The notes under the pieces: generated by a model
What the model saw: only the letters and a program-made list of their open reading frames with translations
What the model was told of the DNA's origin: nothing
The model's database searches: none
Shown here: positions 1 to 64,000 of the stretch, in pieces
Position numbering within the stretch: the stretch's first letter is position 1
Layout: each line of letters starts with the position of its first letter
Position numbers and translations under genes: made by a program
NCBI GenBank assembly: GCA_903847205.1
Contig: CAINDA010000058.1
Coordinates: 1-64,000 of the forward strand
Length of the DNA: 64,000 bases
Reading direction: 5' to 3'
Source: an uncultured Bacteroidota bacterium
GTDB lineage: Bacteria > Bacteroidota > Bacteroidia > 2-12-FULL-35-15

Positions 1-248
1 ATGAACTTTAAACGCTTAATGAACCTTTGGAAGCTGGGACTTAAAAGTATTATTGAAAATTTATTCTTATTAATAATCAGATACTGGTGCACTTTCTTTA
101 TTCAAAAATTAAAACCGACTTTTTGAGTGCCGACTAAATAAGTTAGCGGCCCTTTTAATTCCTATCACATAAGTATTTCTTCGAAGACTTATATTGTATT
201 CTTAATTACTGGTCTAGTTGAGTAACTGCTTTAATCAAAAACACGGTT
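1..248. other. Window-edge intergenic stretch
   Basis: No recognisable gene. Frame 1 is open from an ATG at position 1 to a stop at 124-126 (41 codons, hydrophobic in the middle). It lies at the window edge, resembles nothing I know, and I do not call it a gene. The remainder holds a 72-nt relic (145-216) listed separately and AT-rich DNA. Confidence 0.5.
145..216 (+). pseudogene. Relic of the 5' end of a small lipoprotein-like gene (second copy at 60410)
   Basis: This 72-nt stretch aligns without gaps to 60410-60481, with about 10 mismatches by eye. At 60410 the sequence covers the leader and signal-peptide codons of the gene at 60434. Here the start codon position is ATA instead of GTG. 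The frame still reads like the signal peptide for about 16 codons and then ends in TAA. It is therefore a decayed fragment of a paralogue, or a dispersed repeat that includes a signal-peptide coding segment. Confidence 0.6.
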
Positions 249-283
249 AAAAAACGCCTGCCGCAATTTAATTGCAGGCAGGA
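249..283 (-). terminator. Rho-independent terminator of the synthase fusion gene
   Basis: Read on the minus strand, this is a GC-rich hairpin (arms CCTGCCTGCAATT and AATTGCGGCAGG, with one bulged base) followed by a run of T. It lies about 35 bp past the stop codon of the gene at 318-2759, so it fits as that gene's terminator. Confidence 0.75.
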
Positions 284-317
284 GTTTGACTAAAAAAAAT
301 AATTTTAATATGCCGAT

Positions 318-2759
318 TTATATATTAGCAGCCATAGATTCAATAACTTCCATATTAAAATTGTCTTTGGTTTGAATATAAGCAACTCTTGCATGTGGCA
401 CAGCGCCGTATTTATGTTTTTCAAAATCAGCTGATAAACCTAAATAAACTTTTGATAAACCAAGCATACGTGCACGTTTTAATACCTGGTACATGGCTTG
501 TTTGTATACTTTGAATTCATTATTGTAATTATAATCCAAACCGATAATCATTGGTGATAAATGTGTATCAGGAATGTAATGCCATCCCACCGCTACTGCT
601 TTTCTTTCATTACGGTTATCATACTCAGGTTTTAACTTTACTTCCATGAATTCCCAATTAGGATGTTTAGATAATTTTTTTAGAATATCTTTTGGATAGT
701 TGAACATATTAAATCCCCTATTTCTTTCTTCAACATTTAGATATAAGCTATAATAATATTCTGCCTCTTCATCTGTTAATTTGTTTTTATATACTATTTC
801 AAAAACATGTTCATATTTGAATACATCTGTTCTGATATGAATTCTATTGCGAGCAGAGACTGTTTTTATTAATTCCTCTTTCGTATTCCATATCAACTTT
901 TCGATAACATTTGAATTCGGCATATTTACTGGGGCAAATCCTTCCTTAATAAATAGTTCTTTTAATGCAGTATCTTCTTTATCAAAATCCCGAAGCAGTA
1001 TTGAATTGGCATTTATGGATTCCTGAATTTTTGCAACTCTTTCCAGAAGCTGGGTAAATGCTTCTTTCCATTTTGTATTTTTTCGGTTAATATAATAATG
1101 ATGCCCTTCTGTAAGCATAGAACCCATCGTTACAGTTTTAGAAGTGAGATAATATGGATCGGTTTTTCGTTTTTCTTCAATCTGGATAGATACAGATTCT
1201 AAAGCCAGCATATCATCTTTTAAAATACCTGCAGTAAAAAACGTTGCAATTACAGGCTGTTTGTCTTTATCTCGGATAATAAAATAATAAAAGTCCCAGT
1301 TTTCTTCCGGTTTGGAGTTATTGCTGAACACATCTTCTAAAGCTAAAAGGCCCTGCCAATCAAAATTTCCATTTTCTCCTAAAAGCTTATCCCATTCCTG
1401 CTTATCAATGTTTTTAATACTACGCGCTTCCTGAATTTCAAAATAATCAGCAGAGTTTTTTAAAATCGGATTAAGAATAGAGGATGCGGATTTTTTTTCA
1501 ATCACTGTTTTAAATGCTTTCCTTACATCCTCCATGGTTTTGTTTTCTTCTTCCAGTACTTTAGGATAATGATAAACCAAGGCATCAACAAATTGTTTTA
1601 TTTCATTTTTATTAACCTGCCGGCTGATAGAGCATCTTACTCCCGAATTTTTCATAGAAACCGAAGGGAACAAAGCAGGATTTACAAAAAAACCATCCTG
1701 CAACAGCCTCTTGACCATATTGAAGGTAACTTTGGGATGCCCCATCGCAATAAAATTGATGGGGGTAGCCTGGTCTGAAATTACTATCAATTCCGTATTT
1801 GAAAGCAGCTGCTGGCAGTAATTTATGTTTTCCCTCAATTCATTTTGTATTCTGTAAATATCATCCGATAAATGAATTTTCGCAGAAGCTGTTGCCGCTC
1901 CTATTATAGGGGGAGAAAGAGGGTGTGAATAAACCAATGGACCGCCGAAAATACGTACTTTCCTAGAGGTTTCTTCATCTGGAAAAACTGCAGCACCGCC
2001 CGTTACACCGAAACCTTTTCCCATGGTTGTCATTAAAATAACTTTTTCGTGTTTCCCAAATTTGCTGTTAATATAACCTGTTCCGTTTTTTCCATGCCAG
2101 CTCATTCCATGCGCATCATCTACATAAACATAAAGCTGTTGGTATTTATTCATCAGGTATAACAGGCTGTCAACAGGGGCTGTATCGCCATACATTGAAT
2201 ATACCCCGTCTATCAGGTACCATACTTTTTTATATTTACGGCATAATTGTTCCAACTGCCTCTCTAACATTTCCATATTGCTGTGCCGGATCATTTCAAT
2301 AGGGACGCCTTTCTGACGAAGGAGCTGCGCGGCAGTCTGCACACTCATGTGTACCTGCTGATCTAAAATCACAGCTTCGCCGTGCTGTATAAGAGTTGGA
2401 ATAACAGAAATGTGGGCGCTTGATGTGGAAGAATAGGTAATTACAGGCCGGTTATACATCTGCGATAAATAATCCTCTAACTGCCCATTGATTCCGGAAG
2501 AAAGAAAACCGCGTGATATGCCATACTGTGTACCGTATTTTTGAGTGAAATCAATAGCACCATCTTTCAAACGCTGATCCAGTTCTAAACCAAGATAACC
2601 GCAGGTACCGAAATTTAACAGCTCGTGATCTGAAACAGACAGTTTTCTGTCAGAAACATTGGGAATGTCAGCTGACAGATGAATAACACCTTGCTTTTTT
2701 GCATCTGTCAATAATGCATCAATTGTATCTAAAGAGTTATTATGATTGATTTTTGCCAT
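318..2759 (-). CDS. Alpha-oxoamine synthase fused to a GNAT-like acyltransferase
   Basis: An 813-residue PLP enzyme fusion. Residues about 1-410 are an alpha-oxoamine synthase of the serine palmitoyltransferase / AONS / KBL group. The PLP-ring His is near H137, the DDAHG motif is at 214-218, and the Schiff-base Lys is K248 in TTMGKGFG, followed by GG. Such enzymes condense an amino acid with an acyl thioester and release CO2. Family members are usually about 400 residues, so the remaining 400 are extra. From about 430 the sequence resembles GNAT/FemAB-type acyltransferases (for example NWDFYYFI, then a second half near 640-800), but I see no diagnostic catalytic residue. By inference the protein makes and N-acylates a sphingoid or sulfonolipid (capnine-type) base. 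Substrate specificity cannot be read from the sequence. It is transcribed alone, with its own terminator, and divergently from the STAS-like genes. Confidence 0.8.
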   Translation of the reverse strand: MAKINHNNSLDTIDALLTDAKKQGVIHLSADIPNVSDRKLSVSDHELLNFGTCGYLGLELDQRLKDGAIDFTQKYGTQYGISRGFLSSGINGQLEDYLSQMYNRPVITYSSTSSAHISVIPTLIQHGEAVILDQQVHMSVQTAAQLLRQKGVPIEMIRHSNMEMLERQLEQLCRKYKKVWYLIDGVYSMYGDTAPVDSLLYLMNKYQQLYVYVDDAHGMSWHGKNGTGYINSKFGKHEKVILMTTMGKGFGVTGGAAVFPDEETSRKVRIFGGPLVYSHPLSPPIIGAATASAKIHLSDDIYRIQNELRENINYCQQLLSNTELIVISDQATPINFIAMGHPKVTFNMVKRLLQDGFFVNPALFPSVSMKNSGVRCSISRQVNKNEIKQFVDALVYHYPKVLEEENKTMEDVRKAFKTVIEKKSASSILNPILKNSADYFEIQEARSIKNIDKQEWDKLLGENGNFDWQGLLALEDVFSNNSKPEENWDFYYFIIRDKDKQPVIATFFTAGILKDDMLALESVSIQIEEKRKTDPYYLTSKTVTMGSMLTEGHHYYINRKNTKWKEAFTQLLERVAKIQESINANSILLRDFDKEDTALKELFIKEGFAPVNMPNSNVIEKLIWNTKEELIKTVSARNRIHIRTDVFKYEHVFEIVYKNKLTDEEAEYYYSLYLNVEERNRGFNMFNYPKDILKKLSKHPNWEFMEVKLKPEYDNRNERKAVAVGWHYIPDTHLSPMIIGLDYNYNNEFKVYKQAMYQVLKRARMLGLSKVYLGLSADFEKHKYGAVPHARVAYIQTKDNFNMEVIESMAANI

Positions 2760-2763
2760 ATTC

Positions 2764-2794
2764 TTGATTGGTAAATTTTTAAAATATATATTTG
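2764..2794 (+). promoter_or_regulatory. Bacteroidota-type promoter for the STAS-like gene cluster
   Basis: TTG at 2764-2766, a 20-bp spacer, then TATATTTG at 2787-2794. This matches the Bacteroidota -33 (TTG) and -7 (TAnnTTTG) consensus. Transcription would start near 2801, about 50 nt before the ATG at 2854. It lies in the gap shared with the divergent synthase gene. Confidence 0.6.
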
Positions 2795-2853
2795 CAGAAA
2801 CAGCAGAAGCCCATTACGAAATTGACACAAACAAGTTACATTTACTCGAGACA

Positions 2854-3240
2854 ATGAAAGAAACACTTTTAGACAATGATGAAATTACTTTTGAGTTGGA
2901 AAATGGAATACTTATTGGAACCGGGAAATCGCCCTTTCTTGATATCCACGTTGCTATTAAAATTACTAATTATAGATTAGAAATACAAAAAGGAAAGTCT
3001 AATCCAATATTATCTAATATTAAAATGACCAAAAATTCAACAAAAGAAGCCAGAGATTTTTTAGCGTCAGAGAAAGGCTGTAAAGGAGTGATCGCAGCTG
3101 CAATACTAATTAATTCAGATGTTACTAGCATGATTGCAAACTTTTTTATGCGCATCAGCAGACCAATAGTTCCTACCAAAATATTTACAGATGAAGCTGA
3201 AGCCAAAACATGGCTTTCTCAATATGTGAAGAAAGATTGA
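2854..3240 (+). CDS. STAS/SpoIIAA-like small protein (DUF7793-like), copy 1
   Basis: A 128-residue cytosolic protein, the first of three tandem paralogues. Shared features are an N-terminal beta segment with ENGI, a central NPILSNIK / YPLLANIR segment, ARDFLASEKGC followed by a hydrophobic helix, and C-terminal P-TKIFTDE-EA-WL. The fold order resembles the STAS/SpoIIAA-like family annotated as DUF7793 in Bacteroidota (family name from memory). The molecular role is unknown. An upstream in-frame start at 2746 exists but overlaps the divergent gene and precedes the promoter, so I prefer the ATG at 2854. Confidence 0.7.
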   Translation: MKETLLDNDEITFELENGILIGTGKSPFLDIHVAIKITNYRLEIQKGKSNPILSNIKMTKNSTKEARDFLASEKGCKGVIAAAILINSDVTSMIANFFMRISRPIVPTKIFTDEAEAKTWLSQYVKKD

Positions 3241-3322
3241 AAAAAAATCAGGTCAGGCTGCTGCTTTTTTAATAAATATTCATCTAATAATTAATAGATT
3301 CTTTTAGATAGACATTAATGAT

Positions 3323-3703
3323 ATGAAAACACTGGCCGACAACGAATATCACAAGATGCAGCTTGAGAATGGTATTGTTATAGAAACTTTCAAACCAAGC
3401 TATCTTGATTTAAAAACGACTCAAAAATTAGTTGAGGATAGAGTAAAGACCATGGGCGGGACCTCTTACCCTTTGCTTGCAAACATTAGATCTATTAAAA
3501 CTTCTTCGAAAAGAGCGCGTGATTTTTTTGCTTCAGAAAAAGGATGCGATGGACTTATAGCAGCGGCATTGCTTGTGGATAGTACATTAGGAAGCATGAT
3601 TGGTAATTTTTTTGTTAAAGTAACCAATCCAAATATACCAACTAAAGCTTTTTCGAAAGAAACAGAAGCTAAAAAGTGGCTTGCTCAATTTGTGAAAAAA
3701 TAA
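3323..3703 (+). CDS. STAS/SpoIIAA-like small protein (DUF7793-like), copy 2
   Basis: A 126-residue paralogue of the genes on either side. It keeps LENGIVIE, YPLLANIRSIK, RARDFFASEKGCDGLIAAAL, IGNFF and the C-terminal EAKKWLAQFVKK. It starts 82 bp after copy 1 and ends 11 bp before copy 3, so the three are probably one transcript. No signal peptide or membrane segment is visible. Function unknown. Confidence 0.7.
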   Translation: MKTLADNEYHKMQLENGIVIETFKPSYLDLKTTQKLVEDRVKTMGGTSYPLLANIRSIKTSSKRARDFFASEKGCDGLIAAALLVDSTLGSMIGNFFVKVTNPNIPTKAFSKETEAKKWLAQFVKK

Positions 3704-3714
3704 TTCAAATCAGG

Positions 3715-4116
3715 ATGAAGCTTCAAAGCGAAATTGCAAATACTTTTTTTGAAAATGACTATGTTAAAATTGCATTGGATAAAAATATTGTTACAGGAAC
3801 ATTTAAGTCTGAATTCATTGATTTAAGCCTTGCCCAGATGATTATCAAATGGAGATTGGAATTTCAAAATGGAAACTGGTATCCATTATTATCGAATATT
3901 AAATCAATAAAGAACAACACAAAAGAAGCAAGGGATTATATGGCTTCAAAAGAAGCCTGCGAAGGAATTACCGCTGCTGCTATACTAATTGATTCACCTG
4001 TTGGAAAAACAATTGGTAATTTTTTAATTTTCTGCAGTAAACCGGTAGTTCCTTCAAAAATATTTACAGATGAAGCTGAATCCATACAATGGTTGCAGCA
4101 ATATACGGAAGTTTGA
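3715..4116 (+). CDS. STAS/SpoIIAA-like small protein (DUF7793-like), copy 3
   Basis: A 133-residue third paralogue, starting MKLQSEIAN. It keeps WYPLLSNIKSIK, ARDYMASKEACEGITAAAIL, IGNF and KIFTDEAES-WLQQY. A longer reading from 3676 would overlap the end of copy 2 and gives a non-homologous N-terminus, so the ATG at 3715 is preferred. Divergence between the copies is too large for recent amplification, which suggests distinct roles. Function unknown. Confidence 0.7.
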   Translation: MKLQSEIANTFFENDYVKIALDKNIVTGTFKSEFIDLSLAQMIIKWRLEFQNGNWYPLLSNIKSIKNNTKEARDYMASKEACEGITAAAILIDSPVGKTIGNFLIFCSKPVVPSKIFTDEAESIQWLQQYTEV

Positions 4117-4291
4117 AAATTTATTTTCTTTATATTAAATATTGCTTTTTTATTCTCTAGAACACCATCCCGTCTTTCTTCCGGTCCTTTTTAATAACAT
4201 TTTCGTTTTATTAACCCTAAATAAACAGCTGAGTTACAAATATCGCTCGTAACCCTTATCAACAATAGATTTAATTGATTTTGATAGTTGT

Positions 4292-4324
4292 AATATTTCC
4301 AACTACTATGCAGTTGGAAATATT
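4292..4324. repeat. Perfect inverted repeat, 13-bp arms
   Basis: Arms AATATTTCCAACT (4292-4304) and AGTTGGAAATATT (4312-4324) are exact reverse complements around a 7-nt loop. No T-run follows, so it is a weak intrinsic-terminator candidate. It lies 176 bp after the third STAS-like gene. It could be an operator or an RNA hairpin. Confidence 0.75.
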
Positions 4325-4561
4325 TATAAAAAACAAAGTCGTATCAATGGTTTCAGTCCAATCCTTTGGTTCAAAAAAGGGGTACAGTCTATTTACGGAT
4401 TAATGAATTACTCCCCTAAGACTTACATTGCTTCCCTTTTATGAAACCTGATAAATTTGTTTATTCAACTGCATTTTTTACGTAAGCTTTTAATCAATCA
4501 AAAGTATTATTTGCCGATTTTTTGAAACTAATTTCCGAAATTCTTGTTAAAATATCCCGTC

Positions 4562-4582
4562 AACTGGAATCAGACTTTCGGT
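4562..4582 (+). promoter_or_regulatory. Direct repeat copy 1 (possible operator)
   Basis: A 21-nt block beginning AACTGGAATCAG and ending ACTTTCGGT. It recurs at 4720-4740 with one mismatch, 158 bp downstream in the same orientation. The flanks are unrelated, so the block itself is the conserved unit. It is a candidate binding site for a regulator of the DUF4402 gene at 5085. Confidence 0.5.
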
Positions 4583-4719
4583 AATTGGTAAATAACACCT
4601 CGTTTTAATGGTTTTAATCGGGTCAAATCTATTACTTGACGAATTCTTGAAACATATTTGTGAAATTATAGTTCTAATGGGAAATTTTTTATTTTTCTTT
4701 GTTGCAACAAAATTACATT

Positions 4720-4740
4720 AACTGGAATCATACTTTCGGT
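4720..4740 (+). promoter_or_regulatory. Direct repeat copy 2 (possible operator)
   Basis: Second copy of the 21-nt block at 4562 (AACTGGAATCAT then ACTTTCGGT), 345 bp upstream of the DUF4402 start codon. Confidence 0.5.
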
Positions 4741-5084
4741 CATAAGTAAAAATAATAATATGTTTATAAAAAGTATTTTTAAAATATTTGTAACTTTAAT
4801 TTAAACCTCCCGTTACGGTGACTTGTAATAAAATAAAATAAATTAATTAAATCCATCGGTTAATCAAATTAATTTATCGTTATTTTGAAAAATAAAATAA
4901 AAGTTCAAAAAACACAAATTTCTTAAATCAAGTTTTATTAAATTATCTACGAAAAAAAACTATGAAATGAAACTAAACTAATTTCTTTAATTAAAGCTAG
5001 GCTTCGATTAAAGACGCATTTTGCAGGCTTAGAATACAAAGTAGTTTAAAATTAAATCATTAAAACCCCTAAAACAAACCAACC

Positions 5085-5597
5085 ATGAAAAAACTTACAA
5101 AAATTTCAGCAAGCGCAATCATAGTGATTGGCTTTTCTTTAAACTCATTTGGGCAGGCAACTGGTCATGCTTCTGCAAGTGCAACCATTATGATACCAAT
5201 ATCTATTGTCCATGTTGCAGATTTGGCTTTTGGCAATGTTGCAGTTCAAGCTGGTACCGCCGGTACAGTTATTATGTCAACTGCAGGTGCGAGAAGTACT
5301 GGTGGAGCCGGCGGTGTCACTCTGCCAAGCGTAACTGGTACATTTAATGCTGCAGCTTTTACTGTTAATGGGGATGGAGCTTCTACATACGCTATTACTC
5401 TGCCTGCTACAGTAACTATTAATAGCGGGGGTAATAATATGACAGTTAATGCTTTTACAAGTAATCCTTCTGGCACAGGAGCATTAACCCTTGGTACTCA
5501 GTCTTTACTTATTGGTGCTACATTAAACGTTTCCGCAGGTCAGGCACCGGGCACATATACAAATGCTTCTTGGGATGTAATTGTAAATTATAATTAA
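5085..5597 (+). CDS. DUF4402 surface-fibre subunit 1
   Basis: A 170-residue secreted protein. A Sec signal peptide (residues 1-24, ending SFGQ) is followed by one DUF4402 domain: DLAFGNVAV, then GVTLPSVTGT, NNMTVNAFTS and a final VIVNYN strand. DUF4402 proteins are small beta-rich exported proteins commonly encoded beside PapD-like chaperones and ushers. The neighbours here fit that: a chaperone at 5813, a second DUF4402 protein at 6936 and an usher-like barrel at 7500. By inference this is the major structural subunit, because it has its own long upstream region and its own terminator. No catalytic motif is present. Confidence 0.85.
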   Translation: MKKLTKISASAIIVIGFSLNSFGQATGHASASATIMIPISIVHVADLAFGNVAVQAGTAGTVIMSTAGARSTGGAGGVTLPSVTGTFNAAAFTVNGDGASTYAITLPATVTINSGGNNMTVNAFTSNPSGTGALTLGTQSLLIGATLNVSAGQAPGTYTNASWDVIVNYN

Positions 5598-5615
5598 TCT
5601 ATAATTAGGAAAAGG

Positions 5616-5642
5616 AACGTCATGCTGCTGCATGACGTTTTC
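5616..5642 (+). terminator. Terminator after DUF4402 subunit 1
   Basis: Arms AACGTCATGC (5616-5625) and GCATGACGTT (5630-5639) with a 4-nt loop, then TTTC. It lies 18 bp past the stop codon. It would partly separate the subunit from the chaperone and usher genes, a common way to make subunit mRNA more abundant. Confidence 0.75.
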
Positions 5643-5760
5643 AATTTGCCCTGCATTTTAATTAACATAAGAAAGTGTAAAACTTTTCATTTCAATAAAT
5701 TAAGGTTTGTTATCATTTTGACATATTAATAAGGTAGGACAAAAAATAATTTCAGCCACA

Positions 5761-5774
5761 GAATATTAATATTC
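5761..5774. promoter_or_regulatory. 14-bp perfect palindrome upstream of the chaperone gene
   Basis: GAATATTAATATTC is its own reverse complement and lies 38 bp before the chaperone ATG. It is AT-only in the centre, so chance is not excluded. It is a candidate operator. Confidence 0.3.
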
Positions 5775-5812
5775 CAAGTAGGTAGGCTGCCACAAAACTT
5801 AATAAATAAAAT

Positions 5813-6670
5813 ATGAATAAAATGTTGTATAATAAACAAGGTCTTAAAAACAAAATTAAATTGTTTTTATTGGGAGTTGTATTGATAGTTTCTTCAATGA
5901 AATTAAAGGCTCAAGGTGATTTACTTATTTTTCCAAAGAGATTAGTTTTTGATGAAACTAAAAAGTCTCAAACAATTAATTTGAGTAATGATGGAAAAGA
6001 TACATCACGATACATAGTATCCTTTATTCAAGTTAGGATGAAAGAAGACGGCAGTTTCGAAAATATTACCGAACCCGATCCCGGACAGTATTTTGCAGAC
6101 CCATACCTCCGTATTTTCCCACGCAAAGTTGTTTTGGGACCAAAGGAGTCACAGGTTATTAAAGTACAACTGCAAAAAACAGAACAGATGGCGCCAGGTG
6201 AATACAGGTCTCATCTTTATTTTAGAGCTATTCCAGATGTGAAGCCTTTAGGTGAAAAAGAAATTAAAAAAGAAGATGCATCCATTTCTGTGAAATTAGT
6301 CCCTGTTTTCGGTATAACTATTCCAATAATTATTCGAAAAGGAGAAACAACAGCCAAGGTTAGTCTTTCAAATTTAACTTTTCAAAAATTTAATGACTCC
6401 ATTCCTCTGATTAAAATTGATTTTAACAGAAGCGGAAATATTTCTGTTTATGGCGATATAAAGGTAAATCTTGTATTGGCTAATGGCAAATCAACTAAAG
6501 TAGGGGAAGTAGATGGTTTTGCCGTTTATACACCAGGAACTTTAAGGAAATGCAAGATAGAATTAAAAAAAGGTATTGATTACAGCAAAGGAAAGTTGGT
6601 TGTATCTTTTGAAGCAACGGCAGAAGATAAGAGCGTTAAGTTAGCGGAAGCATTGCTGGAATTGCATTAA
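5813..6670 (+). CDS. PapD-like periplasmic chaperone
   Basis: 285 residues with an N-terminal signal (to about residue 34, ending LKAQG) and an immunoglobulin-like chaperone region. Chaperone-type features are the first strand LLIFPKRLVFDE, the LSNDGKD turn, LRIFPRKVVLGPKESQVIKVQL (close to the family IxPxxxxLxPGxxQxVRI pattern) and YRSHLYFRAIP. Family members hold fibre subunits in the periplasm and hand them to the usher. The second domain (after about 180) is divergent from proteobacterial PapD. It sits between the two DUF4402 subunit genes, upstream of the usher-like gene. An alternative start at 5822 is possible. Confidence 0.8.
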   Translation: MNKMLYNKQGLKNKIKLFLLGVVLIVSSMKLKAQGDLLIFPKRLVFDETKKSQTINLSNDGKDTSRYIVSFIQVRMKEDGSFENITEPDPGQYFADPYLRIFPRKVVLGPKESQVIKVQLQKTEQMAPGEYRSHLYFRAIPDVKPLGEKEIKKEDASISVKLVPVFGITIPIIIRKGETTAKVSLSNLTFQKFNDSIPLIKIDFNRSGNISVYGDIKVNLVLANGKSTKVGEVDGFAVYTPGTLRKCKIELKKGIDYSKGKLVVSFEATAEDKSVKLAEALLELH

Positions 6671-6935
6671 TTTTTTTTCAAATTAATATTTTTAGTTTGG
6701 AATCTATTGATTAAATCATATCAAAATCATTAAAATCAGCTTTTGAATTCAATTTCTTCAGCCTTCCAAAAACTTTAATTTAATGATTACCCAGCCGTTT
6801 TTTTTCACGTGGGCATCTATGTAAATATAAAATTGTTTCATAGAAGCATCCTACGCATTGACGTATCATTAGGAAACCAGCTGAATCATAAATACAGATA
6901 ATTCACGAGCATAGACCATAAATATATACTTTAAA

Positions 6936-7394
6936 ATGAATTTTTTAAAAATCATATTGTTTGTTTTTTTTGTTTCAGTTTTTTATACTGCTGTTTCTCA
7001 AACCATTTCTAAAACAGTGGATATGAGTTTTGGCAATATTGCTGTTTCAGGACCCGGAACGGTTGTAATAAACCCTAACGGTTCAAGAGGATGTACTGGA
7101 GGAATAACACTTCCAGGTTTAACTGGTACTGTTACTGCTGCTTCTTTTGATGTTTCAGGCACAGCTCTTCATACGTATAGTATAACACTTCCAGTAATTG
7201 GCTCCTCCATTAGCAGCGGGGGCAATACTATGACAGTTGATACTTTTACCAGTGACCCTTCAATTACAGGCACATTAAGTGCAGGCGGCACACAGCAATT
7301 AAAAATTGGCGCTACTTTACATGTTAATGGAGCTCAAGCTTCAGGCACTTATACAAGCGGCTCTACATTTGCTGTCACCATTAATTATAACTGA
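6936..7394 (+). CDS. DUF4402 surface-fibre subunit 2
   Basis: 152 residues with a signal peptide (to about 21, VSQT) and one DUF4402 domain. It has the same block order as the protein at 5085: DMSFGNIAV, GITLPGLTGT, SSGGNTMTVDTFTSDPS, LKIGATLHV and a terminal VTINYN. It is shorter at the mature N-terminus. It lies 106 bp before the usher-like gene. A minor or adaptor subunit is a reasonable inference. I see no donor-strand extension I could defend. Confidence 0.85.
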   Translation: MNFLKIILFVFFVSVFYTAVSQTISKTVDMSFGNIAVSGPGTVVINPNGSRGCTGGITLPGLTGTVTAASFDVSGTALHTYSITLPVIGSSISSGGNTMTVDTFTSDPSITGTLSAGGTQQLKIGATLHVNGAQASGTYTSGSTFAVTINYN

Positions 7395-7499
7395 ACAAAT
7401 ACTTTTTATAGTATTAATACTTTTAAAAAGTAATTATCAGATCAGCGCTAAAAAAACAGATACTTGAATTCCGGACCAAATGAGTGAGAAATCCTATAT

Positions 7500-10400
7500 A
7501 TGGAAAATAATACTATTCCATTTTTAAAAACTCGGTCAAGCTTTCCTAAATTTATTTTGGGATTTTTTTTCTTTTGTATTTTACTCAGCTCTTTTATTAT
7601 CCCCTCAAAATTATTTGCAGAAACTAAAGACCCTGAACCTCCGGTTGAAACCGATGAAGTATTAATCGTTTTATATGTGAAAAACCTCGGAACCTGTGAA
7701 ATACCTGCCGCAATCAGAGATCAGGATATCTACCTTCCGGTGGTTGATGTCTTCAATTTTTTAAAAATCCGAACAGTTTCAGGTAATGGATTTGACATGA
7801 TTTCAGGCTTTTTTGTTGACCCGAAAAATGTTTACCAAATTGACAGAGCAAACAAAATAATTATTTACCAGGGTAAAAACTATGCCCTGCGTTCCTCCGA
7901 TATTATTGTAACTGAAACAAACTTATATCTTAAAGCTAAGTATTTCGATCAAATTTTCGGATTAGAGTGTAAATTTAACTTCAGGGCCCTTACTATATCT
8001 ATGAAGTCTAATTTAGAACTTCCGGCAATTAGAGAGTTGCGGTTGGAACAGATGCATTCTAACTTTGATCGCTTAAGAGGAAATATGAAGGCGGATACAA
8101 CCATTGCCAGAGCGTACCCATTGTTTCATTTTGGAATGGCGGATTGGTCAATAAATGCAAATCAAGTTGTTAATGGAATAAACACAACAAGACTCAATTT
8201 GGGGCTTGGCGCAATTTTAGCCGGAGGAGAATTAAATAGTTTACTCTTATATAATGCCAATCAGCCTTTTTTAGAAAAACAGCAATTTTACCAGTGGAGA
8301 TATGCAAATAATGAAAATCAAGCTCTGCGTCAGATAATATTGGGCAAAATTGCTGCCTCGCCTGTTTCATCAGTATTTTATCCTGTTGTAGGTTTGCAAT
8401 TTACTAATGCCCCTACTATTAACAGAAAATCATTTGGTACATATACGTTGAGTGATAATACCCAGCCAAACTGGACGGTTGAACTATATGTGAATGGAGT
8501 ATTGATTGATTATGTAAAAGCGGATGCCTCTGGCTTTTTCACTTTTGATGTTCCTCTTATTTACGGCAGCACCGATGTTACCCTGCGCTATTATGGCCCT
8601 TGGGGGGAGGAATTATCTTCAAAACAAAATTTCACTATCCCCTTTAACTTTCTGCCGCCAAAAGAAATGGAATATAAAGTAAGCTCTGGAATTATTGAAG
8701 ACGATAAAAACAGTTTATTCGGACAAGCCAAGATGAATTATGGGGTAACGAAGTCCTTTACATTTGGCGGAGGCTTAGAATATAATTCTTCAATTGCCGC
8801 ATCAAAAAATATTGCTTTTTTTAATACCTCTCTAAGGCTGGCTTCTAATATACTTTTTAATGGAGAGTATGTTTATGGAATAAGATATAAAGGCTTATTG
8901 ACTTATCATCTCCCCACTAATCTTCAAGTAGAACTGTATTACAGCAAATACAATCCTGCCCAGGATGCTGTTAAATTAAATTATACTGAAGAAAGAAAAT
9001 TAATGATTTCTCAGCCTTTCCATCTCATAAATATTTCTGCACTTTCAAGACTAACAGTTAGTCAAAATTTACTTGAACATCCTTTAACTGATCTCCCTCC
9101 GACAAAATATACTATTCCTGAGTTTTCATTATCAGGAACTGCGCATGGAATAAGTGCGAATATATCAACTTCAGCATTCATCATTGATAATTATTATACT
9201 ACTGTTTTTAGTGATGCCTCAATATCTACAACTCTTCCTGCAGGTATCCTTTTTACCCCTCAAATAAGATTTGACTACAAACTTAATGAAATCACTATTG
9301 TTAAATATAGTTTAGAAAAACGTTTTATTAAGTATGGCGTTATTAATGCTTCATACCAATACAATTTTAGTACAGGTTCTCCAATTTATCAACTTGGTTT
9401 CAGATATGATTTTTCTCGTGCCCGCGTTGGTTTCTCAGCTTTGCAAAGTAATAATACAAACTCCATTTCTGAATTTGCTAGCGGCAGTTTGATTTACCAG
9501 CCGCAAATAAATTACCGCGACTTTAATGTAAACACAAATGTGGGCAGAGGGGGGCTGATATTTATTCCATTTCTGGATATAAATAATAACGGAAAAAAAG
9601 ATGCAAATGAACCAAAAGTAAGCGGCTTAAATATTTTGGTAAGCGGCGGTGGTATTCAAAAAAGAAATAATGATACAACAATTGTTATTTCTGGATTAGA
9701 GCCCTATACTAATTATTTTGTGGAAGTTGATGCAAATAGTTTTGAAAATATGGCGTGGAAAATTATTAAACCCAAAATGAATATTGCAATTGAACCAAAC
9801 AAATTAAAACTGATTGAAATCCCCGTTGCCATTGCTGGTGAGGTTTCCGGAACAGTTTACATAAAAAAGCAAAACGAAGAAAAAGGTTTAGGTCGTATTT
9901 TAGTCTGCTTTTATACAACAGATTCCGTTTTGATTAATAAAACATTAACAGAGCAGGATGGATATTTTAGCTTTTTAGGATTACTGCCTGGTTCCTATTA
10001 TGCAGCAATTGAAATGCAGCAATTAAATAAATTGCAAATGGTTTCTGTTCCTTCATTTATACCCTTTAAAATAAAAGGCGGTACTGAAGGGGATGTTGTT
10101 GATGGTTTAAAATTTATACTTCAGTCTAAATCAAAAGGAGCAGTTGTACCAATTGCCGAAAAACAGATTGTGTCAAAAACTGATAACCTGACTGAACTTG
10201 CCCAAAACAAACTGTTAAACAAAGAGCCTCAGATAAACACAGTAAACCCTCCGCAAATTTCTGACACACTTAAAACGCTTTTACCTTTAATGGTTAAAAA
10301 ACAAACGGATTCATTAAAACAAGCTAATAAACAGCCTGAGATAAAAACAGTAAATCCTCCGCAAATTTCTGACACACTTAAGACGCTTTTAGCCTTGATG

Positions 10401-11675
10401 GTAAAAAAACAGGCGGATTCAATAAAATCTGCCAACCTTAATCCTATTGTAAAAACAAATCCTATAGTAATTTCTAATACATCTTCGGGCCCGAATGCTT
10501 TGGCAGCCAAGAAACATTCAGATTCTTTATTAGCTTTGGCTAAAAAGCCGGAGGTAAAAGAAATAAATCCTCCACAAACTTCAGAAACTGTTAAAACGCC
10601 ATCTACATTAATTGTTAATAAACAGGTGGATTCACTAAAACAAGCGAAAAAACAAGCGAAAACAAATATTGCAGAAAATCTGATAATAGATGAAAAGGGT
10701 AGTTTTGCAGTACAGGCCAGAGCACACAGTCAGCTGTCGGATGCGCAGGCAGCTCAAATAAAACTCAGTAAAATATTTAAGCAGCCGGTTGTGATTGTTA
10801 AAGAAGGAGGATTATACAAAGTACGTATTGATGGATTCAACAGCCATGATGAAGCCGCTTCTGTAATTCCTAAACTCACTGAGGCGGGATATGCCGGAGC
10901 TTTTGTTATAAATCCTTCAAAAAACGAAACAGCACCTGTTAATATCATTGAAAGCCCTGTTATAAAGGAAAAAGGAAATGTTGCTATTCAGGTTAGGGCT
11001 AATCGCAAACTGGCCAATGCGAAGGAAATCCAATCAAAACTTAATAAAATTTTTAAACAGCCCGTTATAATTACTCAAGAAGGCGATTTATTCAAAGTTA
11101 GGATTACAGGCGTTAAAAACCTCGAAAAGGCCGCTGCGATGCTGGTTAAACTAGCAGAACTTGGGTATAATGATGCATTTATAATGAGCCCTGGAGTGAA
11201 TCCCGGCGGTTTAAAAACTGGAGCCGAATTAAATAAATCAAATGAATATATTCATACTGATCATCCTCCGTTCGAAGTTCTGCTTGAAGTGCTTTCAGGA
11301 AAAATTAAATCAGACAGACCTTTATCTCCGGCTGAACTTAATAGAATTGAAGAAACAGTAGTTACTAACAATGACGTATTAAAACGATCGAAATTTGGCG
11401 ATAAGCCTATTTATTCAATACAGATTGCTAAATATGAAAATGGACTTCCGCAAAAATCATTGGCAGTTGTATTAAAATTGAATACTCAGGTGGAATCATA
11501 TACTAATAAAAAAGATGGTTTAACCAGATATTTTACCGGAAGCTTTGCTTCGTATAATAAAGCACTAAAATATCAAACTGAATTAATAAAAAAAGGATTT
11601 AAAAACCCATCAATTATTGTTATAGATAAAGGAAGAATAATTCCAGCAAGCGACTATAAGAAGCAAAAAAAATAA
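7500..11675 (+). CDS. Usher-like outer-membrane barrel with C-terminal SPOR-type domains
   Basis: 1391 residues. A signal peptide (to about 40) is followed by an N-terminal domain (about 52-175) and a long barrel-like region (about 190-680). The barrel region contains an usher-type plug segment, VELYVNGVLIDYVKADASG, then YGPWGEE and LPPKEMEYKVSSG. Next come a Ca-binding-like DINNNGKKDANEP loop near 692 and beta domains to about 880. A low-complexity linker (about 905-1050) has three 36-residue-type repeats with NPPQISDTLKT. Then there are two SPOR-like domains (about 1064-1140 and 1156-1230) and a third near 1300-1391. Ushers are outer-membrane secretion pores of about 800 residues, so the SPOR part is an unusual extension. 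SPOR domains bind peptidoglycan. Fibre assembly is inferred from the neighbours. Confidence 0.75.
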   Translation: MENNTIPFLKTRSSFPKFILGFFFFCILLSSFIIPSKLFAETKDPEPPVETDEVLIVLYVKNLGTCEIPAAIRDQDIYLPVVDVFNFLKIRTVSGNGFDMISGFFVDPKNVYQIDRANKIIIYQGKNYALRSSDIIVTETNLYLKAKYFDQIFGLECKFNFRALTISMKSNLELPAIRELRLEQMHSNFDRLRGNMKADTTIARAYPLFHFGMADWSINANQVVNGINTTRLNLGLGAILAGGELNSLLLYNANQPFLEKQQFYQWRYANNENQALRQIILGKIAASPVSSVFYPVVGLQFTNAPTINRKSFGTYTLSDNTQPNWTVELYVNGVLIDYVKADASGFFTFDVPLIYGSTDVTLRYYGPWGEELSSKQNFTIPFNFLPPKEMEYKVSSGIIEDDKNSLFGQAKMNYGVTKSFTFGGGLEYNSSIAASKNIAFFNTSLRLASNILFNGEYVYGIRYKGLLTYHLPTNLQVELYYSKYNPAQDAVKLNYTEERKLMISQPFHLINISALSRLTVSQNLLEHPLTDLPPTKYTIPEFSLSGTAHGISANISTSAFIIDNYYTTVFSDASISTTLPAGILFTPQIRFDYKLNEITIVKYSLEKRFIKYGVINASYQYNFSTGSPIYQLGFRYDFSRARVGFSALQSNNTNSISEFASGSLIYQPQINYRDFNVNTNVGRGGLIFIPFLDINNNGKKDANEPKVSGLNILVSGGGIQKRNNDTTIVISGLEPYTNYFVEVDANSFENMAWKIIKPKMNIAIEPNKLKLIEIPVAIAGEVSGTVYIKKQNEEKGLGRILVCFYTTDSVLINKTLTEQDGYFSFLGLLPGSYYAAIEMQQLNKLQMVSVPSFIPFKIKGGTEGDVVDGLKFILQSKSKGAVVPIAEKQIVSKTDNLTELAQNKLLNKEPQINTVNPPQISDTLKTLLPLMVKKQTDSLKQANKQPEIKTVNPPQISDTLKTLLALMVKKQADSIKSANLNPIVKTNPIVISNTSSGPNALAAKKHSDSLLALAKKPEVKEINPPQTSETVKTPSTLIVNKQVDSLKQAKKQAKTNIAENLIIDEKGSFAVQARAHSQLSDAQAAQIKLSKIFKQPVVIVKEGGLYKVRIDGFNSHDEAASVIPKLTEAGYAGAFVINPSKNETAPVNIIESPVIKEKGNVAIQVRANRKLANAKEIQSKLNKIFKQPVIITQEGDLFKVRITGVKNLEKAAAMLVKLAELGYNDAFIMSPGVNPGGLKTGAELNKSNEYIHTDHPPFEVLLEVLSGKIKSDRPLSPAELNRIEETVVTNNDVLKRSKFGDKPIYSIQIAKYENGLPQKSLAVVLKLNTQVESYTNKKDGLTRYFTGSFASYNKALKYQTELIKKGFKNPSIIVIDKGRIIPASDYKKQKK

Positions 11676-11763
11676 TGGTGCTTTAATCAATTCTAATTTA
11701 AAAAAGTTCATACTCAATTCCGATATCAGGTTAATTTTTTGCAACAGAAAATAGCGATTTTGA

Positions 11764-12041
11764 TTTTTTATTCATAAAAATCAGTTTCTCAGTCTTAAAA
11801 ATGTTTTTCTCGATCTTAAAAAGCGATTTTTCAATCGTGAAAGATAGTTTTTCAGCCCTGAAAAGCAGTTTCACAATCGTAAAAACGGTTTTCTCAACCT
11901 TAAAAATATTTTCTGGATCATAAAAGTGATTTTTTCAATCGTCAAAATGGTTTTTTCAATCTTGAAAAGTAGTTTCACAATTGAAAAAATCACTTTCACG
12001 ATCATAAAAAATATTTTTTCGAACAAAAAAACAGGTTTTTC
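11764..12041. repeat. Tandem array A, about 13 units of about 21 bp (T-tract type)
   Basis: Degenerate units of the form TTTTTC-AATC-T-AAAA. The C that ends each T-tract falls at about 11788, 11809, 11832, 11853, 11872, 11893, 11913, 11936, 11957, 11976, 11997, 12020 and 12041, a mean spacing of 21.1 bp. T-tracts and A-tracts alternate within each unit, so the DNA may be intrinsically curved. It is not in an ORF. It has the same period as arrays B, C and D but an unrelated consensus. Confidence 0.8.
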
Positions 12042-12062
12042 GATTGAAAAACCTGTTTTTTA
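12025..12062. terminator. Bidirectional terminator after the usher-like gene
   Basis: Arms ACAGGTTTTTC (12031-12041) and GAAAAACCTGT (12046-12056) with a 4-nt loop, preceded by A6 and followed by T6, so it can act on both strands. The last unit of array A forms its left arm. Confidence 0.85.
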
Positions 12063-12141
12063 ATAATTGTTGTCTTTTTCTATGAATCGCCTTGTTATTC
12101 TTCGTTCAAGATAAAGAATAATACAGGTATTAATCAAGGCC

Positions 12142-12250
12142 CCTCAATATATTTCCAATTTTACAGCATGTACTCTCAATATTTTAGCACCATTGACTAA
12201 AGCAATTATGTTTAAAATAGATGTACCGTTTAATGCTTCTCCGGATTTAA
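12142..12250 (-). pseudogene. Relic of the 3' end of folP
   Basis: Positions 12167-12250 align without gaps to 13341-13424 inside folP, with about 9 mismatches in 84. The minus-strand reading still gives ALNGTSILN-IAL-NGAKILRVH, then a shortened tail and a stop. The part matching the last codons lacks about 25 nt. No other part of folP is present. It lies in the same orientation as folP, so the gene at 12289 is bracketed by two folP ends. Confidence 0.8.
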
Positions 12251-12288
12251 TGTTTAATTTGTAAATTTACAAATTCACCAATCAGCAA

Positions 12289-13215
12289 ATGTTGAAACAT
12301 CTTACGGTTATTTTTTTTATTTGGGGAATCAATACTTCTTTAGCACAATATTTAACTGCAAAACAAAAAATTCCATCAGGACTTGTTTCCGGAACTAGTT
12401 TTATAGTTAATGTTACTATCGACAAAGGTAAGCTTAACGGCATTTTAAAATATTCACAGCCCCTTCCGAAAGGGTTCACAGCAAGCAATATTGACTGCAA
12501 AAACGGAAATTTTGCATTTGAAGATAATACAGCAAAAATTATTTGGCTTAAGCCTCCTTCAGAAACATCCTACACGATAAGCTACCAAATAACCGTTCCC
12601 AAAAATGCATCCGGTTCAAAAAGTTTTGGAGGTAAAATAATTTACGTCACTAATAATAATGAAAGAAGAGTGTTCGATTTTCCTTTAAAAAGGGCAGTTA
12701 TATCAAATTTTAATACACCCTTAATAACTGAAAAAAAAACACAAAAGCCGATTATTGCTCCGCCTGTAAAGCCTGTAATAGCGGTTATTTCACAAAAAAA
12801 CAAAAACATACTAAAATCTGAAAATTCAAAGAGCAGTATAGTTCAAAAGGATTTCCAAGATGTGGAAAAGAAAGATATATCGGGCTATTTAAATGACCCG
12901 AAAATATTTTACAGAGTTCAGATCGGAGCATTCAAATCGGATCATAAAATAAATGGAGTACCTGAACAGTCAACCTTTAAGATTAATGAAATTACAAAAC
13001 ATTTCAGCGGTAATTTTTCTTCCTACAAAGCAGCCACAGGAAGAAAAATGATGATGATTAATAAGGGATTTAAAGATGCGTTTGTTGCCGAGTTTATTTT
13101 AAGAAATCAAATCTTCGTGCAAAAAAACAATACTGCTTGTATGCCAGGTGAATTTATCATGGGAGAACCTCATATCTGCTATGTCTGGTGGGATTTAGTT
13201 TCAACAACTAATTAG
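12289..13215 (+). CDS. Secreted protein with SPOR-like C-terminal domain
   Basis: 308 residues. There is a signal peptide (to about 19, SLAQ), a beta-rich N-terminal domain (about 20-140) and a Lys/Pro/Ser linker (about 145-200). The C-terminal region (about 205-285) starts FYRVQIGAFKSD and continues to FSGNFSSYKAATG and GFKDAFVAEF, which fits a SPOR-type peptidoglycan-binding domain. The last 25 residues hold two Cys and two Trp. The N-terminal domain is not recognised. It follows the usher-like gene in the same direction and shares its SPOR theme, so it may be an accessory factor of the fibre system. It is separated from that gene by a terminator, so it needs its own promoter. Confidence 0.65.
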   Translation: MLKHLTVIFFIWGINTSLAQYLTAKQKIPSGLVSGTSFIVNVTIDKGKLNGILKYSQPLPKGFTASNIDCKNGNFAFEDNTAKIIWLKPPSETSYTISYQITVPKNASGSKSFGGKIIYVTNNNERRVFDFPLKRAVISNFNTPLITEKKTQKPIIAPPVKPVIAVISQKNKNILKSENSKSSIVQKDFQDVEKKDISGYLNDPKIFYRVQIGAFKSDHKINGVPEQSTFKINEITKHFSGNFSSYKAATGRKMMMINKGFKDAFVAEFILRNQIFVQKNNTACMPGEFIMGEPHICYVWWDLVSTTN

Positions 13216-13281
13216 ACTCAAATAAAAGCCGAAAAAAAAATAAGAGAGTTGAAATTTTTATTATGAATTTTCAAGAAAAAA

Positions 13282-14133
13282 CTAATTCAGTTCTTCCATA
13301 TATTTCCAGATTTTTACAGCCTGCACGGCTTCCTTTACATCATGTACTCTCAATATTTTAGCGCCATTGCATAATGCAATTGTGTTTAAAATAGATGTGC
13401 CGTTTAATGCTTCAGAGGATTTAACAGCTAATAATATATTTATCATTGATTTCCTGGAAACACCCGCTAATAAAGGGAAGTTTAACAACTTAAACTTATT
13501 GAAATTTTTAAGAAGCGTATAATTGTGTTCAGTAGTTTTTCCGAAACCAAAACCTGGGTCGATAATAACTTTTGAAAATCCTAACGCTTTTAATTCGTTT
13601 ATTTTTTCAGTAAAAAAAGCGAACACTTCATCAGTTACATTTTCATACTGCGGATTTTGCTGCATAGTCTGGGGTTTACCCTGCATGTGCATTAGTATAT
13701 AGGGCACCTGAAGTTTCGAAACAACTTCAAACATTTTCTCATCCATTGTCCCGCCTGAAATATCATTGATGATATCAGCTCCTGCTTCAACCGCATTCAC
13801 CGCAGCCGCCGCCCTGAAAGTATCGGCAGAAATAATTATTTCAGGAAATTGTTTTCGGACAGATTTTACAACTTTAACCAGCTTTTCTATTTCATCAGCT
13901 TCAGATATCCCCTCTGCACCCGGGCGGGTTGAACAGGCACCAATATCAATAATTGCAGCGCCTTCGTCAATCATTTTTTTTGTGTGAGCCAGCCATTCAA
14001 TTTCAGAAGTATATTTCCCTCCGTCAAAAAATGAGTCAGTTGTAATATTCAAAATTCCCATCACCAAAGGTGCAGCATCAGGATTGAAAATACACTCTAT
14101 TTTTTGAGAAAAAACTGTATCTTGCGGGCTCAT
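13282..14133 (-). CDS. folP: Dihydropteroate synthase
   Basis: 283 residues. It condenses p-aminobenzoate with dihydropterin pyrophosphate in folate synthesis, in the cytosol. Family landmarks are MGILNITTDSFFDGG near the N-terminus, DIGACSTRPGA (pterin/pyrophosphate loop), INDISGG, ILMHMQGKPQTMQ, IIDPGFGFGKT and GVSRKS. The length is normal for the family. It is convergent with the gene at 12289 (66 bp between stops) and divergent from the DUF1599 gene. A decayed copy of its 3' end lies at 12142-12250. Confidence 0.97.
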   Translation of the reverse strand: MSPQDTVFSQKIECIFNPDAAPLVMGILNITTDSFFDGGKYTSEIEWLAHTKKMIDEGAAIIDIGACSTRPGAEGISEADEIEKLVKVVKSVRKQFPEIIISADTFRAAAAVNAVEAGADIINDISGGTMDEKMFEVVSKLQVPYILMHMQGKPQTMQQNPQYENVTDEVFAFFTEKINELKALGFSKVIIDPGFGFGKTTEHNYTLLKNFNKFKLLNFPLLAGVSRKSMINILLAVKSSEALNGTSILNTIALCNGAKILRVHDVKEAVQAVKIWKYMEELN

Positions 14134-14286
14134 TTAGAGATTTATTAAATTAGAGATTTGGTGAGTTAAAGATTTATTGAGTGAGAGAAATAGAGATTTA
14201 GTAACTTTTTTTTATTCTCCAATTCTTCGTTTTTTATTTTATGAATTTCTATTTCTCTAAATCTCCAATTCTTTAATTATTTATAT

Positions 14287-14823
14287 ATGAATAAAACTGC
14301 TGTTCAATACAATACTGCATTAGCTCTCTGCAAAGATATTTTCATTAAAAAAATGAAAGATTACGGAACCTCCTGGCGTATTTTGCGCACTAGTTCCATT
14401 ACAGATCAAATTTTCATCAAAGCACAGCGTATCCGCAACATCGAGGACAAAGGTACTCAAAAAATAAATGAGAATATCCGGTCGGAATATATCGGCATCG
14501 TTAATTATTCAATCATTGGATTAATTCAATTGAGTTTAAAAAATGACAGCCGTTTGGATCTCCCTGTTGATGAAGTAAATACTTTTTATGATAAACATGC
14601 AAACGAGGCAAAGTTTTTGATGGAAGACAAAAACCATGATTACGGCGAAGCTTGGCGCGATATGCGTGTGAGTTCACTCACTGATTTAATTTTAATGAAA
14701 CTATTCCGCATCAAACAAATTGAAGATAATAAAGGCGAAACAATTATATCTGAAGGGATTGATGCTAACTTTCATGACATGATTAATTATGCTATTTTTG
14801 CTTTGATCAAGCTGAGTGAGTAA
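14287..14823 (+). CDS. DUF1599 protein (two tandem repeats)
   Basis: 178 residues. The sequence contains two copies of the same unit: KDYGTSWRILRTSSITDQIFIKAQRIRNIED near 22-55 and HDYGEAWRDMRVSSLTDLILMKLFRIKQIED near 117-148, each followed by an I-NY-I--LI-L helix. This is the pattern of DUF1599, which Pfam groups with nucleotide-modification-associated domains. The biochemical role is not established. In Bacteroidota it commonly sits beside folP and a DoxX-like gene, as here. No signal peptide, so cytosolic. Confidence 0.85.
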   Translation: MNKTAVQYNTALALCKDIFIKKMKDYGTSWRILRTSSITDQIFIKAQRIRNIEDKGTQKINENIRSEYIGIVNYSIIGLIQLSLKNDSRLDLPVDEVNTFYDKHANEAKFLMEDKNHDYGEAWRDMRVSSLTDLILMKLFRIKQIEDNKGETIISEGIDANFHDMINYAIFALIKLSE

Positions 14824-14942
14824 AATACTTTCCCACTGCTCTGCAAGAGAATGGGATGGAGATTGAGAAAAATATAGAAAAACAATTATAATACAAATCA
14901 TAACCGGCTCATCTGCTCGCTTTCCCTTTGGGAGAGATAAAT

Positions 14943-16085
14943 ATGAGGCCTTTTAGCTTTTTACACATGAAAATATTAATTGCTGTATTCCGAATTATAG
15001 TAGGACTGTTATTCATCTTTTCAGGCTTCATTAAAGCCAATGATACACTCGGGTTTTCTTATAAACTCGATGAATATTTTGAAGTGTTCGGAACTCATTG
15101 GCTGCAACCCCTGTCGCTGTTCATTTCCATTTTTATGTGTGCAATGGAAATGCTGCTGGGTTTTATGCTGTTGATCGGTGCAAGAATTAAACCTACTCTG
15201 TGGCTGCTGCTGCTGATGATTTTATTTTTTGCCGCTCTCAATTTTTATTCGGGCTATTTTGATAAAGTGCGCGAATGCGGCTGTTTTGGAGATGCAATTA
15301 AAATGACCCCATGGCAGGAGTTCCGAAATAATGTGATAATGCTGGTGATGACAATTTTTATGTTATTTAAGAAAGACTATATCCGTCCGCTCTTCGGCAG
15401 AAAAATTGAGAATGTATTTGCAGTAATAATCATAATTGCATGTTTAGGTTTTCCCCTTTATACGTATAATTATCTTCCGATTATTGATTTCCGTCCTTAT
15501 GCAATCGGCAAAAATATTCCGGAACAAACCAAAGGCGTGCCTGATGAAGTAAAATTCTTTTATTCGCTGAAAGATAAAAAAAACGGGGAATTAAAAGAAG
15601 TTACAGCATGGCCCGAAAACTGGGACCAGACTTATGATTATGTCAGCAGCAGAACAGAAGTGACAAAAAAAGGCATTGAAGCTAAGATCAAAGATTTTAC
15701 TATTTCAAACCTCGACGGCTCAGATTATACTCAGGATATAATTGAAAACCCCGACTATAATTTTTTATTAATCTGCTACGATTTGGGAAAAACAGAAAAA
15801 AGTGTATTTGGCAAAATCAATGATTTTGCAGCGCTTTGCAAGCAGGCAAATGTACAGTTCATTACACTCACTTCTTCTTCTAAAGAAACAGTTGAAAAAT
15901 TCAAGCAGGACGCAAAAACCAATATCGACTTTTATACCTTAGACGGCACCGTTTTAAAAACAATGATCCGCTCTAACCCCGGATTAATGCTGTTAAAGGG
16001 AGGTACAGTAATTAATATGTGGCATTACCATTCTTTCCCATCGTTTACTGATGTGAAAGAAAAATACTTTAAAAGCAGCAAGTGA
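14943..16085 (+). CDS. BT_3928-like DoxX-family membrane protein with thioredoxin-like domain
   Basis: 380 residues. The N-terminal part (about 10-180) has five or so membrane segments with the DoxX-type LLFIFSGFIKANDTLGF start and an RECGCFGD motif. The C-terminal part (about 240-375) reads as a thioredoxin-like fold (IKDFTISNLDGSDYTQD, FLLICYDLG, FITLTSS) but without a CxxC. This matches Bacteroidota proteins named BT_3928 family, of unknown function. I chose the ATG at 14943. An in-frame TTG at 14928 is possible but lies in a purine-rich stretch that fits a ribosome-binding region. It overlaps the next gene by 4 bp. Confidence 0.8.
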   Translation: MRPFSFLHMKILIAVFRIIVGLLFIFSGFIKANDTLGFSYKLDEYFEVFGTHWLQPLSLFISIFMCAMEMLLGFMLLIGARIKPTLWLLLLMILFFAALNFYSGYFDKVRECGCFGDAIKMTPWQEFRNNVIMLVMTIFMLFKKDYIRPLFGRKIENVFAVIIIIACLGFPLYTYNYLPIIDFRPYAIGKNIPEQTKGVPDEVKFFYSLKDKKNGELKEVTAWPENWDQTYDYVSSRTEVTKKGIEAKIKDFTISNLDGSDYTQDIIENPDYNFLLICYDLGKTEKSVFGKINDFAALCKQANVQFITLTSSSKETVEKFKQDAKTNIDFYTLDGTVLKTMIRSNPGLMLLKGGTVINMWHYHSFPSFTDVKEKYFKSSK

Positions 16086-17161
16086 TAAAATTCATTGTAA
16101 AGCGTTTATTTTACGGTTTCCTTGTTTTGCTTGGAGTAATTACTGTAGTATTTCTATTGTTTAATGTGCTGCCCGGCGATCCTGCCCGGATGATGCTTGG
16201 CCAGCGCGCTGATCAGGCTTCTATCGATGCCATTAATAAAGATTTGGGTCGTAATAAGCCGATGACTACCCAGTTTTTAATGTATCTGAACGACCTCTCC
16301 CCTATTTCAATTCATAACACAGTTGATAAATCACATTTTTTGTATTTGAACCCCGATAAATACACCCATTTCCAAAAATTATTGTCGCTGTCAAAAACAA
16401 AAATATTGGTTCTCAAATTGCCTTATTTAAGAAGATCGTATATCACAAAGCGTAAAGTAGCCGACATCATTGTTGAAACCCTTCCTGAAACAACAATACT
16501 TGCATTTTCTGCTATTACATTCGGTTCAGTTTTGGGAATTTTGCTTGGCATATTTTCCGCTTTGAAAAAAAACTCATGGTTTGATAAATTGTCATTGATC
16601 TTCGCCATTTTCGGAATGGCCCTTCCCTCTTTTTTCATAGGATTAATTATTGCATGGTTATTTGGTTTTATCTTACGTGATTACACCGGCTTAAACCACG
16701 TGGGTTCGCTGTTTACCACCGATGATTTTGGAGAAGAGCATCTCACCTTAAAAAATCTGATTCTGCCTGCTGTTACGCTGGGGCTGCGCCCTTTAGCAAT
16801 TATTATTCAGCTGACACGCAGTTCATTATTGGATGTGCTTTCTCAGGATTATATCCGCACTGCAAGAGCCAAAGGATTAAGTTTTTATAAAGTAATATTC
16901 AAGCACGCTTTAAAGAATGCTCTTAACCCCGTAATAACAGCTATTTCAGGGTGGTTCGCAGGTTTAATGGCAGGTGCAGTATTTGTTGAAATTATTTTTA
17001 ATTGGAAAGGGATTGGATATGAAGTGGTGGATGCACTTAACAAAAACGACCTGCCTGTAGTAATGGGAGCTACACTTGTTTTTGCCGTAATATTTGTAAT
17101 TATAAATATCGGAGTTGATATTATTTATGGTATTTTAGACCCCCGGGTGAGAATGCAGTAA
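16082..17161 (+). CDS. Oligopeptide/dipeptide-type ABC transporter permease
   Basis: 359 residues of the OppB/DppB type. It starts FIVKRLFYGFLVLLGVITVVFLLFNVLPGDPARMM and carries the inner-membrane permease domain. The EAA-type loop that contacts the ATPase is near 270 (RTARAKGLSFYKVIFKHALKNAL). An extra stretch between about 70 and 130 precedes the permease core, as in Bacteroidota homologues. Its GTG start overlaps the stop of the gene before it (GTGA), so translation is probably coupled. No second permease, ATPase or binding protein is nearby, so its partners must be elsewhere. Confidence 0.88.
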   Translation: MIKFIVKRLFYGFLVLLGVITVVFLLFNVLPGDPARMMLGQRADQASIDAINKDLGRNKPMTTQFLMYLNDLSPISIHNTVDKSHFLYLNPDKYTHFQKLLSLSKTKILVLKLPYLRRSYITKRKVADIIVETLPETTILAFSAITFGSVLGILLGIFSALKKNSWFDKLSLIFAIFGMALPSFFIGLIIAWLFGFILRDYTGLNHVGSLFTTDDFGEEHLTLKNLILPAVTLGLRPLAIIIQLTRSSLLDVLSQDYIRTARAKGLSFYKVIFKHALKNALNPVITAISGWFAGLMAGAVFVEIIFNWKGIGYEVVDALNKNDLPVVMGATLVFAVIFVIINIGVDIIYGILDPRVRMQ

Positions 17162-17335
17162 ATCAATTAGCAATTTGGCGATTTAACAATTAAGCAATAG
17201 GCAATTTAAAATACTGCCTTTTTTGCAGCGAGAGTCCGGGATAGTATTGTATTCCCCTTAAGTTTAGTAATCGATTTTATTAATTTTTGAAGTTTAACCT
17301 CCCACCCTTTGGTGAGGATGCGAAGTGTAAAGTAT

Positions 17336-18103
17336 ATGAGAAAAAAAATAGTTGTCGGAAACTGGAAAATGAATAAAAGCTTTGATGAAGGATTAAAGCT
17401 TATTGATGAAATAGTGAAAGAACTTGCTTCGCAGCCGGCTGATAATGTTCTGAAAATAATTGCTCCATCCTTTCTGCATTTAGCAGCTGCATCCCAGAAA
17501 TTAAAATCTTTAAAAGGATTTGAAACAGCAGCTCAAAATTGTCATCATATTGCAAACGGGGCCTACACCGGCGAAATAGCAGCTGCAATGATTGCTTCAA
17601 CAGGTGCAGATTACGTGATTATCGGGCATTCAGAAAGAAGATTATATTTTGGAGAAAACAATGCTCTACTGGCTCAAAAGGTGAATATTGCCTTAGCCAA
17701 TAACCTGACACCAATTTTCTGCCTGGGAGAAAATCTGGAAGAACGCAATGCAAAGCAGCATTTAGAAGCTGTGAAACAGCAGTTGAAAGAGGGGCTTTAT
17801 CATTTAACTGCAGCAGATTTCAGCAGGCTTATAATCGCTTATGAACCTGTATGGGCGATTGGAACAGGTGTTACAGCCTCCATCCACCAGGCGCAGGGTA
17901 TGCACAATTATATCCGTTCCGAAATAAATAAAAAATACGGTAAAGATATATCTTCAATTATCCCCATACTTTATGGAGGAAGCTGCAATGCACAAAATGC
18001 AAAAGAATTATTTGCATGTATTGATGTTGACGGCGGACTCATTGGTGGAGCGTCGCTTAAAGCAGTTGATTTTGCCGCAATAATTAATTCTTTCTCCGAA
18101 TAA
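17336..18103 (+). CDS. tpiA: Triose-phosphate isomerase
   Basis: 255 residues. It interconverts dihydroxyacetone phosphate and glyceraldehyde 3-phosphate. The catalytic residues are visible: K11 in GNWKMNK, H98 in IIGHSERR and E170 in AYEPVWAIGTG. Phosphate-binding YGGS and GGASL are near the C-terminus. The ATG at 17336 gives the normal N-terminus MRKKIVVGNWKMN. Upstream in-frame starts at 17309 and 17318 would only add unconserved residues. Confidence 0.98.
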   Translation: MRKKIVVGNWKMNKSFDEGLKLIDEIVKELASQPADNVLKIIAPSFLHLAAASQKLKSLKGFETAAQNCHHIANGAYTGEIAAAMIASTGADYVIIGHSERRLYFGENNALLAQKVNIALANNLTPIFCLGENLEERNAKQHLEAVKQQLKEGLYHLTAADFSRLIIAYEPVWAIGTGVTASIHQAQGMHNYIRSEINKKYGKDISSIIPILYGGSCNAQNAKELFACIDVDGGLIGGASLKAVDFAAIINSFSE

Positions 18104-18184
18104 AAATAAAAATCAATTGATATTAATTTCACCTGTTTACATTTTTTCAAAAAAGACGAATGCCATCGGCAGAAAATAATTAAA

Positions 18185-19024
18185 ATGAATTATACTGAAC
18201 TTTCAATTTCTGTTGAACCCAAAGAACAAGGCAGTGATGTATTAACTGCTAAATTATCTGAAATCGGTTTTGAAAGTTTTGTCGAAACCGAAAACGGGTT
18301 TTCCGCCTACATTAAGGAAGAACAGTGGAATGAAAGTGAAGTAAAAAAAATATTTTCAGAGTATTCCGGTTTCTTTAAAATCTCGCACAATTCAAAAATA
18401 ATTGAGCAGCAAAACTGGAATCAGCTTTGGGAAAGCAGTTTTCAGCCGATTGATGTGGAAGGCAAATGTTATATACGAGCGCCCTTTCATGAAGCTAAGG
18501 AAAATTATCTTTATGATGTTATCATTGAACCCAAAATGTCCTTCGGAACCGGGCATCATCATACCACACAGCTGATGATTCAAAAATTAATGAAGTTGGA
18601 TGTTTCAGGAAACTCTTTATTAGACATGGGCTGCGGTACAGGAGTGTTGGCTGTAATAGCTTCATTCATGGGCGCAGATCCAATAACAGCAGTTGATATT
18701 GATGACTGGAGTTATGAAAATAGTATTGAAAACCTGCAAAAAAATAATATTAACAATGTACTTGTTCATAAAGGCAATGCCGAAATTTTGGCTGGGAAAT
18801 TATTTCATACTATTTTAGCGAACATCAATAAAAATGTATTATTAAATGATATACCCGTATATGTTCAATCGCTTGAAAAAAAAGGCAATTTGGTGTTAAG
18901 CGGTTTTTTTGAAACTGACGCTGATGAGCTGACAAAAAAAGCGGCAGATTATGGTTTGAAAATTAAAGAAAAAGCCGTAAACAGCCAATGGACAATGCTT
19001 CATTTTATTAAGCATGAAAATTAA
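18185..19024 (+). CDS. prmA: Ribosomal protein L11 methyltransferase
   Basis: 279 residues. It is a SAM-dependent methyltransferase that modifies ribosomal protein L11. Landmarks are FGTGHHHTTQLMI, the SAM-binding motif LDMGCGTGVLAVIA (near 140-153), AVDIDDWSYEN and the NxxY-like ILANINKNVL segment. The length is typical for the family. It follows tpiA in the common Bacteroidota order tpiA-prmA. Confidence 0.95.
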   Translation: MNYTELSISVEPKEQGSDVLTAKLSEIGFESFVETENGFSAYIKEEQWNESEVKKIFSEYSGFFKISHNSKIIEQQNWNQLWESSFQPIDVEGKCYIRAPFHEAKENYLYDVIIEPKMSFGTGHHHTTQLMIQKLMKLDVSGNSLLDMGCGTGVLAVIASFMGADPITAVDIDDWSYENSIENLQKNNINNVLVHKGNAEILAGKLFHTILANINKNVLLNDIPVYVQSLEKKGNLVLSGFFETDADELTKKAADYGLKIKEKAVNSQWTMLHFIKHEN

Positions 19025-19089
19025 TTTTTTCAAACGGACAGCGAGAGCTGGTAATTACAATCAATACAATAGAATTTAAATTTATTTTA

Positions 19090-22000
19090 ATGAAAAATTT
19101 CAAATATTTACTACTTCTTTTTTCCATTCTCCTATTCACTCACAAGGCAGCTGCACAGCTGAATCCAATTAAACAATATACCGAAGACCCAATAACATTT
19201 CTACAGGAAATAAAAACCATGTTTGAAGTAACAAACATGAGTAAAAAAGAAATAAAAGAGTACATGGAGCTATTCACTTTGGCCTGGAATTCTCCGAAGT
19301 GCAGTGATAATTTAAAGAAAGCAGCCTATGGTACTTGCAATCAGATGATAAAAAAGAAATTGCGTATTCTGCCTGAATATAAGAGCTACCTTAACTCTGT
19401 TATGAACTTTGTGAATTCGAATCAAAGTGAAGATAACTTTAACTCCTGGCAGGAATGTATCAACAAAATTTTAAACGGCAAGGTTATAAAGTACTACTCT
19501 GAATATTTAGAAATGAGTGAAAACCTGTTTGCTTCAAACACTTTTTATAAGTCGGCGGTAGTGCAATTTTCATCAAACAATAATAATTACAAATTTGAAT
19601 ATGACAGTGTGCCTATTGTAATATTTCCCAGTTTAAATTTACGCTGCTTCAACAATCAAAACGACAGCGGTGTAGTGTATAACACAAAAGGCACTTACTA
19701 TCCCTATACCGGCCTGTTTAATGGTAACGGAGGCAAAGTAAACTGGACCCGTACCGGCTTGGAAGAAAACAGGGTTTGGGCGGAGTTAAAAAAATACCAG
19801 GTTACCCTTAAAACGAGTGGTTTTACTGCTGATTCCGTATTGTTTTATAATGACAATTATTTTAAAAAACCTTTAAAAGGACGGTTGACAGAAAAGGTTG
19901 TTTCCGAAAAAGGAAATAACATTTCATATCCCCGTTTTGATTCTTACAGCAAAAGAATGCGGATTCCGGATATTGCAAAAGATGTTGATTACGACGGCGG
20001 TTTCAGTATGCGGGGGGCTAAATTTATTGGTGCAGGAAGCAAAGCAGAAGATGCACTTTTAATTTTTAAAAGAGAAGGAAAAAAATTTTTAGTAGTAGGT
20101 GCAAAATCACTGGGAATTACCAAAGAAAAATTTTCGGCAGAGACCGCCAATATCAAATTTTATTTTGACAAGGATTCTGTCACACATCCAAGTCTCAGCA
20201 TGAAATTTATGCTTACAGAACGCAAGCTGACACTTGTTAGGTCGAATGAAGGAATCTCCAAATCTCCATTTCTTAATTCTTTTCATAAAATTGATATGTT
20301 TTTCGAACAACTGACCTGGAAAATTGATGACCCCAAAATTGATCTGAGCATGTTAGTTGGTAATTCGCAGGAGGATGCATTGTTCGAATCCGCAACCTAT
20401 TTCCGTAATGATAGATTTGACGGACTTCAGGGCTCTGATCCAATTAATCCATTGATTCAGATTAGGGATTTCGTTAAGAAAAATGCAAACTCCCGGACTT
20501 TTTCAGGCAATGAGTATGCAAAGTATTTAAAATATTCACCTAATGAAGTCCGCCCGAATTTAGTAAGATTAGCAGCACTTGGGTTTCTTTCTTTTGATGC
20601 AGAAGATGATATAGTGGATGTTAAGGAAAAATTATATAATTACATTGCTTTCAGGTCTGGAAAGATGGACTATGACGTGATTCAATTCCCATCCGTTGCA
20701 AGAGGAACCGAGAATGCTAGCATTAATCTGCTGAATTATGACATGACAATTTTTGGAGTAAAACAAATCTTTATGAGCGACTCCCAAAATGTTATGATTT
20801 ATCCAGCTGAACAAAAAATTCTTTTAAGGAAAAACCGCGATTTCACCTTTGCCGGGATTGTTCATGCAGGCCGTTTTGATTTTTTCGGTAAGGAATTTTC
20901 ATTCGACTACAATAAATTTATTGTTGACCTGAAAAATGTGGATTCACTTCGATTAACAGTTAAATCACGTGAAGCGAATGCTTATGGCGAGTTTCCATTA
21001 GTCAGGGTAAAAACGGTTATCGAAAAAATTAACGGCGACCTTGAAATTGATAATCCTGCAAATAAGTCTGGACGGAAGCCCTATCCAAAATATCCGGTGT
21101 TTAACAGCTTTAAAGATTCCTACGCGTATTACAGCAAAAAGCAAATTCAGGGCGGAAAGTATCCAAAAGATAAATTTTACTTTCACCTTGAACCTTTTAC
21201 AATTGACAGCTTGGATAATTTTACAAATGAAGCTTTACATTTTAAAGGCGAGATGGTTACTGCCGGGATATTTCCTGTTTTTAAAGAATCGCTTAAGCTG
21301 CAGCAAGATTATTCATTAGGTTTTATTTCTATGACACCTGCTGCCGGTTATCCTGTTTACGGTGGAAAGGGAACTTACAACAACGCAGTTAAATTGAGCA
21401 ACCAAGGATTAAAGGGGGCCGGCTCATTAAGCTATGTTACATCAGTTACAAAGTCAGAAGATTTTACATTTTATCCCGATTCCGCGAAGGCTATTGCACA
21501 GGCTTTTGATATCAAGGAACAAAAAATTAAACCTGAATTCCCAAAAGTACACGGAGCAGATGTAAAAATGCTCTGGATACCTGAAAAAGACGTTATGTAT
21601 GACTGGAATAGTAAGGATAAGAAATTTTTAGCCTATAACGGATTGTCAGAATTTAACGGGAAGTTATCACTTACACCGAAAGGGCTTACCGGCGGTGGAA
21701 CGGCTGATTTTTCCAGTGCAAGATTAGATGCAAGCTTAGTCGTTTTTAAATCGCTTTCATTTGATTCGGATACAGCAAATTTTTGCCTAAAAGATTTGGC
21801 TACCGGCACCTTAGCTTTCGCAACCTTCAACGTAAATGCACACGTTGATTTTGAAAAACGTCAGGGAAAATTTAAATCAAATGGTAAAGGCTCTATAGTT
21901 CAGTTTCCAGCAAACCAATATGTATGTTTTATGGAAAGTTTCACTTGGTATATGGATGATAGTAATATTGAAATCGGCGCAGGGAAATCACCGGCCGCTG

Positions 22001-23583
22001 CCTCAAACGGAGACACCAAAAGCGATTTGGATTTGGAAGGCCCTGAATTTATTTCTATTCATCCAAAACAGGACTCACTTCGTTTTAGAGCATCTTCGGG
22101 TAAATATGATTTAAAGAAATTTGTAATTTCTGCGAAAGGTGTTACCTACATCAATGTTGCTGATGCCCGTATCTATCCTGATAAAGGAGATGTGTTTGTT
22201 GATAAGGGAGCTGTAATTCGCACCCTCCATGATGCTAAAATTATTGCAAACTCAATTACCAAATATCACAATTTGTATAACTGTACAATAAACCCGACAG
22301 CCCGCAAAAACTATTCCGGTTCAGGATATTACGATTATATTGACGAGCTTAAAACCAAGCGTACCTTTTATTTCAGCAATATAGGCGTTGATACAACTTA
22401 TCAGACTTATGCGGAAACTGAAATTAAGGACACTTCAAAATTTTCTTTAAGTCCAAGTTTTGAATACAAAGGGAAAGTTAAACTCAAAGCTGCAAATAAC
22501 TTTTTAGTGTTCGATGGTTCGGCGCGTATATCACATGAATGTGCAGCTATTCCAAAAGTGTGGTTTAAATTTGAATCAGAAATTAATCCAAATGCTATTT
22601 ACATTCCTGTTTCAAAAACTCCGGTTGATGCAGCAAACAGGCCTCTTGCCGCTTCGTTTATGGTTACAACTGATTCAACACGTTTTTATTCTACTTTTTT
22701 ATCTCCTAAAAGAACCAGCAGCGATCCTTATGTTTTGCCTGCCGACGGTTTTATATTCTTTGATAAAGCTTCGCAGGAATACCGGATATCAAACAAAGAA
22801 AAATTGGTTGAGCAGTCGCTTCCCGGAAATTACTTAAGCTTGAGTACCAAAGAATGCAAGGTTTACGGCGAAGGAACAATTAACCTTGGCGGAGATTTCG
22901 GTCAGGTGCAAATTCAATCTTTCGGAAGTGCCACCCATAATTTAATTTCTGATTCATCGCTGTTTGACATGATAATGTCTCTCGATTTTTTCTTTGACGA
23001 CAACGCTATAGATAAAATGGGAGAAGCATTAACTGCATCTACAGATTTAAAGGCTACAGATATATCACGCCCTGTTTATGAAAAAGGATTACGCGAAATG
23101 CTCGGCAAAGAGCAGGCAGATAAGCTCATATCGCAATTAAATTTATACGGTTCATTCAAAAAATTTCCAAGCGAATTAAAGAAAACTTTATTTCTTAACG
23201 ATATAAAAATGAAATGGAATAAAGAAACCCGCTCCTATACTTCAGTCGGTGATATTGGTATCGGCAATATTTACAAAACCCAGATAAATAAATTTGTTGA
23301 CGGACGCATTGAGATTGTAAAAAAACGCGGCGGAGATATTTTAAATATCTACCTTGAGCTGAATCCGAATAATTGGTATTATTTTAATTACACCCGCGGT
23401 ACAATGCTGGCAGTATCGTCAAATGAGGCATTTAATACTATTATAAAGGATTTGAAAGCTGATAAACGAAAAAAAGCCGGAGCTAAAGGAGAACCGGATT
23501 TTAATTACAATATTTGTCCTCCTACTAAAAAAACATTGTTTTTACGTAAAACTAAAGGCGCAGAAAAAGATAAAGAAGAATAG
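19090..23583 (+). CDS. Very large secreted protein of unknown function
   Basis: 1497 residues with a signal peptide ending AAAQ at about 23. I do not recognise a named domain. The N-terminal 150 residues are helical and Cys-containing (SPKCSDNLKKAAYGTCNQ). The rest is a long series of beta-rich segments with recurring phrases such as FYFDKDSVTHPSL, RKNRDFTFAGIVHAGRFDFFG, KGLKGAG and WYMDDSNIEIG, suggesting a repetitive beta structure on the cell surface or in the periplasm. No sorting domain and no lipobox is visible. The stop codon overlaps the plsY start by one base, so the two are probably co-translated. Related large proteins are known in Bacteroidota only as conserved hypotheticals. Confidence 0.75.
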   Translation: MKNFKYLLLLFSILLFTHKAAAQLNPIKQYTEDPITFLQEIKTMFEVTNMSKKEIKEYMELFTLAWNSPKCSDNLKKAAYGTCNQMIKKKLRILPEYKSYLNSVMNFVNSNQSEDNFNSWQECINKILNGKVIKYYSEYLEMSENLFASNTFYKSAVVQFSSNNNNYKFEYDSVPIVIFPSLNLRCFNNQNDSGVVYNTKGTYYPYTGLFNGNGGKVNWTRTGLEENRVWAELKKYQVTLKTSGFTADSVLFYNDNYFKKPLKGRLTEKVVSEKGNNISYPRFDSYSKRMRIPDIAKDVDYDGGFSMRGAKFIGAGSKAEDALLIFKREGKKFLVVGAKSLGITKEKFSAETANIKFYFDKDSVTHPSLSMKFMLTERKLTLVRSNEGISKSPFLNSFHKIDMFFEQLTWKIDDPKIDLSMLVGNSQEDALFESATYFRNDRFDGLQGSDPINPLIQIRDFVKKNANSRTFSGNEYAKYLKYSPNEVRPNLVRLAALGFLSFDAEDDIVDVKEKLYNYIAFRSGKMDYDVIQFPSVARGTENASINLLNYDMTIFGVKQIFMSDSQNVMIYPAEQKILLRKNRDFTFAGIVHAGRFDFFGKEFSFDYNKFIVDLKNVDSLRLTVKSREANAYGEFPLVRVKTVIEKINGDLEIDNPANKSGRKPYPKYPVFNSFKDSYAYYSKKQIQGGKYPKDKFYFHLEPFTIDSLDNFTNEALHFKGEMVTAGIFPVFKESLKLQQDYSLGFISMTPAAGYPVYGGKGTYNNAVKLSNQGLKGAGSLSYVTSVTKSEDFTFYPDSAKAIAQAFDIKEQKIKPEFPKVHGADVKMLWIPEKDVMYDWNSKDKKFLAYNGLSEFNGKLSLTPKGLTGGGTADFSSARLDASLVVFKSLSFDSDTANFCLKDLATGTLAFATFNVNAHVDFEKRQGKFKSNGKGSIVQFPANQYVCFMESFTWYMDDSNIEIGAGKSPAAASNGDTKSDLDLEGPEFISIHPKQDSLRFRASSGKYDLKKFVISAKGVTYINVADARIYPDKGDVFVDKGAVIRTLHDAKIIANSITKYHNLYNCTINPTARKNYSGSGYYDYIDELKTKRTFYFSNIGVDTTYQTYAETEIKDTSKFSLSPSFEYKGKVKLKAANNFLVFDGSARISHECAAIPKVWFKFESEINPNAIYIPVSKTPVDAANRPLAASFMVTTDSTRFYSTFLSPKRTSSDPYVLPADGFIFFDKASQEYRISNKEKLVEQSLPGNYLSLSTKECKVYGEGTINLGGDFGQVQIQSFGSATHNLISDSSLFDMIMSLDFFFDDNAIDKMGEALTASTDLKATDISRPVYEKGLREMLGKEQADKLISQLNLYGSFKKFPSELKKTLFLNDIKMKWNKETRSYTSVGDIGIGNIYKTQINKFVDGRIEIVKKRGGDILNIYLELNPNNWYYFNYTRGTMLAVSSNEAFNTIIKDLKADKRKKAGAKGEPDFNYNICPPTKKTLFLRKTKGAEKDKEE

Positions 23584-24245
23584 TGCTGACAAAAATTAAC
23601 ATATTATTTTTAATAGGGGCCTACCTGCTGGGCTCCATTCCGTCTGCTGTCTGGATTGGGAAATACTTTTACCGCATTGATGTGAGGGAGTATGGAAGTG
23701 GAAATGCCGGTGCTACAAATGTTTTCAGAGTATTAGGTAAAAAGGCAGGTATTCCGGTTTTATTGATTGATGTATTGAAAGGATTTGCTGCTGTCAACCT
23801 GGCTTATTTAAGCCATTACATCCCTGGCTCTAATCAGTTTATTAATTTACAATTGGTATTAGGAATAGCATCTTTAGTAGGTCATATTTTCCCAATATTC
23901 GCTTCGTTCAGAGGCGGCAAGGGCATTGCAACACTGCTTGGGATAATTCTGGCAGTGCATCCTTATGCTGCCTGCATTTCAATTGTAATCTTTATAATAG
24001 TGCTGCTTATCTCAAGCTATGTGTCATTGAGCTCAATGTCTGCCGCAGTAGCGTTTCCTTTAATTGTTATTTTAATTTTCAAAACAACAACTCCTTCCTT
24101 AATTATCTTTTCAATATTGATTGCTATAATGGTTTTAATTACTCATCAAAAAAATATTGAACGGCTTCTCCGAAGGGAAGAATCAAAAGCCAATTTGATT
24201 AAAAAAAAGACAAAGCCTTCCGACCAAAAAGTTGAAACTGAATAA
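23583..24245 (+). CDS. plsY: Glycerol-3-phosphate acyltransferase PlsY
   Basis: 220 residues, inner membrane. It transfers an acyl group from acyl phosphate to glycerol 3-phosphate, the first step of phospholipid synthesis. Family motifs are LLGSIPSAVWIGK, YGSGNAGATNVFRVLGKKAG and HIFPIFASFRGGKGIAT, among five or so hydrophobic segments. The start is GTG overlapping the preceding TAG. The charged C-terminal tail (from about 195) is a little longer than in E. coli. Confidence 0.95.
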   Translation: MLTKINILFLIGAYLLGSIPSAVWIGKYFYRIDVREYGSGNAGATNVFRVLGKKAGIPVLLIDVLKGFAAVNLAYLSHYIPGSNQFINLQLVLGIASLVGHIFPIFASFRGGKGIATLLGIILAVHPYAACISIVIFIIVLLISSYVSLSSMSAAVAFPLIVILIFKTTTPSLIIFSILIAIMVLITHQKNIERLLRREESKANLIKKKTKPSDQKVETE

Positions 24246-24315
24246 TTAATTAAGAAAAAAAACGTTTGTGATTTTTCATCCTGAATTGAATTACATTTAA
24301 AATTTCAAAAACAAT

Positions 24316-25041
24316 TTGAATAAATCCAGCCTTATAACAGCCAAAATTATAATTGCATTTACCGCTTTCTGCTTTTGTTTTCGCAGCAGCGCACAGACAG
24401 CTTCTGTTACTATCAGCGGGCAGGCATACGACAAAGAAAGCAAACTGCCCCTTCCAAGATTAATGATAATTAATAAACGTACTAACAATGGTATGTTTGC
24501 CGATGCTGAAGGGAAATTTTCAATTTCGGCATTGCAGACAGACACCATTATGCTTTCGGCTGTGGGCTTTAATCTCAAAAAAATATGTTTAAAAGATTCG
24601 ATTTTTAAAAAGCAGTATTTTGTTTACGTTCCCCTTGAAAAATTATATTTCACTTTAAAGGAAGTAAGCGTATTTGCTACGAGGAATTTGAATGAAATAC
24701 AACAGGATATAAATAAACTGGGAATAAAAAAAACATATACAGTTCAAGGGCTTGATGGTATCGCAAGCCCAATTACGTGCTTGTACGAGAGGTTCAGCAA
24801 ATTCGGGAAGTCGAAACAAAAAGTGGCAGAATGGGAAAACGAAGATTTTAAACGTGATATCTTAAAAGATTTATTCCGATTATATATCAAGCATGATATA
24901 ATTGATTTGAATGAAGAAGAATTTGATGCATTTATAAAATATTTGAACCTGAGTGATCAGTTTATGCAAAACTCAACACAGCTTGAATTAATTATGGCAA
25001 TAAAAGGAAAATACGAAAGCTTTAAATACCGCTGGAAGTGA
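24316..25041 (+). CDS. CarboxypepD_reg-like exported protein
   Basis: 241 residues. A signal peptide (ending SSAQ, about 27) is followed by a carboxypeptidase-regulatory-like beta domain (VTISGQAYDKESKLPLPRLMIINKRTNNGMFADAEGKFSI, about 31-110). A helical C-terminal region with charged residues follows. This resembles periplasmic Bacteroidota proteins of unknown role. The only possible start is TTG at 24316, because an in-frame stop lies 15 bp upstream and no ATG precedes the signal peptide. Confidence 0.75.
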   Translation: MNKSSLITAKIIIAFTAFCFCFRSSAQTASVTISGQAYDKESKLPLPRLMIINKRTNNGMFADAEGKFSISALQTDTIMLSAVGFNLKKICLKDSIFKKQYFVYVPLEKLYFTLKEVSVFATRNLNEIQQDINKLGIKKTYTVQGLDGIASPITCLYERFSKFGKSKQKVAEWENEDFKRDILKDLFRLYIKHDIIDLNEEEFDAFIKYLNLSDQFMQNSTQLELIMAIKGKYESFKYRWK

Positions 25042-25145
25042 GGTAAAGTACAAAGTATTTAGTACCAAGTATTATGATATAATATTTACTAATTATACTT
25101 CGTACTTAATACTCTATACATAATACATAATACCTTAATCAATTT

Positions 25146-27254
25146 ATGAACGTCTGGAATCAAGCTCCTATCGTACGTTTAATAATTCCTCTTATAGCAG
25201 GAATACTCGCTGCTGTCTATTTCCCTTTTCAATTTGAATACGGTATTTTAATTGTCGGCCTCCTGGCTGTAATCATTTCAGCATTAATACTCATTCCTAA
25301 ATTAAATTTTTCTTATAAGCAGTCGTCTTGGTTTGGTATTGTTATAACAGTTTTTTTGTTTGTAATGGCTTACCAGCTGACCATTCTGAAAACTGAAAAA
25401 TTTGCATCTGATCATTTTTCGAAATTTACAGACAGCACTGAATATGTTTACGGCAGGCTTGCCGAACCTTATTTAGAAAAGGCAAAATCATTAAAAGCTG
25501 TAGTGAAAATTCTCGCTGTAAGAAAAGGAAATACATGGCAGAAGACTTCGGGAAGGGCAATGATTTATTTTAAAAAAGATGTCCATTCTCTTAAACTCGA
25601 TTACGGCGATGAAATAATAATGAAAGCCGATTTCAAGAAAATTCCCGCTCCTCAGAATCCCGGTGAATTCAACTATCAAAGCTTCCTGGCTTTTCACAAT
25701 GTATTTGAGCAGGCTTATATTAAAGAAGGGAGCTGGGTATTCAGCGGAAACAACGGCGGGAACAGCCTGATGCATTATTCCATTAGTCTGCGGAACAGTT
25801 TATTAAAAACACTAACAGCAAATCATCTGCAGGGTGATGAATTTTCTGTCGGCGCTGCATTACTGCTCGGTTACACAGATAAATTAGATGCTGAAATTAT
25901 TTCAGCTTATTCAAGCACCGGTGCGCTGCATGTATTGTCAGTATCAGGTTTACACGTTGCTATAATTTATATTGTTTTCAGCTGGCTGTTATTTTTTATG
26001 GACAAAATAAAATACGGAAGCATCATAAAAGCTCTTATACTAATCGCGTTTCTTTGGTTTTATTCAATGCTAACGGGTTTGTCGCCTTCGGTTTTAAGAT
26101 CAGCTGCAATGTTAAGTTTTATAATTATTGCGAAAACTTTTAACCGGCATACCAATGTTTATAATACATTGGCGGCATCGGCTTTTTTCCTGCTTTTATT
26201 TAATCCATATTTAATTATGGATGTAGGTTTTCAATTATCATATTTGGCTGTGCTTGGCATTGTATATATTCAGCCGAAAATTCATAAATGGCTGGAGACT
26301 GATAACTGGCTTCTGGAGCAGATTTGGACAATTACCTCAGTATCAATTGCGGCACAGATAGCAACATTTCCTTTGGGTCTTCATTATTTTCACCAGTTCC
26401 CGAATTACTTTTTAATATCCAATTTTATTGTGATACCGGTTTCTACAGTAATTATGTATTCGGGTATTGCGCTGTTTGCATTCGCTAAAATTTCATTTAT
26501 CGCATCTTATCTTGCATTAGCTTTTAATTGGAGCATTTGGTTTTTAAATGCTTCGGTAAAACTTATTGAAACATGGCCTTATGCTTTAATGCGGGGCATT
26601 TCTATTTCTGCATTTGAAACATGGCTTATTTACGGGTTGATTATTTTATTTTTTGCCTACTTTACTAAACCGAAATTTAAGTATCTGCTATATGCTTTAG
26701 TTTTAACTGCAGTAATTTTATCTATTCGAATCGCAGAGGACTATCAGCATAGCGGACAAAAAAAATTGATTGTTTATAATATTCCAAAAATCAGCGCTGT
26801 GGATTTTATTTCTGCCAAAAGTAATGTACTGCTTACTGATACAGCCTTAGCAAATCACGAAAGCGCTTTATTATTTCATGTAAAGCATAACTGGTGGGAA
26901 TTGGGTTTGAGTAATTCAACCGTAATTACAAGCAGCATTACAGCAGAAAATATTAAAATCAAAAATAATTTTATTCAGTTTATGGATAAGCGCATCGCCG
27001 TTCTAAATGATAAATCGGAACTGAAAAATGCAGAAAAATTATCAGCTCAGCCAATAAATTTGGATTATCTGATCATATCAAAAAATGCAAAGATTAAAAT
27101 GGCCGCTGTTCTTAAACTGTTTCATGCAAAAAAAATAATTTTCGATTCTTCTAACTCTGAGTATATTGTTAACAAGTGGAAAGCGGACTGTATTAAATTA
27201 AATCAGCCGTATTATTCGGTAACAGATTCAGGTGCTTTTATTGTAGATATATAA
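25146..27254 (+). CDS. comEC: ComEC/Rec2-family DNA-uptake channel protein
   Basis: 702 residues, inner membrane. The N-terminal part has membrane segments and an OB-like DUF4131 region (about 25-190). The competence core is about 225-500, with STGALHVLSVSGLHVAI, LTGLSPSVLRSAAM and NPYLIMDVGFQLSYLAVLGI. Family members move single-stranded DNA across the inner membrane. The C-terminal 170 residues follow the usual position of the metallo-beta-lactamase-like domain but show no HxHxDH motif, so that part is degenerate or structural. Confidence 0.92.
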   Translation: MNVWNQAPIVRLIIPLIAGILAAVYFPFQFEYGILIVGLLAVIISALILIPKLNFSYKQSSWFGIVITVFLFVMAYQLTILKTEKFASDHFSKFTDSTEYVYGRLAEPYLEKAKSLKAVVKILAVRKGNTWQKTSGRAMIYFKKDVHSLKLDYGDEIIMKADFKKIPAPQNPGEFNYQSFLAFHNVFEQAYIKEGSWVFSGNNGGNSLMHYSISLRNSLLKTLTANHLQGDEFSVGAALLLGYTDKLDAEIISAYSSTGALHVLSVSGLHVAIIYIVFSWLLFFMDKIKYGSIIKALILIAFLWFYSMLTGLSPSVLRSAAMLSFIIIAKTFNRHTNVYNTLAASAFFLLLFNPYLIMDVGFQLSYLAVLGIVYIQPKIHKWLETDNWLLEQIWTITSVSIAAQIATFPLGLHYFHQFPNYFLISNFIVIPVSTVIMYSGIALFAFAKISFIASYLALAFNWSIWFLNASVKLIETWPYALMRGISISAFETWLIYGLIILFFAYFTKPKFKYLLYALVLTAVILSIRIAEDYQHSGQKKLIVYNIPKISAVDFISAKSNVLLTDTALANHESALLFHVKHNWWELGLSNSTVITSSITAENIKIKNNFIQFMDKRIAVLNDKSELKNAEKLSAQPINLDYLIISKNAKIKMAAVLKLFHAKKIIFDSSNSEYIVNKWKADCIKLNQPYYSVTDSGAFIVDI

Positions 27255-27279
27255 AAGTCTTCTCGACAATTGATTTGTA

Positions 27280-27380
27280 AAACCACAAAGAACGCAAAGT
27301 TATTACGCAAAGAACGCAAAGAAAATTTGAAAACATTGCTTTTGCGAACTTTGCGGTTTTACTCCGCGTCTTTGCGGTTA
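27280..27380. repeat. Palindromic intergenic repeat built of CGCAAAG/CTTTGCG
   Basis: The left half holds AACCACAAAGAACGCAAAG and two more GCAAAG words. The right half holds CTTTTGCGAACTTTGCGG and CGTCTTTGCGGTTA, so the halves are imperfect reverse complements. It fills most of the gap between comEC and the Smr gene. The words resemble dispersed REP-like repeats seen in other Bacteroidota. No protein is encoded. Confidence 0.7.
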
Positions 27381-27438
27381 TTTTTTGAATTGTGAGAAGT
27401 GCCCCAAAATGATTATCATAAATCATTAACTTAGCAGA

Positions 27439-28482
27439 ATGAATTTTAAAATAGGTGATAAAATAAGGCTTCTCAACGAAAAAGGAGAAGGAACTGTCAG
27501 CAGGATTATTACTAAAACTACTGTTGGGGTTACTCTTGAAGACGGTTTTGAAATCCCATACCCTGCAGCAGAACTGGTATTAATTTATGATAAAACTAAG
27601 GCCGGTGAGCCTGTTATAAAAGCTGAGGCTGTTTTTCAAACGTTTGAAGTGCCTGTATCAGATTCTAAAACATCTCACAAGAAAAAGGCTGAGCCCAAAG
27701 GAATTTACATTGCTTTTTCGCCTGAAAAAATAAATGATATTACACATTCAGATATGAATGCCTGGCTGATTAACAATACAGAATACAGCCTTTTATTTAC
27801 TTATTCTTTATTCCAAAACGGAAATTTCATAACTCTTGAAACCGGAACTGCAAAGGCACATGAATCGTTACTGATTGAAACAATCGACAGAAAAGAACTG
27901 GCAGATTTTTCTAATTTTAAAATTGATGCGCTCTTTTTTGATGGAAAGGAACACAAACATTTACTGCCGGTAAGTGAATTGGTAAAACTAAAACCAATTA
28001 AACTTTATAAAGAAAATGCTTTTACAGTAAACAGCTTTATCTCTGAAAAGGCTTTAATAATGAATGTTTGGTACATGGATAATTCATTTGAAGAAGAACC
28101 GAACTATGAATCAAAAGCAGATTTATCAAAAATATTATTTCAAAAGAAGCACCATTCTGAAACTGCAAAAAAATCAAAACCGAATGCCTCCAACAACCCG
28201 GCTGCAGAAATGGAAATAAATTTACACATTGAAGAGTTAATTGATAATTACGAAGGGATGAGTAATGCAGAAATTGTTATTGTTCAGTTAAAACATTTTC
28301 AAAATGCTTTAGACACAGCGGTAAATGAGCATTTCAGAAAGCTGGTTGTGATTCACGGCGTTGGTAACGGCCGGTTAAAACAGGAAGTGCGAAACATACT
28401 TGCTTCTCATAAAAACCTGCAATTTTATGATGCTTCTTACAGCAAATATGGTTTTGGGGCTACAGAGATATTAATAAGCTGA
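27439..28482 (+). CDS. DUF2027-Smr domain protein
   Basis: 347 residues, cytosolic. An N-terminal SH3-like segment (FKIGDKIRLLNEKGEGTVSRI) opens a DUF2027 region (to about 225), followed by a Lys-rich linker. The C-terminal Smr domain (about 258-347) has MEINLHIEELID in the place of the DLHG motif, then KLVVIHGVGNGRLKQEVRNIL, the conserved HGxGxGxL segment. Smr domains are nucleases acting on branched DNA or on mRNA. The first motif here is NLHIEEL, so activity is uncertain. The DUF2027-Smr architecture is typical of Bacteroidota. Confidence 0.9.
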   Translation: MNFKIGDKIRLLNEKGEGTVSRIITKTTVGVTLEDGFEIPYPAAELVLIYDKTKAGEPVIKAEAVFQTFEVPVSDSKTSHKKKAEPKGIYIAFSPEKINDITHSDMNAWLINNTEYSLLFTYSLFQNGNFITLETGTAKAHESLLIETIDRKELADFSNFKIDALFFDGKEHKHLLPVSELVKLKPIKLYKENAFTVNSFISEKALIMNVWYMDNSFEEEPNYESKADLSKILFQKKHHSETAKKSKPNASNNPAAEMEINLHIEELIDNYEGMSNAEIVIVQLKHFQNALDTAVNEHFRKLVVIHGVGNGRLKQEVRNILASHKNLQFYDASYSKYGFGATEILIS

Positions 28483-28502
28483 GAAAATTGGAAGATTATT
28501 AT

Positions 28503-30113
28503 TTATTGTTTAATAAATTTCTTTCTGCTTATGCTCTCACCCGAACTTATTTGAACTACATGCAGCCCGCCTGCAAAAGCTGAAATATCAATATCTGTTT
28601 TTTGTTTTGATGCTTCTGCAGCATATTCTAACTCGCCAAGCATATTATAAATTTTAATTTCTGTTTTTGAAATATTTTCCGGGAGTTCTAATGTTAAATT
28701 ATTTATGGCAGGGTTTGGGAAAATGCTGAAAGAAAAAGTATGGGGTTGATTAATTTGAATTCCGGTGGTGATATTACAATTAGCGGTATCAATAGGCATA
28801 ATGGTTACAAGCCCGTAATTAATATTATCATATCCATCATAAATTTTTGCTTCAATAGAAGCAGAATCAGAAGTACACCAATAGTTATGGCTTGCATTTA
28901 TGCTGGCACTTGCTCCATATTTTAAATCATAAGTAGTATTGCTGCAAATAAGGTTGCAGCTAATTGCAGCATTTGGGCGGCTTAAATTAATGCCAATATC
29001 ATTATACTTTATAATATTATTTGTAATCGTAAAATGTCCTAAGTTATTATTAATTCCAACACTTCCGTATTGAATTGTATTTCCTTCTATTACTGCAAAT
29101 CCATTTGCATTATAGCTGTTGTCAAATATATTTCCTCCGGAATTGTATTCAATATTGTTTCCAATAATTACAGAAACATCACTTTGAATACCTTGTCCAT
29201 TATATCTTATGCTGCAATTAATAATTGAGTCGTCATTTGCAATTATTCCAATAACACTGTTTGAATCAATGCTGCAATTTTTAAAATGGTTTACACTGCC
29301 GCTATTAATGCCTGTTTGGTTGTTTTTAATAAAACAATTATTGGCTTTGATATACGACCCAGCCAACCCTGTTTGATTCGAATTAATAATGCAATTAGTC
29401 ATTGGACCACCCCATTGCAACCCTGTAGTTTGATTCGAGTTGAAAATGCAATTGGTAGTTGAACCTTGGCCTTTCAATCCTGTTCCATTAAAAGAAAAAT
29501 TACTATTATTTACTTTTGCTGAAGCTACACCTATGATCATACCATAGTTTATGTTGTTTTTGAAAATACAAGAGTCTATAATACCGATTCCGTTATTCTG
29601 AAAACTATTTCCATAGCCATTAAAATTTGCCCCCGTGTTATTATAATTGAAATTAGAATTTTTAATAATTATTGAATCGTGAGGGAAAGTGGTATTAACA
29701 ACACTATTTTTAAAATTAATAGCCGTGTTCGCGTATAGGAAAGTACAATAGTTAAATTTCGAAGGCATATTTCCTCCATTCAAGAATATTTGATTCCAAC
29801 TCCCAGCTGATGGAGTAGATGAATTGCTAGTGAATGTAATTGATTGAATTAATGAACCTAAAGCAATGAGAGATGCCTGTCTGATTTCCAATAATTGATT
29901 ATCTGCGAACTTTACTAACACCCCCGGCTGAATAGTAAGCGTAACACCCGGAAAAACCACAACCGTATCAGTAACAATATAAGGGCTATTAGCCAAAGTC
30001 CAGGTTGTGTTTGCATAAATACCACCGCTTACATTTGTCTGCCCTTTAACAGCTGAAGAAATAACAGCCATAAAAATAAAGACGTTCAAAATTTTTTTTG
30101 TACTATTTTTCAT
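28503..30113 (-). CDS. Right-handed beta-helix protein with T9SS type A sorting domain
   Basis: 536 residues. A signal peptide (to about 24, VKGQ) is followed by a region (about 25-440) of repeated N-rich turns such as NSNFSFNG, NCIINSNQTGL and GNNIEYNSGGN, typical of parallel beta-helix (NosD/PbH1-like) folds. A C-terminal type A sorting domain (about 460-536) has FSIFPNPAINNLTLELP, the YNMLGELEY strand, GLHVVQISSG and a basic end. It is therefore exported by T9SS and attached to or released from the cell surface. No polysaccharide-lyase catalytic residues could be identified. It is convergent with the Smr gene (20 bp between stops). Confidence 0.85.
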   Translation of the reverse strand: MKNSTKKILNVFIFMAVISSAVKGQTNVSGGIYANTTWTLANSPYIVTDTVVVFPGVTLTIQPGVLVKFADNQLLEIRQASLIALGSLIQSITFTSNSSTPSAGSWNQIFLNGGNMPSKFNYCTFLYANTAINFKNSVVNTTFPHDSIIIKNSNFNYNNTGANFNGYGNSFQNNGIGIIDSCIFKNNINYGMIIGVASAKVNNSNFSFNGTGLKGQGSTTNCIFNSNQTTGLQWGGPMTNCIINSNQTGLAGSYIKANNCFIKNNQTGINSGSVNHFKNCSIDSNSVIGIIANDDSIINCSIRYNGQGIQSDVSVIIGNNIEYNSGGNIFDNSYNANGFAVIEGNTIQYGSVGINNNLGHFTITNNIIKYNDIGINLSRPNAAISCNLICSNTTYDLKYGASASINASHNYWCTSDSASIEAKIYDGYDNINYGLVTIMPIDTANCNITTGIQINQPHTFSFSIFPNPAINNLTLELPENISKTEIKIYNMLGELEYAAEASKQKTDIDISAFAGGLHVVQISSGESISRKKFIKQ

Positions 30114-30212
30114 TTCAATTTATTTATTAATGTATCCATAAAGGTAGGTCTAAACGCAGCTAATCCTCTATTATTGTCCAATTAATCATTATCTCAAATA
30201 TATCTCCGCAAA

Positions 30213-30243
30213 AAAAAGACGAAGCAATATGCTTCGTCTTTTT
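30213..30243. terminator. Bidirectional terminator between two minus-strand genes
   Basis: Perfect arms AAAAAGACGAAGC (30213-30225) and GCTTCGTCTTTTT (30231-30243) around a 5-nt loop. It lies 22 bp past the stop of the minus-strand gene at 30265-30876, which it should terminate. Confidence 0.85.
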
Positions 30244-30264
30244 AAAATTGAATTGATTTTAATT

Positions 30265-30876
30265 TTAAATATTAATTGTTTCGGGAGCCGAAGCAATACC
30301 TACTTCTAAATCGTTAATAACAAGTACAACATAATACTGGCGCTGTTCGGCTGCATTGCCTGCCAGGTTGGGGCGGGTATCAATACTATGCGGATGAGTT
30401 ACATGTTTAAAATAAGTAAAGGCAGTTTCGTTACCGCGTTTGCTGTAAATATTACCGCCTTCGCAATATTCGAGTCCGAATTTAATATCAACGCCGGTTG
30501 GTACTGCGGCTAACTTAATTTTAGTTTTTACTGTAAGTGTATCAACAATAATTTCGCTTCCGATAATATCGAGCGCTTCACCAATAGTGGTAGAATACCC
30601 GCTGTTTTTTTTCATTGAAACTATAGCAGGCCTAAGCACCGCCATTTGAGTTTTTACAGTGTTATCGCGCTCGGCAACTTTTGCAACACCTGCTGTAAGT
30701 GCAGCATCGGCTTCATCAATTTTGTCGATCATTGCCTGGCAGGCATTCTGCAAGGCAGTGATTTGTAAGGGAGTTAATCCAAGTGCGGCACCATGCACTA
30801 AAATTAAGCCTTTGTAATTTACCAGCCAGAGACGCTGCCCGGCAATGTTTGTTGGGAAATATGGTTTGTGTTCCAT
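30265..30876 (-). CDS. Uncharacterised protein, paralogue of the gene at 42071
   Basis: 203 residues without a signal peptide. The N-terminus PYFPTNIAGQRLWLVNYKG and the central SGYSTTIGEALDIIGSE match PYMPTDDAGKKEWLGNFNS and SKYTDTIGLSLGIIGAD of the protein at 42071, so they form one family. Layout: a helical half (about 1-85), then a beta-rich half (about 115-203) that may be fibronectin-III-like. I know no function for this family. A 21-bp-period array (31105-31294) lies 229 bp upstream of its start, as also happens upstream of the paralogue. It is transcribed alone, with a strong terminator. Confidence 0.75.
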   Translation of the reverse strand: MEHKPYFPTNIAGQRLWLVNYKGLILVHGAALGLTPLQITALQNACQAMIDKIDEADAALTAGVAKVAERDNTVKTQMAVLRPAIVSMKKNSGYSTTIGEALDIIGSEIIVDTLTVKTKIKLAAVPTGVDIKFGLEYCEGGNIYSKRGNETAFTYFKHVTHPHSIDTRPNLAGNAAEQRQYYVVLVINDLEVGIASAPETINI

Positions 30877-31624
30877 TTGTTTTTTTAGGATTATTTGAAA
30901 TCCCTCGTCGAAATAAAAAAATATTTTTTTAAAACGCTAGTCATTTTTAATTTTATCGAACATTTAATTGCATTCAATGTAAAATCGCAGCGTTTCGTCA
31001 TATTATTTTATGATGTAACGATAATGGACTGCAAATAATTCAGCAATTTTTTAAAATATATGTCCTTTAGCAAATTTTTGACCGCCGAATTATAAAAGAA
31101 AACGAATGTTGGTTTTTAGTAAACAATTGTTGGTTTTAAGTAAACATGTGTTTACTTAAAGTAAACTTTCGTTTACTTTGAGTAAACGGTTCTCAAATTA
31201 AAAAAAACGGGAATATTACTTCAAGTAAACGGAAGTTTAATTGAAATAAACAAGTAAATGATGCCGGCAAACAATTGTTTATTAAAATCAAACAATTAAA
31301 TATTTTTATAATTCTCTCCACAGATTTTTAAAAACGGCCGTTTATTTTAAGCAGACAGCCATTTACCGGCATAATAAAAATGTTAAAAGAGGCCATACTG
31401 ATGATTTACTTTGTACAACAATTATTTGCTTTATTAATAAGTCACAGCAAGGCTTTTAATTCCCGGTTTTTTTCCAAAAAGTAAATATTAAATACTGTCT
31501 GATTTTAAAAATCCTTATTCTTTGAAAAAACACCTAATGCCAATTTGTCCAAATTTCTCCCTTGGCATAACGATTGAAACCCATCAGTATATTATTTTAT
31601 TTTTAAAACTAATTTTATTCCAAT
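30877..31624. other. 748-bp divergent intergenic region with array B
   Basis: Separates the minus-strand family gene from lon. It holds array B (31105-31294) and otherwise AT-rich sequence. No ORF and no RNA gene were recognised. Promoters for both flanking genes must lie here. I found no box I would defend. Confidence 0.5.
31105..31294. repeat. Tandem array B, 9 units of 21 bp (GTAAAC type)
   Basis: GTAAAC or a close variant starts at 31119, 31140, 31161, 31182, 31203, 31225, 31246, 31267 and 31288. The spacing is 21 bp throughout, except for one step of 22. Within a unit GTTTACTT is followed by AAGTAAAC, so individual units are near-palindromic. Units differ from each other at many positions between the boxes, so the phasing is better conserved than the sequence. 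Confidence 0.9.
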
Positions 31625-34102
31625 ATGTCTGATAATTTTAATTTAAACCTATTAGTACCAATGATTAACGACAACATAGACGAAGACACAGAATTTATTC
31701 CTTTGCTTTCAACAGAAGATGAGGATCAAATGAATTCTGAAAAAGTGCCTGAGGAACTGTCAATTTTACCTTTGCGTAATACAGTCCTGTTTCCAGGTGT
31801 TGTAATTCCGATTACTGTCGGCAGAGATAAATCCATAAGCCTTATTAAGGATGCTTATAAAGGAGATAAAATCATTGGTGTTGTTTCTCAGAAGAATGAT
31901 AGCATTGAAGATCCGGCACCTGAAGACCTGAATAAAATTGGCACAGTTGCACAGATTATGAAAATGCTGCGTATGCCCGATGGTAACACTACCGTTATTA
32001 TTCAAGGCAAAAAACGTTTTGAGCTGAAAGAAGTTAAGCAGACAGAACCCTACATAAGAGCTGCAATCACAGCATTTTCTGAAACTGCACCTATTAAAGA
32101 TGATCAGGAATTTGTTGCTTTAACTTCCTCTTTAAAAGATCTGGCTTTGCAGATAATTAAGCTAAGTCCGCTTATACCGAGTGAAGCTGGATTCGCGCTT
32201 CGCAACATTGAAAGTCCTTCCTTTTTAGTGAATTTTATTTCTTCCAACATGAATGCACCTGTTGCTGAAAAGCAAAAGATGCTGGAAGTGGCTGATTTAA
32301 AGGAACGCGCCACTATGGTGCTCTCAAATCTTACCAAAGAACTTCAGATGCTGGAGTTGAAAAACCAAATCCAGTCGAAAGTAAAAGTAGATTTAGACAA
32401 ACAGCAGCGCGATTATTTTCTGCAGCAGCAGATGAAAACCATTCAGGAAGAATTGGGCGAAAACAATTTTGCACAGGATATTCAGGGAATGAAAGAGCGT
32501 GCAAAAACTAAAAAATGGTCCAAAGAAGTTTCTGATTCTTTTGATAAAGCTCTTGGCAAGCTGGAGCGCATGAATCCCAATGCTGCTGAATATTCTATCC
32601 AGACTAATTACTTAGAAGTACTGCTTGATCTGCCATGGGCTGAAACAACAACAGATAATTTCGATTTAAAATTTGCTGAGAAAGTTTTGAATAAAGACCA
32701 TTTCGGAATGGATAAAGTGAAGGAACGTATCATCGAACATCTTGCTGTACTTAAGCTGAAAGGCAATATGAAATCGCCTATACTTTGTTTATACGGCCCT
32801 CCGGGTGTCGGTAAAACATCCTTAGGAAAAAGTATTGCAGAAGCGCTTGGGCGGAAATATGTTCGCATGAGTCTTGGCGGACTTCGTGATGAAGCAGAAA
32901 TCCGCGGGCACCGCAAAACCTACATCGGCGCTATGCCGGGCCGTATTTTACAGAATATTAAAAAGGCCGGAACATCTAATCCTGTTTTCATCTTAGATGA
33001 AATTGATAAAGTAGGACATGAATTTCACGGCGATCCGTCTTCAGCACTGTTAGAGGTTTTAGACCCAGAGCAGAACAATACTTTTTATGATAATTATGTT
33101 GAATTGGATTACGATTTATCCAACGTAATGTTTATTGCAACTGCAAATTCATTAAGTACTATTCAGCCCGCTTTGCGCGACAGGATGGAAATTATTGAAA
33201 TTACCGGATACACTATTGAAGAAAAAATGGAAATAGCAAAACGTCATTTATTACCCAAACAGCTGGAAGAGCAGGGTGTAAAAAAAGACCAGATTGCTTT
33301 GAGTGCAGCTATTTTTGAACACATTATTGAAAACTACACCCGCGAATCAGGTGTAAGAGGTTTGGAAAAAGTAATTGCTAAAATTGTACGTCATGCTGCC
33401 AAGTCAATTGCAATGGAGCAGAAGTACAATGTGAATGTTGCTGAAAAAGAACTGATCAAAATACTCGGCCCTGCTCATGCAAAAGACCGCTGGCAGGGAA
33501 ATGATGTTGCAGGCGTTGTAACCGGCCTTGCATGGACATCCGTTGGCGGAGACATTTTATTCATTGAAACCAGCATTACTCGCGGCACTGGAAAGCTCAC
33601 ATTGACAGGCAATTTGGGTGATGTGATGAAAGAGTCAGCTGTTATTGCATTGGAATATTTAAAAGCTCACAGCAGTATTCTCGGTCTAAAGCCGGAAGTA
33701 TTTGATAACTGGAATGTACATATCCATGTGCCTGAAGGAGCTACTCCTAAAGATGGACCGAGTGCCGGGATTACAATGCTTACTGCAATTGCATCTGCCT
33801 TTACCCAGCGTAAAGTTAAAAAACAGTTAGCCATGACCGGCGAAATTACACTTCGGGGCCGTGTATTGGCTGTCGGCGGTATTAAAGAAAAAATATTAGC
33901 GGCAAAACGCGCCGGTATCAAAGAAATTATTTTGTGCATCGACAATAAAAAAGATATTGAAGACATAAAAAAAGAGTACATCAAAGATGTAAAATTTCAT
34001 TATGTTGAACAGATGATTGATGTTGTGAAATTAGCGCTGTTAAAAGAAAAGGTTGCAAATCCTATTGATTTTACAATAAAGGAAGACAAGAAGAAAAAAT
34101 AA
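31625..34102 (+). CDS. lon: ATP-dependent Lon protease
   Basis: 825 residues, the normal length. Lon degrades misfolded and regulatory proteins in the cytosol. The N-terminal substrate-binding domain starts at LSILPLRNTVLFPGVVIPI (about 46-64). The Walker A motif GPPGVGKT is at 391-398 and Walker B ILDEID at 456-461. The catalytic dyad is S713 (PKDGPSAG) with K756 (GGIKEK), 43 residues apart as in other bacterial Lon proteases. The C-terminus is Lys-rich. It is preceded by the 748-bp region with array B. Confidence 0.98.
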   Translation: MSDNFNLNLLVPMINDNIDEDTEFIPLLSTEDEDQMNSEKVPEELSILPLRNTVLFPGVVIPITVGRDKSISLIKDAYKGDKIIGVVSQKNDSIEDPAPEDLNKIGTVAQIMKMLRMPDGNTTVIIQGKKRFELKEVKQTEPYIRAAITAFSETAPIKDDQEFVALTSSLKDLALQIIKLSPLIPSEAGFALRNIESPSFLVNFISSNMNAPVAEKQKMLEVADLKERATMVLSNLTKELQMLELKNQIQSKVKVDLDKQQRDYFLQQQMKTIQEELGENNFAQDIQGMKERAKTKKWSKEVSDSFDKALGKLERMNPNAAEYSIQTNYLEVLLDLPWAETTTDNFDLKFAEKVLNKDHFGMDKVKERIIEHLAVLKLKGNMKSPILCLYGPPGVGKTSLGKSIAEALGRKYVRMSLGGLRDEAEIRGHRKTYIGAMPGRILQNIKKAGTSNPVFILDEIDKVGHEFHGDPSSALLEVLDPEQNNTFYDNYVELDYDLSNVMFIATANSLSTIQPALRDRMEIIEITGYTIEEKMEIAKRHLLPKQLEEQGVKKDQIALSAAIFEHIIENYTRESGVRGLEKVIAKIVRHAAKSIAMEQKYNVNVAEKELIKILGPAHAKDRWQGNDVAGVVTGLAWTSVGGDILFIETSITRGTGKLTLTGNLGDVMKESAVIALEYLKAHSSILGLKPEVFDNWNVHIHVPEGATPKDGPSAGITMLTAIASAFTQRKVKKQLAMTGEITLRGRVLAVGGIKEKILAAKRAGIKEIILCIDNKKDIEDIKKEYIKDVKFHYVEQMIDVVKLALLKEKVANPIDFTIKEDKKKK

Positions 34103-34119
34103 AAAAACAGTTAATATTT

Positions 34120-34165
34120 GAGATGCAGGATTAGAGATTGTCTCCCTTTTCATGCATCTCATTTT
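34120..34165 (+). terminator. Possible terminator after lon
   Basis: GAGATGCA (34120-34127) pairs with TGCATCTC (34153-34160), followed by ATTTTTA. The 25-nt loop and short arms make this a weak call. It lies 18 bp after the lon stop. Confidence 0.4.
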
Positions 34166-34276
34166 TATGCCCCAAAACTTTGAACTTGAAACTTTAAACT
34201 GTTAACTCATAACTCTGTACAATAATTCCTCATTAACCTCGTTTCTAACCCGAATATTTTTATTTACTTTGTGTTA

Positions 34277-35335
34277 ATGAACATCAGAAAAATACTTTTC
34301 TTTTTTTTAACCGCAGCTGTGAACATTACAGCTTTTTCCCAGGTAGGCGGTAATAATACGTATGAATTTTTAAACCTCCCGATTTCGGCCAGAGTTTCAG
34401 CTTTAGGCGGTAATCTTATTTCTGTAAGGGATAATGATCTCAATGTTTCTCTAACCAATCCCGCTCTGCTTACCGATTCAATGGATAATAATATAGCCCT
34501 GAGTTATATAAATTATTTCGGGGGTGTTAATTACGGTTATGCAGCGTATGCTAAAAACATAAAAAACATCGGGGTTTTCAGCGCCGGTATTCATTATCTG
34601 GATTACGGCAGATTTATCCGGGCTGATGAAGCCGGATATACCGACGGCACTTTCGGAGCCAATGAAATGAGTTTTAATTTGTCCTACGCCCATTCTGTAC
34701 TTGATTCGAATTTAACCGTAGGCGCAACCCTCAAAACAATTTATTCACATCTTGATTCCTATACTTCCTGGGGGTCGGCTGTTGATCTCGGGGCAATTTA
34801 TACTGTTCCCAAAAAAGAGCTTGCTTTTGCAGCTGTTATAAAAAACGCCGGAAGGCAATGGAAACCATATACGGCAGGCAACTGGGAAAAGCTTCCGTTT
34901 GAAGTGCAGATAGGTCTGTCAAAAAAACTAAAACACGTACCATTCCGCTTATCGGTAATATATGAGAACCTTGAAAAATGGGATTTAACTTACGTAGATC
35001 CTGCCAATCCGGTATTAACTGTTGATCCGCTTACAGGAGCTGCTATTAAACAGAATAACAGCAAAATATTCGGCGACAAATTAATGCGCCATATCGTACT
35101 CGGCGGCGAGTTTCTTATTACAAAAAATTTCTTCCTTCGTTTAGGTTATAATTATCAGCGGAGTCAGGAATTGAAAATACCAGAAAAAAGAGGCTTTACA
35201 GGCTTTTCATTTGGATTTGGATTTAAAGTTTATAAATTTCAATTCAGTTACGGAAGAGCTGTTTACAGTATTGCAGGCGCCTCAAATAATTTTTCAATTA
35301 GTTTTGATATTAACAGTTTTTATTCAAAAAAATAA
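34277..35335 (+). CDS. porQ: Type IX secretion system protein PorQ
   Basis: 352 residues. A signal peptide (to about 21, AFSQ) precedes an outer-membrane barrel. The diagnostic start of the mature region is YEFLNLPISARVSALGGNLISVRDNDLNVSLTNPALL, and the end is a beta strand ISFDINSFYSKK. PorQ is a T9SS outer-membrane component linked to release and anchoring of cargo. The pairing porQ-cmk is frequent in Bacteroidota. I chose the ATG at 34277 over the GTG at 34271. An imperfect -7-like box ending in TTTG lies 5 bp upstream of this ATG. Confidence 0.92.
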   Translation: MNIRKILFFFLTAAVNITAFSQVGGNNTYEFLNLPISARVSALGGNLISVRDNDLNVSLTNPALLTDSMDNNIALSYINYFGGVNYGYAAYAKNIKNIGVFSAGIHYLDYGRFIRADEAGYTDGTFGANEMSFNLSYAHSVLDSNLTVGATLKTIYSHLDSYTSWGSAVDLGAIYTVPKKELAFAAVIKNAGRQWKPYTAGNWEKLPFEVQIGLSKKLKHVPFRLSVIYENLEKWDLTYVDPANPVLTVDPLTGAAIKQNNSKIFGDKLMRHIVLGGEFLITKNFFLRLGYNYQRSQELKIPEKRGFTGFSFGFGFKVYKFQFSYGRAVYSIAGASNNFSISFDINSFYSKK

Positions 35336-35477
35336 TTGTACTATTGTTATCCGTTTCTGCGGGTAACATTGCTCTGTGAATTGCGGTTTTTAGCGCATCT
35401 CAATATCTCTGCTGCCCCTTTTAAAATTGTTTCACCGGTGCATAAAAATACCGGTATAAAGCCAATAAAATTATTTT

Positions 35478-36173
35478 ATGCGTAAAATCACCATAGCTAT
35501 TGATGGTTATTCCTCCTGCGGGAAAAGCACTTTAGCGAAGGCATTAGCCTCTCACCTGCATTATACTTATGCTGATTCAGGAGCAATGTACCGCTGTATA
35601 ACCCTCTATGCACTTAGAAAAGGTGTTATAAAAGACGGCAGTTTTCTTCCTGAAGAAATCATCAAACTATTACCTGAAATTAAACTTTCTTTCGAATTTA
35701 ATCCTGCTACCAAATCATCCGACACTTTTTTGAACGGCGAAAACGTTGAAAAAGATATCCGCTTAATGATTGTTTCAGAAAATGTCAGCAGAGTAAGCGC
35801 CATTCACGAAGGGCGGGTTCACATGATTGCAATACAGCGCGAACTAGGCAAAAACAGGGGAATTGTGATGGACGGCCGTGATATTGGTTCTAATGTATTT
35901 CCGGATGCCGAACTTAAAATTTTTATGACTTCCGATATCGAAATCCGAACACAGCGCAGGTATGATGAGTGCATTTCAAAAGGGCAGCATGTTTCGTATG
36001 GTGATGTAAAATTAAATTTAATTCACCGCGATTATGAAGATACTCATCGAAAAGAAAACCCGCTGGTGCAGGCCAAAGATGCTGTAGTGCTTGATAATTC
36101 TGACCTTACCCGGGAACAGCAGTTAGAATTTGTAGTAAACCTGGTTCATGATTTAAGGATTCCGCAAGATTAA
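35478..36173 (+). CDS. cmk: Cytidylate kinase
   Basis: 231 residues, cytosolic. It phosphorylates CMP and dCMP. The P-loop is near the N-terminus (IDGYSSCGKSTLA), followed by YADSGAMYRCITLYAL, the CMP-binding MDGRDIGSNVFPDAELKIFMT and the lid-region arginines (RTQRRYDE). The length fits the short form of the family. It is probably transcribed after porQ, 142 bp upstream. Confidence 0.97.
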   Translation: MRKITIAIDGYSSCGKSTLAKALASHLHYTYADSGAMYRCITLYALRKGVIKDGSFLPEEIIKLLPEIKLSFEFNPATKSSDTFLNGENVEKDIRLMIVSENVSRVSAIHEGRVHMIAIQRELGKNRGIVMDGRDIGSNVFPDAELKIFMTSDIEIRTQRRYDECISKGQHVSYGDVKLNLIHRDYEDTHRKENPLVQAKDAVVLDNSDLTREQQLEFVVNLVHDLRIPQD

Positions 36174-36226
36174 TTTTTAAGTCTGCTGCTATTTTAAATT
36201 TTCTGCATCTATTGAAAAACAACTTG

Positions 36227-36257
36227 TTGATGAAACTATTTGTAATGTTTACATTTG
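36227..36257 (+). promoter_or_regulatory. Bacteroidota-type promoter of the Gly-rich adhesin gene
   Basis: TTG at 36227-36229, a 20-bp spacer, TACATTTG at 36250-36257. The predicted transcript has a leader of about 120 nt before the ATG at 36383. Confidence 0.6.
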
Positions 36258-36382
36258 CAAAATATTTTTAATAATATTATTGACGGATTTGGCAGAAACT
36301 GCCGGGTAAAATATTAAACAAAAATTTCTGAAGTCCCATAAGCATTGCTCTGATTTTTAATACTTCAAAGAATTAAGCTAAA

Positions 36383-39300
36383 ATGAAATACAGCCGTTCC
36401 AGATTTTTATTTTTATTTATTGCCGGCTGGCTTTTTGTTACCTCGCTTTCTGCCCAGGAATGCAATATAATTTATGTAACTCCCACCGGTGCTTCCAGCG
36501 GAAGTGCCGGTACAGTTGGCACTGTTTCAAATCCTGCAAAACTATCTTTTGGTTTGACATTAGTAACGGGTAATGCAAAACAGCTTTGGCTGGCAACAGG
36601 CACCTACCCTATTTCAAATACCCTGACAATCCCAAGCAACGTAACCATTGAAGGCGGTTTTAATCCAGCAGGCTGGGTTAAAAGCAACGTTTCTGCAACT
36701 ATTATTGACAAGGATAATAATAATGTTCTTCCTTCTCCTGCTGATGCATTAGTGGGCTTGACTGCTGCCGGAGCTTCAAATTTCAGATTGCAGGATATTA
36801 CTGTAAACGTTGCAGCTGCCCCTGGAAACGGTATTTCTGTTTATGGAATTTATTTATCGGGGTGCTCAAACTACAGCTTAGTACGCTGTTTGGTAATTAC
36901 AGGTGCAGGATCTGACGGGCTTGCCGGAACGCCAGGAACTGCAGGTGTTCCAGGAGGCGATGGAGGTGCAGGCAATCCAGGCAATCCTAACGAAAATACT
37001 CAGCCTGGCGGTACGGGCGGAGTTGGAGGCGGCGGAGCAAATAATGGAGGAGATGGATCTGTAAGCGGAAAATGGAAGGCAAGCAATAATTCGCCAGGTT
37101 CACCCGGACTGCCAGCGGGCTGCGGTGGAGCAGGCGGAAGTACTGGTTCTGGCCCTTCATGCAGTTTTTTATGCGGTGCATGCACTGATGCAAGTCCTGG
37201 AGGTGCCGGAACAGCTGGGCAAAGCGGGGTTGCCGGAACTGCCGGAACAGCAGGCTCACCAGGAGCAATAACGTTAGGATATTTTGTACCTGGAACCGGT
37301 GGCGGTGCAGGTACACCCGGAACAACAGGATGCGGCGGAGGCGGTGGCGGAGGCGGAGGCGGTGATCAGCAAGGCGGACTAGATGGTGTAGGCGGCAGCG
37401 GCGGTGGCGGCGGAGGAGGCGGCGACGGAGGTGCGGGCGGTGCAAGCGGCAGCGGCGGAGGTGCTTCATTTGCAGTTTTTCTTTATAATAACGGTGCAGG
37501 AAGTATCATTCAGGATTGTTTCTTAAATCAAGGCGCGGGCGGTGCTGGAGGTCCAGGCGGCATCGGCGGCGCAGGGGGGGCAGGCGGTATAGGCGGTATA
37601 GGCGGTGTTGGCGACTGCGCCCAGGAAAACGGAGCAGCAGGCGGTAACGGCGGTGCAGGCGGTATTGGCGGAGCCGGTGGTATTGGGGCAGCAGGCATAA
37701 GTACCGCTCTCAGCGAAAATGGAGGAACGCCGATATCAAATTTAGGAATTACTGCAGTACCGGGTAACCCGCCGGTAATAAGCGCTGCATATAAAGGCTG
37801 TACTAATTCAGAAGTTTTATTCAGCGCAGTTACCAGCGGTACCTGGAATTTTGGTCCCGGCGCATCTCCTGCAACGGCAACCGGTACAGGACCTTTTTCT
37901 GTTTATTATTCTTCAATGGGCCGGAAAGATATTACTTTCAGCGGAACAGTATTCAGCGGTTATATAAATATTTTTCAGCCGGGTCCGGTAACGCCGAGTA
38001 TTAATCCGGCAAACGGAACTGTAATACTAGGCTGCCCAAATAACTTTACCACTTCACTGGCCGGCACTTATTATGAATGGATTTTTGGACCATCGGCTAC
38101 ACCTGATACCATGCTTGCAGTGCAGTCGCCGACAAATGTTTACTTTTTTTCTCCGGGAATACATACAATTTATGTTTACGTTACTACAGCCTGCTGCGGA
38201 AGAGTTTTAGATTCTACTACAGTTACTGTAACACCGAGCAATTATAATGTAACCTTGACTGCTTCGCCGACTCAAAGCTGCATCGGCGATCCTATTACTT
38301 TTACTGCAAGTATCGGCTCACCGCCATTTGTCGGGTTTTCGTTTTTTGTGAACAATACAGCTGCTCAAAGCGGACCAAGCAATGTATTTACAACTTCATC
38401 TTTAATGCCGGGCGACAGTGTAGTTGTTATTGCAATTGAGGGAAATTGTTATACAAACCCCAGCGCAGTTTACAGACCGGTTATTTCTCCCATCCCGGTT
38501 GTATCTTTAATAAGCGGGGATGCCGACAGCACCATCTGCCAAGGCGATAATATTCTTTTTATTGCCCTGCCTCCCGGAAATACCAGTTATGAATTTTTTG
38601 ATAACGGCGTTTCTGTTCAAAACTCCAACAGCATTTCATATACCACCACAACTTTACAGCCGGGCAACAGCATTACCGTTGTGGCAACAAACCTGGGCTG
38701 TGTAAGCCTGCCGAGCAATGCCAAAGTAACTACTGTAAATTTAACCCCTGTAACAGTATTAACCAGCTCTGATGCTGATAATATTTTATGCGGCCCGGGA
38801 AACAGCGTAACGTTTACGGCCACTCCTCCGGGGTTTGCCAATTATCAATTTTTTGACGGAGGAAATTCGGTACAGAACGGAGCAGGCAATACTTATACAA
38901 CTACCACTCTGGCGGCCGGCAACAGCATTTCAGTGATTGCAACAAGTGCAGCAGGCTGCGTAGGGCCAACAAGCAATGCCATCGCCACGGCCATTAACCC
39001 TATACCAACAGCAGTTCTCAGCAGTTCGGATGCTAATGACACAATATGCCAGAATGCATCTATCACTTTTACATCGACCCCGGCCGGGTATGGCAATTAT
39101 CAATTTTTCAATAATGCAGTTTCGATACAGAACGGAGTTTCTAATACATTTACAACCACTGCACTGGCTGCCGGAAACAGCATCACGGTTGTTGCAACAG
39201 CCCTAGGCTGTTCGAGCCCGATAAGCGATACAATTAAGGTAACCATTATTCCTGCTCCGCTGGTAAATGCAGGGCCTGATTTTGCGGTATGTATCAATGT

Positions 39301-40222
39301 GCCGCCTTATACGCTTACAGGGTTTACTCCGGCTAACGGAGTTTGGACCGGGATCGGAATTACCAATGCCGGACTTTTTAATCCGGTAACGGCAGGAGCT
39401 GGTATTCATCAACTCCTTTACGCTTTTACCAATATCAGCAGCGGATGCACCGGTTACGATACTTTAAATGCCGCAGTTATACCAATACCGGTAATTTCGG
39501 TTTCGCCTGCTTCTCCGGCCTATTGTGCGGGCAGTGCTGTGATGTTAACGGCATCGGGAGCAAATACATATACATGGTCTCCGGCTGCAGGATTAAGTGC
39601 TGCTGCAGGTTCTTCTGTTTCGGCAAGCCCGCCGGTTACTACCACTTATACTGTAATAGGAACCAGCTTTGGCTGTATGGATTCTACCACAACAACTGTT
39701 ACTTTTAACCTGGTGCCTTCGGTAACAATTTCGGGAAATACTACTATTGATGCCTGCGAAACTACGGTGCTGACAGCCATGTCAACTTCTGTAGGAACCT
39801 ATTCATGGGGCCCTCTTATAAATTTGACCTGCAATACCTGCCAATCGGCAACAGTATCTCCGCCGGCATCGCAAAAGTATTATGTTGATTTTATTTCTCC
39901 GCAAGGCTGCATAGGTTCCGATACTGTTAAAGTGGATGTTGTAAGTATTTTCAATTATTTTATGCCTACTGGTTTTACGCCGAACGGCGACGGGCGCAAT
40001 GATTCAATTCATGTTCACGGACGGGGTATTGAATCGGTTGATCTTAAAATATTTGACAGGATCGGGGAAAAAGTATTTGAAACAACTAATATTCATGAAG
40101 GCTGGGATGGCAGATATCATGATGTGGAAATGAATGACGCGGTATTTGTATATATGCTTGAAGTAAAATACTGTAACGGGCAGGTTGTGAAGGAACAAGG
40201 GAATTTGACACTAGTAAGATAA
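36383..40222 (+). CDS. Gly-rich repeat adhesin with T9SS type B sorting domain
   Basis: 1279 residues. After the signal peptide (to about 24, LSAQ) comes a beta-helix-like part (about 30-170), then a 270-residue block of G-G-A/G-N repeats (about 176-445). After that are Ig/PKD-like repeats, four of them about 85-90 residues long with the theme TICQ...ITFT-TP-G--NYQFF-N--S-QN and TTTLAAGNSI-VVAT. The end is a gliding-motility-associated type B sorting domain (about 1190-1279: FMPTGFTPNGDGRNDSI, LKIFDRIGEKVFE, GWDGRY). It is secreted by T9SS and probably held at the cell surface by the PorP/SprF protein encoded 59 bp downstream. Confidence 0.9.
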   Translation: MKYSRSRFLFLFIAGWLFVTSLSAQECNIIYVTPTGASSGSAGTVGTVSNPAKLSFGLTLVTGNAKQLWLATGTYPISNTLTIPSNVTIEGGFNPAGWVKSNVSATIIDKDNNNVLPSPADALVGLTAAGASNFRLQDITVNVAAAPGNGISVYGIYLSGCSNYSLVRCLVITGAGSDGLAGTPGTAGVPGGDGGAGNPGNPNENTQPGGTGGVGGGGANNGGDGSVSGKWKASNNSPGSPGLPAGCGGAGGSTGSGPSCSFLCGACTDASPGGAGTAGQSGVAGTAGTAGSPGAITLGYFVPGTGGGAGTPGTTGCGGGGGGGGGGDQQGGLDGVGGSGGGGGGGGDGGAGGASGSGGGASFAVFLYNNGAGSIIQDCFLNQGAGGAGGPGGIGGAGGAGGIGGIGGVGDCAQENGAAGGNGGAGGIGGAGGIGAAGISTALSENGGTPISNLGITAVPGNPPVISAAYKGCTNSEVLFSAVTSGTWNFGPGASPATATGTGPFSVYYSSMGRKDITFSGTVFSGYINIFQPGPVTPSINPANGTVILGCPNNFTTSLAGTYYEWIFGPSATPDTMLAVQSPTNVYFFSPGIHTIYVYVTTACCGRVLDSTTVTVTPSNYNVTLTASPTQSCIGDPITFTASIGSPPFVGFSFFVNNTAAQSGPSNVFTTSSLMPGDSVVVIAIEGNCYTNPSAVYRPVISPIPVVSLISGDADSTICQGDNILFIALPPGNTSYEFFDNGVSVQNSNSISYTTTTLQPGNSITVVATNLGCVSLPSNAKVTTVNLTPVTVLTSSDADNILCGPGNSVTFTATPPGFANYQFFDGGNSVQNGAGNTYTTTTLAAGNSISVIATSAAGCVGPTSNAIATAINPIPTAVLSSSDANDTICQNASITFTSTPAGYGNYQFFNNAVSIQNGVSNTFTTTALAAGNSITVVATALGCSSPISDTIKVTIIPAPLVNAGPDFAVCINVPPYTLTGFTPANGVWTGIGITNAGLFNPVTAGAGIHQLLYAFTNISSGCTGYDTLNAAVIPIPVISVSPASPAYCAGSAVMLTASGANTYTWSPAAGLSAAAGSSVSASPPVTTTYTVIGTSFGCMDSTTTTVTFNLVPSVTISGNTTIDACETTVLTAMSTSVGTYSWGPLINLTCNTCQSATVSPPASQKYYVDFISPQGCIGSDTVKVDVVSIFNYFMPTGFTPNGDGRNDSIHVHGRGIESVDLKIFDRIGEKVFETTNIHEGWDGRYHDVEMNDAVFVYMLEVKYCNGQVVKEQGNLTLVR

Positions 40223-40350
40223 ATGATATGCCAATGTACTGATATACCGATTTGCCGATGTGTAGATGTACCAATTAACAAATGAAAAAATCAAAACTAT
40301 ATCTTGTGGTTCTAATATGCGCATCTGCATATCTGCATATCTGCACATCT
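40223..40350. repeat. Decayed palindromic repeat spanning the porP/sprF start
   Basis: The left part (40223-40281) is made of words such as CCGATTTGCCGATGTG and TAGATGTACC. The right part (about 40318-40348) reads GCGCATCTGCATATCTGC and CACATCT, roughly complementary to the left. It covers the intergenic gap, the start codon and the codons of the signal peptide of the next gene. The words resemble those of the repeat at 63294-63369. Confidence 0.5.
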
Positions 40351-41349
40351 TCTTTCGCTCAGGATCTTCACTTTTCCGAATTTTTTTATTCCCCTTTAAC
40401 TGTTAATCCTGCTAATACCGGTGTTTTTAACGGCGATGTAAGAGCTTCTACCATGTACCGTATGCAGTGGTTTACAATAACCAATCCTTATAAAACGGCT
40501 TCGGTGGCAGTGGATGCCCCGCTTGTTAATAATACTAAAAAATGGAGAAGCGATGATTTTTTCTCGGCAGGATTCAATTTTAATAACGACAATGAAGGTT
40601 CGGTAAATTTAAAAACCAATTCGTATAACGGTTTATTTTCATTCACTAAATATTTAGGAGGCCGGAATAAACATTATGTAACTACTGGTTTTTCTTTGGG
40701 ATACAATACCAAAAGCGCCGGGCTTGGTTCATTAAAATACGACAGTCAGTTTGACCCCGCCACCGGGTCATACAACAGTGCTTATGGTTACGGCGAAGCC
40801 GGCGGAGGCCGTTCAATAGGCTATATGGATATGAACGCAGGTTTAGTATGGAATTTTAATACCGACCGTAAATTCAGAAGTGCCATTGGTTTTTCAATCA
40901 ATCATATTACATCGCCTGATGTTTCAATTGACGGCGGTAATGATCCTTTGCTGCGCAAATATTCGTTTCAATGGAATGGGGCGTATAAATTAGGTTATAA
41001 CAGCAACGCTGTGCTGCTGCCAAATGTATTGGTTTCGAGACAGGGGGCTTCAACATTGCTTGATGCAGGCGCAAACGTAAAATATTTACTGCAGGAACGG
41101 TCGCGATATACTAATTTTCAGGGTGAACGCAGTATGTCTATCGGCTTATATTACCGGCTGGGCGATGCCATGTTTGTGAATTTACGCTTAGATTATTCTG
41201 ATATTGCCTTTGCTTTTGCTTATGATATTAATATTTCGGGCTTAACCCCTGCTTCAAAAACCATTGGCGGATTTGAACTTATGCTTCAATACCGCGGTAT
41301 ATTCGGCTATAGACAAAACACAAAACGGTCGAGCGAACGATTTATGTAA
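40282..41349 (+). CDS. PorP/SprF-family type IX secretion membrane protein
   Basis: 355 residues. The signal peptide ends SFAQ (about 27). The mature part starts DLHFSEFFYSPLTVNPANTGVFNGDVRASTMYRMQW, the hallmark of the family, and continues as an outer-membrane barrel. Each PorP/SprF protein typically serves the type B cargo encoded next to it, here the Gly-rich adhesin. The part of the signal peptide read as ICASAYLHICTS is encoded by a repetitive GCATATCTG sequence (see the repeat at 40223). Confidence 0.92.
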   Translation: MKKSKLYLVVLICASAYLHICTSSFAQDLHFSEFFYSPLTVNPANTGVFNGDVRASTMYRMQWFTITNPYKTASVAVDAPLVNNTKKWRSDDFFSAGFNFNNDNEGSVNLKTNSYNGLFSFTKYLGGRNKHYVTTGFSLGYNTKSAGLGSLKYDSQFDPATGSYNSAYGYGEAGGGRSIGYMDMNAGLVWNFNTDRKFRSAIGFSINHITSPDVSIDGGNDPLLRKYSFQWNGAYKLGYNSNAVLLPNVLVSRQGASTLLDAGANVKYLLQERSRYTNFQGERSMSIGLYYRLGDAMFVNLRLDYSDIAFAFAYDINISGLTPASKTIGGFELMLQYRGIFGYRQNTKRSSERFM

Positions 41350-41634
41350 CGTTTTTAAAAATTAATCCCCGATAAAAGCAACATCCTGCCCTATTGCCTT
41401 ATAAAATACCCGCCTGATTTACCAAAACAACCGATTTCCTATTCTTTAATCATGTTTTTTTATGATCTAAATCATAAATTGCGATTTTTCTGAATTTATA
41501 GGCATATTTTATTATGTAAGTACGAATTAATTTTTACATTCGCATCCGATAAAAACAGGTTTTGATATGCTTACTATTGCACTTCATACTTCAAATATGG
41601 CTTATCTGCCAAAGCCTACAGCCTTTTTCAGCTT

Positions 41635-41888
41635 CATTTTACGCTGTGCTGAAATCATTTTACGCCGGGCAAAAATCATTTTATCCAAGCCTTCGGTGAT
41701 TTTATGCCGGGCTAAAATCATTTTACGCCGGGCTAAAATCATTTTATTCTTCGGAACCAGTCATTTTATCCCGGGCAAAAATCATTTTATCCCAGCCTTC
41801 AGCGATTTTATCCCGGGCAAAAATCATTTTACGCCGGCCTTCCGTGATTTTACGACGGGCAAAAATCATTTTATCACAGCATAAAATC
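41635..41888. repeat. Tandem array C, 12 units of 21 bp (ATTTTA type)
   Basis: ATTTTA starts at 41636, 41657, 41678, 41699, 41720, 41741, 41763, 41784, 41805, 41826, 41847 and 41868. All steps are 21 bp except one of 22. The common unit is CATTTTAYSCCGGGCAAAAAT, and several units have a variant half containing CCTTC. Unit junctions read AAAATCATTTTA, so they are near-palindromic. Same period as arrays A, B and D, with an unrelated consensus. Confidence 0.92.
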
Positions 41889-41970
41889 AATGGGCAATGA
41901 GCAATGGATAATTGGAAATGGATAATGGATAATGGATAATGGATAATTGACAATTAGCAATAAAACAATT

Positions 41971-42053
41971 CAACAATAAAGCAATAAAGCAATATAACAA
42001 TCCAACAATAAAGCAATAAAGCAATATAACAATCCAACAATAAATCAACAAAC
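41971..42053. repeat. Two exact 32-bp tandem copies plus a partial third
   Basis: Copies at 41971-42002 and 42003-42034 are identical (starting CAACAATAAAGCAATAAAGC). The partial third copy starts at 42035. It lies just upstream of the gene at 42071. Exact identity suggests recent slippage. Confidence 0.85.
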
Positions 42054-42070
42054 AAAAAAATCAAAACAAA

Positions 42071-42754
42071 ATGAAAAAAACACCTTACATGCCGACCGAC
42101 GATGCCGGCAAAAAAGAATGGCTTGGTAATTTTAACTCGAAATTTCCGGGAATTGCAGCCTTATTTAATTTCAGTGCTGCCGATGTTGCAGCCGTGAACG
42201 ATGCAACACTTGTGTATAATTATTTATGCGACTGCAGCACAATAATTATCAGCGCTAAAGAAAGTTTTGTGAATCATAAAAACTTAATCCGCAGCGGTAA
42301 AATTGGCAGTGCAACAGGCAGTCTGCCTACAGTGCCTGTGCTGCCGGCAGTTCCGGTAACTACAAACCCTGTAGGAGCAGGTATTTTCCCCACAATTGCA
42401 AAAATAGTTTCAACAATAAAAAGCAGCAGTAAGTACACCGATACTATCGGACTTTCTTTAGGCATCATAGGTGCCGACCAAACAAATGATATTAATGCCA
42501 TGAAACCAGTATTAACCCTTGTGCATTTGGCCGGGAAAATTGAAGTGCAATGGGTTAAAGGCAATGCACATTCAATACATATTGAAGTTGACAGAGGTAC
42601 AGGATTCCAGTTTTTAGCAATAGATTCGATACCGCATTATATCGATACTTTTGCCATAACAGTTCCCGCCGTCTGGAAATACCGCGCCATGTATATTATT
42701 GCCGATGAATTAGTAGGGCAATGGAGCGATGTGGCTACCACCAATGTTGGATAA
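42071..42754 (+). CDS. Uncharacterised protein, paralogue of the gene at 30265
   Basis: 227 residues without a signal peptide. It shares PYMPTDDAGKKEWL at the N-terminus and YTDTIGLSLGIIGAD in the middle with the protein at 30265. A helical first half is followed by a Pro/Val-rich linker (about 80-110). The C-terminal beta-rich part (about 150-227: GKIEVQWVKGNAHSIHIEVDRGTGFQFLAID) looks fibronectin-III-like. The function is unknown. The 5' region carries array C, parallel to array B before the paralogue. A strong terminator follows. Confidence 0.75.
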   Translation: MKKTPYMPTDDAGKKEWLGNFNSKFPGIAALFNFSAADVAAVNDATLVYNYLCDCSTIIISAKESFVNHKNLIRSGKIGSATGSLPTVPVLPAVPVTTNPVGAGIFPTIAKIVSTIKSSSKYTDTIGLSLGIIGADQTNDINAMKPVLTLVHLAGKIEVQWVKGNAHSIHIEVDRGTGFQFLAIDSIPHYIDTFAITVPAVWKYRAMYIIADELVGQWSDVATTNVG

Positions 42755-42768
42755 AATATAAAAAAACT

Positions 42769-42809
42769 TAATCCCTCAATTTTATCATAACTTTGAGGGA
42801 TTATTTTTT
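42769..42809 (+). terminator. Rho-independent terminator
   Basis: Arms TAATCCCTCAA (42769-42779) and TTGAGGGATTA (42793-42803), perfect, with a 13-nt loop and a T6 tail. It starts 14 bp after the stop of the gene at 42071. Confidence 0.85.
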
Positions 42810-42853
42810 AATAACGGGAAATGCCGAAAACCGGGTAGAGTAAGCAATAAAAA

Positions 42854-44836
42854 ATGTTTATGAAAAAAATTGTACTAGTTTTTACAGCGGGGCTTAGTTT
42901 GAGCTTTGGATTTTTAAGTTTTAACTCTAATGCACAGTTGAATTTTTCTCCCGCAGCTGCATTTGCAACTGGCAATTCACCTTATTCAGTTAACAGTGCC
43001 GATTTTAACGGAGATGGCAAAATAGATTTAGCAGTAGCTAATTATTCGGGTTTTACTATATCAGTATTATTGGGCAATGGAGCAGGCAGCTTTGCTCCTG
43101 CTGTTACATACAATGTTGGGACTAATCCTCATTCAATTATTAGTGCTGATTTTAATGGCGATGGTTTTGCCGATTTAGCAACAGCAAATGAAGGTGGAAC
43201 TTATATCTCAGTATTGCTGGGCAATGGCAACGGAACCTTTAATACAAGTATTATGGTTCCATTAGTGATAATAGATACTACTGGTACAGTAACTAACAAT
43301 AGTCATCCTGAATCAATTATTAGCGCTGATTTTAATGGTGATGGCAAAGCCGATTTAGCAACTGCCAATAGTTATGGAAATGGCAGCGTATCAATATTAC
43401 TGGGTGACGGAACGGGTCATTTTGGCGCTGCCACAAGCTATAATATGGTCGGTGATTATCCCATTTTTATAATCAGTTCAGATTTTAATGGAGATGGCAA
43501 AATAGATTTAGCTACAGTTAATAATACTTCGAACAATGTTTCGATATTGCTGGGAAATGGAAGTGGGGGCTTTGGCAATGCAACTAATTTTGCCGTAGGA
43601 AATAATCCTTTTTCAATTGTCAGCAATGATTTTAATGGAGATGGCAAAATAGATTTGGCCGTAACTTGCAATGCCGCTAGCAAGGTTTCGCTATTATTGG
43701 GTGATGGTGCTGGTAACTTCGGAGCAGCCATTAGTATTCCTACAGGAATTGATCCTTTTTCAATTACAAGTGCTGATTTTAATGCAGATGGTAAAGCAGA
43801 TTTGGCAGTAACTGGCCAAATTTCAAGCGCTATATATATTTTGTTGGGCGATGGCTTAGGCAGTTTTGCCACTGGAATTAACTTTTCAGTAGGCAATCAA
43901 CCAAGATCGATAATTTATGGTGATTTTAATGGAGATGGTAAAATTGATTTGGCTACGACTAACGAGTTTGATAATAATGTTTCCATATTATTAAATACCA
44001 CGCCGACAATTGCCCCTCCCATCTGCCTTGTAACAGTAGATTCCACCCATACCCATAATTTATTAGTCTGGGAAAAAACAAATTTAAACCTCACAGCAAT
44101 CGACAGCTTTGAAATTTACCGCGAAATAACAACCAACAACTACCAGCGCATAGGTGCAGTTTCAAAAGATTCGATGAGCACTTTTGATGATTGGGGTGCT
44201 AACCCGGCTTCAACAGGCTACCGCTATAAATTAAAAAGTAAAAGTGCAGCAGGTGTAGAATCTGTTTTCAGCAACTACCACAATACAATTTACCTTACCA
44301 ATACAGGCGCAAATTTCAGCTGGACGCCTTATCAGATAGAAAATAACCCCACACCGGTAGCAGCATATTATGTTTACAGAGATGATAACTCAACCGGTAA
44401 TTTCCAAACCATCGGCTTTACAACCGGCAACCAGTTTGGTTATACCGATGTAAACTTTGCTGCGCATCCTAATTCGCAGTATTATGTTGAAGCAATGATG
44501 TCGGGCGGTACCTGCCTGCCAACACGCTCCGGTTATGGCTCTTCACGTTCCAATGTAAAACATTTCGGCAGCAGCGGCATTCAGGAATTAATTGCTGATG
44601 CAGGCTTCAGCATTTCCCCCAACCCTTTCAGCACACAAACAATAATTACCTTCAACGAAGAACAAAAAAACACAACAATAAAAATAATGGATGTGCTGGG
44701 TAAACAAATAAAAAGCATTGATTTTAAAGGCAGAACATTAATAATAGAAAAAGAAGAAATGAAACCCGGCATTTATTTTCTGCAGATAAGTGATGAAATA
44801 AAAAATGGGGTGAATAGAAAGATTGTGGTGCAGTAA
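42854..44836 (+). CDS. FG-GAP/VCBS repeat protein with T9SS type A sorting domain
   Basis: 660 residues. The signal peptide (to about 28, SNAQ) is followed by about eight FG-GAP-like units of roughly 48 residues (for example SADFNGDGKIDLAVANY...VLLGNGAGSFAP). Most have the Ca-binding DFNGDGKxDL loop, consistent with a beta-propeller. Then come fibronectin-like segments (about 385-560) and a type A sorting domain (about 585-660: FSISPNPFSTQTIITFN, MDVLGKQIKS, PGIYFLQIS). It is exported by T9SS; the ligand is unknown. A second ATG at 42860 is an equally good start. Confidence 0.9.
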   Translation: MFMKKIVLVFTAGLSLSFGFLSFNSNAQLNFSPAAAFATGNSPYSVNSADFNGDGKIDLAVANYSGFTISVLLGNGAGSFAPAVTYNVGTNPHSIISADFNGDGFADLATANEGGTYISVLLGNGNGTFNTSIMVPLVIIDTTGTVTNNSHPESIISADFNGDGKADLATANSYGNGSVSILLGDGTGHFGAATSYNMVGDYPIFIISSDFNGDGKIDLATVNNTSNNVSILLGNGSGGFGNATNFAVGNNPFSIVSNDFNGDGKIDLAVTCNAASKVSLLLGDGAGNFGAAISIPTGIDPFSITSADFNADGKADLAVTGQISSAIYILLGDGLGSFATGINFSVGNQPRSIIYGDFNGDGKIDLATTNEFDNNVSILLNTTPTIAPPICLVTVDSTHTHNLLVWEKTNLNLTAIDSFEIYREITTNNYQRIGAVSKDSMSTFDDWGANPASTGYRYKLKSKSAAGVESVFSNYHNTIYLTNTGANFSWTPYQIENNPTPVAAYYVYRDDNSTGNFQTIGFTTGNQFGYTDVNFAAHPNSQYYVEAMMSGGTCLPTRSGYGSSRSNVKHFGSSGIQELIADAGFSISPNPFSTQTIITFNEEQKNTTIKIMDVLGKQIKSIDFKGRTLIIEKEEMKPGIYFLQISDEIKNGVNRKIVVQ

Positions 44837-44850
44837 AACCTATCATACCT

Positions 44851-44877
44851 CCCCTCTCCTTTTTTCAAGGAGAGGGG
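44851..44877. repeat. CCCCTCTCCTT palindrome (dispersed-repeat type)
   Basis: Perfect arms CCCCTCTCCTT (44851-44861) and AAGGAGAGGGG (44867-44877), followed by CCGGGGCTGAGGTTT. The words match a dispersed intergenic repeat common in Bacteroidota genomes (from memory). It could act as a terminator for the gene ending at 44836. Confidence 0.6.
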
Positions 44878-44910
44878 CCGGGGCTGAGGTTTCACAAGAA
44901 ATATAAAAAC

Positions 44911-44943
44911 AAAATCGTCCCGCAAATTTTGCAGGACGATTTT
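44911..44943. terminator. Bidirectional terminator between convergent genes
   Basis: AAAATCGTCC-CGCAAA pairs with TTTGC-AGGACGATTTT (one mismatch), with A-rich and T-rich flanks. It sits between the stops at 44836 (+) and 44990 (-), so it can serve both. Confidence 0.8.
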
Positions 44944-44989
44944 ATTTTAAGCCGATTCAAAATATAAAAGCAGATAAAATAATACAAGT

Positions 44990-46435
44990 CTAATAAAACT
45001 CATACGCTCCCAAATCAGGATATGAAGTATTTGGATTAGGGCGGGGTTTATTATTTAAATCGGTTCCAATAAAAATTACCGGATTGCCCTTATCTATAGC
45101 ATTTACAGAACCTGCTGTGAGCTGGTAATTATTTATACTTTGGTCTGCAAACATTGGATCCTGATTCGCGATAACGCTGTTAAAATGCAGCGAACTGCCT
45201 GTATTCAATGCTGTTTTCAAAAGGCAATAATCAAATTTATAATTAAATACCCCGGCAATAGCAAAAGTATCCAAACCAACTTCATCCGTTAAATCGCCGT
45301 AAAGGATGCAGTTTCCGAAATAAGCGCTGTCTAAATTCCGTACCTGTGTTACTCCGTTAATATCAACATAATAATTATTTAAATTCAAAAGCGGTGTGGT
45401 GCGCGGTTTCCCTGTCCAATAATCAGCGAACGTACATTGCAAAAACGAATATTTACCGCCTATGGTAAGCGCTGCTGCGTATTGGCCGCAGTTGGCAAAT
45501 ACACAGTTATTGCCCCTGATAAAACTCCCCTGCCCGTAAATTGCCGCTGCACTCATATTTTTAATAATGGTATTAGAAATTCTCAAAGTAGGATTAGACG
45601 ATGCACCCAGAGTATCAGCCTGCACGCCAATACTGCCGTTTTTAATAACTGCCCAGTTAATTACATTATTTATGCTTCCTGAAGAAAGCCATATTTTACC
45701 CCACTGCCCGGGTACATCCTTGTAATCAGCCTCCAAGCGCGCCCCCTGAAAAGTTACTTCCGACCCGTGCAGGCCGTCAACAATCAATGTTCCTCCATGA
45801 TAAACCCATAATACAGCTTTATTATTTAAGTAAACATGTGTGCCTGCCTGCATTCTCAGCGTGCAGCCTTCATCAACCACCGCATAGCCGAAAATTAAAT
45901 GAGGTTTATCATTTAACCACGTTGAATTACATTGAATAATTGAAAATGGCGGAAGCCCGTTAATAGGGAAATGATCGGGTTTATGTAAATATACATCCTG
46001 CCCTATTGCGGTAAGCATCACATGCTGGGTGTTTCCGTTTGTTTCAAATATAATGGAATCCCTGATTAATAAAGGTGCATTTGCATGCGTAGGATTTACG
46101 GTTACCTGCACAAACACAAACAAACTGTCGCCGCCGGGTATCTGAATGTCATTCAACAGTGTTCCCGAAACACCGTCCACATTCATCCTGAATTGCGAAT
46201 TACTGCCGGTTGCCAAATAAACTTTCGAAATATTCAGCGGCTGACTGTGAAGATTATGAATTTTAAAGGTTTTGGTGGTAGAGCCTACTGTTGTAAAAAC
46301 TGTATCAAATAAAACTGAATCGGTAGAGAAATTAAGCTTAGCTGCAGAATCGGTAAGCAGCACATCTTTTTTGCAGGATGAAAAAGCAATAAGTACAAAA
46401 AAAGACAATGCCGCAATCTGTTTCATAAAGTTCAT
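44990..46435 (-). CDS. Beta-helix surface lipoprotein
   Basis: 481 residues. There is a lipoprotein signal with the lipobox FSSC at about 18-21, followed by KKD. An Ig-like first domain (about 30-145: LNFSTDSVLFDTVFTTVGSTTKTFKIHN) resembles abnormal-spindle-like or DUF1573-type folds. Next is a right-handed beta-helix (about 170-440) with repeated N/G turns, ending in DKGNPVIFIGTDLNNKPRPNPNTSYPDLGAYEF, a common end of such Bacteroidota proteins. No T9SS domain. Two starts, ATG at 46435 and ATG 9 nt later, are possible. Confidence 0.85.
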   Translation of the reverse strand: MNFMKQIAALSFFVLIAFSSCKKDVLLTDSAAKLNFSTDSVLFDTVFTTVGSTTKTFKIHNLHSQPLNISKVYLATGSNSQFRMNVDGVSGTLLNDIQIPGGDSLFVFVQVTVNPTHANAPLLIRDSIIFETNGNTQHVMLTAIGQDVYLHKPDHFPINGLPPFSIIQCNSTWLNDKPHLIFGYAVVDEGCTLRMQAGTHVYLNNKAVLWVYHGGTLIVDGLHGSEVTFQGARLEADYKDVPGQWGKIWLSSGSINNVINWAVIKNGSIGVQADTLGASSNPTLRISNTIIKNMSAAAIYGQGSFIRGNNCVFANCGQYAAALTIGGKYSFLQCTFADYWTGKPRTTPLLNLNNYYVDINGVTQVRNLDSAYFGNCILYGDLTDEVGLDTFAIAGVFNYKFDYCLLKTALNTGSSLHFNSVIANQDPMFADQSINNYQLTAGSVNAIDKGNPVIFIGTDLNNKPRPNPNTSYPDLGAYEFY

Positions 46436-46439
46436 TTTA

Positions 46440-46447
46440 CAAATATA
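46440..46447 (-). promoter_or_regulatory. -7-type box just upstream of the lipoprotein start
   Basis: On the minus strand TATATTTG ends 4 nt before the first ATG of the gene at 44990-46435. If used, it would give a leaderless or nearly leaderless mRNA. No matching -33 element was confirmed. Confidence 0.35.
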
Positions 46448-46757
46448 TATAGAAGAATGATTAAACGAATTTTTAAGCCTGATATTGTCCTGTTTCTTTT
46501 TTAGAATCTGGTATTTCGCGGTTTAATTTCCTTCTGAAAAAAATAAGCGGGTTTTCTTCGTGGAATTTTGATAAGAATAGCATCTAATTAATAAAAAAAC
46601 TTAAATTTGTACGTTTCGGCAGCACCTGAAATCCGCTGCCAAAAGACTTTCAAATTAGAATTGCATTTTAAGGCCGGTACTATTTTTTATCTGCCTCTTG
46701 TTAATTCGTAGAATTTAAAAGCTAAAGAACAATTCTCCGCTTTGTCGGAAACAATAT
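46448..46757. other. Divergent intergenic region before the 2248-residue protein
   Basis: About 310 bp between divergent genes. The only element I can point to is TAAATTTG at 46602-46609, a -7-type box for the plus-strand gene, without a well-placed -33. No ORF or RNA gene seen. Confidence 0.4.
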
Positions 46758-49700
46758 ATGAACAGGCATTCCAGGTTTATTTTTTTATTGTTACTGCTGT
46801 TTGGATTGAGCATTCGCACTGTTTGGGCTCAGACAGATTTTGCTTCGGAAGAAGAATTTAAAAAGCAGGCATCCAAACTTTATGAGGATGACGAGTTTGA
46901 AAAAGCTTACCCAATGTATTCCCAGCTGGTAAGTCTTTACCGTAAAGATCCCACTTATAATTACCGATTAGGAGTTTGCATGCTCTTTGCCAGCGATGAA
47001 AAAGACCGGGCCATCACTTTCCTTGAGTTTGCATCCAAACAGCATGATATAGATAGAGAAGTATTTTTTTATCTTGCCAAAGCATACCATTTGAACTACC
47101 GGTTTGATGATGCAATTGCGCAATACGAGGTTTTTAAAAAAGTGGTTTCTGCCGCTAAAGCGGAAAGATTTCAGGTAAACCGCCAGATTGAGATGTGCAA
47201 TAACGCAAAAAAATTATTAGGCAACTTAACTGATCTCTCAGTAATTGATAAGAAGGAAGTGAACCGCGGCGATTTTTTTCGTTCGTATGATATTTCCGGA
47301 ATAGGCGGAAAACTGCTTGTGAAGCCCGATGAAAAAGAGTTCAGGACTAATCTTGATAAAAAGAAAAAAGAGAAATCTATTATTTATCTGGCTTCCAATA
47401 ACAATCAGATTTATTTTTCGAGTTATGGCGATAATGAAGAACACGGTAAAGATATTTACTTTGTTAAAAAACTGCCCAATGGAGAATGGAGCAAGCCTGA
47501 ATCTCTAGGCAATAAAATAAACACGCAGTATGATGAGGATTATCCCTTTCTTCATCCTAACGGAAAAGTTTTATATTTCTGTTCCAAAGGCCACAATTCA
47601 ATGGGCGGTTATGATATTTTTAAATCAACGCTCAATGAAGCTGATAACACCTGGAATGAGCCTGTAAACCTTGACTTTCCCATCAACACTCCTGATGATG
47701 ATGTTTTATACATTGCAAATGCAAATGAGAAAGAAGCCTATTTTTCTTCAGCACGCTCGAGTATAGCAGGAAAAATATCAGTTTATCACATTAATGTTGA
47801 ACGCAAACCGATTGATGTTACTGTTATTGACGGTGCCGTTGTGAAGAACCGCGACAATCAATCTCTCCAGTCGAAAATCACAATAAAAAATCTGAGCGAC
47901 AATACCATACTCGGCATATATAATTCGAAAGCTGAGAACGGCGCTTATGATGTTAAACTGCCTAACGGCGGACGTTTTTTATTTACTGTTGAAACCCCCG
48001 GTTTCGATACTCAGTCTGAGATTGTTGTACTGCCGGTTCAGAACGAATTCAGGCCGGTGAAACAAGAAATCAGCTATGAGCTTGTAACTGACAAGCTGCT
48101 TGTGAAAAATGAAATTGCTGAAGCCAACAGCGATAAAAATTATTTGTTTGCTCTTAATTTTATTCGTCAGAAATCCAAAATGGATGTTGTTGCTTTAGAC
48201 CTTGCAGCTGCAAATGATGCAAAAACCGCTGCCGATTCAGCCGCCTTAGCTGCATCATTAGCAAAAACAACTCCTAAAACAAATACCCAATTAAGCAATG
48301 ATGATATTGTAAAAATTGCTTACCGCGATGCAAGAACTGCAGATACCGAAGCTGTTAATATGCGCGAACAGGCCGACATAGCATTGAATTTTGCGAATCA
48401 AAAAAATGACAGGGCGCAGGCGAAATCTCAGGAAGCAGCGGCTTTAACTTCTGCGGCTGCAAAAACCGATGACAATGTAAAAAGGCAGGCGCTTACTGAT
48501 GAAGCAAATGCATCGAACATTGAAGCAGAACAGTTTAATCAGGAAACTGTTGCTGCTTTTAATCTTGCAAAGAAACTAGATGCAGCTGCAATAGCAAAGC
48601 GCGAAGAAGCTGATCTTTCGCAGGAATACGCAAAAGGCATGGAGGCTGCAGTAAAATCTAAAAACCCATCTGAGGCAATGGTGAAATTAGATGAGCAGGA
48701 GAAAAAATTAGATGCCTTAAATCAAGCCAATTCAAATTCTAATTCTAATTCTGTTTTCAATAATTATAAAAAAGAAGAAGACAATAAAAAACATGAGCTG
48801 GATAAGGCTTTGCAGAATTCTAAGGACCTGAAGCAGGAAATGACCGACAATGAAACTATCATCGGCAATTTGCAGAAAGATGCCTCAGAAGCAAAAAGCA
48901 GCCAGTTGAAAAAAGGGCTCAATGACCAGATTGCCGGGCTGAGACAGGATAATGTTGATAAACAAAAAGAACTTGCTCAAAACGAAATTAAAACCGCCCA
49001 GCTTCAAAAAGAATACAGCAGCATAAAAAACCAAACCGAATTAGTAAGCAAAGTAATTGATAAATCTAAAACAGGAACCAGCGAAACAGCTGCTGCAAGC
49101 GTTGCATCTATTGATAAAAATAAACTTGAGAAGCAGGTAAATGAAATTAAAAACACAACCGCATCTAATAATACTGCTTCGGCCTCTAACAATACTGCAC
49201 CTAATAACACTTCAGCAAATCCAGCAAAAACAGATACCGCAGCTATTGCAGCTAATACTGCCGCTTCAAAAAATACAGATGCAGTTAAAGTGAATAACAC
49301 CACAGCAGATAAAACAGCAAACGAAAAACAGTATGCTTACAATTCGGCGGCTGTTAATGACCAAATTACAAAAGCCGGCACCTTTAATAAAGAAGGTGAT
49401 GATTTAATTGCGCAGGCAGATGATTTTAAGGCAAGAGCTGCTAAGCAGACCAAGGCTTCTGAAAAAAAGGCAATGGCAGCACGTTCTAAAGATTTAGAAA
49501 AGCAAGGGCATGAAAAGAAACTCAAAGCTGCTAAGCTCACTGCTGATGTTAACAAAACAGAATACGCATCAAACAAAAATCAGGTGGATCAGCTGGCTAA
49601 AGCTTCAGAAGGAAACCCGGCAGGTGAAATTTTAAAAGCTGAAATAATTAATAATGAAGCGGAAAATAATTTCGCAAAAGCTGAAAAACTCCGCAAACAG

Positions 49701-52700
49701 GCCGATGCTGCTGCTTCTTTTGATGAAAAGGAAAAAGCACAGAAAGAGGCTTATGCAAGCGAAATAGCCGCTTTTGAAAAACAGAAAGAAGCTATTGATA
49801 TTTATAATAAATATACTCCGGCTGCTATTGCTGCAAATAAGACCTCAGCAAATAACACTGCCGGGACTAATACTACTGCTGCAAATAGCATTGCTGCTTC
49901 CGCAAATGCAAATGATACAGCTTCAGCAAATACCGTCGCGGCTCAAAAACAATTTGCATATACAGATGCAGCAGCACCTGAAAAAATTTCAAAAGCTTCC
50001 GCTGCTGATAAGCAGGGAGATGATTTATCAACCCAGGCTTCTGCTTTAAAATCCAAAGCTGCAGCACAGACAAACAAAGCTGATAAAGCCGCTACACTTG
50101 CACAGTCAAAAAATTTATTAAAACAATCTCAGGAAAAAAAGCTGGAAGCGGCACAATTGACAGCTGATGTTAATAAAAACGAATACAGTACTTCACAAAA
50201 CAAATTAGATAAGTTTGCTGCCCAGATAAACGATAATACTTCAACTGATATTTCTTTAGCGGAGATGTCAAATGATGAAGCAAAAATTTATTTCGACAAA
50301 GCGCAGCAACTTCGCAAAAAGGCTGAAACCAGCGATATTTATGATGATAAAATCGGGGTGCTGAATGATGCTTCCAAAAATGAAATGATTGCTTTAGAAA
50401 AGCAGAAAAAAGCGGAGAACCTTTATGAAAATTATAAACCTGGTACCGAAGCATTGGCTATCAATAAAACTGTAGTTAATAATCCAAACAAAACTGTGGC
50501 TGCTAATACTGCTGCTGCAAATAAATTACCTGTAACTGAAAATAAAACAACAGCCGCTGAACCATCTGCTTCCGGCGGAACGACCGATGAAATATACAGC
50601 GCGGATTTAGCTTCCACCGAAAAAATTTCGAATGAAGCCGACCGTGAAAAAGCAAAAGCATATTTATACGGCAAATGGTCTGAGGCTTTAAATTCAGATG
50701 TTGTAAAGGAAGAAGAAAATTACAGCGCTGAAAAAAACAAAGACAAAAAAGCACTTCTTGCAAAAAAAATAAAAGACGACCAAAATGCAGCAAAAGAAAA
50801 GCAGGCACTTGCTGATAAAAGTTTAGCGAATGCGGAAAAACTGCAATCGCATAATGCAGTGGCTGTAACGGCTAAAACTCCTGATACTGCCGCAACTAAT
50901 GTTAACACAACTACTGCAGCTAAACAATATAATTATGCTGGTACCGCTGCAAATGACCAGATATCAAAAGCTGTTTCACTTGACGATGAGGCTGATGCAC
51001 TGTTAGCGCAGGCAGTTGCCTTGAGTATGGAACCGGATGGTAAAAATGCGAAGAAGAATGCCGCAGAAAAGCAGAAGTTAGTAAAACAGGCGCAGGAGAA
51101 AAAGCTGAAAGCGACTCAGCTTTTTGCTTCGGCAAATAAAACTGAATATACTGCTAATCAAAATCAAATAGCGGCTTCTGCTAAAGCCAATGCTTCAAGT
51201 AAGGCCCCAGAGATGCTCAAGGCAGAAATCATTGGTGATGAGGCGGAAAAATATTTTGAAATAGCAAAGAAAAAACGTCTTGAAGCTGCAGGCGCTGCCA
51301 ACGATGCCTTGAAGGAAACAGCTCTGAACGATGCCTATACTAGTGAAATGACAGCCCTTGATAAACAAAGGGAGGCAATGGATATTTATAAAAACTACAG
51401 CAGTACTGCTGTTACTGCATCTGCAAACACCGCTAAAAATGCCGACAATGTTGGCAATACATTACCGAGTGATAACACCCATACAGCTTCTAATGTGGTA
51501 CCTGTTGATAATACTGCAGCAAAAAACACAGTTGCTGCTAATTCATCTTCTGTAAATGACAGCTTAAAAAACAGTAAAAATGTAATACCTGCAAATACCA
51601 ATACTGCATCGGCAGCAAAATCAACTGATACGGTAAAGACTTTAAGTACCGCGGCAACTGAAGAAAATCATTATGTTTATAGCGGCAACCCCGCAGCAGC
51701 AGAACAGATTACAAAAGCTGAGCTGAACAAAAAACAGGCTGCTCAGATAATGGAACAGTCTGTTGATTTAAAATCAGAAGCGGTTAAACAAACAAATGAA
51801 GATGCAAAAAATTCAATGTATTCTCAGTCTGAAGCTTTAATGAGTGACGCGAAAGAAAGACAGTTAAAGGCTTCCTCGTTATATGCTTCGGCGAATAAAA
51901 GTGAATTTACTTCCAACCAAAATCAATTGGATCAATTGACCGGCGCATCAAAAACAAATAATGCACCTGAACTTTTAAAGGCTGAAATAATCGCTGATGA
52001 AGCAAAAGCTGATTTCGATAAAGCGAAAAAACAGCGTGCAAAAGCAGAGACAGCTCTTTCATTTCAATCTAAGGTAAATTCTTCAGATGATGCTTATAAA
52101 AATGAAATGACTGCTCTTAAAAAGCAAAAGGAAGCAATTGATATTTATAAAAAATACAATCCGGGCTTAACAGCTTTGGCTGTGAATCCTGCTGATAACA
52201 CGCATGACATGGCTGTGAACAACACAACTCCGCTGGTTAAAGACAATACTGCTGACGCAGTTCCAAATAATAAAGCAGCACTTACTAATAACCCTGAAGA
52301 TGCATCGAATACATCAGCATCAGCGCCGATTGTACTTGCGCCCAATGAAAAGTTTGAACAAAAAAGAAAAACAGTTTACACAAAAAGACATCCGATACCT
52401 ATCGATGAAAAATTCCCTGAAGGCTTAATTTTTAAAGTTCAGGTTGGCGCATTCCGCAAACCGATACCTCAGAATTTATTCAGCGGTATGACACCTCTTA
52501 CCGGCGAGACCACTCCTCAGGGATATATACGTTATACTGCTGGGATATTCAAAAAATTTATAACTGCTGATAAAGTAAAAGGCAAAATCAAAGACTTAGG
52601 TTATAAAGATGCGTTTGTTGTAGCATTCCTGGATGGTAAACGTATTCCTATTAATGAAGCTTATGCAATGGCATCACAAACGCCTGCTACCGTTCTGCAA

Positions 52701-53504
52701 AAAAACACCACTGCTGAAATACAGCCGACAGTTGAGGTAAAACCAGAAATTGAAGTCTTGAAAATAGAGAGTGTTTCAACTGTAGGAGGTTTGTTTTATA
52801 CAGTTCAGATAGGCGTATTTTCACAACAGGTGGCAGCTTCAAAACTTTACGCTGTTAAACCAGTTTACACTGAACCAGCACCAAACGGAAATTTGCGTTA
52901 CAATACAGGTGTATATAATAATGTGCCGCGCGCTTTGGAAGCAAAAGAAATGCTGAATGATGTAGGCATGAAGGATGCTTTTGTTACAGCCTATTATAAC
53001 GGCAAACGCATTACAATGGCTGAAGCAAAACAATATGAACTGCAGGGAATAGCAGCGTTTTCAAATACTTCCACAGTTAATCAGCTGCCAATTTTTACTG
53101 CATCAAAACAAAAAACTGTTACTGCACCGCATCCTATAAACCATAATACTAACGAGCCTATTGACACGGCCTCACGGAAGAAATTAAACACTTTAGCTGC
53201 TCATAACAATGCTGTTGTTATTGATTCCGGTATTGTATTTAAATTACAGATAGGTGCATTTAAAGAAGAAGTTCCTTTAGAAATTGCTAACAAATTTTTA
53301 AAAATTGCCGGTAAGGGTATTAAATATTATAAAGATGATAATGGATTGACAATTTATACTGTGGGCAGTTTTAAAACGTATGAAGAAGCTTCACAGTCTA
53401 AAGCAGAAGTTGCAGCTGCTGATCTTACAGATACTTTTATTACTGCCTACCGCAGCGGCAAAAAAATACCCGTTGATGAAGCAAAAGCGCTTCTCAAAAA
53501 ATAA
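46758..53504 (+). CDS. Giant TPR / PD40 / coiled-coil / triple-SPOR protein
   Basis: 2248 residues. A signal peptide (to about 25, VWAQ) is followed by TPR-like helices (about 30-155) and a WD40-like PD40 beta-propeller segment (about 205-345, with DEDYPFLHPNGKVLYFCSKGHNSMGGYDIF). Next come a CarboxypepD_reg-like domain (about 360-440) and an Ala/Lys-rich helical region (about 470-1830). The latter has four modules of about 170 residues starting near 857, 1064, 1389 and 1637 (each: QYAY-type start, LKAEII-DEA, EKQKEAIDIY-KY) joined by Asn/Thr/Ala linkers, plus a partial module. Three SPOR domains end the protein (about 1888, 2011 and 2155, each V/LQIGAF or IGVF). The TPR-PD40 front resembles T9SS-associated periplasmic proteins such as PorE, but the rest differs. 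A peptidoglycan-spanning envelope role is inferred. Confidence 0.85.
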   Translation: MNRHSRFIFLLLLLFGLSIRTVWAQTDFASEEEFKKQASKLYEDDEFEKAYPMYSQLVSLYRKDPTYNYRLGVCMLFASDEKDRAITFLEFASKQHDIDREVFFYLAKAYHLNYRFDDAIAQYEVFKKVVSAAKAERFQVNRQIEMCNNAKKLLGNLTDLSVIDKKEVNRGDFFRSYDISGIGGKLLVKPDEKEFRTNLDKKKKEKSIIYLASNNNQIYFSSYGDNEEHGKDIYFVKKLPNGEWSKPESLGNKINTQYDEDYPFLHPNGKVLYFCSKGHNSMGGYDIFKSTLNEADNTWNEPVNLDFPINTPDDDVLYIANANEKEAYFSSARSSIAGKISVYHINVERKPIDVTVIDGAVVKNRDNQSLQSKITIKNLSDNTILGIYNSKAENGAYDVKLPNGGRFLFTVETPGFDTQSEIVVLPVQNEFRPVKQEISYELVTDKLLVKNEIAEANSDKNYLFALNFIRQKSKMDVVALDLAAANDAKTAADSAALAASLAKTTPKTNTQLSNDDIVKIAYRDARTADTEAVNMREQADIALNFANQKNDRAQAKSQEAAALTSAAAKTDDNVKRQALTDEANASNIEAEQFNQETVAAFNLAKKLDAAAIAKREEADLSQEYAKGMEAAVKSKNPSEAMVKLDEQEKKLDALNQANSNSNSNSVFNNYKKEEDNKKHELDKALQNSKDLKQEMTDNETIIGNLQKDASEAKSSQLKKGLNDQIAGLRQDNVDKQKELAQNEIKTAQLQKEYSSIKNQTELVSKVIDKSKTGTSETAAASVASIDKNKLEKQVNEIKNTTASNNTASASNNTAPNNTSANPAKTDTAAIAANTAASKNTDAVKVNNTTADKTANEKQYAYNSAAVNDQITKAGTFNKEGDDLIAQADDFKARAAKQTKASEKKAMAARSKDLEKQGHEKKLKAAKLTADVNKTEYASNKNQVDQLAKASEGNPAGEILKAEIINNEAENNFAKAEKLRKQADAAASFDEKEKAQKEAYASEIAAFEKQKEAIDIYNKYTPAAIAANKTSANNTAGTNTTAANSIAASANANDTASANTVAAQKQFAYTDAAAPEKISKASAADKQGDDLSTQASALKSKAAAQTNKADKAATLAQSKNLLKQSQEKKLEAAQLTADVNKNEYSTSQNKLDKFAAQINDNTSTDISLAEMSNDEAKIYFDKAQQLRKKAETSDIYDDKIGVLNDASKNEMIALEKQKKAENLYENYKPGTEALAINKTVVNNPNKTVAANTAAANKLPVTENKTTAAEPSASGGTTDEIYSADLASTEKISNEADREKAKAYLYGKWSEALNSDVVKEEENYSAEKNKDKKALLAKKIKDDQNAAKEKQALADKSLANAEKLQSHNAVAVTAKTPDTAATNVNTTTAAKQYNYAGTAANDQISKAVSLDDEADALLAQAVALSMEPDGKNAKKNAAEKQKLVKQAQEKKLKATQLFASANKTEYTANQNQIAASAKANASSKAPEMLKAEIIGDEAEKYFEIAKKKRLEAAGAANDALKETALNDAYTSEMTALDKQREAMDIYKNYSSTAVTASANTAKNADNVGNTLPSDNTHTASNVVPVDNTAAKNTVAANSSSVNDSLKNSKNVIPANTNTASAAKSTDTVKTLSTAATEENHYVYSGNPAAAEQITKAELNKKQAAQIMEQSVDLKSEAVKQTNEDAKNSMYSQSEALMSDAKERQLKASSLYASANKSEFTSNQNQLDQLTGASKTNNAPELLKAEIIADEAKADFDKAKKQRAKAETALSFQSKVNSSDDAYKNEMTALKKQKEAIDIYKKYNPGLTALAVNPADNTHDMAVNNTTPLVKDNTADAVPNNKAALTNNPEDASNTSASAPIVLAPNEKFEQKRKTVYTKRHPIPIDEKFPEGLIFKVQVGAFRKPIPQNLFSGMTPLTGETTPQGYIRYTAGIFKKFITADKVKGKIKDLGYKDAFVVAFLDGKRIPINEAYAMASQTPATVLQKNTTAEIQPTVEVKPEIEVLKIESVSTVGGLFYTVQIGVFSQQVAASKLYAVKPVYTEPAPNGNLRYNTGVYNNVPRALEAKEMLNDVGMKDAFVTAYYNGKRITMAEAKQYELQGIAAFSNTSTVNQLPIFTASKQKTVTAPHPINHNTNEPIDTASRKKLNTLAAHNNAVVIDSGIVFKLQIGAFKEEVPLEIANKFLKIAGKGIKYYKDDNGLTIYTVGSFKTYEEASQSKAEVAAADLTDTFITAYRSGKKIPVDEAKALLKK

Positions 53505-53585
53505 ATTGTGTCTTCAGCCTGAATAAACATTTCAATACTTTCATAAATAATTTTTTATTATAGAATCAAAATCAATAAGATTAGA

Positions 53586-53885
53586 ATGGAAAATTTTGAA
53601 AAAAGAGAATACGATTTCGATACAGAATCAGATGTGCTGGTTGAAACTGAAGAAGTGCAGACAGCCGACAAACAAATTATACTTTATAATGACGAGTTTA
53701 ATACATTTGAATTTGTAATTGAATCTTTGATAAAAGTCTGTAAACATGATACAATTCAGGCAGAGCAGTGCACCTTTCTTGTTCACTACAAAGGCAGATG
53801 TTCTGTAAAAAAAGGTTCGTTTGAAGAGTTGGAACCATTGTGCACAGCTTTATTGGAAAGAGGTTTGACTGCGGAGATTGAATGA
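53586..53885 (+). CDS. clpS: ATP-dependent Clp protease adaptor ClpS
   Basis: 99 residues, cytosolic. ClpS delivers N-degron substrates to ClpAP or ClpCP. The core IILYNDEFNTFEFVIESLIKVCKHDTIQAEQCTFLVHYKGRCSVKKG holds the conserved NDExxT/F-x-FV and the QAxxC-x-LVH-G segments. The first 25 residues are acidic and poorly conserved, as in Bacteroidota homologues. It is followed by a strong terminator. Confidence 0.92.
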   Translation: MENFEKREYDFDTESDVLVETEEVQTADKQIILYNDEFNTFEFVIESLIKVCKHDTIQAEQCTFLVHYKGRCSVKKGSFEELEPLCTALLERGLTAEIE

Positions 53886-53936
53886 GTTTTTAATTGAATA
53901 CAATGTTGATGATTTAAAGATTCACTGCTTAATAAT

Positions 53937-53971
53937 TAAGCCCCCTGACAATGATACTGTCAGGGGGCTTA
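53937..53971 (+). terminator. Strong hairpin terminator after clpS
   Basis: Perfect 14-bp arms TAAGCCCCCTGACA (53937-53950) and TGTCAGGGGGCTTA (53958-53971), 7-nt loop, followed by TTATTATTG. It starts 51 bp after the stop. Confidence 0.85.
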
Positions 53972-54031
53972 TTATTATTGTTCTTAAGATGTTTGAGTTT
54001 CAATTTTTCAGCAGGCCTTTATAAAATAGTT

Positions 54032-54039
54032 TATCTTTG
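54032..54039 (+). promoter_or_regulatory. -7 promoter box of the duplicated-barrel gene
   Basis: TATCTTTG fits TAnnTTTG and lies 98 bp before the ATG at 54138. No good -33 TTG at 19-21 bp. The leader would include a short ORF at 54049-54084 (11 codons and a stop). Confidence 0.4.
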
Positions 54040-54137
54040 AAAAGCAATATGAATGTTATGATACATAACACAAAAGAAGTCTAATTGGGGCGCAGCAAGT
54101 GAGTCTTTAAATATGTTTTGCATAAACAAAATAAAAA

Positions 54138-55580
54138 ATGAAATCATTTCTTTTTATACTCCTATTGGTTTTCGCAAACATTTGCTTGGGGCAGAAAGAT
54201 TCTATTGCTCCAAAGAAAATTATTTATGGGTTTAAAGCCGGCGGGCTCATAGATGATGGAGAGCAGGGGCCCGGCGGTTATATACATTTCACAATGGAAA
54301 AGGGTCAAAGTTATTTTTCTGCTGGTCCGCTTTTTAGCCAAAAAAAGAAAGTAGTAGGAAGAAGTGATGGTGATGACATCCCTTTTTATTATAACAACTA
54401 TGGTTTAACCGGCTTTAATGCTGTTTATCAAATAAGCCCTATTCCTAAAAGCAGGGTATTTCAATCTTATTTTCAAAACGAATTGCTTTTCCATTATTTT
54501 ATGGATAATGGTACAACTGGAAATCCTAATGATGGGGGTGATTATCTAACTACAGCAATACCATACAAATCCCATCAAATGGTTATTGAAGATTTTTTTG
54601 GCTGGGGCTTTAAAGTTAAATTTCTAAAAAACTTTTATCTGAACCAAAGCATTTCATTAGGCTTAGCATACTATTCAACAGTGCAAAACTATAATGATAT
54701 TAATTATAATAGTACAGGTCATAATTTTTTTCCAGCTTTTTTAGCTGAAATAGGGCTCGGATATAAATTTGAATATAAATTAAAACTTCCGGCTATTTCC
54801 TTCAAACAGAAAAACCCCATTCTATCCTATTCAGCTTTTTCTATCGATCAGTTAGATTCCATTTCAGCGATTTCATTCAAATGGAAAAATCCCAGTACCT
54901 CCAAAAAGAAACCATCACCGCATATTGCCAAAAAGTCCATAGATTCCATTGCAGTTAAATACCCGAATGTACCTAAAGATTCAATTGTACCGCAGAAACC
55001 ACTTTTGGGTATTAACGTAGGTGCTATGCCTTCTTATTACTTTGAAGGATTGGATTATTATGCAAATTTCAGCATTGAAAAAGGAAAAAACTTTTTGTCC
55101 TTTGGACCAATAATAGGCCTGAAATTGGAATTGAAAAATGAATATGAAGGACAAATTAAAGAGCAGTATGGCTTAACCGGATTTTATCTTATCTATCAAA
55201 GCAAAATTATGCCGAAAGGGAAAAAAATTGATTTCTATATTCAAAATGAATTTATTTTACATTATTATACCGATAATGGTACAGAATTATATTGGGGAAA
55301 CAATAGTTTTCCAAATCCAACTTCAAAATCTTACAATGCTCATGCATCTGATATCGAATATTATTTAGGCTATGGCTGTAAAATAAGATTTCTAAAAAAC
55401 TTTTACTTCGATCAAAGTTTTGGAATAGGAATACGATATTGTTCAGCGGCTAGTCATTACGGAGATAATACCTACAATTGGAGCGCCGTAAGAATAATGC
55501 CCAGTGCATCATTAAAAATGGGAATAGGATATACATTTAAAAATAAATCAAAACCTAATGCTCCCCCATCTAAATTATAA
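54138..55580 (+). CDS. Outer-membrane protein with internally duplicated barrel domain
   Basis: 480 residues with a signal peptide (to about 19, CLGQ). Two homologous halves are visible. Half 1 (about 28-215) reads YIHFTMEKGQSYFSAGPLF, YGLTGFNAVYQ, QNELLFHYFMDNGT and FGWGFKVKFLKNFYLNQSISLGLAYYS. Half 2 (about 288-475) reads YANFSIEKGKNFLSFGPII, YGLTGFYLIYQ, QNEFILHYYTDNGT and LGYGCKIRFLKNFYFDQSFGIGIRYCS. Alternating hydrophobic strands suggest two eight-stranded outer-membrane barrels, or one of double size. A Lys/Ser/Pro linker separates them. I do not recognise the family. Confidence 0.75.
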   Translation: MKSFLFILLLVFANICLGQKDSIAPKKIIYGFKAGGLIDDGEQGPGGYIHFTMEKGQSYFSAGPLFSQKKKVVGRSDGDDIPFYYNNYGLTGFNAVYQISPIPKSRVFQSYFQNELLFHYFMDNGTTGNPNDGGDYLTTAIPYKSHQMVIEDFFGWGFKVKFLKNFYLNQSISLGLAYYSTVQNYNDINYNSTGHNFFPAFLAEIGLGYKFEYKLKLPAISFKQKNPILSYSAFSIDQLDSISAISFKWKNPSTSKKKPSPHIAKKSIDSIAVKYPNVPKDSIVPQKPLLGINVGAMPSYYFEGLDYYANFSIEKGKNFLSFGPIIGLKLELKNEYEGQIKEQYGLTGFYLIYQSKIMPKGKKIDFYIQNEFILHYYTDNGTELYWGNNSFPNPTSKSYNAHASDIEYYLGYGCKIRFLKNFYFDQSFGIGIRYCSAASHYGDNTYNWSAVRIMPSASLKMGIGYTFKNKSKPNAPPSKL

Positions 55581-55616
55581 CCTCAACTCAACAAAACACC
55601 TTCAATCACATTTCAA

Positions 55617-55624
55617 TATATTTG
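55617..55624 (+). promoter_or_regulatory. -7-type box 5 nt before the BNR protein start
   Basis: TATATTTG at 55617-55624, ATG at 55630. If active, the mRNA would be nearly leaderless. The alternative is readthrough from the gene ending at 55580. Confidence 0.35.
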
Positions 55625-55629
55625 CATCT

Positions 55630-58188
55630 ATGAAAACAAAACTATTCCTGCTTTTAACAATCCTTTCGGTTAATTATTCGTTCTCACAAAACACACCTTC
55701 TCAGTGGATATCAAAAGGAATCGGCGGAGGCGGTGCTGTGCAGAACCCTGTTATCAGTCCATTCGACAGCAACCGGGTATTTATGAGTGCTGCTATGAGT
55801 GAAATGTTTGAGACAACTGATTTCGGACTAAACTGGCAGCAGCATCCTTATTTTAACCTGCAGGGCGGGCTGAGAGGTAAAGTGTGTTTTACCAATAAAC
55901 CTATGAAACTTTATGGCATCGCGCTTTCTAACGGCGGCACTTATCTTCCTAAAAAAAGTACCGACGGAGGTGCCACCTGGGCTGCAATGATTCCGAACCC
56001 ATGCATTAATTTCGGTGCATTTCAGATGTACTCCAACCTTGCTGATTACAAGCAATTCACGATAAGTGATAAAAACAATATTTACTTTACCAAGGACAGC
56101 GGTTTCAGTTATACAACTATAGAAACCGACTTATCTGTTTCGGGACTGCATTTGGCCGGAGCCTTTTTCGACGGTGCAAACATTTACATTGCTTCCAATA
56201 AAAAGATATTTATTTCTAATGACGGCGGCGTTTCTTTCCCGACAGTTATCCTGAATTCAGCTGCCAATATTTCCTCAAACGAAGGTGTTGTAAGCTTTAC
56301 AGGATGTAAGATTGGAAATGTCACCAAATTCTATTGTTCTACTATTTCAGCATCTGTGCTTACCTGCCAAACCTCGGGCTCTGATGTAAGATATTTTACA
56401 GGATTATATACCATGCGAAATCCGTTTTCGGCATGGGTGCCTATTACAGCAAACTTAGCAGCGGTATCAAATACGGCTTCTGCAGAGGCCTATTATGTTG
56501 CAGCTCCTGCAGCCGATACCAGTACATTATACATTGGCGGCAGATTAACTTCTATCGGCGCTATTTACGGTACAGTTTTTAAATCCAGAAATGGCGGTGT
56601 ATCATTTACCAATACATTTTTAGATATTCCAGCAGGAAACAATACCAATATCAGCACCGGCTGGATAGGCACTTCTTCCGCTTCAGGATATATTCAGAAC
56701 TGGTCGCTTAACAATACTACCGAAGGTTTCTGTATAGACCCGAACAACAGCCATAGAATTATCCGTACTGATAAATCAAATGTTTATTACAGCGTTAACG
56801 GCGGAGCAAGCTGGGTGCAGATGTATATAAAGCCTGCTGATGAAAATGCTGCCAATGCTGCCTTTCCGGGAACAGTCGAATATGCTGCAACCGGACTTGA
56901 AACAAGTGTAAGCAATTGGCTGACATGGATAGACAGCCTCAATTTGATTACTTCGCTCGGCGATCTTACGGCAGCTAAAAGCAGCAACGGCGGTAATAAA
57001 TGGGGATTTAATTACGATGCCACAAATATTTTTGAAGGAGGTAATACAAATATCGATGATGTGAATATGATATTGAAACATCCGGTAACGGGCGTATTAT
57101 ATGCTGCCGGAGGAGAAACACCCGGCTATGACGGCACCTGGAGCGACAGCCGTTTAGGGGTTTCGCATGGCAGAATTTGTTTTTCCATTGATCATGGAAT
57201 CACCTGGAAACTGCTGCATGATTTCGGCAGGCCTGTTACAGGTATTAATTTCGACAGACATCATCCCGATTCACTTTATGCCTGTGTTCAGGATACTCTT
57301 GGCGGTGCTATCGGCGGGATATACAGATGTAATTCAGTTTCGGCGGGGTCAAGTTCTTTATGGACAAGACTGAATGCCCCTGCCCGCGCTGATAACCGCC
57401 CTCATACTATTTATGTATTAAACGACGGCACATTGATGGCAAGTTATTACCCTTATGACTCAACTGGTAATTTGAATTATGCTGCACAGAGCGGTGTGTT
57501 TTACAGCAGCAACGGCGGCACCAGCTGGTCCGACAGAACAGGCGCCGGAATGACAAAGCATACACTGAATATTATTCCGGATAGAAACGATGCTTCGGAT
57601 TCAACATGGTTTGCCTGCGTTGGTTCAGGAGGCGGAACAGCAGGCTTATACCGCAGTACAGACCGCGGTATTAACTGGGCAAATATTACTCCGGGCGTAG
57701 GTACTGTAAGCTGTACTTTTAATCCTGCCAGAAGCAATGAAATGTATATCTGCTCCGAACTAAACGGCTTATATTATGCAGCTGGAACCAACAGCAATTC
57801 ATTTACTCCTACGTTATTTGCGAATTATAATTTCCGCAATCCGCAGCGTGTTTTCTTTAACCCGTATAATGCGAACGAAGTATGGGTATGCAGTTTCGGA
57901 AACGGTTTGAGCAAAGGGACAACCAGTACTAACATAGGCATTGCTAATACGCCGTTTATAGATAAGTCATTTGCAGTTTATCCCAACCCTTCATCAAATG
58001 ATGTTTATATAAAAACGGCATTGCTTAATTACACACTTACATTATATAATCCGCTGGGGCAGGTTGTTTTCCAGAAACAGAATGCAGCACATATTAATAC
58101 TGCAGGGTTTTCATCCGGATTGTATTTTGTAACAATTAATAATAAAGAAGGCCAGCAGCAGACCATCAAATTACTTATTAATCATTAA
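55630..58188 (+). CDS. BNR/sortilin-like repeat protein with T9SS type A sorting domain
   Basis: 852 residues. The signal peptide ends FSQ at about 20. The body has BNR/Asp-box-type repeats of propeller proteins (STDGGATWAAM, SNDGGVSFP, SVNGGASWVQM, SIDHGITWKLL, SSNGGTSWSDR, STDRGINWANI), a pattern shared by exo-sialidases and VPS10/sortilin domains. I see no sialidase catalytic residues, so binding rather than catalysis is more likely. The C-terminal type A sorting domain (about 775-852) has FAVYPNPSSNDVYIKT, YNPLGQVVFQK and GLYFVTINN. I chose the ATG at 55630. An upstream in-frame ATG at 55558 overlaps the previous gene and would bury the signal peptide. Confidence 0.88.
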   Translation: MKTKLFLLLTILSVNYSFSQNTPSQWISKGIGGGGAVQNPVISPFDSNRVFMSAAMSEMFETTDFGLNWQQHPYFNLQGGLRGKVCFTNKPMKLYGIALSNGGTYLPKKSTDGGATWAAMIPNPCINFGAFQMYSNLADYKQFTISDKNNIYFTKDSGFSYTTIETDLSVSGLHLAGAFFDGANIYIASNKKIFISNDGGVSFPTVILNSAANISSNEGVVSFTGCKIGNVTKFYCSTISASVLTCQTSGSDVRYFTGLYTMRNPFSAWVPITANLAAVSNTASAEAYYVAAPAADTSTLYIGGRLTSIGAIYGTVFKSRNGGVSFTNTFLDIPAGNNTNISTGWIGTSSASGYIQNWSLNNTTEGFCIDPNNSHRIIRTDKSNVYYSVNGGASWVQMYIKPADENAANAAFPGTVEYAATGLETSVSNWLTWIDSLNLITSLGDLTAAKSSNGGNKWGFNYDATNIFEGGNTNIDDVNMILKHPVTGVLYAAGGETPGYDGTWSDSRLGVSHGRICFSIDHGITWKLLHDFGRPVTGINFDRHHPDSLYACVQDTLGGAIGGIYRCNSVSAGSSSLWTRLNAPARADNRPHTIYVLNDGTLMASYYPYDSTGNLNYAAQSGVFYSSNGGTSWSDRTGAGMTKHTLNIIPDRNDASDSTWFACVGSGGGTAGLYRSTDRGINWANITPGVGTVSCTFNPARSNEMYICSELNGLYYAAGTNSNSFTPTLFANYNFRNPQRVFFNPYNANEVWVCSFGNGLSKGTTSTNIGIANTPFIDKSFAVYPNPSSNDVYIKTALLNYTLTLYNPLGQVVFQKQNAAHINTAGFSSGLYFVTINNKEGQQQTIKLLINH

Positions 58189-58248
58189 TAAAATTTCTAA
58201 GTCCTAAATTTTAAATCAATGTTGTTTTTTAAGAAGCCATCGCACATA

Positions 58249-58299
58249 TTTCGACAAGCTCAATATGACCATCGCTCTGTCAGTCTGAGCATGTCGAAG
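58249..58299. repeat. TTCGACA...TGTCGAA palindromic intergenic repeat
   Basis: Left arm TTTCGACAAGCTCAATATGAC and right arm GTCAGTCTGAGCATGTCGAA are reverse complements at about 16 of 20 positions. The words match a dispersed intergenic repeat frequent in Bacteroidota genomes (from memory). Confidence 0.6.
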
Positions 58300-58406
58300 A
58301 CCATGGGCAGGGTGTTTTGTTAAAATATTCTTTTAAAAAACGACCTTGAATCCTAATTCCTAAATCAATAAATCTTAAATCCCCATTCCTTAACCCATAA
58401 TTTTAA

Positions 58407-59729
58407 TTGAAAAAATCAGTTTCATTTCTGCTTTGTTTTTTATTCATTGCAATTGCATATTCCCAAAACATTGTCGATTCACTGCAGAGAGAAGGGGTTT
58501 CAATGCTTCAGCAGCAGCAGTTCGATAAAGCATTAGTAACTTTTAATAAGCTTATCAATCTGCAGCCATCTAATGCTGAAGCTTATTATAACAGAGGCAT
58601 TGTACACGCCAGCATGGGAAATATGGCCTTGGCTATTGCCGATTATTCTAAAACAATTGAACTCCTTCCTAAAAAAACAGAGGCTTATGTTAACAGGGGA
58701 TCGGCCTACAGCGGCTTAAAACAATACAAGCAGGCATTGGATGATTATAATAAAGCAATTGAATTAAATCCTAAAATTGCCGAAGTTTATAACAACCGCG
58801 GTTATTTGTACAGGCTTCAGAATAAGCCGGATGAAGCTATGAAAGATTTTGATAAAGCCATTGTCCTTAATCCAAAATACAGCAAGGCATATATCAATAA
58901 AGCTTTAGCAAACAGCGAGTCCGGCAAGCATAAGGAAGCTGTTGAAATACTCAGCACCCTTATCGGCCTGAACCCCAATTTTGCACCTGCCTATTTCAAC
59001 CGTGCGCTTGAATATACCCAGCTCGGCGATAAAAGAAATGCACTGAATGATTATGATAAAGGATTATCATTAGAGCCCGGCGATGTGCCTGCGCTTTATT
59101 CAAGGGCGCACATTAGAAGTGAATCAGGTGATAACCTCGGCGCTATTAAAGACGGTACTGCTTTGCTGAAACTTGACCCTAATAACGCCAAAGTTTTTTA
59201 TTTGCGCGCTGATGCCCAGTATAATTTAAAACATTATAAAGAAGCTGTGGATGACTATACCCATGCCGTGGAAAGCAAGCCTGAATATTGGGAAGCATTT
59301 ATTCATCGCGGCAACGCATTTGACATGATGGGAAAGTATGAAGATGCCCTCAAAGATTATTACAAAGCCACCGAACTGCACCCCGAAGCTGTGGAGAGTT
59401 ATGAGCAGAGAGCTGTTGCAAGACTTGCAAAAAATGATGTTACGGGTGCGCTTTCGGATTTGAGCAAGGCAATGAAAATTGCACCAAAGGATATAAAAAT
59501 AATTGAAAAAAGAGCCATATTATGGGCAGCCGTTAAAGATTATAAAACTGCAGCCGAAGATTATTCAAAAATATTAGAAATAGATGCTGCTAATATTCCG
59601 GCTCTTAACTCCCGCGGCGATTTATATGTAAAACTCAATAATAAAGAGCAGGCCTGCCTCGATTACCGCAAAGCCGAAGCTTTAGGCAGCGGTGCTGCTA
59701 TGAGTAAAAGGATATTTAATTGTAAATAA
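58407..59729 (+). CDS. Exported TPR protein
   Basis: 440 residues. The signal peptide ends AYSQ at about 20. The rest is about eleven to twelve consecutive tetratricopeptide repeats of 34 residues (for example AEAYYNRGIVHASMGNMALAIADYSKTIELLP and AEVYNNRGYLYRLQNKPDEAMKDFDKAIVLNP). TPRs bind other proteins. The partner is unknown, and the location would be periplasm or outer-membrane face. The start is TTG: an in-frame TAA lies immediately before it and there is no ATG before the signal peptide. Confidence 0.88.
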   Translation: MKKSVSFLLCFLFIAIAYSQNIVDSLQREGVSMLQQQQFDKALVTFNKLINLQPSNAEAYYNRGIVHASMGNMALAIADYSKTIELLPKKTEAYVNRGSAYSGLKQYKQALDDYNKAIELNPKIAEVYNNRGYLYRLQNKPDEAMKDFDKAIVLNPKYSKAYINKALANSESGKHKEAVEILSTLIGLNPNFAPAYFNRALEYTQLGDKRNALNDYDKGLSLEPGDVPALYSRAHIRSESGDNLGAIKDGTALLKLDPNNAKVFYLRADAQYNLKHYKEAVDDYTHAVESKPEYWEAFIHRGNAFDMMGKYEDALKDYYKATELHPEAVESYEQRAVARLAKNDVTGALSDLSKAMKIAPKDIKIIEKRAILWAAVKDYKTAAEDYSKILEIDAANIPALNSRGDLYVKLNNKEQACLDYRKAEALGSGAAMSKRIFNCK

Positions 59730-59743
59730 CGCTTTTACAAATC

Positions 59744-60313
59744 GTGTTTCCGCAGCGAACAGGGAAGATTCCGCAGCGAATAGGGAAGATTCCGCAGCGA
59801 ACAGAGAAGATTCCACAGCGAACAGGGAAGTTTCCGCAGCGAACAGGGAAGATTCCGCAGCGAACAGAGAAGATTCCACAGCGAATAGGGAAGATTCCGC
59901 AGCGAACAGGGAAGATTCCGCAGCGAACAGAGAAGATTCCACAGCGAACAGGGAAGTTTCCGCAGCGAACAGGGAAGATTCCGCAGCGAATAGGGAAGTT
60001 TCTGCAGCGAACATGTCTGATTCTGCAGCGAACAGGTCTGATTCCGCAGCGAACATGTCTGTTTCTGCAGCGAACATGCCCATTTGCTGCAACTGACCAA
60101 ATTTTATTGATAAACTCAGGCAATGGACAATTAAATTATTATTTAGGATTAACAAAAACTGCTGTTCCTGTAACCGGTTCGGTAGTTATCACACTTGCAC
60201 CTAACACCGAGCAGACAATTGCTGCCAGCGCCTTAGGCGATTTTGCAAATAATCATTATTTAATTGCGGCCAACCCCGATGCCAATTTAACAGTAGCATG
60301 GGATTTGATTTAG
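59744..60313 (+). CDS. Uncertain ORF: 21-bp array read as heptads, then a beta-rich C-terminus
   Basis: A 189-codon frame from GTG at 59744 runs through the whole of array D (as PQRTGKI heptads) and continues without a break into 70 residues that look like real protein. These include LLINSGNGQLNYYLGLTK, VVITLAPNTEQTI and NNHYLIAANPDANLTVAWDLI, alternating as in a beta-sandwich. A good terminator follows at 60342. The heptad part is probably not meaningful protein, because all frames through the array are open or nearly so. The last 70 codons may be the remnant of a gene whose 5' part has been replaced by the array. Confidence 0.4.
   Translation: MFPQRTGKIPQRIGKIPQRTEKIPQRTGKFPQRTGKIPQRTEKIPQRIGKIPQRTGKIPQRTEKIPQRTGKFPQRTGKIPQRIGKFLQRTCLILQRTGLIPQRTCLFLQRTCPFAATDQILLINSGNGQLNYYLGLTKTAVPVTGSVVITLAPNTEQTIAASALGDFANNHYLIAANPDANLTVAWDLI
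59746..60084. repeat. Tandem array D, 16 units of exactly 21 bp (CAGCGAA type)
   Basis: CAGCGAA starts at 59753, 59774, 59795, 59816, 59837, 59858, 59879, 59900, 59921, 59942, 59963, 59984, 60005, 60026, 60047 and 60068: sixteen units, no indel. The main unit is CCGCAGCGAACAGGGAAGATT. Variation is confined to a few sites (G/A in CCGCA, C/T in AACAG, G/A in AGGGA, A/T in AGATT) until the last four units, which carry ATGTCTG or AGGTCTG instead. The GC content is clearly above the surroundings. Confidence 0.95.
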
Positions 60314-60341
60314 AATGATGAAATTGATGTATTGATTTTAT

Positions 60342-60378
60342 AAATGCATCCCGAAATATTCGGGGCGCATTTGTTTTT
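60342..60378 (+). terminator. Hairpin terminator
   Basis: AAATGC-CCCGAA pairs with TTCGGGG-GCATTT (2-bp internal mismatch, 3-nt loop), then GTTTTT. It lies 28 bp after the ORF ending at 60313. Confidence 0.75.
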
Positions 60379-60433
60379 AATAAGATTATATTTGTGAGGT
60401 TAAATAATCAGCGGCCCTTTTAATTCCCATCAT

Positions 60434-60883
60434 GTGAGCATTTCTTCGAAGATTTATAATGTATTCTTAATTATTGCTCTATCTTTTGGATGCAATCGGA
60501 TATATTCTCAAAATGGATATAAAGAACTTTCTATTGACAATGATTCCCTAAAAATTATTTATTTGATAAAAGAACCTATTAAGATAAATAACGAACCAGC
60601 TAAATACTGGACTATAAAAGGGAAATTGAAAGTCGAAAACAAAAGAAGTAATTTGACGAAATATGGTAACGGGTTTTCGAATTTAATAATAAATGATTCC
60701 TTGCATGCACGTCCATACATTGATACTTATGCGACAATTCTAGTTGATGTTGACATAATAGATTTAAAGCCAAATTCAAAAATCGAGTTTGATGTTTATT
60801 GGAAGTTTGATTCGACTATTTTAAGCACTGATAAAATAGAAATCAGGTTTAGAAAACCAAAGTTAGGATTGGGAGATTTATAA
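60434..60883 (+). CDS. Small putative lipoprotein, unknown
   Basis: 149 residues. The hydrophobic N-terminus YNVFLIIALSFGC could be a lipoprotein signal (Cys at about 20), followed by NRIYSQNG. The rest (YKELSIDNDSLKIIY ... KIEFDVYWKFD) is beta-rich with no recognised domain. The start is GTG; an overlapping ATG is followed directly by TGA. Its leader and signal-peptide codons (60410-60481) recur as a relic at 145-216. The base composition is more AT-rich than that of the core genes, which fits accessory DNA. Confidence 0.6.
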   Translation: MSISSKIYNVFLIIALSFGCNRIYSQNGYKELSIDNDSLKIIYLIKEPIKINNEPAKYWTIKGKLKVENKRSNLTKYGNGFSNLIINDSLHARPYIDTYATILVDVDIIDLKPNSKIEFDVYWKFDSTILSTDKIEIRFRKPKLGLGDL

Positions 60884-60909
60884 AAATAAATATTATTTAA
60901 AATGCCGAT

Positions 60910-60938
60910 AGGCGCTAAGTTGTGCCTAATATCTAGCG
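60910..60938. other. Small hairpin between two unknown genes
   Basis: AGGC (60910) pairs with GCCT (60924-60927), and CGCTA (60913-60917) alternatively with TAGCG (60934-60938), followed by TTAGAA. The layout recalls an integron recombination site but lacks the conserved outer boxes. Listed as a hairpin only. Confidence 0.35.
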
Positions 60939-60963
60939 TTAGAAATAAATTAAATTTAGACTT

Positions 60964-61473
60964 ATGAGTATAAAGCCTATTTATATATGGACAATCACAG
61001 CCCTAACTATTGGTATTGGTATAATTCCTTATAAACTTCCAGATTATAATCCACAAATTAATGAACCAAACAAATTATTAGTGCATTATCAAGAATGTAC
61101 TTGTTGTGGCGCCTTTGGCATTGAAAAAGGCGAATTAGAAGTCCCAAATCAATACAAAAAATATTTTCCAAATAAAATTTATGAATTAACAGTGCCAAAT
61201 AACGATGAACCATATAAATTCAATCTTGAACTATTAATCAGCAGCGATTTTATAATTTCCGGAAAAATAATTGATATTGATACATCTGAGGGGAAAATAC
61301 AAAGAGAAGACTGTGGTATTAAACCCGTATTTGAAATTTCAAAATGGGCGCCGACAAAATATTCGGCAAATTTCTGGACTTTTGGCCCTGTTTTTATTTT
61401 AATTTATTTTATCGGAAATTTTGGATTAATAATTTATTCTATTATTTGTACCGCGAATTATAAGAAAAAATAA
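60964..61473 (+). CDS. Small membrane protein, unknown
   Basis: 169 residues. An N-terminal membrane segment (about 6-24), an extracytoplasmic region with a CTCCG cluster near 40, and a C-terminal membrane segment (about 138-162) followed by Lys. No named domain recognised. It follows the lipoprotein-like gene by 80 bp, with a similar AT-rich composition. The two may be a small accessory pair. Confidence 0.6.
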   Translation: MSIKPIYIWTITALTIGIGIIPYKLPDYNPQINEPNKLLVHYQECTCCGAFGIEKGELEVPNQYKKYFPNKIYELTVPNNDEPYKFNLELLISSDFIISGKIIDIDTSEGKIQREDCGIKPVFEISKWAPTKYSANFWTFGPVFILIYFIGNFGLIIYSIICTANYKKK

Positions 61474-61673
61474 TTTCCCTCGCTCAAAAGCCCAACGCAA
61501 GGAATCATTTAGCCATCCAATATCTAAATCTATTTCAGGCATAATTCCAGCAACATTTTATTCCCCTCCCAATGTTAAAATGTTACATAATTATGTTTAA
61601 TTAAATCTCATCGTTCAAAATTTATTAAATTTACACTTTCATTTGAAATTTATTAATCAAAAACAAGAAAAAT

Positions 61674-63287
61674 ATGAATGAATTTGGAATTAAAGCCAAA
61701 AATGCAAGTGTTGCAAGTTTAGGTTTAGCAAATGTTTCTGCCGCTTATTGGAATTTAAATGCAGCAGAACTGGTAGAAGAAACTATTGTAAGAGGCGAAG
61801 GTGTTTTAACCGACACGGGAGCTATAGCGGTTGATACAGGGGAGTTTACGGGGCGTTCACCAAAAGATAAATTTATAGTACTCGACAATAAAACAAAAGA
61901 TACTATCTGGTGGGGCGATGTTAATTTTAAATTTGATCCTGCTAAATTTGATATTTTATACAACCGTGTCTGCGCTTATTTAGCCGGTAAAGAAGTATAT
62001 GTACGTGATTCTTATGCATGTGCCGATGTAAAATACCGTTTGAATATCCGCGTGGTAACTGAGAATCCATGGTCTAATTTATTTGCAAATAACCTCTTCC
62101 TTCGTCCTACACGTGATGAGCTGATGAGTTTCAACCCTGAATGGACTATTGTCTGTGCACCGGGATTCAGGGCAACACCTGAAATTGACGGAACACGCCA
62201 GCACAATTTCACTATTCTGAACATGACCAAAAAGATTATTTTAATAGGCGGTTCAGGATATACAGGTGAAATCAAAAAAGGAATTTTCTCTTTATTAAAT
62301 TATATTTTACCGCACGAAAAAGGCGTATTATCAATGCACTGCTCTGCAAACATAGGTAAAGACGGCGACACAGCAATTTTCTTCGGCCTTTCCGGTACCG
62401 GCAAAACTACCCTTTCTGCCGATCCAAACCGCGGCTTAATCGGCGACGATGAACATGGCTGGAGCGAAAAAGGCGTGTTTAACATCGAAGGAGGCTGCTA
62501 TGCTAAATGTGTTGATTTAACAAAAGAAAAAGAACCCCAGATTTTCGGCGCAGTAAAATTCGGCGCTTTGCTCGAAAACGTTGAGTTCTATGAAAACACA
62601 TCTACTGTTGATTTCAGCAATATTTCTAAAACCGAAAATACACGCGTAGGTTACCCGATTCACTTTATCGAAAATGCAGTAGAACCATCGGTTGGAAACA
62701 TTCCTAAAAATATTTTCTTCCTTACATGCGATGCCTATGGTGTATTGCCTCCTATTTCTAAATTAACAACAGAACAGGCAATGTATCATTTTATTTCTGG
62801 TTACACAGCCAAGGTTGCCGGCACCGAAGTTGGTGTTACAGAACCTCAATTGACTTTTTCTGCCTGCTTCGGAAAAGTGTTTTTACCGCTTCACCCTACC
62901 ACTTATGCTGAATTGCTGGGTAAAAAATTAACTGAAAATAAAGTAAATGTATGGCTGGTAAACACTGGCTGGAGCGGAGGAGCATTCGGCGTTGGAAGCC
63001 GTATGAAGCTGTCTTATACCCGTTCCATGATTACTGCCGCCTTAACCGGAAAACTGGATAAAATAAAATACGAAACTCTTCCTATATTCGGCTTGCAGAT
63101 TCCAAAAGAATGTCCTGAAGTACCTGCCGATATTCTAAATCCGCGCAATACCTGGAAAGATAAAGAGGCGTATGATAATACAGCTAATAAACTTGCTGCA
63201 TCATTTATTAAAAACTTTGAGCAGTATGCAAGTGCTGCTAATGCAGAAATTATGTCGGCAGCTCCAAAAACTGCTATTAATGCATAG
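61674..63287 (+). CDS. pckA: Phosphoenolpyruvate carboxykinase (ATP)
   Basis: 537 residues, cytosolic. It converts oxaloacetate and ATP to phosphoenolpyruvate, CO2 and ADP in gluconeogenesis. Motifs: GEFTGRSPKDKF (about 56-67), the signature IGGSGYTGEIKKGIF (about 191-205), the P-loop GLSGTGKTT at 238-246, the metal-binding LIGDDEHGW at 255-263 and the adenine-loop region near NTGWSGG. The length is normal for the ATP-dependent form. Confidence 0.98.
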   Translation: MNEFGIKAKNASVASLGLANVSAAYWNLNAAELVEETIVRGEGVLTDTGAIAVDTGEFTGRSPKDKFIVLDNKTKDTIWWGDVNFKFDPAKFDILYNRVCAYLAGKEVYVRDSYACADVKYRLNIRVVTENPWSNLFANNLFLRPTRDELMSFNPEWTIVCAPGFRATPEIDGTRQHNFTILNMTKKIILIGGSGYTGEIKKGIFSLLNYILPHEKGVLSMHCSANIGKDGDTAIFFGLSGTGKTTLSADPNRGLIGDDEHGWSEKGVFNIEGGCYAKCVDLTKEKEPQIFGAVKFGALLENVEFYENTSTVDFSNISKTENTRVGYPIHFIENAVEPSVGNIPKNIFFLTCDAYGVLPPISKLTTEQAMYHFISGYTAKVAGTEVGVTEPQLTFSACFGKVFLPLHPTTYAELLGKKLTENKVNVWLVNTGWSGGAFGVGSRMKLSYTRSMITAALTGKLDKIKYETLPIFGLQIPKECPEVPADILNPRNTWKDKEAYDNTANKLAASFIKNFEQYASAANAEIMSAAPKTAINA

Positions 63288-63293
63288 TTAATT

Positions 63294-63369
63294 TTAAAAT
63301 GTGCTGATTTGAAAATGTGCCGATTTGCTCTGAATAGCGGTCATACATTTACAAATCAGCACATTTTAA
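63294..63369. terminator. Long palindrome after pckA (terminator-like)
   Basis: Perfect 18-bp arms TTAAAATGTGCTGATTTG (63294-63311) and CAAATCAGCACATTTTAA (63352-63369) with a 40-nt loop that repeats AAAATGTGCCGATTTG. It starts 6 bp after the pckA stop. It may act as a terminator and also belongs to a dispersed repeat type (compare 40223-40350). Confidence 0.7.
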
Positions 63370-63494
63370 ATTTTAGAATTGTTATTGATTTCCCTGAAAC
63401 ATATTTTCATCATAAAACCCCCTCCCCTGCTTAATAATTGTTTTCCAGAAAAAATGGAATTTATTTTTAAACGTTATACTTAAAGGGAATCATA

Positions 63495-64000
63495 ATGCAC
63501 TTGTTTTACACACCTGATATTTTATTAACCTCTCAGCCTCTTCATGAAACATCAGGAGATAACACTTTTTCTTATACTTTAAATGAGGATGAAAGCAAAC
63601 ACTGTATCCGTGTTTTGCGGTTGACTGATGGTGATAAAATAATATTGATTGATGGCAGCGGCGGTTGGTACGAAGCCCGTATCACGGATAATAATGCCAA
63701 AAGATGCAAGGTAAATATCACAGAAACAAAAAAAGAGTTTGGAAAGAGAAGTATTCATCTGCATATAGCCGTCGCGCCCACAAAAAATATGGACCGGCTT
63801 GAATGGTTTATTGAAAAGGCAGTAGAAATAGGCATTGATGAAATTTCAATTCCTGCCTGTCACAACAGCGAACGTACTATTGTTAAATCAGAACGGTTAA
63901 ACAAAGCAGCAATTGCAGCTATCAAACAAAGTATTAAAGCGTATTTACCTAAAATAAATGAGCTTACGGATTTTAAAAAGTTCATCGCTTCAGCAGCTGA
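63495..64000 (+). CDS. rsmE: 16S rRNA m3U1498 methyltransferase, 5' part
   Basis: An open frame from ATG at 63495 to the window end (168 codons, 3' end missing). It starts MHLFYTPDILL and has SKHCIRVLRLTDGDKIILIDGSGGWYEARI (PUA-like N-terminal domain, about 30-65). Next is VAPTKNMDRLEWFIEKAVEIGIDEISI, then SERTIVKSERLNKAAIAAIKQS, the start of the SPOUT methyltransferase domain. RsmE methylates U1498 of 16S rRNA. The SAM-binding knot lies beyond the window. Confidence 0.93.
   Translation, partial: MHLFYTPDILLTSQPLHETSGDNTFSYTLNEDESKHCIRVLRLTDGDKIILIDGSGGWYEARITDNNAKRCKVNITETKKEFGKRSIHLHIAVAPTKNMDRLEWFIEKAVEIGIDEISIPACHNSERTIVKSERLNKAAIAAIKQSIKAYLPKINELTDFKKFIASAA

Follow-up and report, generated by a model that had tools for sequence, protein, structure and literature searches.

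The window analysed here, a stretch of 64,000 nucleotides from an uncultured Bacteroidota bacterium, carries on its forward strand (5085-11675, from the open reading frame list) four genes in the order DUF4402 subunit (SUB1), PapD-like chaperone, second DUF4402 subunit (SUB2) and usher (Table 1). Both the reading frame positions and the gene order agree with a first-pass annotation of this DNA, which had carried the locus on to 13215 and counted a SPOR-like gene at 12289-13215 as an accessory. The feature instead stops at 11675. The SPOR-like gene represents a separate family, found in 36 of 41 relatives, the majority of which have no usher, and it is rejected as a member of the locus; in a genome of the same genus (G002) folP directly follows the usher and the gene is missing. 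The gaps between the four genes (105-265 bp) are wide for a single operon and count against reading them as one. The perfect inverted repeat past the SUB1 stop is possibly an attenuator or a 3′ stabiliser; hairpins unrelated to it in sequence follow SUB1-type genes at many other loci. Neither Rfam families nor tRNA genes were found in the window, and scans of it for sigma-70-type promoters and terminators yielded no more than scans of shuffled sequence.

Table 1. Features of the DUF4402 chaperone-usher locus, in window coordinates.
Feature	Position	Strand	Basis
SUB1, a DUF4402 subunit carrying an N-terminal extension; presumably the polymerising (shaft) subunit	5085..5597	+	PF14352
Presumed N-terminal donor-strand extension of SUB1, QATGHASASATIMIP	5154..5198	+	Donor role inferred; cleavage site placed by eye
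Perfect inverted repeat, 10-bp, 19 bp past the SUB1 stop	5616..5639	+	Sequence scan
Periplasmic PapD-like chaperone, two Ig domains	5813..6670	+	PapD_N, AF2, Foldseek/VIA, hhalign
Predicted G1 strand of the chaperone, GITIPIIIRK	6311..6340	+	AF2 strand 167-176 and alignment
SUB2, a DUF4402 subunit lacking the N-terminal extension; presumably the tip/initiating subunit	6936..7394	+	PF14352
Outer-membrane usher with SPOR tail	7500..11675	+	AF2, Foldseek, VIA
Usher N-terminal periplasmic domain	7653..8009	+	Model residues 17-135; approximate boundaries
Usher barrel strands 1-6	8124..8405	+	Model residues 174-267
Usher plug, between barrel strands 6 and 7	8406..8654	+	Model residues ~268-350; lower-confidence part of model
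Usher barrel strands 7-24	8667..9500	+	Model residues 355-632
Usher C-terminal periplasmic domains; beta sandwiches resembling SdrD_B / CarboxypepD	9513..10127	+	Pfam and AF2
Usher linker (containing a 108-bp repeat, 10221-10427) plus three SPOR stretches	10128..11672	+	PF05036

Both subunits are DUF4402 proteins, as had been proposed, with PF14352 scores (98.3 bits for SUB1 and 99.4 bits for SUB2) far above the cut-off of 25.2. DUF4402 is the only confident Pfam match in either of them; FimA/Mfa1-type fimbrillin families gave no match to E 1, and spore-coat-U (SCPU) none. DUF4402 profiles likewise found no pilin in the PDB and nothing among E. coli pilins (hhalign, 2.7%), and the literature searched yielded no paper on DUF4402, a domain of unknown function. 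The two subunits differ at their N-termini. An extension is present in SUB1-type subunits and absent from those next to the usher, the distance from the presumed mature N-terminus to the first core motif having a median of 17 residues in usher-adjacent subunits versus 25 in the others. SUB1, with 23 residues, is typical of the latter; SUB2, beside the usher, lacks the extension, as expected of a tip subunit, and a separate extension-less subunit lies at the usher in 45 loci. These extensions suggest, at the level of sequence, that DUF4402 subunits may assemble by strand complementation.

The product of 5813-6670 just passes the PapD_N model (23.2, cut-off 23). Its AF2 model (pLDDT 83) consists of two tandem Ig domains, the fold on which the first-pass identification of a PapD-like chaperone had been staked, and nearly all of the top matches of this model in the PDB (Foldseek, VIA) are pilus chaperones, with CsuC, YadV, SfaE, CupB2 and Caf1M foremost. 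By hhalign the chaperone aligns with those of E. coli K-12 at 95% (E 4e-8), compared with 0.4% for a pilin control. The predicted G1 strand has alternating hydrophobic residues that are conserved in the alignment, and it is presumed to be the strand donated to subunits. In non-classical (archaic and alternative) chaperones strand F of domain 1 has a conserved Arg and strand D an invariant Pro (PMC4654587). In the window chaperone R132 (in GEYR) lies in predicted strand F (129-139) of domain 1, the strand to which PMC4654587 assigns that Arg, the correspondence being one of strand and not of superposed residues; R132 is absent from the L086-L088 clade, and P103 is invariant in the alignment. 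Against Arg8 and Lys112, with which classical chaperones anchor the C-terminus of the subunit, the hhalign alignment, uncertain in this part, places an Arg at Arg8 and Ile/Pro at Lys112. CsuC, from the archaic (sigma) Csu/CupE class, ties for first among the VIA matches (Z 13.3).

The usher, at 1391 aa, is longer than an ordinary usher and consists of a core of ~840 residues followed by a SPOR tail of ~500. Pfam finds SPOR in three stretches and, weakly, SdrD_B/CarboxypepD, but the Pfam usher family PF00577 matches neither this protein nor 49 of its relatives, and is found in 0 of 41 Bacteroidota genomes while matching its E. coli positive control. PDB sequence searches with single proteins and with profiles returned no usher match and no significant chaperone match (PapD only at E 0.97), a tblastn search with the plug region gave a weak match to the FaeD usher (36% identity, E 0.4), and single-sequence hhalign comparisons with EcpB, EcpC, FimD and one archaic usher were weak. 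In such single-sequence comparisons the usher profile scored 4.6% with FimD and 3.3% with the archaic usher, next to 0.3% for LptD and 0.1% for FhuA as controls; against six E. coli K-12 ushers it scored 92.9% (E 3.7e-7, 495 columns). Identification of the usher rests on structure and conserved synteny, and standard annotation misses the locus because this usher family carries no name in protein databases.

The AF2 model of the usher (pLDDT 82) has N- and C-terminal domains and predicts six barrel strands, a plug and eighteen further strands, a strand order and plug position that would be those of FimD and PapC. The usher-like barrel reported at 7500, a claim tied to a plugged, 24-stranded structure, is thus upheld by prediction. 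The best 18 Foldseek matches of the model in the PDB are all FimD or PapC (E 2e-25, to FimD, to 3.8e-12), although, taken over the whole model, the leading matches have moderate TM-scores (about 0.44-0.57) and a large rmsd, perhaps owing to movement of the domains against each other. A barrel of some unrelated outer-membrane exporter, sharing only its general shape with ushers, would account for the missing Pfam match, and barrels that are not ushers also reach high VIA scores (Z up to 17.9). Yet ushers occupy all of the top places (Z 22.8 to the FimD and 22.2 to the PapC pore), the plug occupies the same place among the strands, the C-terminal domains of the model also align to the FimD/PapC structures, and a PapD-like chaperone gene recurs beside the usher gene. 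An unrelated exporter is already disfavoured and in our view highly improbable.

The SPOR domains belong to the usher protein. The best of the three stretches (PF05036, 1.7e-21) covers residues 1066-1137, and SPOR (peptidoglycan-binding) domains end the usher in 29 of 35 long-tailed members of the family. The tail is presumed to be a peptidoglycan anchor that, by binding denuded glycan, would hold the assembly platform at the cell wall. SPOR-tailed ushers look like a new feature.

Besides the window locus, the gene set is conserved together in 56 named loci, mostly from Bacteroidota, and 87 of 395 sampled Bacteroidota genomes (about a fifth) have a match to the usher family, some of these matches being partial. 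Cultured carriers include Flavobacterium frigidarium DSM 17623, Flavisolibacter nicotianae and Pedobacter sp. L105. Proteobacterial homologues were sought among plasmids, and loci with the same gene set, a homologous chaperone and usher with DUF4402 subunits, were found in Polaromonas, Sphingopyxis, Novosphingobium and Pseudoalteromonas, the last of which also has SPOR. Comparison by hhalign gave 100% for the usher (E 6e-55) and for the chaperone (E 3.6e-59). In the plasmid loci both DUF4402 genes precede the chaperone, whereas in the window they flank it, and no T9SS is present; the ushers are annotated only as carboxypeptidase-like regulatory domain proteins, and one of the chaperones is labelled by NCBI as a fimbria/pilus periplasmic chaperone. 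The homologous plasmid loci imply a class that crosses phyla. The first-pass suggestion of a second surface-fibre route in a T9SS-positive Bacteroidota genome is supported, but the class is not confined to that phylum.

Taken together, the genes and their order, the conserved synteny, the predicted usher and chaperone folds, the dichotomy of subunit extensions and the SPOR domains lead us to read the locus, with a probability of roughly 0.86, as an operon for assembling chaperone-usher fibres, one of a class that uses DUF4402 subunits. The subunits would be carried into the periplasm by Sec, where the G1 strand of the chaperone would complete their presumably unfinished fold, and the chaperone-subunit complex would be received by the N-terminal domain of the usher. 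There the N-terminal extension of an incoming SUB1 would displace the chaperone strand in the preceding subunit, and the growing fibre would exit through the 24-strand pore. Since SUB2 has no extension, it could not join an existing chain, and would be the tip or first subunit. The same machinery may instead export the DUF4402 proteins to form a soft, capsule-like coat or short oligomers, like the F1 antigen, with neither a rigid pilus nor an adhesive tip. Such a product would fit the window locus, which has two small single-domain subunits and lacks a two-domain adhesin, and complexes of the F1-type Caf1M appear among the chaperone matches; however, the extension-less subunit at the usher in 45 loci fits a linear, capped fibre whose tip is defined, and we consider a coat unlikely.

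At other loci of the class the gene set has a recurrent neighbour. The genome is T9SS-positive, with a SprA_N match and at least 150 Por_Secre_tail matches, and a large gene bearing a T9SS signal lies directly upstream of the subunit-usher pair at 35 loci, an arrangement that looks new. The NCBIfam T9SS type A sorting domain was found in 33 of 33 large proteins scanned, compared with T9SS sorting ends in 4 of the 182 other genes at these loci, and 26 of the 35 large genes extend 1 or 4 bases into the start of the gene that follows. This linkage, together with SprA and the many T9SS substrates of the genome, could mean that the fibre works jointly with T9SS, a large exported protein being displayed on or beside it and the window locus being a reduced form or having its cargo encoded elsewhere. 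Against such cooperation, the large gene is absent from the window locus and from the loci closest to it (L033, L034, L035 and L082), the large proteins contain no DUF4402-like domain, and gene linkage does not equal contact; joint action seems doubtful. With a little more confidence, and still as a tentative proposal, the loci as a whole may constitute a new trans-phylum chaperone-usher class, in which DUF4402 fibres and SPOR-tethered ushers act, in most Bacteroidota carriers, with a giant T9SS-secreted surface protein of the same cluster, so that two outer-membrane export routes would serve one structure.

With regard to known systems, the classical pili (FimC/FimD, PapD/PapC) resemble the locus, by prediction, in usher architecture and in the two-Ig chaperone. 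They are built from Fimbrial-family pilins rather than DUF4402 subunits, and the usher described here falls outside PF00577 and has a SPOR tail. Type V pili (FimA/Mfa1), like the fibre proposed here, are surface structures of Bacteroidota that assemble by strand exchange; these systems have no usher and depend on lipoprotein precursors and protease processing. The archaic class, which shares the head of the VIA chaperone matches through CsuC, differs in its spore-coat-U subunits, and the one archaic usher compared gave a weak match. Published accounts place chaperone-usher pili in Proteobacteria, and the archaic class also in Cyanobacteria and Deinococcus-Thermus (PMC4654587, PMC10104325). No account of chaperone-usher systems in Bacteroidota was found in the literature searched, outside which most subscription papers lie. 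If the locus is indeed a fibre assembly operon, DUF4402 would gain a concrete function, that of a pilus subunit, and in the Bacteroidota type V pili would be joined by a second fibre route. The locus also raises the ideas that ushers may be anchored to peptidoglycan and that a fibre may be coupled to T9SS cargo.

The gene order subunit - chaperone - subunit - usher reported by the first-pass annotation is present as described, between 5085 and 11675. The contig is 89 kb in length and belongs to a 5.49-Mb Bacteroidota genome, in which a genome-wide search found only two DUF4402 genes, the subunit genes SUB1 and SUB2 of this locus. The genome also has a type IX secretion system (T9SS; SprA_N match, E 2.2e-161) and at least 150 Por_Secre_tail matches. 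A strong hairpin lies 3′ of SUB1 (5616-5639), and hairpins of unrelated sequence follow SUB1-type genes in many homologous loci; the hairpin is possibly an attenuator between the subunit and assembly genes.

Genes of the chaperone-usher locus in the window
Feature	Position	Strand	Basis
SUB1, DUF4402 subunit	5085-5597	+	Pfam match
Chaperone	5813-6670	+	PapD_N at cut-off (Pfam), predicted model
SUB2, DUF4402 subunit	6936-7394	+	Pfam match
Usher, 1391 aa	7500-11675	+	predicted structure

Pfam usher models match neither the 1391-residue product nor any of 49 relatives, and PF00577 (Usher) has no match in 41 related genomes, with the E. coli control matching. The AlphaFold2 model (alignment of 49 sequences, pLDDT 82) begins with an N-terminal domain, followed by six barrel strands, the plug region, 18 more strands, and C-terminal sandwiches, bearing out the proposed 24-stranded barrel with a plug, the plug being modelled at lower confidence. 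In PapC and FimD the plug lies between barrel strands 6 and 7, a position that the window usher shares by prediction, along with the 24-strand barrel. FimD and PapC account for all of the best 18 Foldseek matches in the PDB (E from 2e-25), and VIA-align gave Z 22.8 for the FimD pore (rmsd 4.2, 357 residues), 22.2 for the PapC pore, and 17.9 for the best non-usher barrel. In profile comparison with six E. coli K-12 ushers, the usher family scored 92.9% (E 3.7e-7, 495 columns), and a proteobacterial set of the family independently reached 93.3% against the same ushers; single-sequence controls gave 0.3% (LptD) and 0.1% (FhuA), and FimD as a single sequence only 4.6%. A tblastn search with the window usher gave a weak match to the F4 usher FaeD, covering 89 residues of the plug region at 36% (E 0.4). 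On predicted structure and profile comparison, the product is an usher.

PapD_N is matched by 7 of 24 relatives of the chaperone, whose model (pLDDT 83) shows two Ig domains in tandem, the fold anticipated for it. The leading Foldseek and VIA matches are nearly all pilus chaperones (CfaA, YadV, CsuC, Caf1M, CupB2, FimC), the exception being the WxL-interacting protein WxLIP. By hhalign, the chaperone profile matched seven K-12 chaperones at 95% (E 4e-8) and pilins at 0.4%. Hydrophobic residues alternate in predicted strand G1 (residues 167-176, GITIPIIIRK), resembling a donor strand. Non-classical chaperones carry a conserved Arg in strand F of domain 1 (PMC4654587), and R132 of the window chaperone (GEYR motif), which falls in predicted strand F, is its putative counterpart.

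The stretch from the presumed mature N-terminus to the first core motif has a median length of 17 residues in the 45 usher-adjacent subunits, which have no A/S/T-rich extension, and of 25 in the 28 other subunits, most of which show a pattern like ASATATASATIITP; signal-peptide ends were set by a simple rule. Exceptionally, in homologous locus L080 the short subunit precedes the chaperone. Because the tip is the only subunit of chaperone-usher pili known to lack a donor extension, SUB2 is best read, by analogy, as the putative tip and SUB1 as the shaft. Both SUB1 (...GTYTNASWDVIVNYN) and SUB2 resemble pilins in their F-strand-like tail, which has a Gly some 15 residues from the C-terminus.

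Of the scanned ushers, 35 carry a tail of 60 residues or more, with SPOR matches in 29 and TPR in others; about 10 ushers are almost tailless. The operon of Pseudoalteromonas xiamenensis is flanked by SPOR genes, and the usher of Pseudoalteromonas Bsw20308 has SPOR at its own C-terminus. SPOR domains bind denuded (peptide-free) glycan, and the tail therefore likely serves to anchor the usher to the cell wall. The SPOR-like gene between the usher and folP (12289-13215), previously proposed as an accessory of the locus, was rejected as such: its family is widespread in the genus, lies elsewhere in those genomes, and is untied to ushers.

Directly upstream of SUB2-usher in 35 loci (among L036-L084) is a large gene whose 3′ end, in 26 of them, runs 1 or 4 bases (often 4) into the following gene and whose product ranges from a few hundred to more than 2400 residues as available. 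All 33 C-termini scanned match the NCBIfam T9SS type A sorting domain; a profile built from the C-termini found 35/35 large genes and 4/182 other genes of the same loci, the former figure being circular and the NCBIfam result independent. Domains of the large proteins, including Laminin_G_3, Ig, GEVED, and Gly_rich, would suit adhesins. The large gene is absent from the window locus and its nearest relatives.

Elsewhere in the window are three consecutive DUF7793 paralogues (2746-4116, ~110 bits each) and four mostly intergenic tandem arrays of 21-bp period with different units (11775-12061, 31096-31251, 41634-41873, and 59748-60076, the last open in several frames). Genes named by eye (36383-41349 and 46758-53504) comprise a Gly-rich giant surface protein, then a PorP/SprF-like outer-membrane protein and, beyond it, a 2248-residue repetitive protein with SPOR-like ends.

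Scanning of GTDB contigs yielded 56 loci, in Bacteroidales, Flavobacteriales, Sphingobacteriales, and others, with single loci labelled Ignavibacteriae and KSB1; the gene set recurs in nearly all with enough flanking DNA. Of 395 genomes sampled evenly across Bacteroidota, 87 have an usher-profile match at E 1e-10; since some matches span only part of the profile, this count is an upper bound on genomes with a complete usher. Ushers of L086-L088 and the phylum-sample matches of 45-110 bits form a divergent clade (~25% identity) in which the GEYR Arg is missing from the chaperones; this clade possibly represents a second sub-class. Tblastn of plasmids found DUF4402-chaperone-usher loci in Polaromonas, Sphingopyxis, Novosphingobium, and Pseudoalteromonas, with ushers (100%, E 6e-55) and chaperones (100%, E 3.6e-59) matching the Bacteroidota profiles. 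NCBI names these ushers mostly carboxypeptidase-like regulatory domain proteins, and the chaperones molecular chaperone, fimbria/pilus periplasmic chaperone, or hypothetical protein. On Polaromonas plasmids L134 and L135 the operon has IS6 transposase genes nearby, in L135 on either side, suggesting that it moves between replicons or taxa.

Archaic systems have subunits of the spore-coat-U type, whereas the window locus has DUF4402 subunits and is excluded from that class by this criterion; the usher of a genuine archaic locus (Palleronia) matches the usher family weakly. The window subunits have no match to the FimA/Mfa1 family. A literature search, thin in its coverage of subscription papers, found no chaperone-usher description of the class in Bacteroidota, a prior one being possible, and no paper naming DUF4402. 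We infer the mechanism of the window locus from homology, with strong support from predicted structures. The chaperone-usher interpretation is supported by the usher and chaperone models and profile matches, the original observation is real, and its scope is broader than first thought; the class fits best as a new variant among chaperone-usher systems.

Follow-up and report, generated by a model that had tools for sequence, protein, structure and literature searches.

A 21-bp tandem array beside a gene relic in a Bacteroidota genome, and the intergenic arrays of about two helix turns per unit to which it probably belongs

The locus considered here lies in a window of 64,000 nucleotides (the whole stretch of DNA that was analysed) from an uncultured Bacteroidota bacterium, and it raises the question of why a row of tandem units should keep its unit length so strictly whilst running in frame into what looks like the end of a protein. 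A first-pass annotation had described sixteen CAGCGAA boxes at a strict 21-bp spacing with no indel, in a plus frame that continues into a tail and then a terminator, and had called such length keeping expected if the array is translated or if structure constrains the unit length. The description is borne out by motif positions and by TRF: array D holds 16 exact matches to CAGCGAA (59753, 59774 and so on to 60068, all steps being 21 bp), and TRF reports 15.7 copies between 59748 and 60076 with 88% match, 0% indel and a score of 469, far exceeding what chance would give. The first box follows the stop codon of a TPR-repeat gene by 24 bp. An ORF scan also finds the plus frame open from a GTG at 59744 to a stop at 60313 (189 aa), with a 78-codon tail and, beyond it, a terminator-like hairpin (Table 1). 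The minus frame that reads FAAESSL across the array is open as well (59682-60155), as are two more minus frames, which is expected when the unit length (21 bp) divides by three, since a unit that is open once stays open.

Table 1. Coordinates of the features discussed, as positions in the window
Feature	Position	Strand	Remarks
Array A	11775-12061		orphan, ~21-bp pitch
ORF downstream of array B	30265-30876	-	203 aa, family-2-like; grouped by position and C-terminal look only
Array B	31096-31251		~21-bp pitch, 5' of ORF 30265-30876 (-)
Array C	41634-41874		21/42-bp pitch, 5' of ORF 42071-42754 (+)
ORF downstream of array C	42071-42754	+	227 aa, family-2-like; grouped by position and C-terminal look only
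TPR-repeat gene	58407-59729	+	ORF; Pfam TPR, E 6e-70
Array D	59753-60088	+	16 direct 21-bp units CAGCGAACAGGGAAGATTCCG; final four units of the edge type (CATGTCTG..)
Block duplication in array D	59782-59864	+	83 bp; exact second copy at 59908-59990, a shift of 6 units (126 bp)
Relict 3' end of a ~320-aa family-1 gene	60081-60313	+	frame common with array D; 90% DNA identity to the intact paralogue L002
Intrinsic-terminator-like hairpin	60349-60365	+	came with the relic; L002 has the same hairpin

Array D and its tail

When the last 79 residues of the tail were used as a query, eight matching places were found in the same genome, self included. The best paralogue, L002 on contig C6, is an intact 320-aa protein (E 5e-41, 89% identity over the tail) at which TRF detects no array; six further paralogues were found, and other full-length homologues in this genome have 328-359 aa. 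Homologues with an intact N-terminus are thus present, in line with the first-pass annotation's suspicion that the tail is a remnant. At the DNA level, positions 60081-60413 match L002 over 334 columns, stop codon and terminator included, and this homology starts abruptly at 60081, where the last unit of array D ends. Of the nucleotide differences between the tail and its paralogue over 73 codons, 16 fall in synonymous codons against 7 in nonsynonymous codons, and the tail therefore derives from a gene that was once under selection. It keeps only the last 78 codons of that gene, the first three quarters being missing, including the intact N-terminal helical domain, and a 1-nt deletion alters its last residues. 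On this sequence comparison the tail is a gene relic, the end of a mostly deleted member of what we call family 1.

The substitutions within the array allow the coding reading to be judged. That they have accumulated was noted previously, but their independence was overstated, given the exact 83-bp second copy inside the array, from which it follows that array D grew partly by recent block duplication. When its units were pooled with those of other loci (68 units, five loci), nonsynonymous changes were close to the neutral expectation in six of six frames, and a six-frame permutation test on these 68 units found no frame favouring synonymous changes with P below 0.17. Since zero-indel arrays with units of 20, 41, 83 and 125 bp exist, the reading frame is not the thing that is kept, and in the arrays related to D, where units are 20, 41, 62 or 83 bp long, a frame could not be preserved. 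Array D is non-coding and the coding reading fails; the frame that it has in common with the tail is a coincidence, with a chance of 1 in 3. Of the two explanations first offered for the strict length, a constraint on unit length still looks sound, whereas upkeep for translation is not supported, in view of the null-like nonsynonymous changes in six frames, the recurrence of D-type arrays without the tail (below) and the zero-indel arrays at 41, 20 and 83 bp.

It is very improbable that the locus is a real fusion gene, with translated heptads (QRTGKIP) and a beta domain at its end: the open 189-aa frame that joins array to tail would fit, as would purifying selection on the tail during its divergence from the paralogue (the 16 changes against 7), but no frame is under constraint, the paralogue proteins carry no repeat, array copies at other loci lack the tail, the 1-nt deletion shifts the frame near the tail's end, and chance alone joins such parts in frame once in three times. 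Array D serves as an example of how an in-frame repeat ORF can be a trap where each unit amounts to a whole number of codons.

Intergenic arrays at a pitch of about 21 bp

The D unit recurs in the same genome at C37:77086, C27:107, C15:107, C49:41466 and the end of C4, and a D-type array is found at no fewer than, that is at least, four further intergenic places, where each placed locus faces the 3' end of some gene and has no family-1 tail. The ends of C4, C27 and C15 have an identical 141-bp overlap inside the D-type array, and C4, which may continue C27 or C15, was not counted separately; contigs C5, C55, C63, C8 and C68 (L011-L016) break inside genes resembling family 2, described below. 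The assembly therefore collapses at repeats, and the copy numbers given are minimum values. The D-type loci have core and edge unit types in common, an indication that blocks of the array have been copied.

We surveyed 2.65 Mb of this genome for intergenic arrays with a minimum length of 80 bp and obtained 85, of which 80 have a period of 15-130 bp. In 63 of these 80 the period falls in a set that we denote ~21n (20, 21, 40-42, 62, 63, 83, 84, 104, 105, 123, 125 and 126 bp, or whole multiples of about 20.5-21 bp), where 12% would be expected (binomial P 2e-42, indicative only, as the set was picked after the data); among coding arrays the figure is 5 of 33. The apparent length keeping is inflated by the preference of TRF for indel-free arrays.

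Every unit consensus was reflected onto its own reverse complement, and two geometries are apparent. The arrays with 41/42-bp units have a two-fold symmetry over the whole unit (n=42, mean z 2.28, p 7e-10), with 21 of the 42 reaching P<=0.05, and these units can be read as alternating inverted half-units of ~21 bp, with two axes ~21 bp apart. Arrays of 20/21 bp are direct, the same test having found no symmetry among them (n=26, mean z 0.30, p 0.19), and array D belongs to this direct class; within its unit the dyad GGAAgaTTCC is not above chance.

The window also contains arrays A, B and C (Table 1), and an orphan copy of array C lies at C35:8492. Directly after array C, just before the start codon of the ORF at 42071, there is a second and unrelated array (AGCAATATAACAATCCAACAATAAAGCAATAA, 32/8 bp), both lying within 41634-42060. 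Orphan arrays outnumber those linked to genes (42 of 66 are orphan), and some have units in common with gene-linked arrays, as do those at C64:40966 and C64:82840 with the one at L021.

Array D, which lies between the stop codon of the TPR gene and the terminator of the family-1 relic, is probably a non-coding orphan of a dispersed group of intergenic arrays built from ~21-bp modules; the order of events at the locus we infer. Two reasons may underlie the constant unit length: arrays would grow and spread through the copying of whole units and blocks, as seen in D, and units off the ~21-bp pitch would be lost, as the genome-wide periods suggest. In the open-access papers searched we found no account of such 21/42-bp arrays, and a large set of arrays with units of about two helix turns in this bacterium has apparently gone undescribed so far. 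Array D itself is explained and the wider class is the more interesting subject, as dozens of intergenic arrays at a ~21-bp pitch, in two symmetry classes and with two uncharacterised protein families, turn DNA that would be labelled 'repeats' into a concrete and testable question.

Two protein families encoded beside the arrays

Family 1 consists mostly of proteins of 310-345 aa, for which no family match was found in Pfam, NCBIfam, PHROGs or PADLOC and whose structure is predicted (pLDDT 80) to start with a helical bundle and end with a beta domain. The family is multi-copy, with up to 13 matches per genome (fragments included) and around ten copies in this genome, and decayed copies are present. 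It is also patchy, occurring, besides this genome, in 11 of 98 relatives and in 2 other genomes among 395 sampled from the phylum. A profile from the full 28-row alignment gave no conserved stretch; a 9-row profile found 11 loci, almost all of them labelled as MAGs of Bacteroidetes or Chitinophagaceae. A phage or plasmid origin is unsupported, as no relatives were found in viral contigs or plasmids, and weak sequence matches in the PDB (EspA, E 0.03) are taken as chance. Foldseek/VIA comparisons of the family-1 model, which covered chiefly its C-terminal part, gave matches for the beta domain only. Residues 235-329 of the L017 protein, a predicted jelly-roll, resemble PirA (Z 9.9, 85 aligned, 2.6 A) and Bacillus endospore-appendage (Ena) subunits, with Z of 8-10, which we read in this model as a common fold only. 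The isoelectric points of family 1 are near neutral (about 6-8; 6.1-7.7), which is unusual for proteins that bind DNA, and the searches with either family yielded no DNA-binding fold.

At 23 of the 29 family-1 loci examined, a tandem array lies 37-278 bp upstream of the start codon, its basic unit being 41 or 42 bp. Only where the proteins are near-identical do two loci have related units; even family-1 proteins of 65% identity have unrelated arrays, and the sequence of an array changes far more quickly than that of the protein linked to it. In two pairs, array and gene have been duplicated jointly. The distant member L077 has a direct 21-bp array instead. In another Bacteroidia family, strongly palindromic arrays lie beside family-1 relatives (L076, 2302-2491, with a 41-bp unit and 93% reflection match, and L081, 2032-2225).

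Proteins of family 2 are shorter (~200-230 aa), with a helical N-terminal part and a C-terminal Fn3 domain that is the sole match in searches; their isoelectric points are mixed, from 6 to 10. The arrays linked to this family lie upstream in 14 cases and downstream in 2, three of the genes (two of them in the window) having been grouped by position and look and not by profile. Families 1 and 2 occur together in 7 genomes among the 98 relatives, with 11 and 15 genomes holding one or the other (p 1e-4), and the geometry of the arrays splits by the linked family, family 2 having mostly direct arrays and family 1 symmetric ones (Fisher p 1e-4).

What the arrays may do

Our preferred reading of these sequences, which we hold tentatively, is that the arrays may act as phased rows of protein-binding sites on double-stranded DNA. 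One subunit for every two turns would sit on the same face of the helix, all subunits pointing the same way in the direct 21-bp arrays and alternating in orientation along the 41/42-bp arrays, and a fixed two-turn pitch in both geometries would most readily be explained by something that acts on double-stranded DNA. Candidate binders are the proteins encoded beside gene-linked arrays (families 1 and 2), each on its own upstream array, and these might also act on orphan copies; array D, beside a dead gene, would then be either a leftover or a target in trans. Against phased binding counts the far faster divergence of the arrays, with which recognition by the protein would have to be loose or fast-evolving. 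The near-neutral family 1 and the lack of a DNA-binding fold in the searches count against it too, as does boxA before some arrays, which points to a role for RNA. A fuller version, in which a hitherto undescribed Bacteroidota system of families of small proteins, apparently without enzymatic activity and each made of a helical bundle and a beta domain, encoded beside their own direct or alternating two-turn arrays, would assemble there and on orphans into helically phased nucleoprotein structures, we regard as unlikely on present evidence. If binding is shown, this would be a new kind of gene-linked DNA array.

There are two serious rivals to phased binding. The arrays could be selfish or neutral repeat DNA that expands by slippage and gene conversion and is copied into intergenic gaps, the ~21-bp pitch coming from the amplification machinery, which seems to us rather doubtful. 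It would accommodate the excess of orphans over linked arrays, the recent block duplication in D, the decayed family-1 copies and the edge and core types common to D-type loci, as copying predicts, but it leaves unexplained why, across many genomes, arrays are placed immediately 5' of genes from two protein families, the split of geometry by protein family and the inward orientation of boxA.

The other rival is that the arrays act as RNA, being transcribed into extended leaders or 3' UTRs that stay untranslated, are rich in hairpins in the 41/42-bp class, and regulate or position the adjacent transcript, whilst boxA keeps the polymerase going. The motif GTTCTTTGA lies 94-177 bp upstream of 16S rRNA in 12 of 14 relatives' loci, as expected of boxA, which has been reported upstream of CRISPR arrays and rRNA (PMC7862264). 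A count over the 100-bp flanks of arrays (178 flanks) gave 8 occurrences pointing inward and 0 outward, with 0.36 expected, the inward count being 7 without a duplicate pair and 6 if C48, whose array units carry the motif themselves, is set aside as well; it is also present at other places. An inward boxA before seven independent arrays therefore suggests that some arrays are probably transcribed. An RNA role would suit these inward-only motifs at array ends, the occurrence of boxA reported before CRISPR arrays and rRNA, and the position of D between a stop codon and a terminator. We nevertheless consider it improbable, since hairpins require no constant 21-bp pitch, symmetry is missing from direct arrays like D, D has no boxA, an Rfam search gave no match, and the family-1 arrays have no excess of sense-strand stability (there is no strand bias, the antisense being more stable in about 15 of 26). 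A consensus Bacteroidetes promoter was not enriched before arrays or before start codons.

To return to phased binding, the iteron arrays of plasmid replication and partition loci are direct repeats of ~20-22 bp, or two helical turns, upstream of the gene for their own binder. The direct arrays described here likewise have repeats that span about two helical turns and precede a gene, with a protein that is here only a candidate for binding, but the arrays lie on chromosomal-assembly contigs, with around ten family-1 copies that have unrelated units, and the searches made with the linked proteins gave no match to Rep or Par families. A second comparison is with REP/BIME elements and TnpA_REP (RAYT), the 'REPtrons', which are short extragenic palindromic repeats (PMC2817692, PMC8266576). 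These likewise comprise extragenic repeats of 20-40 bp in several sequence types, some beside a dedicated gene and others scattered as orphans. Unlike them, the proteins linked to arrays here are no HuH tyrosine (Y1) transposases, family 1, which has no Pfam, NCBIfam or PHROG match, being a predicted helical bundle with a beta domain and family 2 matching Fn3 only, and the repeats form long head-to-tail arrays at a fixed ~21-bp pitch; a palindromic unit is absent from the 20/21-bp arrays, D included, whilst the 41/42-bp arrays are palindromic on average. Intergenic tandem repeats are known in bacteria, for example in lake Planctomycetota (PMC9426551), and are similarly non-coding and head-to-tail, growing and shrinking via duplication and deletion, but that description is without a fixed ~21n-bp pitch, two symmetry classes or two linked protein families. 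CRISPR arrays with boxA leaders (PMC7862264) are also long untranslated repeats after boxA; in contrast, the repeats here, including those of array D, are contiguous and alike over the entire unit, with no unique spacers. In the family-1 array of L017 and L018, a boxA core (GCGTTCTTTGACC) lies inside several of the repeat units.
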